DNA of 29,543 nt from a virus. Positions within the stretch are counted from its first letter, which is position 1. Each line of letters opens with the position of its first letter. Under the pieces are notes generated by a model, which saw nothing but the letters and a program-made list of their open reading frames with translations, was not told the origin of the DNA and ran no database searches. Shown here one piece after another: positions 1 to 29,543 of this stretch. Where the stretch lies: the IMG/VR virus record IMGVR_UViG_3300044655_003354, positions 1 through 29,543 of that record; one strand, 5' to 3'. The position numbers were made by a program, and so were the translations under genes.

Positions 1-1
1 C

Positions 2-880
2 GGAGAATCTCCATCAGACACGAGTGAAGCTCTTATTGCCGTAATAGATACGGAAATGGCGTCATTTCCTCTTCCAGAGAAAGGAAACAGGTGTTTTTCA
101 AGATTAATAGACCCAACGGAAGATTTGCCAGTTACTGCATATATGAAAGAACCTGTATGTTTGCCTGATTCTGGCATCCTTTCTTCTGTGGCGTATTTTT
201 CAGCAGAAAATATGGAACACTATATTGCCACAGCTTCACGAATGATTCGCATTTTACAAGATCAGGGTTCATCTCTTATTTTGCTGCCATGTTGTGGAAA
301 AAATGAAGATGTAGATAATATAACTCGCCAAATTCGACCTTTGCTGAATCCAGATGTGGTTGTATGTGTAAGTGGCTCTTTAGATGCAGACGGCCACAAA
401 AAAAAGGCAGCTGTAGCTTTTTCGCAAAACAACACGTATGGTCCGGTTTTCTTGGATAATTCATGCCGCCCTGATATTTTTTCTACAGAAGTGGGACGTT
501 TAGGCCTCCTTATTGGAGATGAAATGTTTCTTCCTGAAGTTGCAAGGTGCATGATGTTGGATGGGGCCCAGATGCTTCTCTGGTGCGATTCAAGACGTTA
601 TGCCATGACTGAAAAAGTGGCACGTTGTCGTGCTGCCGAGAATAGGGTTTTCCTCATGCGTTCAGGAACAGGAGAAGATGAAGATAACTCTTTTATTGTA
701 TTGCCGACAGGAGCGATTAGTGCCGCTACTGTTCCAAAAGTAGAACAGGCAGTCTCAACATATTGCCTTTTGGCAGAGGCATACAGCAAAACGGTAGTGC
801 CGGGCACAGATGTTGTAAGAGGAAGAATACCTTACGTATATAAAGAATTGAAAAATACGCACCGAAAGGAAGATTTATAG
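2..880 (+). CDS. Nitrilase-fold (carbon-nitrogen hydrolase-like) protein, 5' partial, catalytic triad apparently lost
   Basis: The frame is open to the left edge, so the true start lies outside; the first internal ATG is at 56. The last ~230 residues follow the carbon-nitrogen hydrolase pattern: a helix then SLILLP, a strand ending CVSGSLD, the segment GLLIGDEMFLPE, GAQMLLW, and AAENRVFLM. In active members these hold Glu (FPE), Lys (RKxHL) and Cys (ICYDxxFPE). Here they read LLPCC, no matching Lys, and LIGDEMFLPE with Gly in the Cys place. The fold is probably kept while amidase/nitrilase chemistry is lost, so a binding or regulatory role is possible. About 55 extra residues precede the domain and may belong to another domain upstream. 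The stop lies one base before the tadA start, suggesting an operon. Confidence 0.75.
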   Translation, partial: GESPSDTSEALIAVIDTEMASFPLPEKGNRCFSRLIDPTEDLPVTAYMKEPVCLPDSGILSSVAYFSAENMEHYIATASRMIRILQDQGSSLILLPCCGKNEDVDNITRQIRPLLNPDVVVCVSGSLDADGHKKKAAVAFSQNNTYGPVFLDNSCRPDIFSTEVGRLGLLIGDEMFLPEVARCMMLDGAQMLLWCDSRRYAMTEKVARCRAAENRVFLMRSGTGEDEDNSFIVLPTGAISAATVPKVEQAVSTYCLLAEAYSKTVVPGTDVVRGRIPYVYKELKNTHRKEDL

Positions 881-881
881 A

Positions 882-1358
882 TTGCACTTCGATGATCCTG
901 ACATTTATTTTATGAAGCAAGCTCTCGAGGAAGCCAGAAAGGGCGCTGAAAATGGAGAAGTTCCAGTAGCAGCTCTTGTAGTTTATGAAGGCCGCATTAT
1001 AGGTATAGGAAAAAATTACAAACATATAGATCCTACGGCACATGCGGAGATACTTGCTATGCGTGAAGCCTCTCAACATTTGAAACGGTGGAATTTGAAC
1101 GGCTGTACTCTCTATGTAACCTTGGAACCGTGCCCCATGTGTGCCGGAGCCATTGTATTAGCGCGTATTCAACGTTTGGTTTATGGTGCCTCCGATCCCC
1201 GTGCTGGAGCGTGTGGAACGCTATACAATATCGTTCAGGATTCTCGGCTCAATCATAGATGTGACATAAGAAAGGGAGTACTTGCTGAAGAAAGTTCTGA
1301 ACTCCTTTGGGAGTATTTCAAGAAGAGGAGAAATAATTCTAATAAAGTAAACTCATAA
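882..1358 (+). CDS. tadA: tRNA-specific adenosine deaminase TadA
   Basis: This cytosolic zinc enzyme converts A34 to inosine in the anticodon of tRNA-Arg(ACG). The 158-residue protein has the family's zinc and catalytic residues: HAE (His54, Glu56) and PCPMC (Cys84, Cys87), plus the N-terminal GEVPVAALVV strand. I choose the TTG at 882 because AAGGAAG lies about 9 bases upstream and the family normally has residues before FMKQAL; ATG 912 would trim the first helix. It follows the nitrilase-like gene with almost no gap. A guanine or cytosine deaminase relative is possible, but the length and motifs favour TadA. Confidence 0.93.
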   Translation: MHFDDPDIYFMKQALEEARKGAENGEVPVAALVVYEGRIIGIGKNYKHIDPTAHAEILAMREASQHLKRWNLNGCTLYVTLEPCPMCAGAIVLARIQRLVYGASDPRAGACGTLYNIVQDSRLNHRCDIRKGVLAEESSELLWEYFKKRRNNSNKVNS

Positions 1359-1418
1359 TCTTCCTTGCCTGCATACCATACCTGCCATTGTACTATGATA
1401 TATTCGCAGTATTAGAGT

Positions 1419-1447
1419 TTGAATTAACTATAAGCATATTGTATAAT
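1419..1447 (+). promoter_or_regulatory. Sigma-70 promoter for rubrerythrin
   Basis: TTGAAT (1419-1424), a 17-base spacer and a perfect TATAAT (1442-1447) lie about 45 bases upstream of the rubrerythrin ATG, in an AT-rich gap after tadA. Transcription should start near 1454. No operator for a peroxide or redox regulator was obvious. Confidence 0.8.
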
Positions 1448-1493
1448 ATATGTGCTTGATTAATTTTAATGTTACATAGAAGGAGGACTTACT

Positions 1494-2030
1494 ATGGACT
1501 TGAAAGGTTCTAAAACCGAAGCTAACTTGAGAGAAGCATTTGCAGGAGAGTCACAGGCTAGAAACAAGTACACCTACTATGCCTCTAAAGCCAAAAAAGA
1601 GGGACTCAACCAAATAGCAGCCCTTTTTGAAGAGACGGCTAACAATGAAAAAGAACACGCCAAAATTTGGTTCAAATTGTTGCACGACGGAATCCCCACG
1701 ACAGATGAGAATTTAAAAGATGCTGCTGCCGGAGAAAATTACGAATGGACCGAAATGTATGAGAGCTTTGCTAAAGATGCAGAAGAAGAGGGCTTTACAA
1801 AAATTGCATATCTTTTCAAAGCTGTTGCTCAGATAGAGAAAGAGCACGAAGAGCGCTACTTGCATTTACTTAAAAACCTTGAAGAGGGGAAAGTTTTTGT
1901 AAGAGAAGATAAAAAGGCATGGAAATGTGCTAATTGTGGCCATATCTATTATGGAGAAAAAGCGCCAGAAGTTTGCCCCGTTTGTGACCATCCCCAGGCT
2001 TATTTTGAAATAAAAGCTGAAAATTATTAG
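1494..2030 (+). CDS. rbr: Rubrerythrin
   Basis: This cytosolic di-iron peroxidase reduces hydrogen peroxide in anaerobes, using electrons that arrive through its rubredoxin centre. The 178-residue protein has a ferritin-like four-helix domain (about 1-135) with Glu19, Glu52 and His55 in the first E...ExxH set and a second set around [10 protein letters not shown]-terminal rubredoxin-like domain has CxxC pairs Cys145/Cys148 and Cys161/Cys164. AAGGAGG ends 7 bases before the ATG. The gene has its own promoter and terminator, so it is monocistronic. It points to a strictly anaerobic or microaerophilic host. Confidence 0.96.
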
Positions 2031-2040
2031 AAAAAATAGA

Positions 2041-2076
2041 GAAGAGGCTCTTGAAAAAAGAGCCTCTTTCTTTTTC
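2041..2076 (+). terminator. Intrinsic terminator after rubrerythrin
   Basis: A perfect 11-base stem (2042-2052 with 2058-2068), a GAAAA loop and a following T-rich run lie just after the rubrerythrin stop codon. Confidence 0.92.
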
Positions 2077-2172
2077 ATGTACGGTCCAACATGATGCGCG
2101 TTATCTCTTTCACTTTACCTGAGTAAACGGAACAAAACTCTGGCTCATCTACTTATGAATCCTTTCATTCCC

Positions 2173-2201
2173 TAGACATCTACATCTAAAATCGCTATAA
2201 T
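2173..2201 (+). promoter_or_regulatory. Promoter for tRNA-Ser
   Basis: TAGACA (2173-2178), exactly 17 bases, then TATAAT (2196-2201). The predicted start near 2208 is about 11 bases before the mature tRNA 5' end, as expected for a single tRNA gene. Confidence 0.8.
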
Positions 2202-2218
2202 GCTCACGTTACGTATCT

Positions 2219-2311
2219 GGAGGGGTGGCCGAGTGGTCGAAGGCGATCGACTCGAAATCGATTAGGCGGCTAATACCTGCCTCGTGGGTTCAAATCCCAC
2301 CCTCTCCGCCA
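2219..2311 (+). tRNA. tRNA-Ser (anticodon CGA)
   Basis: This is a class II tRNA with a 7-base acceptor stem (GGAGGGG with CCTCTCC), anticodon stem ATCGA/TCGAT around loop CTCGAAA with anticodon CGA at 2253-2255, a long variable arm, a T arm with GGTTCAAATCC, and encoded CCA. It reads UCG codons. The gene is intact, and a phage integrase follows it on the same strand, so it is the likely integration target. Confidence 0.97.
2281..2311 (+). other. Probable attL core within the tRNA-Ser 3' end
   Basis: P4-type integrases commonly use the T-arm/3' part of a tRNA gene as attB and restore the tRNA on integration. Here the integrase begins about 170 bases past the intact tRNA end. The exact core cannot be set because attR is outside the window; a duplicate of part of this segment should lie at the far end of the prophage. 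Confidence 0.45.
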
Positions 2312-2342
2312 TTTGATAGTCTAGCCGGTTACAAAGGAGTCT

Positions 2343-2377
2343 AAAAACCCGCTCACGAAGCGGGTTTTTCTTCTTTT
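2343..2377 (+). terminator. Intrinsic terminator downstream of tRNA-Ser
   Basis: An 11-base stem AAAAACCCGCT/AGCGGGTTTTT (2343-2353 with 2359-2369) with a 5-base loop is followed by a T-rich run. It ends tRNA transcription and separates it from the integrase. Confidence 0.88.
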
Positions 2378-2426
2378 GACAGTCCAGCCCAATACATCTA
2401 CAATTAAGGGAAGCTAAGTACTAACC

Positions 2427-2468
2427 GTGCACATAACAGTACACAGGCATAAAAAGCGACCGTACACA
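2427..2468 (+). repeat. Three GTRCACA repeats upstream of the integrase
   Basis: GTGCACA (2427-2433), GTACACA (2439-2445) and GTACACA (2462-2468) are direct repeats in the leader between the tRNA terminator and the integrase start. Their place is that expected for arm-type integrase or excisionase sites, or an autoregulatory operator. This is pattern only, with no further support. Confidence 0.4.
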
Positions 2469-2483
2469 AAGGAGTGGCTGGCG

Positions 2484-3641
2484 ATGCTTACAGATACTGG
2501 GATTCGGAGGGCTAGGGCAAAAGAGAAGAGATATATGATTTCAGATGGCAATGGACTTTATATCGAGGTCATGCCTTCTGGGAAAAAATATTGGAGACTT
2601 CGATATTGGCTTAATAAAAAAGAATATAAAAAATCCCTGGGACCGTACCCTGAGATCTCGCTGAAAGAGGCCCGAGATCTTCGAGATCAAATAAAAAGAT
2701 CCATCGTACGCACTGGCCAGCCTGTTGTTGCTACGAATACCTTTGAAGCTGTTGCCAACGAATGGCTTGAGAAAAAGGTATTACCCATCAGAACGCCACG
2801 ACATATTGAAACCGTTACTTCGAGGTTGCGAAGGTTCGTTTTTCCTCATATCGGGCAAAAACCTATCGGTGACATAACTTCTCCTGATGTACTCGCGCTC
2901 CTGAGAGAAATGGAAGATAGAGAGATTTATGAAAGCGCGCATAGGGTAAGACAAATCATTGGCCAGGTTTTTCGTTATGGCATTGCCACTGGCGTAGCAG
3001 AGCGCGATATTACCGCAGATCTCAAAGGAGCTCTCATCCCTGTAAATTCCAATAGATACCCTACAATTACCGATCCTGTTGAAATAGGTGCCCTTATGCG
3101 AGCTATAGGGAGCCTTGACACTCTTGTAGTGCGTTGTGCTTTACTGTTACAAGCGTACACGTTTGTGAGGCCAGGGGAGCTGAGAAAGGCTGAATGGGCG
3201 GAATTTGACCTGAAAGGGCAGGAGTGGCGAATTCCCGCAGAAAAAATGAAGATGAAGAGGCTACACATCATTCCATTGTCATCTCAGGCTGTTAGCGTCT
3301 TAAAAGAAATTTATCCGGTTACAGGTTTGCGTTCGAAGTACGTTTTCCCCACTGTGAGAGATCCTAACCGGCCTATGAGCGATGCAACTGCAAACGCTGC
3401 CTTGCGACGACTTGGATACGAAAAAGAGAAATTCACAGGGCATGGATTCCGCAGTATGGCTTCCACGATTCTCAACGAGCACGGTTGGCCATCTGATGTT
3501 ATAGAAAGACAGTTAGCTCATATCGAACGGAATGCAGTTAGAGCAGCCTATAATCATGCGGAATATTTGGATCAGAGACGAGAAATGATGCAGTGGTGGG
3601 GGAATTGGTTGGAAGAGGTAAAGGGAACAAATAAACATTAG
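2484..3641 (+). CDS. int: Tyrosine-type integrase, P4 family
   Basis: This protein carries out site-specific integration and excision of the prophage. The 385-residue form starts at ATG 2484, chosen because AAAGGAG lies 9 bases upstream and the protein then opens MLTDTGIRRARAKEK, the usual start of P4-type integrases; a GTG at 2427 would add 19 atypical residues. The N-terminal arm-binding domain (DGNGLYIEV, KSLGPYPEISLKEAR) is followed by a core-binding domain and a catalytic domain with Arg234, His320, Arg323, His346 and Tyr356. It lies next to tRNA-Ser and points into the prophage, typical for this family. No stop or frame damage is visible. Confidence 0.95.
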   Translation: MLTDTGIRRARAKEKRYMISDGNGLYIEVMPSGKKYWRLRYWLNKKEYKKSLGPYPEISLKEARDLRDQIKRSIVRTGQPVVATNTFEAVANEWLEKKVLPIRTPRHIETVTSRLRRFVFPHIGQKPIGDITSPDVLALLREMEDREIYESAHRVRQIIGQVFRYGIATGVAERDITADLKGALIPVNSNRYPTITDPVEIGALMRAIGSLDTLVVRCALLLQAYTFVRPGELRKAEWAEFDLKGQEWRIPAEKMKMKRLHIIPLSSQAVSVLKEIYPVTGLRSKYVFPTVRDPNRPMSDATANAALRRLGYEKEKFTGHGFRSMASTILNEHGWPSDVIERQLAHIERNAVRAAYNHAEYLDQRREMMQWWGNWLEEVKGTNKH

Positions 3642-3670
3642 AACAAGACTGCTGTATTAACTTTTGCGAG

Positions 3671-4861
3671 CTATTTTTCTATAAACGATTTCATTTTAAT
3701 TAAGAGAGTCTCAAGTGAAAGCCCCTTTAAATAATAGAAAAAGATAACTATTACCATAGTAGTTAAAAAAAATAGTGTGACAAAGAAAATGTTTAACAGA
3801 AGGTCTATGCGCTCGCATCTTTTATTTAATTTTTCATACATCTTATAGTAATCTTTCTTGATTATATCTGGGAATTTTCCTTTTGCTTTTTTCTGGTAGC
3901 TGATCTCACTTTTTATTGCATTCAAACTATCCCTTTGGTTCCTCAAAACAAAAAACATAGAAAGGGAAAAAATAACTATACTTAGAAGCAACAAAAAATT
4001 AGTTAAGCTCCATCCTTTTACTCGTTCAAATTTTAAAGCAGCCAGTGCAGAAGCTAATGGCAAGGCAAGAATTCGACCTGATATTTGGGCAATGAGGTCA
4101 TTAATTTTTAAGAAATAATCTCTTTTTTGTCCTTCGATGTCATCTAGGGTTTTTTCGATAGAAAAACTACTCATAAACGTTTCGTAATCACCATTTACTT
4201 TATGGTATAAATTATCACAGTTTTCTAACAAAAATTTAAGACGAACCGCCTCTTCTTTTAGTTCAACTAGGTGGAATATGTTGTTTCGAATTATTGCCCT
4301 TTTTTGTTCTTTATGCGTGCTGTCATCAAAGAATTCTTTTAAACGATTTAAAGAGCGACATCTCTTAAGATCATCAATACTATATGTCAAAGGGATTTCA
4401 ACTTTCCCATTTTTAAAAAAAATGATCTTCTTTAATGGATTCCCTATTTCATGATCTGCTATGTTGCAAAGAAAAGATATGAAATTTACTACATCGAAAT
4501 ATTTTTGGACATTTTCTGGTGGAGATGTTTTGCCATTATCGCAATCATATAGATAGTCTAAATCAGCGATGTAAAAAATGTCAGGAATATGTATTTTAGT
4601 GCAAGCATTTTCTGTTAAGTCCTTAAGTTCAGTGGCAAAGTAGGCTAGAGGAGATGCAGGAAGATAAAAACAAACATTATTTTGTGAAGTTTCCGCAATA
4701 TCTAAAAGGCCAACTCCTTCTAGCTCCTTAGATATACCCTCACATTGGGATGGGTCAGAGATAGTACCTTTCACACGTCTTTCTGATACAAACTCATGAG
4801 AGGAAAGCGCACGGAAAGCTTTGACAGCTGTTTGCAGCTTTTTAGCATGATTTACGTCCAT
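3671..4861 (-). CDS. Membrane protein of unknown function with two C-terminal TM segments
   Basis: I do not recognise this 396-residue protein. The N-terminal ~250 residues are soluble and mixed, perhaps a winged-helix-like start (KAFRALSSHEFVSERRVKG). Hydrophobic segments lie near residues 286-306 and 353-378, with a basic, coiled-coil-prone stretch between them (about 308-350) that would form a loop on one side of the membrane. GGAGG precedes the ATG. It is the last gene of the leftward block and starts 21 bases after the NA37-like gene, so the two are probably co-expressed. A large cytosolic sensor part with a two-TM hairpin is a layout common in anti-phage effectors, but here that is inference only. 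The region is AT-rich compared with the phage structural genes. Confidence 0.75.
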   Translation of the reverse strand: MDVNHAKKLQTAVKAFRALSSHEFVSERRVKGTISDPSQCEGISKELEGVGLLDIAETSQNNVCFYLPASPLAYFATELKDLTENACTKIHIPDIFYIADLDYLYDCDNGKTSPPENVQKYFDVVNFISFLCNIADHEIGNPLKKIIFFKNGKVEIPLTYSIDDLKRCRSLNRLKEFFDDSTHKEQKRAIIRNNIFHLVELKEEAVRLKFLLENCDNLYHKVNGDYETFMSSFSIEKTLDDIEGQKRDYFLKINDLIAQISGRILALPLASALAALKFERVKGWSLTNFLLLLSIVIFSLSMFFVLRNQRDSLNAIKSEISYQKKAKGKFPDIIKKDYYKMYEKLNKRCERIDLLLNIFFVTLFFLTTMVIVIFFYYLKGLSLETLLIKMKSFIEK

Positions 4862-4882
4862 TGAGCGATCCTCCTTATAAGT

Positions 4883-5905
4883 TTAATTTCCTCGTATAAA
4901 TCTTTCTATTTTCTCTATTTCTGTTTGGGGAATATTTTCTATGGTAATAGAATGTGCAATTTCATCATAAATTATTGTATCATTAATAGCACTTTGCTCA
5001 AATTGTAATTTTACCCCTGTCATAGTTACTTTTAAACGTTTGAGGGTTTCGAATGTTATCTTATGGGGTTTAAATTCATCTGTTATATTATATGTTTCGT
5101 TGTTATTTATATATGAAATAAACTCCCCGCTATCTTCTCCAAAAATACGGTTTGATAAATCTTGTAAAATTACTGGTTGCTTATTTCTATCTTTTTCAAA
5201 AAGATACCGATAAAGGTCATCTCTTAAACCGGTTTTTTCTTCTTCTGTCATATTCCTTTCTTGGCTAAAATCTGTTACAGCTTTTAATAAGTTTTCGGTA
5301 CAGCGTTTAGAGCTTGTATAAGCAGAACACCTTAATGCGCTACGGAAATAATTCGTAGCATCATCGTTATTTCTGTATTTAACAAAAGAAAGGTATGAGT
5401 TTTCACTATGTTCTTGCCATTTAACCAAGTCGATCCTGGCAACTTCATTTAAATGCTCTAAATCTAATGTGATATGCTGATTTAATTCAAGATCATCATT
5501 TATTCCTACACTTGCTTTGTCCTTTAACATAGCAATCATAATATAATCACGATCGCTATTTTGATATTTTATAAATAAAGCATAACCTCCTGTTGATGCT
5601 GGGGCTTGTTCCATAAATGTTTTTATTTCATGAGTTATATTTTTTGAAAATTGGACAAAGGGAATGTCCCCGGTAGAAAGCTGACTAAAATAATCTTCAA
5701 CAAGATTAGGAGTTCCACTATTTTGATCATTTTCAAAAATGCCATACCCTTTATTTGATTTGGTGTTGTATATTTGTCTTAAATCCTCTACTAGTTGTTC
5801 TAAATTTTCTTCAATCTCGTTCTCTTTTTCCCTATAATTTATTTCGGCTGTGCTAGTGTATTGTCCCTTTATAATTTGATGTACAATAGCGTTTGATATT
5901 TGCAT
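4883..5905 (-). CDS. NA37/NdpA (YejK)-like nucleoid-associated protein
   Basis: The 340-residue protein matches the 37-kDa nucleoid-associated family in its central part: a GGYALFIKY strand, a YIMIAMLKDKASVGINDDLELN segment, HLDLEHLNEVARIDLVKW, then YLSFVKYRNND and YFRSALRC. Family members such as E. coli YejK bind DNA; their role is poorly defined. A strong AAAGGAGG sits upstream of the ATG. On a prophage beside a two-TM protein it is more likely accessory cargo than a housekeeping gene. It could bind incoming phage DNA or nucleoprotein, but this is inference. Family assignment is by pattern recall, not a search. Confidence 0.75.
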   Translation of the reverse strand: MQISNAIVHQIIKGQYTSTAEINYREKENEIEENLEQLVEDLRQIYNTKSNKGYGIFENDQNSGTPNLVEDYFSQLSTGDIPFVQFSKNITHEIKTFMEQAPASTGGYALFIKYQNSDRDYIMIAMLKDKASVGINDDLELNQHITLDLEHLNEVARIDLVKWQEHSENSYLSFVKYRNNDDATNYFRSALRCSAYTSSKRCTENLLKAVTDFSQERNMTEEEKTGLRDDLYRYLFEKDRNKQPVILQDLSNRIFGEDSGEFISYINNNETYNITDEFKPHKITFETLKRLKVTMTGVKLQFEQSAINDTIIYDEIAHSITIENIPQTEIEKIERFIRGN

Positions 5906-5974
5906 AAGTTTATCCTCCTTTAATCCTTTTCTGTATAGTTATAACTCGTGCTTCTCATATAGATAAATCATCTC

Positions 5975-6238
5975 TTAAGTGTCCGATGTAGTGGAGGAAC
6001 TCGTAGTCTGGGCGGTATGCTCTTGGCTTAAAACGGCAATCTCCTCCTTGTGATTATTGATTTCTTGAGAACTCGTTTCCCACTTCGTTGCGAAAACCAA
6101 GACAAACAAAATACAAATACCAACCGTTACCGCAGTTGTTTTATTGCGTAAAGGGGGTTTTTTTATCATTGGAAGCATAGTAAATTTTAGGAGTAAAAGG
6201 TATTCCTCAATTTCCTCTACTGCCGATATTCTTCTCAT
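5975..6238 (-). CDS. Small single-TM protein, unknown
   Basis: The 87-residue protein has a soluble N-terminal part, a basic patch (KKPPLRNK), one hydrophobic segment around residues 36-51 (VTVGICILFVLVFATKW) and a polar, Ser/Thr-rich tail. Its ATG overlaps the stop of the nuclease-like gene (ATGA), which suggests translational coupling and a shared task. The basic patch before the TM favours an N-in orientation. No family recognised. Confidence 0.65.
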   Translation of the reverse strand: MRRISAVEEIEEYLLLLKFTMLPMIKKPPLRNKTTAVTVGICILFVLVFATKWETSSQEINNHKEEIAVLSQEHTAQTTSSSTTSDT

Positions 6239-7061
6239 ATTCCGTCATAAATTTGGTTATCAACCTCTCTTTGGTGATCAACCTCTCTTGTTACTTCAAT
6301 ATATTTATCGAGACTCAAGATAAAGGGGATTTTCCCATCATTACTTACGCCCATAACATTGGTAAACATGGAATCAAATCTACCACTTTGAGATGCATTA
6401 TTGCCCTTAAGGTTTATAAAATCCTCAACATACTTTTTAAAAGCCTCCCTATCTATTCCTTTTTGAAGAATAGATTCAGGAGGTAGTGATTTGCCTCCGT
6501 TTTTAAGTGATTCATATCGAATGACAGATTGAAAAGAGTTATAAGATATTGCTTCTTCTTTGAGTGCACTTATTTCCTCTATAGCTGTTTGTCTTCTAGT
6601 TCGTAAAATATCAAAAGCGTCTTTAAGAGGAATTGCATCAATTGCTATTTGAGATATTTTTTCTTGCAAAGTACTTTCTTTAGGAGCGTCTGGCTCAATT
6701 TTCGGATACCAGTAATTTTGAGCACATATGATAGCTCCATCATGACAAAATTCCCCATAAATAAAAAAATGTGCTTTTGCTTCTTCACTATGCTTTGAAA
6801 AAAAGCTTTCCCCTTTATTTCCTAATTGAGGAAGTAACTCTCCATTTTCAAAATAAACGTCTTCTCCCTTAAATTTTTTGTTCTCAGAATCGATGTCTTT
6901 TTTAGTCCTTTTAAATTCTATAAGTAAAAAATTCCCTTCAAAATTGAGGATGGCATCTCCAGCTTCTTCTGGATTGCCATCAAGAGGGAATATGCTTATA
7001 AGCCCGCGTTCCAACATATGTAAAAAAATTTATATTCAACCGTTTTTTCCCACCAAATCAT
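6235..7061 (-). CDS. PD-(D/E)XK nuclease-like protein, gene broken by a one-base frame slip in a T7 tract
   Basis: The main frame from 7017 gives 260 residues beginning MLERGLISIF, with no ribosome binding site and a stop codon four codons upstream. Near its start are GDAILNFEGN and LLIEFKR, the Asp and Glu-x-Lys pattern of PD-(D/E)XK nucleases. The missing first helix is present in another frame: ATG 7061, behind a GGGGGG run, encodes MIWWEKTVEYKFF and then enters a run of seven T (complement of 7022-7028). One extra T would continue it directly into LHMLERGLISIF. So this is one gene of about 275 residues that is mutated, miscalled, or expressed by -1 slippage. It overlaps the small TM gene by 4 bases. 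Upstream ATGs at 7076 and 7085 are other possible starts. Confidence 0.7.
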
Positions 7062-7114
7062 ATTATTGCCCCCCATCTTTTTCATTCGCCAAATGGCTCT
7101 ATTGCTTAAATCCC

Positions 7115-8032
7115 CTAAATTATTTTCAAAAAATCAGCCTCAGACATTATCTCTATTGGAAAACCTTTCGCTCTCAGGTCTTCTGCTTTCTTCGTCTTGG
7201 CACTTCTTTCCCCATCAGTGAATAGGGAATAATCCTGAATGCCCATCACAAGATAATTCGTTTGCATCGTAACGCCTTGTTGAGGGGTCCCACCGGCTTT
7301 TTCAACCAGGCAAAAAGCTTCCTCTCTAGTCATAGATACCAATGTTCCTGTAAAAGTAATCTTTTTCTCGTAAAAAGGGTGAAAAGGATCTTTGCCACAT
7401 TCTTCGGGAGAAGGATGTCGCGGTTTTGCTCTTGCAGGAAAATGAATTCCTGAAGGTGTGTACTCCCCGTTACAGATTCCTCCGATGCGGAATCTCAGCT
7501 CTTTTTTTAGTTTTTTTAAATCGTTAACATTATGCTCCCTGCACGCTGCCAAAATGATTTCAGCTGAACACCTTGCATCTTCTTCCGCGTCGTGATGTAT
7601 AAGAGGCAATCCTAGATGACCTGCTACTACAGGCAGGGAGAATGAAGACAAAAAAGGCCATGCTCCTTTGGAAACAGCGACAGAGCAAACAATGTCACAA
7701 TCTGGAATATCTAAACTGTAAAGGGGAAGGGTGTTTCGAATAACGCTAATGTCGAAAGAGGCGTTATGCGCAACGACGGTAGCGTTTGTAAGTAGAGGCT
7801 TAACTTCTTCCCATATTTGGTTGAATTCAGGCTTGTTTTTTACATTGCGTTTTTGAATACCATGAATTCTAACGTTGAAAGGATTGAAGTAATAGTAATC
7901 TTTAGGTGGCTTTATGAGCCACGATTTTGTTTCTGTAATTTCGCCATTTTCAACAATAGCTATTCCAAGAGCACATGGGCTGCATCTTTTCTCATTCGCT
8001 GTTTCAAAATCTATAGCTACAAAGTTGAGTAT
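7115..8032 (-). CDS. DnaQ-family 3'-5' exonuclease with C-terminal BRCT domain; ATA start codon
   Basis: The 305-residue protein has exonuclease motifs AIDFETAN (Asp8, Glu10), AHNASFD (Asp94) and HDAEEDA (His147, Asp152), then a linker and a BRCT domain (about 218-305: KKITFTGTL, EKAGGTPQQGVT, TNYLVMG). It resembles stand-alone epsilon-like exonucleases that act on DNA or RNA ends. The full domain has no ATG, GTG or TTG start: the first is a TTG at 7651, deep inside the exonuclease fold. A very strong GGGAGGAGG lies 8 bases before an in-frame ATA at 8032, giving ILNFVAIDFET, so ATA in place of ATG is the likely start. An in-frame stop lies directly before it. The gene sits in the lysogenic leftward block. 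Confidence 0.85.
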   Translation of the reverse strand: MLNFVAIDFETANEKRCSPCALGIAIVENGEITETKSWLIKPPKDYYYFNPFNVRIHGIQKRNVKNKPEFNQIWEEVKPLLTNATVVAHNASFDISVIRNTLPLYSLDIPDCDIVCSVAVSKGAWPFLSSFSLPVVAGHLGLPLIHHDAEEDARCSAEIILAACREHNVNDLKKLKKELRFRIGGICNGEYTPSGIHFPARAKPRHPSPEECGKDPFHPFYEKKITFTGTLVSMTREEAFCLVEKAGGTPQQGVTMQTNYLVMGIQDYSLFTDGERSAKTKKAEDLRAKGFPIEIMSEADFLKII

Positions 8033-8071
8033 TTAAATAACCTCCTCCCTGCATATTTCCAAATATAAGTT

Positions 8072-8941
8072 TTAAGAAAAAAGCGTTAGCTGACATTCTT
8101 TACGTAACAACTTACCACTGAAATCTCTCCTGGATTTCAGTGGTTTTTGTAACTTCTTTTGGGGGCCATTGATCAAGAAGTGGACGAACTCGTCTTGAGT
8201 CATGCTGTGAGATGTGTTGTTTTCTGTAAAATGCCATGAAAACTTTACATGTCCTGGGAAACGTTTCCCATCTTGAATACTTGCAGGGGACGCAGCATCG
8301 ATTTGAATCAAAGGAGAGACACTTGAGCCCGCATAAGAGTTTTTATAAATAATGTCTCCCTTGGCAAAGCCAAAGTTAGAGCCTTGGGTCCAGGCAAGAA
8401 AGGAGACGGTGTTTTTGTTGCGCTCCATCAGCTGTATATCTAAAGCGGCATTAAAACAGTCGGGAACATGCATATACCAGTCTGAACAAAATTTGCATCT
8501 GATAGTTTGCAAGATCCTTCCTGAGCGAATATCGTTATCATTTGTGCTTGACGCCTTAAGCAATGTCTTAAGTGTTGACAAGGAACCCAGCGTCGTTTCT
8601 TGGCACATGTTAATGCCATGTTTTAATTCGCTTTTTAAAGTGGTGTAGAGCTCGTTTTTTGCTCTTTGTAGACTATTGCTCAAGCGGAACTTTATTTTTG
8701 TCCCCCTGTTATATTTTTTATCAAAAGAAATAAAATTCTTATCAAGTAGTTCTTCAATACCTTTATTTGGCAACTCCCATGTTTGCCAGTCGAGTTTTTC
8801 CATGAGCTTTTTGTATTTCGAAGGGTCTTCTTTTTGCAGTTTTTTGTTTATCTCTTCTGCATGTTGATGTCCGATAATGTCGATGTGCAAAATAAAAGCA
8901 AGCATCGTTCTTGCATCGGGTGAAAGAGTGTCTATGTTCAT
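8072..8941 (-). CDS. Unknown protein with winged-helix-like N-terminus and a Cys-containing centre
   Basis: The 289-residue protein is not recognised. The first ~90 residues are helical and basic (EEINKKLQKEDPSKYKKLM, NKGIEELLDKNFISFDKKY), like a winged helix that senses or binds nucleic acid. The centre has RCKFCSDWYMHVPDC, a possible metal site. The C-terminal half has strands and ends basic (KPLKSRRDFSGKLLRKE). I use ATG 8941, about 10 bases after GGTGGG, rather than GTG 8956. It starts 19 bases after the SWIM gene, so both are probably translated from one message. The pairing suggests a joint function, but no role can be stated. Confidence 0.7.
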   Translation of the reverse strand: MNIDTLSPDARTMLAFILHIDIIGHQHAEEINKKLQKEDPSKYKKLMEKLDWQTWELPNKGIEELLDKNFISFDKKYNRGTKIKFRLSNSLQRAKNELYTTLKSELKHGINMCQETTLGSLSTLKTLLKASSTNDNDIRSGRILQTIRCKFCSDWYMHVPDCFNAALDIQLMERNKNTVSFLAWTQGSNFGFAKGDIIYKNSYAGSSVSPLIQIDAASPASIQDGKRFPGHVKFSWHFTENNTSHSMTQDEFVHFLINGPQKKLQKPLKSRRDFSGKLLRKECQLTLFS

Positions 8942-8960
8942 TTTGAATATTCCCACCTAC

Positions 8961-9779
8961 CTAGTCTGAAAGTTCGTAAATATAACTTCCCCAATAGAGC
9001 GCATCATCTGATGTACAGTCGAAATCATCTTGAAACAAATTCTTTTTCAAATGGGTTCGTACTTTACCTCGGATGCCACGAGCCTCTTCTTTGAATTTCA
9101 CTATGCAGTAGTCTTTTTTAAGTTCATCAACAGATTCTGGACAAAGTGAATAGACAAGTTTGATTGTTTCTTTCTTTGTTCGTGGACATTTTAAATTATT
9201 TTCTTTTAAGACTTGGCGTAAATCTCTGATGTGGACTAAGACAAGAAGTCTTTCTGGTGAATCCACTTCTTGTAAGATTTCTTTAGAAAGCAACTCTCTA
9301 TGACTAGATTCATCACGGCAATAAATCCATGAGCCAGTGTCTAGACCATATATCCAACGCGTCAAAAGTGCGTAAAGTTCTTTTTGGGAATCTTCTTGAA
9401 GGGAGTCAATTTTGTGCTTTTTATCTTCATTGAAAGTTATAACAACGTTGGAAATTTTACCGAGATCTATAATTCCGAGCTCATGGGCAAGACGATAAAT
9501 ATGTTTACAAGGGATAGTGTGTTTACGTTTGAAGGCTCGTTTAAAGTCTGTGCAAGTGCAGGATGTAAGAGTAGTGATATATGGAGTAGAGCTACTTCCT
9601 TTAATTGTGCAAGAACCTTTTACCGCATCTAGATTATCTACCTTAGCGATAAGTTGAGCTCGCTCCATACGCCTTTGTTGGGGTGGCTCGTCATGTATTT
9701 TATCTCCCCAGTGCATTCGCCAAAGACAATGGAGACAAATATCCCCACTATATTCAGCACCGCACCTTTCGCATTTCAT
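8961..9779 (-). CDS. SWIM zinc-finger protein with N-terminal zinc ribbon
   Basis: The 272-residue protein begins with Cys3-x2-Cys6 and Cys15-x2-Cys18 (CERCGAEY, CLHC), a likely zinc ribbon. A SWIM domain follows: SCTCTDF ... IPCKHIYRLAHELG (Cys74, Cys76, Cys91, His93; CxCxnCxH). SWIM domains bind DNA or protein, often beside helicases or transposases. A later stretch LKENNLKCPRTKKETIKLVYS is SAP-like. ATG 9779 is chosen because AAGGAG lies 8 bases upstream; GTG 9788 overlaps that site. It is the first accessory gene after the repressor, 44 bases downstream, and so is likely co-transcribed with it in the lysogen. Confidence 0.8.
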   Translation of the reverse strand: MKCERCGAEYSGDICLHCLWRMHWGDKIHDEPPQQRRMERAQLIAKVDNLDAVKGSCTIKGSSSTPYITTLTSCTCTDFKRAFKRKHTIPCKHIYRLAHELGIIDLGKISNVVITFNEDKKHKIDSLQEDSQKELYALLTRWIYGLDTGSWIYCRDESSHRELLSKEILQEVDSPERLLVLVHIRDLRQVLKENNLKCPRTKKETIKLVYSLCPESVDELKKDYCIVKFKEEARGIRGKVRTHLKKNLFQDDFDCTSDDALYWGSYIYELSD

Positions 9780-9823
9780 GCTGGTCACTCCTTAAGTAGT
9801 AAAACGTGTATTTTAGATAAAGA

Positions 9824-10540
9824 TCAAATTCCTTTCCTTGGAACCGCCGTTAGAAGTGTCACTTTCCCGACGATATAAAAAAGTCCCATGTTTATTTCTT
9901 CTTTAGTAAAGCTTCTGGGCTTGTATTGGGGGGCAGCAGAACGGATTTCAACAGAACCATCTTTTGTGTCGAAATATACCCATTTTATTGCCCATTCTTT
10001 TTGCAAGCCAAAACAAACTAAGGCAACATCACCGTCATATACTTCTTCTGCGGGATTCACAACGACTGTGCTTCTGTCAGGGATTCCAGCGCCTTCCATA
10101 CTATCTCCTTCAACCAAAACTGCAAACGGCTTTTTATCAGCATCTATAGAGATATTTCCTACGACATCAATGGGTAGAAGTATCGTTTTTTCAGCGCTAG
10201 CATAAATCTCAATCATGCCCCCATTACCTCGTCCGGCACATGCAATAGCTGTTGGATCAAGAACAGGGACTTCTATCCATTTGTCAAAGTATTGGGCTGA
10301 TTCTTTTCGTACATTAGAGGTGATGTCAAGTGGGGTAGATCCATCTGTTTCCCCCATAAGGTAGGCGACAGTGGTGCCAAAAACTTGAGCCAACGTTTTC
10401 AAAACATTAGCGTCGGGAGTTCTAAGCCCTTTTTCCCAATTAATAATAGAGCTTCTTGAATATCCGGATTTCTCCGCAACTTCTTGCTGAGTCATCCCCT
10501 TTCGCTCTCTACATTCTTTGAGCTTTTCCTCAACAGACAT
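9824..10540 (-). CDS. CI/LexA-like phage repressor (HTH_3 + S24 peptidase)
   Basis: The 238-residue protein has an N-terminal XRE helix-turn-helix (about 6-62; MTQQEVAEKSGYSRSSIINWEKG) and a C-terminal S24 autoprotease with VEGDSMEG (catalytic Ser147), Lys186 in EWAIKW and a probable Ala102-Gly103 cleavage site in ACAGRGNGG. It should hold lytic genes off by binding the adjacent operator region and be self-cleaved after RecA activation during DNA damage. AGAGGTGATGAG precedes ATG 10540; a start at 10585 would add 15 residues without support. It is divergent from the Cro-like gene and heads the leftward accessory block. Confidence 0.93.
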   Translation of the reverse strand: MSVEEKLKECRERKGMTQQEVAEKSGYSRSSIINWEKGLRTPDANVLKTLAQVFGTTVAYLMGETDGSTPLDITSNVRKESAQYFDKWIEVPVLDPTAIACAGRGNGGMIEIYASAEKTILLPIDVVGNISIDADKKPFAVLVEGDSMEGAGIPDRSTVVVNPAEEVYDGDVALVCFGLQKEWAIKWVYFDTKDGSVEIRSAAPQYKPRSFTKEEINMGLFYIVGKVTLLTAVPRKGI

Positions 10541-10686
10541 CTCATCACCTCTATTTAATTGTCTACGAATGTGGTCATAAATCAAGAGTAAGAAAGTAAT
10601 CTTTTCGTGTTGACATATGTAACATTTAGATATATAGTTCTTTTAAAGAGTACGATTGACTACATAGCAAGAGTGGGGGTGAAGTG
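10541..10686. promoter_or_regulatory. Divergent operator region between repressor and Cro-like genes
   Basis: This 146-base gap holds the rightward early promoter and must hold the repressor's own promoter, which I could not pick out clearly. Candidate operator signals are a dyad around ACATATGT (10614-10621), overlapping the -35 side of the rightward promoter, and three AAGAGT copies (10584-10589, 10646-10651, 10669-10674). Location rather than motif strength supports the call. Confidence 0.65.
10610..10638 (+). promoter_or_regulatory. Rightward early promoter (PR-like)
   Basis: Perfect TTGACA (10610-10615), a 17-base spacer and TATAGT (10633-10638, five of six consensus bases) lie about 50 bases upstream of the Cro-like start. 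The ACATATGT dyad overlaps its -35 end, so a bound repressor would block polymerase. Confidence 0.85.
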
Positions 10687-10935
10687 GTGAGTATAGGGGA
10701 AAACATCCGTTCTATTCGCGTTTTAAGGGAATTAACTCAAGAAAAACTAGCAGAAATGGCAAAACTTTCAAGGAGCTCAATTGTAAACTTTGAAACGGGC
10801 AAAAGGGCTCCTCGAGTAGATGATCTTGAAAGCATTGCAAAAGCTTTAGGAGTAGAAGTTTCTATCTTTTTTCAAGAAAACCCTACTCAGCCCCGGCGAG
10901 AGGAGACTCAGGCCGGGGAAACGGAGACTATCTAG
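10687..10935 (+). CDS. Cro-like XRE-family regulator
   Basis: The product is 82 residues, most of it one XRE helix-turn-helix (LTQEKLAEMAKLSRSSIVNFETGKRAPRVDDLESIAKALGV). It is the first rightward gene, opposite the repressor, as cro is in lambda-type switches. The start is GTG at 10687 (or the adjoining GTG at 10684), behind GGGGGTGA. Its C-terminal tail (QAGETETI) looks unnatural, and the next open frame appears to be its continuation after a missing base in a GGGG run (see next entry). If so, the intact protein would be about 140 residues. Confidence 0.85.
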   Translation: MSIGENIRSIRVLRELTQEKLAEMAKLSRSSIVNFETGKRAPRVDDLESIAKALGVEVSIFFQENPTQPRREETQAGETETI

Positions 10936-11105
10936 GAGAAGCCAGCAGGGTCGTAGAAATACTAAAAGAAGCTGCAAAAAGATACGACCCAGAGGGCGTG
11001 AAAGAAATCATGAGAGACATTGGCGACAACGGCAGGGCAGATGATCCAGATCTCAGAAATTTCTTTTCAGAGATTGCTAGAGCTGCAACAGAAGCACTGA
11101 TGTAA
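10936..11105 (+). pseudogene. Start-less open frame, probably the shifted C-terminal part of the Cro-like gene
   Basis: In the -1 frame relative to the Cro-like gene, 10830-11105 is open, and from about 10930 it reads like a real protein: YLGEASRVVEILKEAAK, then a helical acidic stretch ending FFSEIARAATEALM. No ATG, GTG or TTG occurs before a GTG at 10998 that has no usable ribosome binding site. An extra G in GGGG (10917-10920) would fuse REETQAG directly to GNGDYLGEASR. It may be a frameshift mutation, a base-call error or recoding. No conserved -1 slippery heptamer fits the Cro frame here. Confidence 0.55.
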
Positions 11106-11136
11106 CAGCGAGGCGCAAAGAAAGGAGGCTAACAAC

Positions 11137-11352
11137 GTGGAAGGAGATGTAACTATGCCCGAGTTCGGATTCTTGCGGTTGCCAGACGTACTTAAAATCA
11201 TTCCGGTCTCGCCATCCACTTGGTACAACGGGATTCGTGCCGGACGATTCCCCAAAGGAATAAAAATCACTGGAAATATAGTTGGTTGGAAAGTATCTGA
11301 CATAAAAAATCTTGTTCAGAAAATTGAAGAGGAGGCCGAAGCGAATGCTTGA
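11137..11352 (+). CDS. AlpA-like / excisionase-like small HTH regulator
   Basis: The 71-residue protein has the MerR/AlpA-type winged helix pattern: GFLRLPDVLKIIPVSPSTWYNGIRAGRFPKGIKITGNIVGWKVSDIKNLV. Such proteins act as transcription activators for integrase or as excisionases. Two starts are well supported: GTG 11137 after AAGGAGG (8 bases) and ATG 11155 after AAGGAG (8 bases); the domain is complete from either. It could direct the early switch or excision, but the integrase is 8 kb away. Confidence 0.8.
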   Translation: MEGDVTMPEFGFLRLPDVLKIIPVSPSTWYNGIRAGRFPKGIKITGNIVGWKVSDIKNLVQKIEEEAEANA

Positions 11353-11566
11353 AAAAATAGGGAAAAGTCTTTTAAAGATGTTGGCTAAAAACGGCGTGAT
11401 AAGCGGCCCATACTATTTCAAGGGAATATGGTTTGCAAAAAGAGAGGCTTCCAGTCTTCTCAGTGCCATTTGCGGAGCGGATGAACGGAAAAGGCTTAGC
11501 GCAAGATATAAAGATATATCAATCAGAGACGTTCAAAAGCTTTCAGCTTTCGTAGAAGAGGGTTAA
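11345..11566 (+). CDS. Small early protein, unknown
   Basis: The 73-residue protein starts at ATG 11345 after GAGGAGG, inside the end of the AlpA-like gene (8-base overlap). It is basic at the N-terminus (MLEKIGKSLLKMLAKNG) with a helical second half ending SIRDVQKLSAFVEEG. A start at 11312 would have no ribosome binding site. No family recognised; tight packing supports it being real. Confidence 0.6.
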   Translation: MLEKIGKSLLKMLAKNGVISGPYYFKGIWFAKREASSLLSAICGADERKRLSARYKDISIRDVQKLSAFVEEG

Positions 11567-11568
11567 CA

Positions 11569-11769
11569 ATGCATTGCGTTGTATGGCTTTCAAAGGCTCA
11601 AGCTTTAAAAGAATTTGATGACGCTATTGAACTGCAACGTGTTAGGACTGCACATGCAGAGGTGTTACATCAAAAATATAACGATAGTCTAAGCAGAAAA
11701 AAGATTAGAGATGAGATTGCGCAGCTGGCAAATCTCCAAAAACAAAGAGAAAGAATGTGTCTGGCATGA
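11569..11769 (+). CDS. Small helical early protein, unknown
   Basis: The 66-residue protein is mostly predicted helix with a coiled-coil-like charge pattern (EIAQLANLQKQRERM). It begins two bases after the previous stop, and the next gene overlaps its end by 4 bases. No domain recognised. Confidence 0.55.
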   Translation: MHCVVWLSKAQALKEFDDAIELQRVRTAHAEVLHQKYNDSLSRKKIRDEIAQLANLQKQRERMCLA

Positions 11770-11939
11770 AAAGATCTGTCCAAAATGCAGTTGTTAGTTT
11801 GTTGAACTATAGAGGGCAAAAATTGCGAGGCGTTGTCTTTCGACGAACTGAAAAGAATGCCCATGCAAGAAAAGCAATAGTGGCGGCTTGTAAAGAGATA
11901 AAAAGAGAGTCTCTGATTTTCGAATCAGAGACCGTTTAA
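11766..11939 (+). CDS. Small basic early protein, unknown
   Basis: The 57-residue basic protein (MKRSVQNAVVSLLNYRGQKLRGVVFRRTEKN) starts at ATG 11766 overlapping the preceding stop (ATGA). Its last codons form one arm of a perfect hairpin (11909-11932), so the 3' end has a dual role as RNA structure. Function not recognised; nucleic-acid binding is plausible from charge alone. Confidence 0.5.
   Translation: MKRSVQNAVVSLLNYRGQKLRGVVFRRTEKNAHARKAIVAACKEIKRESLIFESETV
11909..11932 (+). other. Perfect hairpin with TTCG loop at a gene end
   Basis: GTCTCTGATT (11909-11918) pairs fully with AATCAGAGAC (11923-11932) around TTCG, the most stable RNA tetraloop. No T run follows. It spans codons 48-56 of the small basic gene and may shield the upstream RNA from 3' exonucleases. 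Confidence 0.7.
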
Positions 11940-11947
11940 AAACTTAT

Positions 11948-11980
11948 AGGCTAGGAGCTGCAACTCCTAGCCTCATTTTA
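11948..11980 (+). terminator. Terminator-like hairpin in the early operon
   Basis: A perfect 10-base stem AGGCTAGGAG/CTCCTAGCCT (11948-11957 with 11964-11973) with a 6-base loop is followed by CATTTTA, a weak T tract. It may be a leaky terminator or an attenuation point between two early blocks. Confidence 0.6.
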
Positions 11981-12004
11981 GCATATTGAGGAGGATGCGG
12001 CGTA

Positions 12005-12307
12005 ATGACTGACTTTGATATCGCTGGAATGTGTACGGCTAGAGCAAAGCTCACTTCCATGGCGAAAGTGCCCCAACCGAACAAATCAAGTGGCATTACT
12101 CGAAAAATAGTAACGGAGCTTTATTGTGAAATTAGAGATGCCCGCATAGCGGGATATAGCTGGCAAAAAATAGCAGATGCAATAACCTCAACGATGAATA
12201 TAAAACTTACCGGGAGTGGTATTTCCTACGTTTTTCGCACTCTTGACCATCAATATGAGCAAGAGACCGGGGTAGCGGCGCTACCTGTAGGTCGGAATGG
12301 CAGGTAA
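12005..12307 (+). CDS. Unknown early protein with HTH-like segment
   Basis: The 100-residue protein contains EIRDARIAGYSWQKIADAI followed by GSGISYVFRTL, which fits a resolvase-like helix-turn-helix that recognises DNA. GAGGAGG lies about 10 bases before the ATG. It starts the second early block after the hairpin pair. No named family; a small regulator is the simplest reading. Confidence 0.6.
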   Translation: MTDFDIAGMCTARAKLTSMAKVPQPNKSSGITRKIVTELYCEIRDARIAGYSWQKIADAITSTMNIKLTGSGISYVFRTLDHQYEQETGVAALPVGRNGR

Positions 12308-12311
12308 TCAG

Positions 12312-12671
12312 ATGAAAAAAATTTATATAGCACATCCACTGCGAGGAGAAACAGCCGATATCGATGAAATTTGGAAAAATAGTGTAGCTATAGATACTAT
12401 ATGCCGCAACGTATCAGCCATAGTGGGAGCCAAAGACACACTACTTCTTTCTCCCATTCATGCATTTAGTTTTATGCCTGTTTTTGGCGACCAAAAAGAT
12501 GTTTTTGAACAATGCCGAAACATGCTATCTCTTGCCGATGAGGTTTGGGTATTCGGCGATTGGGCGAGCTCTGAAGGTTGCAAGATGGAAATAGAGTATG
12601 CCAATAAGCTGAACATCCCTGTGGTCTTTCACCACAACAAAATCAAGGAACTAGACGAATGCCTAGCGTAG
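12312..12671 (+). CDS. DUF4406 / nucleoside deoxyribosyltransferase-like protein
   Basis: The 119-residue protein opens MKKIYIAHPLRGE and has ADEVWVFGDWASSEGCKMEIEYANKLNIPVVF. The early strand-Pro turn and the SxGCxxEIEYA motif, with its key Glu, are typical of the small DUF4406/deoxyribosyltransferase-like group often found in phages. It may act on nucleotides or nucleotide-derived ligands. ATG 12312 is preferred because family members begin with this strand; ATG 12297 adds five residues. It lies just upstream of dUTPase, which supports a nucleotide theme. Confidence 0.75.
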   Translation: MKKIYIAHPLRGETADIDEIWKNSVAIDTICRNVSAIVGAKDTLLLSPIHAFSFMPVFGDQKDVFEQCRNMLSLADEVWVFGDWASSEGCKMEIEYANKLNIPVVFHHNKIKELDECLA

Positions 12672-12877
12672 AGTATGAGATTTTTGTCGCTGTAGGAAAG
12701 TATGTAGATAAAAGCGGTCGTGAAAGAACAAAGCAACAGCGTGTAGGGGAAATATTCTTACATTCGGATGGGAATAGATATATTCGGCTAGATCCGTTTT
12801 TCAATTTTGCAGCATGCGAGCGCAAACATGGTAACGACAAACTTTTTTTGAGATGTGTAAAGCCTAAGGAGGTTTAG
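12659..12877 (+). CDS. Small protein, unknown
   Basis: The 72-residue protein starts within the end of the DUF4406 gene and stops two bases before dUTPase. It has a beta-rich pattern (VEYEIFVAVGKYVD, GEIFLHSDGNRYIRLD). No motif recognised. Gene packing and the dUTPase ribosome binding site at its end support it being translated. Confidence 0.55.
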   Translation: MPSVEYEIFVAVGKYVDKSGRERTKQQRVGEIFLHSDGNRYIRLDPFFNFAACERKHGNDKLFLRCVKPKEV

Positions 12878-12879
12878 TC

Positions 12880-13311
12880 ATGGATAATTTACGAATTGTT
12901 GTCGAAGACGATCTTTTTATACCTAAAAGAAAAAATATTGGCGATGCCGGAGCAGACATTAGAAGTGCTATAGATGTTGTTATTTATCCAGGTGAAGCTT
13001 GCAACATTCCAGCTGGTTTTAAGGTAGCTATTCCATATCAATATGGCGGCTTTATTTTTCCAAGAAGCGGATTGGCCTATAAGCATGGAATTCACCTCTG
13101 TAACGGGGTAGGCGTAATTGATCATCAGTATCGAGGCGAAGTAATGCTTCCTCTTCGAAATGATGGTACAAAGCCCTTTACCATTCAGCGTGGAGACAGA
13201 CTAGCCCAGATGGTGATTCTCAAAGTGGAATTACCAGGCTTTGTAGTTGTAGATGTACTGGATGAAACCGAGCGTGGAGAGGGCGGTTTTGGCAGTACAG
13301 GGGTGAAATAG
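12880..13311 (+). CDS. dut: Deoxyuridine 5'-triphosphate nucleotidohydrolase (dUTPase)
   Basis: Hydrolyses dUTP to dUMP and pyrophosphate, keeping uracil out of phage DNA. The 143-residue trimeric type has all five motifs: GDAGADIRS, PRSGLAYKHGI, NGVGVIDHQYRGEV with the catalytic Asp, GDRLAQMVI and RGEGGFGSTG. TAAGGAGG lies 7 bases before the ATG. In phages dUTPases can also act as signalling switches, but nothing in this sequence shows that. Confidence 0.95.
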   Translation: MDNLRIVVEDDLFIPKRKNIGDAGADIRSAIDVVIYPGEACNIPAGFKVAIPYQYGGFIFPRSGLAYKHGIHLCNGVGVIDHQYRGEVMLPLRNDGTKPFTIQRGDRLAQMVILKVELPGFVVVDVLDETERGEGGFGSTGVK

Positions 13312-13312
13312 C

Positions 13313-14200
13313 ATGTCTGCGAATGACATTAAAGTTGTAGATTGCAGGGCATTTCCTTTTGCGAGGGTTGATATTCCTGTGATTATAGATTCAGATCTGT
13401 CAACATATGAAAAAATGGTGTATGTAGCTCTTTGTACGTTTGCGTCAAGAGCTAATTCGTGCTTCCCTTCTGTAAAAACCCTTGCAAAGGCGGCTTCTTG
13501 TTCTGCACGGCAAGTTAGAAGATGCCTTGAGGGACTTGAAAAAAGAGGACTTATACGTATTCATGAAAGAATGACAGAGAAGGGGCAATCATCGAATATT
13601 TACGATATTTTGGGGGCTCAGGGGATGACAGAGAGTCAGCCCCCCATGACTGGTAGTCATACCCCCTCTGACAGTGAGTCACCCAGAACTATATTTAGTG
13701 AACTAGATACTACTTCTCTTTCAGAGAAGGAAGAACCCCCCTCTGACGAGGCCCTTCCTTCACAGGAAAATGCAGAATTCGTTGATATTGATGAGGTTCC
13801 TCAGGTGATGCGCCCAACTGTGGAATATTTCTTGCTCAAAACGGGTAGAAAGGGAATTACGCCAGGAGAACTTTCCGCAGTCAAAACCCTCGAAAAGATT
13901 CATGTTCCCGCACGGGTGAACCAAGAGATTGGGAAGGCTGTATCGCGATACGAGAAAAAGAAACGTCCGCTGCACACTCTCACTCTCGAATACATTTATG
14001 AAAGCTTGAAATACCAGACTTCGGGGCGGAATGTCAAATCTAAAACGCAAAGGGCTTTGACACCTGACGACCCATACGAAAAACAGCGAGCGTCTGACTT
14101 GAAAGAATGGGAATCAAGTCAACAGCAGGCTTTGCTTGAAAAATACGGAGGTGATCTCGATGACAAGCCTAGAAGCTTTGTTGGCTCAGTACCCTCGTAG
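13313..14200 (+). CDS. HTH replication-initiator-like protein
   Basis: The 295-residue protein has an N-terminal winged helix of the HTH_36 kind (LSTYEKMVYVALCTFASRANSCFPSVKTLAKAASCSARQVRRCL...GLIRI), an acidic Ser/Pro-rich linker (about 105-160) and a helical C-terminal part. This layout and its place directly upstream of a DnaC-like loader match phage replication initiators. It should bind the phage origin, which in such genes often lies inside the linker region; I see no clear iterons there. It overlaps the next gene by 41 bases. Confidence 0.8.
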   Translation: MSANDIKVVDCRAFPFARVDIPVIIDSDLSTYEKMVYVALCTFASRANSCFPSVKTLAKAASCSARQVRRCLEGLEKRGLIRIHERMTEKGQSSNIYDILGAQGMTESQPPMTGSHTPSDSESPRTIFSELDTTSLSEKEEPPSDEALPSQENAEFVDIDEVPQVMRPTVEYFLLKTGRKGITPGELSAVKTLEKIHVPARVNQEIGKAVSRYEKKKRPLHTLTLEYIYESLKYQTSGRNVKSKTQRALTPDDPYEKQRASDLKEWESSQQQALLEKYGGDLDDKPRSFVGSVPS

Positions 14201-15065
14201 AAAAGCTAAAGATGAGAAAAAAGCGCTTGAATATTTACAGCGATATTTTAAAGATCCGTCGCTCACGATAGAAGCCTTAGATAATTCTGCTTCAGACATT
14301 CTTTACGTACAAGAACAAGATCGTTATTGCACTCATTGCCCTGGATATGGCGGGTGTAAATACCGCGGAATGAGGTATGTAATGCGTTTTGAAGATTTAT
14401 TTGGTCGGCAAGTTTTATCAATAAAAGTAGGTGACTGCCTAGATCGCAAAAAATACGAGAAGCAAAAGAAAACTGAACAGTTGGTAAAAACGAGCAAAAT
14501 TCCAGAAGCCATGAAACGCTGTACTTTCGATACATTTAAGACCATGGATGATCCTATCATCAGAACTGCAAAGGGTTTGGCCATGGCGAGTGTGGAAGAT
14601 GGTTTCTCTCTCGTTTTAGGTGGTGGTACGGGTGTGGGAAAAACCCATCTGGCCATTGCTATAGTTCAGTCTCTTGCTTCACGTGGGAAAAGCGCAGTAT
14701 TCGTGCCGGTGGTTGATTTGCTTGATGAAATCCGTTCGGGCTTTGAGGATGGAACAGCAAATAAAATCCAACAGGCCGTAAAAGATGCCGATTGTATAGC
14801 CATTGATGATTTAGGGGCACAGAGAAAGGATAAAAGTTGGGTCGATGAGCAACTTTTTTCTCTCATAGACGCACGGTACAGGTCGGGGAAACAGACAGTG
14901 ATAACAACAAATGCGTGCTCTATGTCACAGCTTAAAGAAATGTTGGGTGAGCACGGTACGAGAATAGTTTCTCGGTTGACAGAGATGTCGCACCCCTTGT
15001 TTATCAAGGCGCGGGATTTTAGAACACGCAAGAATGTGCAGAAGAAACTGCCTATAGGAAGGTAA
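14160..15065 (+). CDS. dnaC: DnaC/IstB-like helicase loader ATPase
   Basis: The 301-residue AAA+ ATPase should load the host replicative helicase at the phage origin. Walker A is GGTGVGKTH (about residues 154-163), Walker B is CIAIDDLGA, and the C-terminus keeps the sensor pattern TRIVSRLTEM. A Cys cluster (CTHCPGYGGC at about 57-66, plus Cys93) in the N-terminal domain could hold a metal. Start ATG 14160 follows GGAGGTGAT; the longer frame from 14136 lacks a site. It overlaps the initiator gene, supporting coupled translation. No phage helicase is visible, so host DnaB is the expected partner. Confidence 0.9.
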   Translation: MTSLEALLAQYPRRKAKDEKKALEYLQRYFKDPSLTIEALDNSASDILYVQEQDRYCTHCPGYGGCKYRGMRYVMRFEDLFGRQVLSIKVGDCLDRKKYEKQKKTEQLVKTSKIPEAMKRCTFDTFKTMDDPIIRTAKGLAMASVEDGFSLVLGGGTGVGKTHLAIAIVQSLASRGKSAVFVPVVDLLDEIRSGFEDGTANKIQQAVKDADCIAIDDLGAQRKDKSWVDEQLFSLIDARYRSGKQTVITTNACSMSQLKEMLGEHGTRIVSRLTEMSHPLFIKARDFRTRKNVQKKLPIGR

Positions 15066-15081
15066 CGCAGGAGGTGTAGAA

Positions 15082-15417
15082 ATGCCTAATTCAGAAAATG
15101 TAGGGGTAAAAATATATAGAAGGAAACCTATTGAACCCATTGAAATTGCAGCTATTCAGTGGACTGGTAAAAACCTAAAAAAAGTTATTGATTTCATAGG
15201 ACTTCATGAATCTGTGAAAGACATACCATGGAAAAACTATGAAAGGATAGTTAAAAGGCATGGACTAAAGGTTTTCGCCCCACAATGGATAGAAATTGTC
15301 CCCATAGGTTATTTTATTATTAAAGATATTAGGGGGGAGCTTACACTTCAACACCCAATAGTTTTGGATGAGGAGTATGAGGAGGTTAAAAATGACTCAA
15401 AAACAGAAGGTATCTAA
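15082..15417 (+). CDS. Phage protein of unknown function (IQWTG / IIKDIRGE type)
   Basis: The 111-residue protein contains IEIAAIQWTGKNLKKVIDFIG and GYFIIKDIRGELTLQHP, a pattern seen in many small phage proteins without a known role. AGGAGGTG precedes the ATG. The C-terminal end overlaps the next small gene by 26 bases. Confidence 0.75.
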   Translation: MPNSENVGVKIYRRKPIEPIEIAAIQWTGKNLKKVIDFIGLHESVKDIPWKNYERIVKRHGLKVFAPQWIEIVPIGYFIIKDIRGELTLQHPIVLDEEYEEVKNDSKTEGI

Positions 15418-15577
15418 CCGTTTAAATAATGCGATAAAAAAATGGATGTTAGCTTGTATTCATGAGCGCATGGCAAAAATGGAGGTAGACGCTATGTCAA
15501 GAACATTTGATGAAATCACTGGCGTACAGGAAAGGCAGATAAAATTATCGGTGGTAAAAAATGAAAACCGAAGCTGA
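15392..15577 (+). CDS. Small basic helical protein, unknown
   Basis: The 61-residue protein starts at ATG 15392, 6 bases after GAGGAGG, inside the previous gene. It is helical and basic (MTQKQKVSNRLNNAIKKW). It overlaps the YopX gene by 17 bases. No family recognised. Confidence 0.5.
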   Translation: MTQKQKVSNRLNNAIKKWMLACIHERMAKMEVDAMSRTFDEITGVQERQIKLSVVKNENRS

Positions 15578-16064
15578 AAAGGTAATGATGTATAAATACT
15601 ATAGAGGTAAAGCAGTTTGTTCAGTTGATGGTATTTGTGATAAAGGAGATTGGGTCTATGGGGCGTTAGTGCCAGGAGACTCCCCTACTGCTAATCCTTA
15701 TATAACGGGTGGGATAGAAGAGGCAGGAGATGATTTTATTATCCCGTCATTCTGGGTTCCTGTTGATTTAAAAACCGTAGGAGAATTTACAGGAATTTAT
15801 GATGGCGACAATAAAAAAATTTATACGGGAGACATTGTAAAATGGGACGATGCAACTCATGGGGAATATTGGAGGGTTGCAGAAGTAATACGCCAACCTG
15901 GGCATTTTACATTTAGAACAATTCCATCATTATGTATAAATTGTTTAAAAGAAGAGGCGTGTGATTTTCAAATGGGATGTTTCGCGTATTGCCCCGATAC
16001 AAAAAAGTATGGGAATGTCCTCAAAGTCATCGGCAATATATACGAAACTCCGTATATCAAGTAA
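15561..16064 (+). CDS. YopX family protein
   Basis: The 167-residue protein has the YopX layout: YYRGKAVC, KGDWVYGALV, then VGEFTGIYDGDNKKIYTGDIVKWDD and a C-terminal KVIGNIYETP. YopX proteins are common in phages of low-GC hosts and have no proven function. A Cys-containing insert (CINCLKEEAC ... CFAYC) lies between the two core parts and could bind metal. A start at 15585 is also possible. Confidence 0.85.
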   Translation: MKTEAEKVMMYKYYRGKAVCSVDGICDKGDWVYGALVPGDSPTANPYITGGIEEAGDDFIIPSFWVPVDLKTVGEFTGIYDGDNKKIYTGDIVKWDDATHGEYWRVAEVIRQPGHFTFRTIPSLCINCLKEEACDFQMGCFAYCPDTKKYGNVLKVIGNIYETPYIK

Positions 16065-16109
16065 ATGGTTTAAGCAACAGCAAGGGTAAGGAAGTAGAGG
16101 AGGATGACA

Positions 16110-16604
16110 ATGAATGAGATAGAGCGCTTATCAGCAATTATAGATTTACTTGTGACCTACCACCCATCAGGCGTAATGGTCTTATTGGGAGAGCGTCCTC
16201 CTCTTTCTGATGTCGAGTGGTTTGAGCTAGCGCAGTCTATTAAAAGCGAAGATGATATTGAGCGGGTAGATTCAAGTGTGAATACTGACGCTTTTTTCGG
16301 CCAAATAGCAGCTGGAGATGCCATTGTTCAATTCCTTGAGACATTAGGTACATGGGAAACGGTAGTCGAGGCGGCAAGATCATTCAGAAAAGTATTTCCT
16401 GCTGACTGGAATATGTTTATAGATCATGTCAGATACGTGGATAATCCTTTCTCTTCAAGGCTTTATAAAGAAAGTATGTTAGCACGTGTTGCAACAAAAT
16501 ATTCCGTTGATCCTAAAACAGTGACAAGAAGACGTAAGACGGTACCATTGGCAATAGCTCGTGAGGCGATAGGAGGCTTTCAGCTCGCGTTGTTTGGAGA
16601 ATAA
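16110..16604 (+). CDS. Possible late regulator with sigma-like HTH
   Basis: The 164-residue protein ends with SRLYKESMLARVATKYSVDPKTVTRRRKTVPLAIAREA, a helix-turn-helix resembling sigma region 4 or phage late activators. It is the last gene before the terminators and packaging module, the usual place for ArpU/RinA-like late activators. ATG 16110 is chosen since GAGGAGG is 6 bases away; 16104 is too close. No direct family match claimed. Confidence 0.6.
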   Translation: MNEIERLSAIIDLLVTYHPSGVMVLLGERPPLSDVEWFELAQSIKSEDDIERVDSSVNTDAFFGQIAAGDAIVQFLETLGTWETVVEAARSFRKVFPADWNMFIDHVRYVDNPFSSRLYKESMLARVATKYSVDPKTVTRRRKTVPLAIAREAIGGFQLALFGE

Positions 16605-16699
16605 AAATCAAAGTCTCTAATACTCCGTTAATAATATGTTTGATGTTCCGCTGATAATCTTTTTAAAACTGTTAAAATGGTAGTGTGGAAATAAATACG

Positions 16700-16736
16700 A
16701 AAGGCCCTGGCAGATTCTTCTGTCGGGGCCTTTTTA
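16700..16736 (+). terminator. Intrinsic terminator ending the early operon
   Basis: A 15-base stem (16700-16714 with 16719-16733, two G-T pairs) with a TTCT loop is followed by TTTTT. Confidence 0.9.
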
Positions 16737-16738
16737 TT

Positions 16739-16779
16739 GCAGGAGGTGAGCGAGAATATCCGTTCACCTCTTGCTTTTT
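16739..16779 (+). terminator. Second hairpin with T run, containing AGGAGGTGA in its stem
   Basis: Fourteen pairs (16739-16752 with 16761-16774, two G-T) and an 8-base loop are followed by TTTTT. The left arm contains AGGAGGTGAG, a perfect ribosome binding site with no start codon at normal distance. It either backs up the first terminator or controls RNA access. Confidence 0.75.
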
Positions 16780-16803
16780 GGACCATACAGAGGAGGGAAA
16801 AGA

Positions 16804-17001
16804 ATGTACGCCATATGGGGAATACCTGAAAGGAAGCGCATAAGGATAGGCATTTCAAATGCGCGTTTTTCACCTCTCCCATTTGGCGCTGAAATTATTG
16901 CTCTTGTGGAGCCTTGCGACGTGAAATTAATGCGCCGCTGGTGTGAACGAAGGGCAAAGAGGGGCTGGTCCATACAAAAGATGAAGGCGGCGTGTAATTA
17001 A
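16804..17001 (+). CDS. Small basic protein, unknown
   Basis: The 65-residue protein starts at ATG 16804 after GAGGAGG (7 bases). It is Arg-rich (ERKRIRIGISNARFSPLPFG, MRRWCERRAKRGW). It lies between the terminators and the second recombinase, 23 bases upstream of the latter, so the two are likely a pair. No family recognised. Confidence 0.6.
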   Translation: MYAIWGIPERKRIRIGISNARFSPLPFGAEIIALVEPCDVKLMRRWCERRAKRGWSIQKMKAACN

Positions 17002-17024
17002 ACCAAAAGACTGGAGGTGACAAG

Positions 17025-17624
17025 TTGCAGTTCGTTCAGCCTATTCGCAAACAGAGCACGATTAGAAAAATGAAAGAGGCTCTGAAAAGTAGAAATCTTA
17101 GAGATTATGCCTTGTTTTCATTAGGAATAAACTGTGGCTTACGCATATCAGACCTCCTGTCATTAACAGTTAAAGACGTGCTTGCCGGAAGGGGAAAGAG
17201 AATAAGAATCTCTAAGGAACTGGAGATAAAAGAACACAAGACCAGAAAGGTAAAACGCTTCCCGATAAACGATAAAGCAAGAGAGGCATTACGAGAATAT
17301 CTTGTAGAGCGACGGCCTGAACACCTTGACGAGCCGTTGTTCTTGTCAAGGCAAAAAGACGATGAAGGAAACAAAGCAGCCATAAGCAGATTCCAAGTAT
17401 GGCGAGCTATGAATCATGCGGCGAGAGCTGCAGGAATACCAGAATCGTATCGAATAGGAACTCATACTTTGCGCAAAACATTTGGATATCAGTTGAGAAA
17501 ATCAGGTGTTGATATTCCTGAAATCCAGATGATGTTGAATCATAGTCATCCTGCTGTGACCATTAGATATTTGGGAATAACTGACGACAAACTAGCGACT
17601 TTATACCGAAATTTGAACCTCTAA
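17025..17624 (+). CDS. Short tyrosine recombinase (catalytic domain only)
   Basis: The 199-residue protein is nearly all tyrosine-recombinase catalytic domain: CGLRISDLL (first Arg), the beta-hairpin Lys region (EIKEHKTRKVKRFPI), HTLRKTF (His, Arg), LNHSHPAVTIRYLGI (His, Tyr). It lacks the arm-binding domain and most of the core-binding domain of the prophage integrase at 2484. The TTG start follows GGAGGTGA. Being next to the packaging genes, it is unlikely to integrate the prophage; resolution of multimers or a late regulatory role are possibilities. Confidence 0.88.
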   Translation: MQFVQPIRKQSTIRKMKEALKSRNLRDYALFSLGINCGLRISDLLSLTVKDVLAGRGKRIRISKELEIKEHKTRKVKRFPINDKAREALREYLVERRPEHLDEPLFLSRQKDDEGNKAAISRFQVWRAMNHAARAAGIPESYRIGTHTLRKTFGYQLRKSGVDIPEIQMMLNHSHPAVTIRYLGITDDKLATLYRNLNL

Positions 17625-17988
17625 TATTAAATAAAACCGCCTTTTTAGCCTCTATTTTTAATTCTACGAGATCGGCATCTATTTTTAGAAGATACCGCTA
17701 TAAATAAAAGCTGCAAACATTGCTCTCGTCGGCCTTTGCGCCCGTTTGCTCTGAGTGCAACAGAATATACATATGTAGCACTCAGATAGCGTTTATGGGT
17801 TTGGACAAAAAATGCGCAAAGAAGCATGGTCACTGGCCTTTTAAGCTTCACGGGTCCTTCTGGTGTAAAAATTCTGCGGGTCCGTAGGAAGGCTCGGGCT
17901 TTCTCTAGCGGGAAGACTTTTCTAACCCATTTCGTTTCGCTTTCAGAAATAGGGTATTGAACAAAAGTTTACAAGGAGTGAATCCAGT
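17625..17988 (+). other. 364-base noncoding stretch in the cos position
   Basis: I see no convincing gene on either strand; a 68-residue frame on the minus strand has no ribosome binding site or family look. In lambda-like phages cos lies directly upstream of the small terminase gene. Notable contents are CGGGTCC at 17851-17857 and 17877-17883, a 9-base inverted repeat (17750-17758/17778-17786) and a bulged ACCCATTTC/GAAATAGGGT dyad just before the terminase start. Cos assignment rests on gene order only. Confidence 0.5.
17750..17786. repeat. Inverted repeat around TACATATGTA
   Basis: TCTGAGTGC (17750-17758) and GCACTCAGA (17778-17786) are exact complements, and the loop carries the 10-base palindrome TACATATGTA (17768-17777). 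The nested symmetry is more like a protein-binding site than a terminator. Confidence 0.65.
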
Positions 17989-18525
17989 ATGGGCAGGGTA
18001 AAAAAGGAAAAGGTTCAAGATCAAACTGTTACCTGCGATGCCCTAGCATCTATGCTGGGGCTCTCTACAAGAAGAATTCAGCAACTGGCAAAAGATAACA
18101 TTGTAAAAAAAAATGAAAGAGGCAGATACCTCTTAACGCAATCTATTCAAGGGTATATTGAATTTATAAAAATAGGAGGTTATGATGTTTCGCCTCATGA
18201 TCTCAAAAGACAAAAGGTACGGCTTACAAAAGCTAATGCGGATCGCGCCGAAATGGAAGCCGCCGTTATGAAGGGATCTCTTATCCCTAATGAAGTCGTG
18301 AAGGCTTTTTGGGCAGAGATGGTAACGGCGTTCAAAACGACCGCTTTGTCTTTACCAGTAAAGCTTGCCCCACAAATTTCGGGAGAATCTAATCTTGATT
18401 CAGTGAAAGCAATTTTGACAAGAGGAATTCATGAAACCTTACAGGAGATAGCTGATTATGACGCTAGAAAAATCGTGCGTAACGCTCTGCAAAAGTATTC
18501 TGCAGATGGCAGCACCGCCACCTAA
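17989..18525 (+). CDS. Terminase small subunit, Nu1-like
   Basis: The 178-residue protein recognises phage DNA for packaging. An N-terminal winged helix (TCDALASMLGLSTRRIQQLAKDNIVKKNERGRYLL) is followed by a helical part (RLTKANADRAEMEAAVMKGSLIPNEVV) that is typical of the lambda Nu1 family. It is followed by a GpA-type large subunit in an overlapping frame, which confirms the role. AAGGAG lies about 10 bases before the ATG. Confidence 0.88.
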   Translation: MGRVKKEKVQDQTVTCDALASMLGLSTRRIQQLAKDNIVKKNERGRYLLTQSIQGYIEFIKIGGYDVSPHDLKRQKVRLTKANADRAEMEAAVMKGSLIPNEVVKAFWAEMVTAFKTTALSLPVKLAPQISGESNLDSVKAILTRGIHETLQEIADYDARKIVRNALQKYSADGSTAT

Positions 18526-20266
18526 TTTAAAGGTTTCAGTGTGGGCTGATACATATAGATTTCTCTCGAGTGAATCTTCATCAGAGCCAGGACGATGGCG
18601 AACAGATATAGCTCCGTATCAAAAAGAAATAATGGATTGTGCTACCCAACCAGGGATAAAACGCATCACAATTATGAGTGCCTCTCAAACGGGCAAATCT
18701 GAAATCCTCAATAACATCATGGGGTATTTCGTGCATCTTGATCCGTGTCCGATTCTTTTTATTCAACCAACAGAGGGATTAGCGAGCGCATATTCAAAAG
18801 AACGCCTTGCCCCCATGTTTCGAGATAGTTTTGTCTTAAAAGAGCGTATTAGCAAGGTAAAGACAAGGGATAGCGATAATACTATTCTTTCCAAAAGCTT
18901 CCCAGGGGGGCATCTTGCGTTAATAGGTGCAAATAGCCCTTCCGGACTTGCATCAAGGCCAGTGCGATTATTGCTTATGGATGAAATAGATAGGTATCCA
19001 TTGTCATCAGGAACAGAGGGAGATCCAAGAGCCTTGGCCGAAAAACGAACGTCAACTTTCTGGAATCGCCTTATTGTTGAAAGTTCAACTCCTACAATTA
19101 AAGGTATGAGCCCGATAGAAAAAGAATATGAGAATGGTACCCAAGAGACATGGACATGGAAGTGCCCAAATTGTGAAAAATGGGTTGTGCCAAGGTGGAA
19201 AGACTTGATTTGGCAAGATAAAACTACACCAGTTTTAAAATGTCCGCATTGCCAAAATGAATTTGAAGAAATGGTCTGGAAAAAACAGCCAGGGAAATGG
19301 ACTGCAAATGCTAAATATAAGGGGCACCGCAGCTTCCATTTAAATGCGCTAGTAAGCCCCAGTAATTGGGTAAACTGGGATGATTTGATTGATGAATTCT
19401 TGCGAGCCAAGCGCTCCGGCATTGAAGAATTAAAAGTATTTGTGAATACTAGGCTTGGTGAAACATGGGAGGACCAAGGTGACTCTGTTGAAGAAGAAAT
19501 TATGGAACAAAGACGCGAATATTACGATGCAGAAATTCCAGAGGGAGTTTGTGTTTTAACAGCTGGAGTTGATGTTCAAGACGACAGAATAGAAGCAGAA
19601 CTTGTGGGGTGGGGAGTAGGCAAAGAAAGTTGGGGCATAGGGTTTGTTCGTTTCTTTGGAAACCCAGCTACAGATGCCAATGTATGGGATCAGTTGGACT
19701 CTTGGCTTCTACAAAGCTATGAATATAACGATGGTAGAAAAATTGGTGTTTCGTGTACGTGCATAGATTCTGGAGGCCACTGCACTACTCAAGTATATAA
19801 ATTTACTAGGCCCAGAGAGCAACGTCGTGTTTTTTCAATTAAAGGACGAGGTGGAGCTGGCATTCCCATAATAGGGAAATATAGCCGCAACAATAGAGAA
19901 AGAGCTGCGTTGTTTACCCTTGGCGTAGATGCAATAAAAGGACTCATTCTTGCTTCGTTAAAAGTTGAAGAAGAGGGAGCAAGTTACTGTCATTTTCCGC
20001 GAGAGATCAAGAGAGGTTATACAAAGGAATTTTTTAGAGGGTTAACCAGCGAAAAACGTGTTACCCGTTATTCCCGTGGTGTACCTAGAGTGCGATGGGA
20101 AAAAAGAACTTCTGGCATCCGTAACGAACCTTTAGATTGTCGTGTTTACGCAAGAGCCGCTCTTGAAATTCTGAATCCCGATTTAGAAGCCCTTGCTCAT
20201 GGGGAAACAGGGAATAGACGCGTTTATAAAGTACGTAAAGTCTTGAGCAAAGGAGTGAGTTTATAA
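18506..20266 (+). CDS. Terminase large subunit, lambda GpA family
   Basis: This is the packaging motor and cos-cleaving nuclease. The 586-residue form has an N-terminal ATPase with the GpA-type Walker A SASQTGKSE (Gly-Lys at about 63-64), Walker B RLLLMDEIDRY, and two CxxC pairs (CPNCEKW, CPHCQNEF). The C-terminal nuclease region starts at LTAGVDVQDDRIEAELVGWG. I start at ATG 18506, inside the small subunit, since residues from a start at 18458 only mirror that gene. Coupled translation is likely as no strong site is present. This terminase type means cos-type packaging with cohesive ends. Confidence 0.95.
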   Translation: MAAPPPNLKVSVWADTYRFLSSESSSEPGRWRTDIAPYQKEIMDCATQPGIKRITIMSASQTGKSEILNNIMGYFVHLDPCPILFIQPTEGLASAYSKERLAPMFRDSFVLKERISKVKTRDSDNTILSKSFPGGHLALIGANSPSGLASRPVRLLLMDEIDRYPLSSGTEGDPRALAEKRTSTFWNRLIVESSTPTIKGMSPIEKEYENGTQETWTWKCPNCEKWVVPRWKDLIWQDKTTPVLKCPHCQNEFEEMVWKKQPGKWTANAKYKGHRSFHLNALVSPSNWVNWDDLIDEFLRAKRSGIEELKVFVNTRLGETWEDQGDSVEEEIMEQRREYYDAEIPEGVCVLTAGVDVQDDRIEAELVGWGVGKESWGIGFVRFFGNPATDANVWDQLDSWLLQSYEYNDGRKIGVSCTCIDSGGHCTTQVYKFTRPREQRRVFSIKGRGGAGIPIIGKYSRNNRERAALFTLGVDAIKGLILASLKVEEEGASYCHFPREIKRGYTKEFFRGLTSEKRVTRYSRGVPRVRWEKRTSGIRNEPLDCRVYARAALEILNPDLEALAHGETGNRRVYKVRKVLSKGVSL

Positions 20267-20493
20267 TGCCTGCTGTTTCTTTAGAGGAAGCAAAAAAACA
20301 CTTAGGTATGTGGTTAGAAGCCGAAGCAGCTATAGCATCTAACCAAAGTTATAAAATTGGATCTCGTTCTTTAACACGTGCGGATTTAGAGGTCGTAGCA
20401 AAACGAATAGATTATTGGCGCCATGAGGTGAATAGACTAGAAAGAGGTGGAAGCGGTACTCGTACGTTTCGAGTGGTGCCGCGAGACCTATGA
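20266..20493 (+). CDS. Small head protein in the gpW position (DUF6148-like)
   Basis: The 75-residue protein has YKIGSRSLTRADLEVVAKRIDYWRHEVNRLE, the typical pattern of the small protein between terminase and portal (gpW place in lambda). It probably serves head completion or the head-tail joint. The start overlaps the terminase stop (TAATG), and its end overlaps the portal start (ATGA). Confidence 0.8.
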   Translation: MPAVSLEEAKKHLGMWLEAEAAIASNQSYKIGSRSLTRADLEVVAKRIDYWRHEVNRLERGGSGTRTFRVVPRDL

Positions 20494-22028
20494 TCGGGAA
20501 AAGTATAGATAAACTTGTCGCTGTAGTAAATCCGCAAAAAGCTCTTAAAAGGACTCTTGCCCGAAAACAACTTGAAATATTAGCGTCAGGATATTCTAGA
20601 CATGGGGCAAGTAGAACAAAAAAAAGTCTCATAGGCTGGCTTTCTAGAAGCGGAAGTCCTGATGAAGATATTACAGATAACATCGAAGTGTTGAGAAGCC
20701 GTTCAAGAGACTTGTTTATGGGAAACCCTCTCGCTGCTGGAGCCACAAAAACTATACGCATGAATGTTGTTGGCCCCGGGCTCACTCTTAATTCTCAGGT
20801 TGAATCAGATGTTTTAGGTATGAGTCACGAAGAGACACAAGCATGGGAGCGCAGAACAGAACTTGAGTTTGCATTGTGGGCAGATCCCATAGATTGCGAC
20901 GCTTCTAGAACTTGTAATTTTTATGGGCTGCAGGCATTGGCGTTTATATCATTTTTGATAAATGGTGATGCGTTTGTATTGCTACCTATGATTGAGCGCG
21001 AAGGCAGGCCATATAGCCTTGCTATTAGGCTTTTGGAAGGAGATCGCGTGTGTGATCCCATACCACTTCCGCCAGGGAAGGATATACGTGGAGGCGTTGA
21101 GGTAGACGATGATGGGGCTCCGGTAGCCTATTGGGTATGTCAAGTTCATCCGGCGGATTCATCAATAAAAAACTATAAAAAGAGAAAAAAACGAGAATGG
21201 ACACGTGTCCAGGCGTTTGGTAAGAAAACAGGTCGATGTAATGTTCTCAGGCTCATAGATCCAGAAAGACCCGAACAGCGAAGGGGCGTTCCGCTTTTGG
21301 CACCAGTGATCGAATCGTTAAAACAGCTAGGTCGTTATACAGATGCAGAATTAATGGCTGCTGTGGTAAGTAGCTTTTTTACAGTGTTTATTACGAGTGG
21401 AAGCCAAGAAGGGCAACCATTAGGTGAAAGTCTCCCTATGGAAGAACGAGTCGATACCCAAGACGAGCAATCTATAGAGCTCGGTTCAGGAACGCTTGTC
21501 GAATTGGCTATGGGGGAAGACATAAAAGTAGCAGATGCTAAAAGGCCGAACGTAGCTTTTGATGGTTTTGTCACGTCTATTTGCCGGCAGATAGGCGTAG
21601 CTTTAGGGTTGCCATACGAAGTGCTGATCAAACACTTTACATCGAGTTATTCAGCAAGCAGGGCTGCGCTTAATGAGGCATGGATGTTTTATAAAACATG
21701 GCGAAAATGGCTTGTGCGGTCATTTTGCCAACCTATATATGAGTCATGGCTTGAAGAAGCCGTAAGCCTGGGGAGAATTAGCGCCCCAGGCTTTTTTGAT
21801 GACCCATTAATTCGTAAAGCATATTGTGGAACCGTATGGAATGGGCCAGCTCAAGGGCAACTGAATCCTGTACAAGAAGTTACAGCAGCTGCAAAACGAG
21901 TTGAAGAGGGTTTTAGCACCCGAGCACAAGAAACAGCAGAACTTACGGGTGGAGATTGGGAGCAAAATCACAGACAACGCATTAGAGAAGAACAAATGCG
22001 CGAAGAGTTAGGAGGGGTGACAGAATGA
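20490..22028 (+). CDS. Portal protein, lambda family
   Basis: The 512-residue protein forms the ring through which DNA enters and leaves the head. Lambda-type portal features are GNPLAAGATKTIRMNVVGPGLTLNSQ, LINGDAFVLLP, NVLRLIDPERPEQRRGVPLLAPVIE and LGLPYEVLIKHFTSSYSASRAALNEAW. The length fits the family. It sits in the conserved A-W-B-C order. Confidence 0.95.
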   Translation: MIGKSIDKLVAVVNPQKALKRTLARKQLEILASGYSRHGASRTKKSLIGWLSRSGSPDEDITDNIEVLRSRSRDLFMGNPLAAGATKTIRMNVVGPGLTLNSQVESDVLGMSHEETQAWERRTELEFALWADPIDCDASRTCNFYGLQALAFISFLINGDAFVLLPMIEREGRPYSLAIRLLEGDRVCDPIPLPPGKDIRGGVEVDDDGAPVAYWVCQVHPADSSIKNYKKRKKREWTRVQAFGKKTGRCNVLRLIDPERPEQRRGVPLLAPVIESLKQLGRYTDAELMAAVVSSFFTVFITSGSQEGQPLGESLPMEERVDTQDEQSIELGSGTLVELAMGEDIKVADAKRPNVAFDGFVTSICRQIGVALGLPYEVLIKHFTSSYSASRAALNEAWMFYKTWRKWLVRSFCQPIYESWLEEAVSLGRISAPGFFDDPLIRKAYCGTVWNGPAQGQLNPVQEVTAAAKRVEEGFSTRAQETAELTGGDWEQNHRQRIREEQMREELGGVTE

Positions 22029-23032
22029 GCAAGTTTTGGACGATAAAAGCTCGGTCTAGTGGTGAAGCGGAGGTGTTGATATATGGAGAGATAGGAACGG
22101 AAGAAGGCTGGGACGATGTGACGGCGAAGGGTTTTGCCAAAGAACTGAGAGATCTTGGAAACATTAAGAATCTTTCAATACGTATCAATTCACCTGGTGG
22201 AGATGTTTTTGCTGCACAAGCTATTTTTTCAATACTAAAGAGCCACTCTTCCATAAAAACTGTTTATGTAGATGGCTTGGCTGCTTCTTCTGCTTCAATC
22301 ATTGCTATGGTTGGTAACCGTGTCGTAATGCCATCTAATTCCATGATGATGATCCACAATCCATGGACATGGAGCGTAGGGGAGTCAAAAGATTTCAGGA
22401 AGCTAGCTGACGATCTAGACAAGGTCAGGGAGTCAATGTTAGCTGTTTATGTGGAAAAAACAGGTCTCGAGGCTGAAGAGATCATAAAGCTATTAGATGC
22501 TGAAACTTGGATGACAGCTACAGACGCATTAGAAAAAGGATTCGCAGATGAAATAGAAGGCGTTATTGAAGTGGCAGCATGCGCTTCAGCTATTACAGCT
22601 AGCTCTAAAAAACACTTTAAGAAGATTCCAAATGAACTGTTAGCACAAAAAAACAATAAAAAGGAGGATAAATCGCCTATGGAAATTACAAAAAGCATGA
22701 TCGTTTCGGATTACCCTGAAATATACGAACAGATAAAAGACGAAGGCATCAAGAAAGAGCGAGAGCGCATAAGAGAAATTGAAAATCTTGGTGTTGCTGA
22801 TTGTAGCGATGTTATCGAAAAAGCAAAATTTGATACAGGAGAACCTGCTGCAGAAGTAGCGATGAAAATTTTAAAGGCCCAATCTGAAAAGAAAAAAGAA
22901 CGTCTAGAAAATTTAAAGGATGATGCAAGTGTCTTAAAGGGCATTAAAGTAGATGCTTTAGAAGGTGAAGGTGTGGATAAAGCAGCAATGGAAGCTTCTC
23001 TAAAAAGTGGTTTTGAAGGGAGGAAGAAATAA
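22025..23032 (+). CDS. ClpP/S49-like head maturation protease (gpC position) with C-terminal scaffold part
   Basis: The 335-residue protein has a ClpP-like domain in about 1-185: SIRINSPGGDVFAA, GLAASSASIIAM (nucleophile Ser), MMIHNPW (His), and an Asp in the following helix. Residues beyond ~200 are charged and helical (KKERERIREIEN, QSEKKKERLENL), as in scaffolds. It should trim portal or scaffold during head maturation, as lambda gpC does. An internal start for the scaffold alone is present (next entry). Confidence 0.93.
   Translation: MSKFWTIKARSSGEAEVLIYGEIGTEEGWDDVTAKGFAKELRDLGNIKNLSIRINSPGGDVFAAQAIFSILKSHSSIKTVYVDGLAASSASIIAMVGNRVVMPSNSMMMIHNPWTWSVGESKDFRKLADDLDKVRESMLAVYVEKTGLEAEEIIKLLDAETWMTATDALEKGFADEIEGVIEVAACASAITASSKKHFKKIPNELLAQKNNKKEDKSPMEITKSMIVSDYPEIYEQIKDEGIKKERERIREIENLGVADCSDVIEKAKFDTGEPAAEVAMKILKAQSEKKKERLENLKDDASVLKGIKVDALEGEGVDKAAMEASLKSGFEGRKK
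22679..23032 (+). CDS. Nested scaffold protein (Nu3-like) from an internal start
   Basis: ATG 22679 is in frame with the protease gene (codon 219) and lies 11 bases after AAGGAGG (22661-22667), by far the best ribosome binding site inside that gene. The product, MEITKSMIVSDYPEIY onward, is 117 residues, acidic and helical. Lambda makes scaffold Nu3 in the same way from within gene C, so this arrangement is probably conserved. Not proven without protein data. Confidence 0.75.
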   Translation: MEITKSMIVSDYPEIYEQIKDEGIKKERERIREIENLGVADCSDVIEKAKFDTGEPAAEVAMKILKAQSEKKKERLENLKDDASVLKGIKVDALEGEGVDKAAMEASLKSGFEGRKK

Positions 23033-23406
23033 TGGGCTATGTAGAGACACTAGGGAGCACTAGTCCTGATCGATTAATAGCCGGTCAATTCCCGCAAGTA
23101 TTAGAAGCGGCACAAATTGCGCCAAGTCAAGTATTAAAGAGAGGCACAGTTTTAGGACGAATAACAGAGAATGGTTATTGTGTCGCTGTAAATTCAGCCG
23201 CTGTTGATGGTTCAAAAGATATTTTTGCTGTTTTGGCTGAAGACATTACGACTGATGCCAGTGCCTTGTATGCAGAAGTATATCTAACAGGAGAATTCAA
23301 CATAAATGCATTGTTTTTTGGAGGATCTGATACGGCAGCTACTCATAAAGATAATGCTAGGAAATTATGCATATTTTTCAGAGATAGCGTAAAAGCTACT
23401 CAATAA
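23032..23406 (+). CDS. Head decoration protein, gpD family
   Basis: The 124-residue protein sits between protease/scaffold and major capsid, the gpD place. VLKRGTVLGRITENGYCVAV and AVLAEDITTDASALYAEVYLTGEFN are typical of the gpD fold, which binds capsid trimers and stabilises expanded heads. Its start overlaps the preceding stop (TAATG). Confidence 0.9.
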   Translation: MGYVETLGSTSPDRLIAGQFPQVLEAAQIAPSQVLKRGTVLGRITENGYCVAVNSAAVDGSKDIFAVLAEDITTDASALYAEVYLTGEFNINALFFGGSDTAATHKDNARKLCIFFRDSVKATQ

Positions 23407-23419
23407 GGAGGGATAAATA

Positions 23420-24448
23420 ATGCCATTTGATCTTTTTTCTACGCATACAATGTTGATGCCTTTGATTGAAAATTTTGATCCGAAGACATTCATAAGATCT
23501 ACCTTTTTTAGTTCATACAAGACGTTCGATACGGAACACGTAGTAATTGATCTTTATAGAGGAGCTCGTCGTATGGCCCCTTTTGTTAGACCTCGAAAAG
23601 GAGGCAAAACCATAGAGCGAGAGGGAAGAGAGATAAGACAATATACTCCTCCGCTTGTGGCACCACAGGCTCCTACAACTGCAGAAGATATTCAGAAAAG
23701 GGGGATAAGTGAGACTCCTTTTGCAACAAAAACTTCCGATGAGAGAGCAGCTGAACAACTCGGAAGAGACCTTGCAGAGCTTGATGAAATGGTCACGCGT
23801 CGCGAAGAGTGGATGTGTGCCCAGGCACTTTTTGAGGGGCAGATCCATATGCTTGATCAAGAAGAGGGCATTGACGAAGTGATAGAGTATCCAATTACTC
23901 ATATAGCGTTATCCGGGACATCTCTTTGGAGTGACGCTGGGAGCAATCCTCTTGCTGACTTAAAAAATTGGTGTCGCCAAGTTGGTAAAGATTCTGGTGT
24001 TGTTCCGAATATGGCCATATTGGCATCTGATGCCATAGACGCATTTTTAAAAAATGAAAGTGTTTTGAAAGCTCTTGATACACGAAGAGTAGACCTAGGC
24101 CAGATCAATCCACAGGCATTGCCAAATGGAGCTAGTTATATAGGCCATATTTTATTGCCAGAGGTTTCTCTTGATCTTTATGGTTACAACGAATGGGTAT
24201 ATGACGAGGAGACCTCTAAAGATGTCCCGATAGTTCCTAGTGGGCGTATCATTTTAGGAAACCCATCAGCTAGAACAGAAATGCTTTATGGTACGGTTTA
24301 TAACCTTAAGCAAGGTTCTATTGCCGAACCGCGAGTTCCTTTTAGTTGGGTAGAAAATGATGGAAGTGCTCGGTGGGTTCGTGTCTCAGCTCGTCCCCTA
24401 CCTGTGCCTATTCAGGCGGCAGCTTTCTTGCGCGCAACGGTTCTGTAG
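23420..24448 (+). CDS. Major capsid protein, lambda gpE family
   Basis: The 342-residue protein has gpE-type marks: the N-terminal FSTHTMLMPLIENFDP, VVIDLYRGARRMAPFVRP, then TPPLVAPQAPTTAEDIQKR and REEWMCAQALFEG. AAGGAGG precedes the ATG. It assembles the icosahedral shell together with the decoration protein. Confidence 0.94.
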   Translation: MPFDLFSTHTMLMPLIENFDPKTFIRSTFFSSYKTFDTEHVVIDLYRGARRMAPFVRPRKGGKTIEREGREIRQYTPPLVAPQAPTTAEDIQKRGISETPFATKTSDERAAEQLGRDLAELDEMVTRREEWMCAQALFEGQIHMLDQEEGIDEVIEYPITHIALSGTSLWSDAGSNPLADLKNWCRQVGKDSGVVPNMAILASDAIDAFLKNESVLKALDTRRVDLGQINPQALPNGASYIGHILLPEVSLDLYGYNEWVYDEETSKDVPIVPSGRIILGNPSARTEMLYGTVYNLKQGSIAEPRVPFSWVENDGSARWVRVSARPLPVPIQAAAFLRATVL

Positions 24449-24450
24449 TT

Positions 24451-24789
24451 ATGTTTTTAAAAGCCATAATACCAATCAAGCATGATGGGAAAATGTATTT
24501 GCCTGGAGAACAATTAGAGGTTACTCCCTCAGAAGTAATGCGTCTTGTTGCTTTACGAGCCGCTGTTATTCCTACTAATATTCTTGAAGATGAGAATAAC
24601 CAAGAAGAACAAATTGAAGAAGATAGAGCTCCAAAGCCTGAAGAAACATTAGATAATTTAGATCCAGACGATGAAATGGAAAAGAGAATAGCAATGGAAG
24701 AAGAATACAGAGCGTTAGGAGGTCGTCCGCAGCCAGAATGGCCAATAGAGAAATTACAAGCCAAACTGGAGGAAAGAAGGGCTGAATAA
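24451..24789 (+). CDS. Acidic protein in the FI position with a HeH/LEM-like C-terminus
   Basis: The 112-residue protein has an N-terminal beta part (IIPIKHDGKMYLPGEQLEVTPSEVMRLVALRAAV), a very acidic linker and a C-terminal ALGGRPQPEWPIEKLQAKLEE that fits a HeH/LEM-type helix-extension-helix. It occupies the place of lambda FI, an assembly helper. Start ATG 24451 is two bases after the capsid stop; the frame is open further up but overlaps the capsid gene. Ends with TAATG overlap. Confidence 0.7.
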   Translation: MFLKAIIPIKHDGKMYLPGEQLEVTPSEVMRLVALRAAVIPTNILEDENNQEEQIEEDRAPKPEETLDNLDPDDEMEKRIAMEEEYRALGGRPQPEWPIEKLQAKLEERRAE

Positions 24790-25115
24790 TGTCTTTTAAG
24801 GAATGTCTGGAAAAAGATATTACTGTGTTTTTAAATATTAAAGAATTTGGAGAAGAGCATATTCTTGATGATCACAAGATTGCCATGATTATTGACGAAG
24901 ATATTATTAATGAGCGTCAGAACAGAAAAAGAGCTACAGAATATGTAGAGGGTTTATTTGCTAAAGAAATAAGCCTCTTTGTGCGCTCAATCGATTTACC
25001 AGAGATTCCTGTGCATGGTCAGATGGTGATTCTTGATGGGAAAAAGTTTTTTGTTAATGGCGTCTTCAATTCAAATGGGGTAACAGAAATTGAACTGGTG
25101 GCGAATGAATCATGA
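24789..25115 (+). CDS. Head-tail joining protein, FII-like
   Basis: The 108-residue protein has a beta-rich second half (EISLFVRSIDLPEIPVHGQMVILDGKKFFVNGVFNSNGVTEIELVA) matching the FII-type attachment proteins that cap the connector. Its place after the FI-like gene agrees. It overlaps both neighbours (TAATG and ATGA). Confidence 0.75.
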   Translation: MSFKECLEKDITVFLNIKEFGEEHILDDHKIAMIIDEDIINERQNRKRATEYVEGLFAKEISLFVRSIDLPEIPVHGQMVILDGKKFFVNGVFNSNGVTEIELVANES

Positions 25116-25669
25116 TCGATTTAAACACAGAAAATATAGAACATACTCAGAAAGCATTAGCGGGAATTAAGGGAGGGGCCGAAAAGGCCCTTTCCCGTTC
25201 CTTGAATAAGGCAGTAAAAGGAATCAGAACAGATGCTGTTCGATCGGCGCGAGAAGAATATGTTGCTAAGGCAAAAGACATACGGAGTACGATTCGTATT
25301 TCACGCTCGAAGCCCAATGCATTAAGAGCAAGTGCAGTATCAAGAGGAAAGAGGATATCTCTTTATAACTTTAAGGTTAGTAAACAAAACGTAAAACAGA
25401 AACGGCCGGTTAGGGTGCAGGTAAAGAATACTGGGGGAGCCATGAAACCATTAGCTCATGCCTTTGTGAGAACAATGAACGGTAGTCAAACAGGAGTTTT
25501 TGAACGTGTTGGCAAAAGAAGACTTCCAATAAAAAAACTGACAGGCCCGGCTGCTCCGACAATGATCGGCTCAGAAACAGTTCGCATAGCTATAGAAGAA
25601 AATGCCTTGCGACGTTTTGAGAAAGAGCTTGACCATCAAATCATCTACTTAATGGAAGGAGGCCGCTAA
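25112..25669 (+). CDS. Minor tail protein Z-like
   Basis: The 185-residue basic protein with EKALSRSLNKAVKGIRTDAVRSAREEYVAKAKDIRSTI, VQVKNTGGAMKPLAHAFVRTMN and GVFERVGKRRLPIKKLTGPAAP follows the gpZ-type pattern, a protein needed for tail completion and head joining. It overlaps the upstream gene by ATGA. Confidence 0.82.
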   Translation: MIDLNTENIEHTQKALAGIKGGAEKALSRSLNKAVKGIRTDAVRSAREEYVAKAKDIRSTIRISRSKPNALRASAVSRGKRISLYNFKVSKQNVKQKRPVRVQVKNTGGAMKPLAHAFVRTMNGSQTGVFERVGKRRLPIKKLTGPAAPTMIGSETVRIAIEENALRRFEKELDHQIIYLMEGGR

Positions 25670-25671
25670 AT

Positions 25672-26145
25672 GTGAATGACCTTGTCGATTCAATTTGTGC
25701 GTTTCTGGGTACTGTCGTTGCAAATTATTCGCTTGAAACAAACCAAAAAGCTACAAAGTCTCCGCAGGTTGTCGCTGGGTGGCTTCCTCCCAAAAGATCG
25801 AGCGACATCCCCGACTTCCCTTATGTCATTGTACGAGCTTCAGAAGGCAAAGACTCTGAAGAAATGGCCACTGTTACGGTAAAAATACTGGTTGGCACAT
25901 ATGCGGAAGATCCGAACGGATTCCGGGATGTTCTGAACATCATGGAACGAATTCGCATTGCATTTGGAGAGCAGCGTGTTTTAGAGAAAAAATATAGGAT
26001 GGAATACCCTTTTTCGTGGCGGTTGTTTGATGACCAGCCATATCCTGAATGGGCTGGTGAAATTACAACAACGTGGGTTGTGCCACTTCCACAGGAAATA
26101 CTTTCTACAGAAGAGGAGGCTAGAATTTATGGCCAAGGATACTAA
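25672..26145 (+). CDS. Tail completion / terminator-like protein
   Basis: The 157-residue protein starts at GTG 25672 after GGAAGGAGG. GWLPPKRSSDIPDFPYVIVRASEGKD and VTVKILVGTYAEDPNGFRDVLNIMERIRIAF fit proteins that sit before the sheath gene in contractile-tail phages and end the tail tube. Role inferred from position and beta-rich make-up. Confidence 0.65.
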   Translation: MNDLVDSICAFLGTVVANYSLETNQKATKSPQVVAGWLPPKRSSDIPDFPYVIVRASEGKDSEEMATVTVKILVGTYAEDPNGFRDVLNIMERIRIAFGEQRVLEKKYRMEYPFSWRLFDDQPYPEWAGEITTTWVVPLPQEILSTEEEARIYGQGY

Positions 26146-26425
26146 AAAGCCAAAGACAATACCCAAAGTAGAAGAAATAGATAGAGTAACATATTGCGGC
26201 CCCAGCATTCCCACGCTGGGGCTTTTGCATGGCTCTACGTTTGTTGGGGGCTTGCCGGAACAAATAAAAACTCTGGCAGATGATAACCCATTCATTAAGC
26301 CTCTCTTTGTGGAGCCACAAGACGTTGGAATAGCTTTAGTTGCTATTTCTACGCATGGAACCGTTCTTCACTCCCTTGCAGGGCGTGCCAGGAATATATC
26401 TATAAAACGAGGTGAGAAGGCATGA
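26129..26425 (+). CDS. Small pre-sheath phage protein, unknown
   Basis: The 98-residue protein starts at ATG 26129, 9 bases after GAGGAGG; the open frame further upstream only mirrors the previous gene. Contains CGPSIPTLGLLHGSTFVGGLPEQIKTL. Such small proteins are often found before sheath genes with no known role. It overlaps both neighbours. Confidence 0.65.
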   Translation: MAKDTKKPKTIPKVEEIDRVTYCGPSIPTLGLLHGSTFVGGLPEQIKTLADDNPFIKPLFVEPQDVGIALVAISTHGTVLHSLAGRARNISIKRGEKA

Positions 26426-27888
26426 GCTATTTCCATGGAGTAAGAGCCTCTGAAATTCCTACAGCGATTATCCCGCCCGTGAGACTCGATAGCCCCGCTG
26501 TAGTCATAGGAACTGCACCTGTGCATATGAGTCTTGATGGAGTTGGGAAGACGAATGTCCCAATTCTTTGTTACTCATATAAAGAAGCTGTTGAGGCTTT
26601 CGGCTATTCTGCCGATTGGGGGAATTATTCTTTGTGCGAAGCCATGTACACGTTCTTCGCTCTTTTCGGTGTAGCACCAGTCGTTTTTGTAAACGTTCTT
26701 GACCCTACGACGCATAAAACACCTGTAGCCAGCGAGTCTGTTGGCATTGGAGCAGATGATAAAGCAGTATTGAAAGAGTTCGGTGCTTTGCCAGGATCTG
26801 TTGTGGTAAAGAGTCAGGCTGGAGATACGACATATGAGCTTAACAAAGACTACATCCTTTCTTTTGATGACGATGAGAAGCTGGTAATTACTCGCGTTGC
26901 TACTGGAACGATAGAGGCTGAGGCAACACTGACAGTTTCTTACGATAAACTTGATCCCACAGCTGTTAAAAATACAGATATTGTAGGCGGTTACGACGTA
27001 GCAACGGGCAAGTATACAGGTCTCGAACTCGTGGAACAGGTATTCCCGAAGTTTAGGCTTGTCCCAGGCATGCTATTGGCTCCTGGTTGGAGCGATGATA
27101 CTTCCGTAGCATCGGTTATGGCGGCTAAGACAAAGAATATCAATAGCGTTTTTAAGTCGATTGCTCTTGTTGATATCCCCGTAGATGCAAATACAAAATA
27201 CTCTGATGTTCCTGGTTGGAAAACAATAAATAACTTTGTTCACGAAAATATGATCACATGTTGGCCGAAGATCAAGCTGGGTAACGCTGTCTATCATCTG
27301 AGTACTCAGGTGGCTGCTTTGATGATGCAGATCGATGCTGAAAACGAGGGAATTCCATACGTGAGCCCTTCCAATCATCTTCTGCAGATGGATGGATCAA
27401 CGATTGGTGATACTAGCGAGAGCAATGAGATAAGCCTAACCCTTGACCAGGCAAACTATTTAAACAGTCAGGGTATCGTTACTGCCTTGAATTTTATAGG
27501 TGGGTGGAAATGTTGGGGAAACCGCACTGCGACATATCCAGGCGTTACCGATGCAAAAGATTCTTTCATTCCTGTAAAACGCATGTTCTACTGGAAGGCC
27601 AATCAGCTGATCATGACATATTGGCAGAAAGTTGATGCCCCTACAAATCGACGATTGATCGAGACTATCGTCGATAGTGAGAATATCAATTTGAACGGAC
27701 TCGCGGCACGAGGAATTCTGGTAGGCAACCAGAACAGAGTGGAGTTCAGATCAGATGAAAATCCGTTGACCGATTTGATCGATGGAATCGTTCGTTTCCA
27801 CTTGTTTATGACTCCGCCTATTCCTGCACGAGATATTGAGTGGCTTATCGAGTATGACGTAAGCAACCTCAGTTCTCTTTTTGATTAG
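26422..27888 (+). CDS. Contractile tail sheath protein, P2 FI-like
   Basis: The 488-residue protein begins YFHGVRASEIPTAIIPP, the standard sheath opening, then PAVVIGTAPVH, FGVAPVVFVNVLD, a variable beta domain (about 110-190), LVPGMLLAPGW and a C-terminal NRVEFRSDENPLTDLIDGIVRFHLFMTPPIPARDIEW. This defines a myovirus-type contractile tail. It is directly followed by the tube gene, as in P2. Confidence 0.96.
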   Translation: MSYFHGVRASEIPTAIIPPVRLDSPAVVIGTAPVHMSLDGVGKTNVPILCYSYKEAVEAFGYSADWGNYSLCEAMYTFFALFGVAPVVFVNVLDPTTHKTPVASESVGIGADDKAVLKEFGALPGSVVVKSQAGDTTYELNKDYILSFDDDEKLVITRVATGTIEAEATLTVSYDKLDPTAVKNTDIVGGYDVATGKYTGLELVEQVFPKFRLVPGMLLAPGWSDDTSVASVMAAKTKNINSVFKSIALVDIPVDANTKYSDVPGWKTINNFVHENMITCWPKIKLGNAVYHLSTQVAALMMQIDAENEGIPYVSPSNHLLQMDGSTIGDTSESNEISLTLDQANYLNSQGIVTALNFIGGWKCWGNRTATYPGVTDAKDSFIPVKRMFYWKANQLIMTYWQKVDAPTNRRLIETIVDSENINLNGLAARGILVGNQNRVEFRSDENPLTDLIDGIVRFHLFMTPPIPARDIEWLIEYDVSNLSSLFD

Positions 27889-27900
27889 GAGGGATGTCGA

Positions 27901-28422
27901 ATGAATATAGTTCCAGAAAAGCTGATTAACTTTAGAGTTTTCAATGAGAGCAACGATTTGATTGGCGTAGCTGATGTCGATTTGCCTTCTCTTGAGCCAA
28001 TGACTGAGACAGTTAAAGGGGCAGGAATTCTTGGAGAGATAGATTCCCCCACACTTGGCCATTATGGAAGCATGACTCTTACAATTAACTGGAGAACTGT
28101 TACCAGTAATTCCGCTGCATTATCTGTTCCTCAGGCTCATCAGCTCGATATGCGAGGAGCCATACAAATTCATGATGCTGCTACAGGAAAATATACTTCT
28201 GAAGCGTTAAAGGTTGTTTGTGGCGCTGTTCCTAAAAAGACAGGGCTAGGCAAACTGGATGTAGGCGCTTCAGGAGATGTGGCCAATGAGTTCGAAGTTT
28301 TACATATCAGGGTGTGGCTTGAGGGAAAAGAGCTTATCCATATAGATAAGCTCAATGGCGTGTGCAAAATCAACGGTGAGGATGTGCTCGGTAAGGTAAA
28401 AGCAGACCTTGGGCTTGTGTAG
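27901..28422 (+). CDS. Tail tube protein, P2 FII-like
   Basis: The 173-residue protein with PEKLINFRVFNESNDLIGVADVDLPSLEPMTETVKGAGILGEID and a late IDKLNGVCKINGEDVL is typical of P2-type major tube proteins. It polymerises inside the sheath. AGGAGG precedes the ATG. Confidence 0.95.
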   Translation: MNIVPEKLINFRVFNESNDLIGVADVDLPSLEPMTETVKGAGILGEIDSPTLGHYGSMTLTINWRTVTSNSAALSVPQAHQLDMRGAIQIHDAATGKYTSEALKVVCGAVPKKTGLGKLDVGASGDVANEFEVLHIRVWLEGKELIHIDKLNGVCKINGEDVLGKVKADLGLV

Positions 28423-28434
28423 GGAGTGTGAAAC

Positions 28435-28749
28435 ATGGAGACAATAAAACTGACGAAACCTATATCTTATGCGGGGAAAGAATATAAAGAATTAGAACTT
28501 GACCTTGAAGGGTTGAGTGGTGCTGACATGATTGCGGCAGAGCAGGAATGTCTGGCTCTTCAGCAGGTAGTTTCACCAGTTGTTGAGTTTTCTAAATCAT
28601 ATCTCAGCAATCTCGCGGCCAGAGCCGCACATGTTGACTCAGATTTGATTAGGCAGCTTCCAGTAAGGGATTTTTCCTACGTCACTCTCGTGGTGCAAAA
28701 TTTTTTGCTGGATACGGGAGGCCCTCGGGAAGAACTATTAGACGCTTAA
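28435..28749 (+). CDS. Tail assembly chaperone, P2 gpE-like (short form)
   Basis: The 104-residue protein begins METIKLTKPISYAGKEYKELELDLEGLSGADM, typical of P2 gpE, which guides tape measure and tube assembly. Near its end the ribosome meets T TTT TTG (28701-28707) in the correct frame for a -1 shift. Unshifted ribosomes end at 28749 with LLDTGGPREELLDA. Confidence 0.92.
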   Translation: METIKLTKPISYAGKEYKELELDLEGLSGADMIAAEQECLALQQVVSPVVEFSKSYLSNLAARAAHVDSDLIRQLPVRDFSYVTLVVQNFLLDTGGPREELLDA

Positions 28750-28886
28750 TATTGCGAGTAGCTCAATATACCCGAACGGGTGTTGATTTCTGGCTACGAA
28801 TGCCTCTCGCAGAGTTGATGCAATGGATAGAAGATATAGCTGATGTAATAAAGAAAGGTGGTGGCAGGCATGGGGAGGGTTTATGA
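28435..28886 (+). CDS. Tail assembly chaperone long form E+E' made by -1 frameshift
   Basis: Slipping back one base at 28701-28707 moves the ribosome to the frame GCT GGA TAC, which stays open to TGA 28884-28886. The added part is 59 residues, including LRVAQYTRTGVDFWLRMPLAELMQWIEDIADVI, a Trp-and-Pro-Leu pattern matching E' extensions. Total product is about 150 residues. It overlaps the tape measure start at 28870. No separate start for the second part is needed or seen. Confidence 0.88.
28701..28707 (+). promoter_or_regulatory. Programmed -1 frameshift site T TTT TTG
   Basis: In the zero frame the codons are AAT TTT TTG, giving the X XXY YYZ heptamer T TTT TTG, the same kind reported for P2 E/E'. 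The preceding A AAT TTT is a second overlapping match. Both fit a slip to the E' frame. Confidence 0.9.
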
Positions 28887-29543
28887 GTTTGCGATACAGT
28901 TGGGATCAAAGTTATCTAGCGGTTTTGGCAAGCCTTTCATGTCTGCCGCCGCAAATATTGATAGGCTTGATAAAAATCTAAAGAACTTAAAAGATAGACA
29001 AGGCAAGATAGATGCTTTTAGAAATCTAAGGAGAGATATTCACGATACTCGTTTGTCGTTTGTTCAGGCCCAATCTGATGTAACTCGTTTATCTCAAGAG
29101 ATGCAAAGAGCTGAGAAGCCTACAAGAGCACTTCAAAACAGGTTCAATGCTGCACAGAGAAAAGCGGAAACCTTGCGAGGAAAGCTCAAGGGGCAACGGC
29201 AAGAGCTGACACAACTTCGTGGAACTCTCAGTGCTGCCGGCCTTTCAACCAAAGGCTTTCGTAGCGAACAAGAAAAACTTGCAAAACAGATAGAGAAAAC
29301 TACCAAAGTTCAAAAGAACCTTCAAGCAATACAAGGCATGAAACAGGCCAATCTTCAGCATCGAGCGCAACTAAGAGGGCAGATGGTAGATACAATGGCT
29401 CTTGCCTCCTCTATCGCAGCTCCAATTTATGCTGCTGCTAAGGCTCAAGAAGCAGAAGTGCGACTTTCTACAGTTATCAATGCAAAAGACAAAGAATCAG
29501 CGATGAAAGAAGCAGCTTCTGTAGCTAGACGATTGGCAAAATC
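28870..29543 (+). CDS. Tail tape measure protein, 3' partial
   Basis: The frame is open from ATG 28870 to the window end (224 codons seen). It starts MGRVYEFAIQLGSKL, then a long helical, Lys/Arg/Gln-rich coiled coil (residues ~35-175), and a hydrophobic-leaning stretch (MALASSIAAPIYAAAKAQE) from about 176, as in tape measure N-termini. It overlaps the E' end by 17 bases, matching the P2 order E/E'-T. This gene sets tail length; the rest lies beyond the window. Confidence 0.9.
   Translation, partial: MGRVYEFAIQLGSKLSSGFGKPFMSAAANIDRLDKNLKNLKDRQGKIDAFRNLRRDIHDTRLSFVQAQSDVTRLSQEMQRAEKPTRALQNRFNAAQRKAETLRGKLKGQRQELTQLRGTLSAAGLSTKGFRSEQEKLAKQIEKTTKVQKNLQAIQGMKQANLQHRAQLRGQMVDTMALASSIAAPIYAAAKAQEAEVRLSTVINAKDKESAMKEAASVARRLAK

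Follow-up and report, generated by a model that had tools for sequence, protein, structure and literature searches.

A DS-1-related pair of an NA37-type nucleoid-associated protein and a membrane protein within a mosaic accessory block of a prophage

Do the seven same-strand genes that follow a prophage repressor form one anti-phage system, or is the functional unit smaller than the block? The stretch of viral DNA analysed here (an IMG/VR virus record of 29,543 nucleotides, referred to as the window) raises this question, as it carries seven minus-strand genes at 3671-9788 (named g1 to g7) downstream of an HTH and S24 repressor. An earlier note, made from the sequence alone, had taken the seven genes for an undescribed defence or exclusion cassette, possibly composed of two or three separate units. 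We confirmed the arrangement on which this proposal was built, with all seven genes on the minus strand behind the repressor and mostly small gaps between them. The domains guessed from the translations were also recovered with Pfam: NA37 in g2 (E 5e-68), RNase_T/DnaQ in g5 (E 5.8e-18) and a SWIM finger in g7 (E 6.5e-4, 19.6 bits, exactly at the cut-off). The features of the locus are as follows.

3671..4861, minus strand: g1, a 396-aa membrane protein, DS1_2-like, PHROG 5023 (NF053869, PHROG, AF2, hydropathy)
4883..5905, minus strand: g2, a 340-aa NA37/YejK nucleoid-associated protein, DS1_1-like (Pfam, NF053868, AF2)
5975..6238, minus strand: g3, an 87-aa protein with one hydrophobic segment (33-51), whose start overlaps the g4 stop
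6235..7017, minus strand: g4, a 260-aa PD-(D/E)XK-like protein (alignment with plasmid and prophage relatives, sister contig)
6681: recombination joint; above it, the window is near-identical to the sister prophage, and below it, the two sequences are unrelated
7115..8032, minus strand: g5, a 305-aa DnaQ-like 3'-5' exonuclease with BRCT (PRK06195, Pfam RNase_T)
8072..8956, minus strand: g6, a 294-aa protein with weak PHROG matches, a separate gene
8961..9788, minus strand: g7, a 275-aa protein whose N-terminal cysteines resemble a zinc ribbon and which has a SWIM finger (Pfam SWIM), a separate gene
9824-10585, minus strand: HTH and S24 repressor, its HTH half unlike that of the sister prophage, the remainder near-identical

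Counted from the repressor downwards, the spacings are 35 bp (to g7), 4 bp (g7-g6), 39 bp (g6-g5), 97 bp (g5-g4, counted to the g4 ATG at 7017), an overlap of 4 bp (g4/g3), 69 bp (g3-g2) and 21 bp (g2-g1). Promoter-like sites are at the level of shuffled sequence (19 found, 21.1 expected), so co-transcription of the seven genes with the repressor can be called plausible and nothing stronger. At the far end, g1 converges on the integrase (2427-3641), with 29 bp between them. A tRNA-Ser(CGA) immediately precedes the integrase (2219-3641 for both), with TadA-like and rubrerythrin-like genes of host type on its left, and this tRNA gene is likely the attachment site. A second tyrosine-recombinase-like ORF of 199 aa, separate from the integrase, lies on the plus strand at 17025-17624, between the early genes and the terminase region.

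An NA37-type protein and its membrane partner

In addition to its NA37 domain, g2 matches PHROG 3767 (E 9.5e-80), while g1 matches PHROG 5023 (E 1e-48), which has no known function. Both proteins also match NCBIfam models named after DS-1, an E. coli anti-phage system of 2026 (DefensePredictor, PMC13092281). The match of g2 to NF053868 (DS1_1) has an E-value of 9.6e-29 and 100.5 bits against an equivalog cut-off of 330, and that of g1 to NF053869 (DS1_2) has an E-value of 8.6e-21 and 74.5 bits against a cut-off of 315. DS1_2 was matched by 30 of the 30 aligned members of the g1 family, and no other NCBIfam model was matched at E <= 1e-5. The DefensePredictor paper gives a YejK nucleoid-associated domain among those newly validated in E. 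coli anti-phage defence (PMC13092281); that DS-1 is this YejK system follows from the names of the NCBIfam models. Judged by these scores, the g2-g1 pair is a distant, divergent relative of DS-1 that lies outside DS-1 as filed, and since the scores fall far below the equivalog cut-offs, its function may have diverged too. The pair can thus no longer be counted as part of an undescribed system, given that a distantly related one was reported in 2026. To our knowledge, no member of the g2-g1 subfamily has been put to an anti-phage test, and a literature search returned no paper describing g1. Current annotation of the E. coli prophages and plasmids that we examined calls the two genes 'nucleoid-associated protein' and 'hypothetical protein'; the cut-offs of the DS-1 models are too high to name the pairs there.

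Structures were predicted with AF2 from window and viral-contig sequences (pLDDT 86.7 for g1 and 82.8 for g2). The g2 model resembles YejK (PDB 9be2; Foldseek E 4.5e-22, TM 0.74), which is its only fold match at E <= 0.001, and the g1 model has no PDB match at that threshold. The g1 protein consists of an N-terminal alpha/beta and helical region followed by hydrophobic segments, of which, in family-wide hydropathy, two are strong (about 288-306 and 358-376) and one is weak and conserved (256-274). The two segments originally noticed in g1 are therefore real, as is the single one in g3, with the weaker conserved segment of g1 to be added. Between the two strong segments lies a loop rich in Lys and Arg, which would be cytoplasmic if g1 crosses the membrane a third time at the weak segment. 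Residues invariant in the g1 family include H183, Q186/K187 and N308/Q309 (window numbering). We could demonstrate no channel motif in g1, and family searches found no nuclease domain in g1 or g2.

A search of viral contigs with g1 alone gave nothing useful. We aligned four distant g1 relatives from plasmids and a phage (alignment A1), and a profile-guided scan of viral contigs found 31 further g1 loci, for a total of 35. In all 35, an NA37 gene lies directly upstream of g1; the two genes overlap in 29 of them and are otherwise 2 to 77 bases apart. This bears out the suggestion that the NA37 gene and the two-TM gene are a unit of their own. The control was a small sample of 30 bacterial-genome NA37 loci of about 4 kb each (NA37 genes were present in 28 of 399 and 1 of 284 whole genomes), and none of the 30 has a g1-like gene. 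Thus, the presence of g1 implies NA37, but not the converse, and g2-g1 is an obligate two-gene module. Pairwise distances of g1 and of NA37 co-vary strongly (r = 0.955 for 24 non-redundant loci, a value reached in 0 of 5000 permutations), a correlation to be expected from the common descent of two linked genes just as much as from physical contact between the partners. The A1 profile matched nothing in 683 whole genomes, which, with no positive control in that search, is weak evidence of rarity.

The pair is also mobile. It is found on plasmids and in lambdoid, Mu-like and other prophages, where its accessory site varies and the genes around it include those for Q antiterminators, DUF968/HNH proteins, repressors, holin/endolysin and tail proteins. 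Prophages in NZ_CP151030.1 and NZ_CP068394.1 are two E. coli examples. In a lambdoid E. coli case, the pair sits on the opposite strand, with Q on one side and the lysis genes on the other; in Mu-like E. coli prophages, it follows an HTH regulator and precedes the lysis genes (with one intervening gene in contig L159). DNA resembling one such pair is present in 35 of 5426 complete E. coli genomes, over at least 80% of its length in 14 of them. Hotspots for antiviral systems are established in P2-like phages and their satellites (PMC9122126).

Possible modes of action of the pair

That the g2-g1 pair is an exclusion module is plausible. Our full reading, to which we give a probability of about 0.5, is that it is a prophage-borne, two-gene superinfection-exclusion module related to DS-1, with g2 as sensor and g1 as membrane effector of a RexAB-like abortion, and that the other five genes of the block are independent of it, g4 being probably broken. 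The NA37/YejK-type g2 protein would bind DNA and serve as the infection sensor, while g1 would reside in the membrane as an effector that is silent in the lysogen. Incoming phage DNA, or its replication, would alter how g2 sits on DNA, and g2 would then act on g1 at the inner membrane, such that the infection would be aborted through membrane perturbation, as is thought for RexA/RexB. This proposal draws on the observed pairing, mobility, position and co-variation of the two genes and on their homology to the DS-1 models; expression in the lysogen, contact between g2 and g1, the trigger and the effect on the membrane are steps that we infer.

More tentatively, and at somewhat less than even odds, NA37-membrane pairs may constitute a large exclusion family of prophages and plasmids, whose design (a DNA-coating sensor and a membrane effector, in some cases located behind the repressor) would have converged with that of RexAB from an unrelated fold, with DS-1 as one divergent branch and most members unrecognised by annotation. 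As the pair is obligate and co-varies across prophages and plasmids, this whole family is directly testable for anti-phage function.

A DS-1-like module could also work by capture, in the manner reported for Kiwa: g1 would anchor the NA37 protein at the membrane, and NA37 would coat incoming DNA and block its replication and transcription, so that the cell survives. DNA binding is established for the NA37/YejK family, neither g1 nor g2 has a nuclease domain, and in Kiwa a membrane protein is coupled with a DNA-binding partner that leaves the DNA uncut (PMC12904381). On the other hand, the KwaA and KwaB models are not matched in sequence, and no Kiwa structure is among the fold matches of g1 and g2, a mismatch that excludes homology to Kiwa, but not its mode of action. 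We regard capture as the main rival, if a rather unlikely one.

It is more doubtful still that the pair serves the prophage itself, with NA37 organising or silencing prophage DNA or steering lysogeny, and with g1 as its membrane tether. NA37/YejK proteins are general nucleoid proteins, and RexA likewise biases the lambda switch (PMC11077077). However, the pairs are found on plasmids and at unrelated sites of unrelated prophages, and a validated defence system contains homologues of both proteins. Abortion of infection through the membrane remains our preferred reading. The proposal of a defence or exclusion role finds good support for the NA37-membrane pair, and not for the set of seven genes.

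The other five genes and the mosaic block

A sister prophage (IMGVR_UViG_3300038317_000322, contig L002 below) is 99.4% identical to the window over 6681-10288. In place of the C-terminal part of g4 together with g3, g2 and g1, it has the C-terminal portion of a D12-class adenine methyltransferase (Pfam 1.6e-8; PADLOC MTase_II 2.9e-124 and PD-Lambda-5_B 5e-78), to which the N-terminal half of g4 is fused in frame (L002 4932-5972). The GC fraction of 3671-6680 is 0.327, while all 3-kb stretches of 10684-29543 are higher (0.402-0.448). The joint inside g4 and the low GC content below it indicate that g1 to g3, together with the end of g4, can be exchanged as one segment. Beyond 10288, the sister has a different HTH half in its repressor (L002 1435-2193), and the C-terminal half is near-identical, a pattern that suggests an immunity switch by recombination.

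The g4 protein alone had no match in the initial family searches, but the PD-(D/E)XK-like pattern attributed to it becomes visible once its family is aligned. Common to its relatives from plasmids and prophages are a W(W/F)EKTVEY block at the N-terminus, P(L)xG..E..GD and (I/L)IEFK, with EKTVEY, GD and IEFK invariant, an arrangement of the type typical of PD-(D/E)XK enzymes. The family has no Pfam or PDB sequence match, and a g4 profile gave only chance matches in the PDB. Proteins of about 200-340 aa with the W(W/F)EKTVEY, GD and EFK motifs recur in prophages and conjugative plasmids (contigs L120-L125 and L163-L176) with no Pfam name; by its motifs, the family is a candidate nuclease. In the window copy, a run of T at about 7021-7027 has seven T where the sister prophage has eight, which shifts WWEKTVEY into another reading frame, with the internal ATG at 7017 left as the g4 start (7017-7085 region). 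One missing T thus removes the conserved block, and g4 is probably broken here, unless the difference is an assembly indel. A nuclease and small TM protein had been suggested as a unit, and this we rejected: among 20 prophage and plasmid contexts, nearly all have the g4 relative by itself, and at most 2 have a small TM-like ORF just downstream. Family and profile searches found no relatives of g3. The g3 gene is accessory and not a conserved partner of g4.

The g5 protein has both DnaQ-BRCT features, an RNase_T domain and a BRCT domain, the latter under the Pfam cut-off (E 0.015) but backed by a whole-length match to PRK06195 (E 8.3e-89). Its DnaQ part has a strong ribosome site but no ATG, GTG or TTG start; past the stop and the ribosome site GGAGGAGG, the first codon is ATA. 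An ATA occupies the expected place in the sister contig too (L002 about 4250-4902), and ATA is the probable start. DnaQ-BRCT is a common nuclease type and g5 a separate gene; its PADLOC matches to DEDDh and PDC-S48 reflect the shared exonuclease domain, and a defence-specific role was rejected.

The SWIM gene g7 and g6 had likewise been proposed as a unit. They occur together again only in the near-identical sister prophage, and the single outside relative of each is found without the other, so this unit was rejected as well. Pseudoalteromonas phage PY3 has a weak g6 relative by itself between its integrase and its repressor.

The DnaQ-BRCT gene, g6, g7, g4 and g3 are therefore separate accessory genes, not one system. 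Despite their shared strand and mostly small gaps, a single new defence system of all seven genes is hardly credible and was rejected, as recombination cuts the block inside g4, the sister retains the N-terminal half of g4 through g7 without g1 to g3, g2-g1 pairs, members of the g4 family and the g6 and g7 relatives are each found elsewhere without the rest, and g4 is frameshifted in the window. Recurrence across genomes, which the earlier note had proposed as a check, is seen for the pair and not for the whole cassette. As a caution, genes that follow a repressor on one strand may be a pile of unrelated accessory genes.

Comparison with known systems

The block touches on PD-lambda-5 through the D12-class methyltransferase piece that fills the same slot in the sister prophage. 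However, this is just the C-terminal part, fused to half of g4, and it is absent from the window. The closest known system is DS-1, which likewise has two proteins, one with an NA37/YejK domain and the other homologous to g1; the g2-g1 pair differs in being a divergent subfamily, far under both cut-offs, whose defence function is putative. Chromosomal YejK/NdpA is a nucleoid-associated protein with the fold and domain of g2, but the NA37 loci of bacterial genomes lack the g1 partner, whereas the phage form is paired. Kiwa also combines a membrane protein with a DNA binder lacking a nuclease (PMC12904381), but g1 and g2 have no PADLOC KwaA/KwaB match and no fold match, and homology was rejected.

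In design, the pair recalls RexAB of lambda and RexABpp of Pseudomonas putida, in which a DNA-binding sensor and a membrane effector lie downstream of the repressor, with other genes reported between repressor and pair in RexABpp (PMC12894663). The g2-g1 pair likewise joins a DNA binder to a membrane protein in that position, including the intervening genes. However, g2 has a YejK fold, whereas RexA has an RdgC-like fold (PMC11077077), and neither RexA nor RdgC is among the g2 fold matches listed; RexBpp has four predicted TM helices, and g1 two or three. Homology to RexAB was rejected for lack of a match in PADLOC or fold comparisons, and because the folds of g2 and RexA differ, the parallel is one of analogy, not membership. 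The pair would be a second fold that links a nucleoid-type DNA binder to a membrane protein, in parallel with the long-unsolved trigger of RexAB.

Follow-up and report, generated by a model that had tools for sequence, protein, structure and literature searches.

Does gene E, which lies between the tail tube and tape-measure genes of a prophage, encode one tail assembly chaperone or two? The window (the whole stretch of DNA analysed, a virus record of 29,543 bases with a prophage in it) carries the heptamer T TTT TTG near the end of E, and the sequence-only reading had proposed a canonical P2-type E/E′ frameshift here, in a phage with a lambda-like head. We conclude that a programmed –1 ribosomal frameshift almost certainly yields two products from this chaperone gene, E (104 aa) and E+E′ (150 aa).

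The E/E′ locus and its setting

The 5′ end of the window is a bacterial-looking flank followed by a tRNA-Ser gene and an integrase-like ORF, while the 3′ end cuts the tape-measure gene. The features needed for the argument are the following.

2219-2311, tRNA-Ser (cga)
2427-3641, integrase-like ORF
26422..27888, + strand, tail sheath (FI) gene (PHROG 23 tail sheath, E = 2.8e-81)
27901..28422, + strand, tail tube (FII) gene, just 5′ of E (Pfam PF04985, E = 1.2e-39)
28435..28749, + strand, gene E, tail assembly chaperone, 104 aa, 0-frame product (PF10109, PHROG 3140)
28701..28707, + strand, slippery heptamer T TTT TTG in the E frame (direct reading, register checked, conserved in relatives)
28707..28886, + strand, E′ reading frame (–1), 59 codons plus TGA (homologous –1 frames found by tblastn, alignment with relatives)
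28870..29543, + strand, tape-measure gene, truncated where the window stops (PHROG 28 tape measure, E = 4.9e-17)

The prophage has probably integrated at the tRNA-Ser (cga) gene, next to which the integrase-like ORF lies (2219-3641). Ahead of the tRNA gene the flank shows, as judged by eye only, a tadA-like deaminase and a rubrerythrin-like protein. The minus-strand block from integrase to repressor (3671-10585) encodes a 37-kDa nucleoid-associated protein (PF04245, 5e-68), a SWIM zinc-finger ORF, several unknown ORFs and, on the same strand, a weak BRCT/DEDDh-tail ORF (7115-7651) that is possibly a DnaQ-like exonuclease remnant. A PADLOC search of this block for defence systems gave no convincing match.

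Pfam assigned the head genes to the lambda type (GpA ATPase, 4.5e-85; lambda-family portal, 7.8e-100; Clp-like protease, 3.8e-32; capsid E, 1.5e-63), and the tail genes (sheath, tube FII, E and tape measure) are of the P2 type. P2-type head and packaging genes, which would mark a P2-like phage as a whole (Peduoviridae), are absent; those seen here are lambda-type.

E reads from ATG 28435 to TAA 28747-28749. Its product passed the curated cut-off of Pfam PF10109 (Phage_TAC_7, E = 3.3e-7) and matched the tail assembly chaperones of PHROG 3140 (E = 4.6e-30). The codons AAT TTT TTG place the heptamer in the X XXY YYZ register of E, 39 nt ahead of the E stop, and an overlapping A AAT TTT register is present at the same site. 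The –1 frame restarts at GCT 28707 and is open for 59 codons to TGA 28884-28886; direct reading of E thus confirmed both the frame of the heptamer and the length of the open extension given by the sequence-only reading. In the predicted product of 150 aa, E′ forms the C-terminal part. The PHROG 3140 profile was matched by E at positions 128-222 and weakly by E′ (E = 0.24) at positions 243-271, an order that fits a fused product. A Pfam scan of the window E′ gave no match, and a scan of E′ together with 27 relatives gave no consistent match to the P2 GpE family.

The precedents of P2 and lambda suggest how such a locus would work, from the slippage itself and its efficiency to the roles of the chaperones. 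Most ribosomes would terminate at the stop codon of E and release gpE (104 aa), whereas a minority would slip back by one base with tRNA-Phe and tRNA-Leu on T TTT TTG, so that TTT TTG re-pairs as TTT TTT, and continue into E′ to give gpE+E′ (150 aa). As the tail is assembled, the two forms may act as chaperones of the tape measure and bring in tube subunits, like gpG and gpGT of lambda; gpE and gpE+E′ of P2 presumably act likewise. In lambda, whose G/GT pair has been reviewed (PMC5009743), the long form joins the tape measure to the tube protein.

The tape-measure gene follows E′, as had been claimed. No stop interrupts its frame between GTG 28858 and the window end, and the likely start is ATG 28870, with GTG 28858 as the alternative. 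ATG 28870, which lies inside the –1 stretch, and its upstream GGTGGCAGGC are common to the window and to L005, a related locus. From this ATG the overlap with E′ is 17 nt. The tape-measure start is independent of recognising E′. The expectation that ordinary annotation would lose both E′ and the tape-measure start is supported in its first part, E′ being missed or mis-started in most relatives, but not in its second.

Conservation of the site and rival readings

Slippery heptamers are frequent enough to raise the question of chance: in frame, X XXY YYZ occurs 46 times across 18 window genes (46 of 4366 codon steps, ~1%). Among these 46 sites, the one in E is followed by the longest –1 frame; the next longest, after TTTAAAC in the sheath gene, has 56 codons. 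When E was re-coded synonymously and the spacer shuffled, 0.43% of trials produced a strong heptamer followed by 50 or more open –1 codons. This within-window result is modest on its own, and the relatives therefore decide the question of chance.

Relatives of E were taken from annotated phages and viral contigs. Searching genome contigs with the single E sequence yielded one distant locus only, and a contig scan with the tape measure returned L005 again and nothing further. The motif NNT TTT TTR stood at the matching Phe-Leu in about 32 of 34 relatives. The non-redundant set comprised 35 E genes containing a Phe-Leu, of which 33 were initially scored as having the motif, against some 7.1 expected from the codon usage of each locus; one of the 33 (L048) had been scored at the wrong Phe-Leu, so that 32/34 is the fair count. 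The formal P for this conservation (~1e-23) overstates its significance because the relatives share ancestry. In nearly all of them, the –1 frame remains open past the site for about 50-90 codons.

The extension is conserved as a peptide as well. With E′ alone as the query, tblastn found a counterpart directly after E in Lily (3e-7), KLER1-1 (5e-4) and phiERICV (1e-3), and Faecalibacterium phages were matched after E too (Pioen, 1e-2); the match to Vibrio phage X29 was weak (E = 2). The E′ proteins of the window and L005 share 66% identity, and substitutions between the two loci in the E′-only stretch number 12, 5 and 19 at positions 1, 2 and 3 of the –1 codons, that is, they are concentrated at the third. 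In Pd_22F, L041, Dulem virus 34 and MT835543, which are without T6R, E′ still lies in the –1 frame. The sequence-only reading had named homologs lacking the open –1 frame as evidence that would count against it; this check was run and did not refute it, since relatives with a changed motif keep an E′-like –1 frame.

These comparisons bear directly on the other ways to explain the locus. That a slippery heptamer merely precedes a fortuitously open frame could appeal to the ~1% of codon steps noted above and to the 19% of resamplings in which T6R arose at the Phe-Leu of E. This account is refuted by the relatives, both by the conservation of the motif and by the homology of the –1 peptides, and we give it practically no credence. 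Alternatively, E′ might be a separate gene with a start inside the –1 frame and no frameshift extension at all, as the separate small E′ CDSs annotated in Lily, KLER1-1, PVP-XSN and others would have it. The earliest start-like codons in the E′ frame of the window are TTG 28752 and ATG 28800, and a Shine-Dalgarno sequence is absent ahead of both, which argues against an independent gene. Moreover, the –1 frame is already conserved upstream of these codons, from the slip site onward, and T6R is kept more often than codon usage would predict; a separate E′ gene is thus very unlikely.

Transcriptional rather than ribosomal slippage could also join the two frames, since the slip site is a homopolymer run, and T7G occurs in some P2-like phages (PMC3931495). 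The X XXY YYZ register, however, is a prediction of tandem tRNA slippage, and some relatives carry G GGT TTT or T TTG GGG in place of a long run. Six T residues are, in addition, a short run for slippage by RNA polymerase. We rate this explanation slightly below even the separate gene, and retain programmed ribosomal frameshifting as the reading of the locus.

Candidate frameshift stimulators

The 60 nt downstream of the window site folded no better than shuffled sequences (z 0.27), and the same test gave no excess stability for L005 (z 1.07) or P2 (z 0.59). No clear Shine-Dalgarno-like stimulator was seen in the window. PVP-XSN, Rostov 7 and KLER1-1 each have a structure downstream of the site with a folding energy of –27 to –34 kcal/mol (z –4.5 to –7.1), and L040 and L037 have comparable hairpins there. 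Being without a strong downstream hairpin, the window is closer to P2 than to several of its nearer relatives. Such hairpins are apparently lineage-specific frameshift stimulators.

The very stable hairpins just 3′ of the slip site (z –4.5 to –7.1 for the three given the folding test) lie at 3249-3320 in both L014 and L017, 12264-12335 in L004, 3267-3338 in L040 and 760-831 in L037. In other relatives, the slip motif is replaced and the –1 frame of E′ is kept (L012, 3240-3460; L041 and L042, near 3260; L015 and L016, near 3250). The replacement motifs there are T TTG GGG or G GGT TTT, and L012 is without any X XXY YYZ at the site.

We suggest tentatively, and with more doubt than conviction, that the stimulator has been swapped repeatedly within one chaperone family: a hairpin after T6G in the X29/Rostov 7/PVP-XSN type, KLER1-1, L040 and L037, none in the window, L005 and P2, and a few members with G GGT TTT or T TTG GGG that keep E′. 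If this were true, stimulator swapping would offer a natural series on the trade-off between slip motif and stimulator that holds the ratio of E to E+E′.

Comparison with known systems

The window shows the marks of a P2-type frameshift, namely a gpE-family ORF between tube and tape measure, a slippery X XXY YYZ heptamer near the end of E and a –1 extension overlapping the tape-measure start. In P2, for which we relied on the P2 record and on papers citing the P2 frameshift work (Christie 2002), E likewise lies between tube gene FII and tape-measure gene T, with T TTT TTG and a –1 frame of 57 codons overlapping T. P2 gpE passes the PF10109 cut-off, as the window E does, and in this respect the label "canonical P2-type" stands. 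It fits E′ less well, which is without a Pfam match and only weakly similar to P2 E′ (hhalign P 3.1e-4, probability 39%), although both match phrog_10636 (E = 0.0076 for the window and 2.2e-5 for P2). A direct profile match of the window E to P2 gpE was not detectable. P2 further differs in the overlap of tape measure and E′ (8 nt versus 17 nt), in the distance from slip site to stop (18 nt versus 39 nt) and in its head genes, which are unlike the lambda-type genes of the window. Lambda gpG/gpGT is a functional analogue, with two chaperone forms made by –1 frameshifting just ahead of the tape measure; lambda has a flexible tail and the present phage a contractile one, and the likeness drawn here is one of function.

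Closer in E are Lily and phiERICV (Paenibacillus) and KLER1-1 (Pararheinheimera), whose E proteins are 45-46% identical to that of the window and which have T TTT TTG and an E′ homologous by tblastn; the head-plus-tail architecture of the window was seen in full for Lily and KLER1-1. They differ in that the frameshift is unannotated, E′ being a separate small CDS in Lily and KLER1-1 and missing in phiERICV. More widely, the annotations of Lily, KLER1-1, PVP-XSN and Pd_22F begin E′ at an internal start, those of phiERICV, Pioen, 473R2 and Rostov 7 lack it, and that of X29 joins it to E. The main value of the present locus lies in annotation: the entry for this prophage ought to list both E and E+E′, and in most relatives gene calling overlooks E′ or gives it a wrong start.

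An E/E′-type –1 frameshift in a phage with a lambda-like head is supported by the head Pfam matches and by the relatives, but the combination is not new. Vibrio phage X29 (phi 2, NC_024369) shares the gene order (terminase, portal, Clp-like protease, decoration, capsid E, sheath, tube, E/E′, tape measure) and has T TTT TTG at the matching Phe-Leu, followed by 57 aa in the –1 frame; the two frames are annotated as a joined CDS, and the tail-chaperone frameshift is stated in the 2017 genome announcement (PMC5690320). X29 differs from the window as follows: its slip site is followed by a strong stem-loop, which was measured in Rostov 7 (identical stretch type) and is absent in the window; its E is 29% identical; its E stop comes 6 nt past the heptamer instead of 39; and a further small ORF separates tube and E. 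Novelty through head/tail mosaicism was ruled out, the layout being common to X29, Lily and KLER1-1. Since a lambda-like head, a P2-like tail and the frameshift have already been described together in X29, the window adds no new mechanism, and its tail-chaperone frameshift is very probably real but ordinary, a well-known trick of tailed phages.
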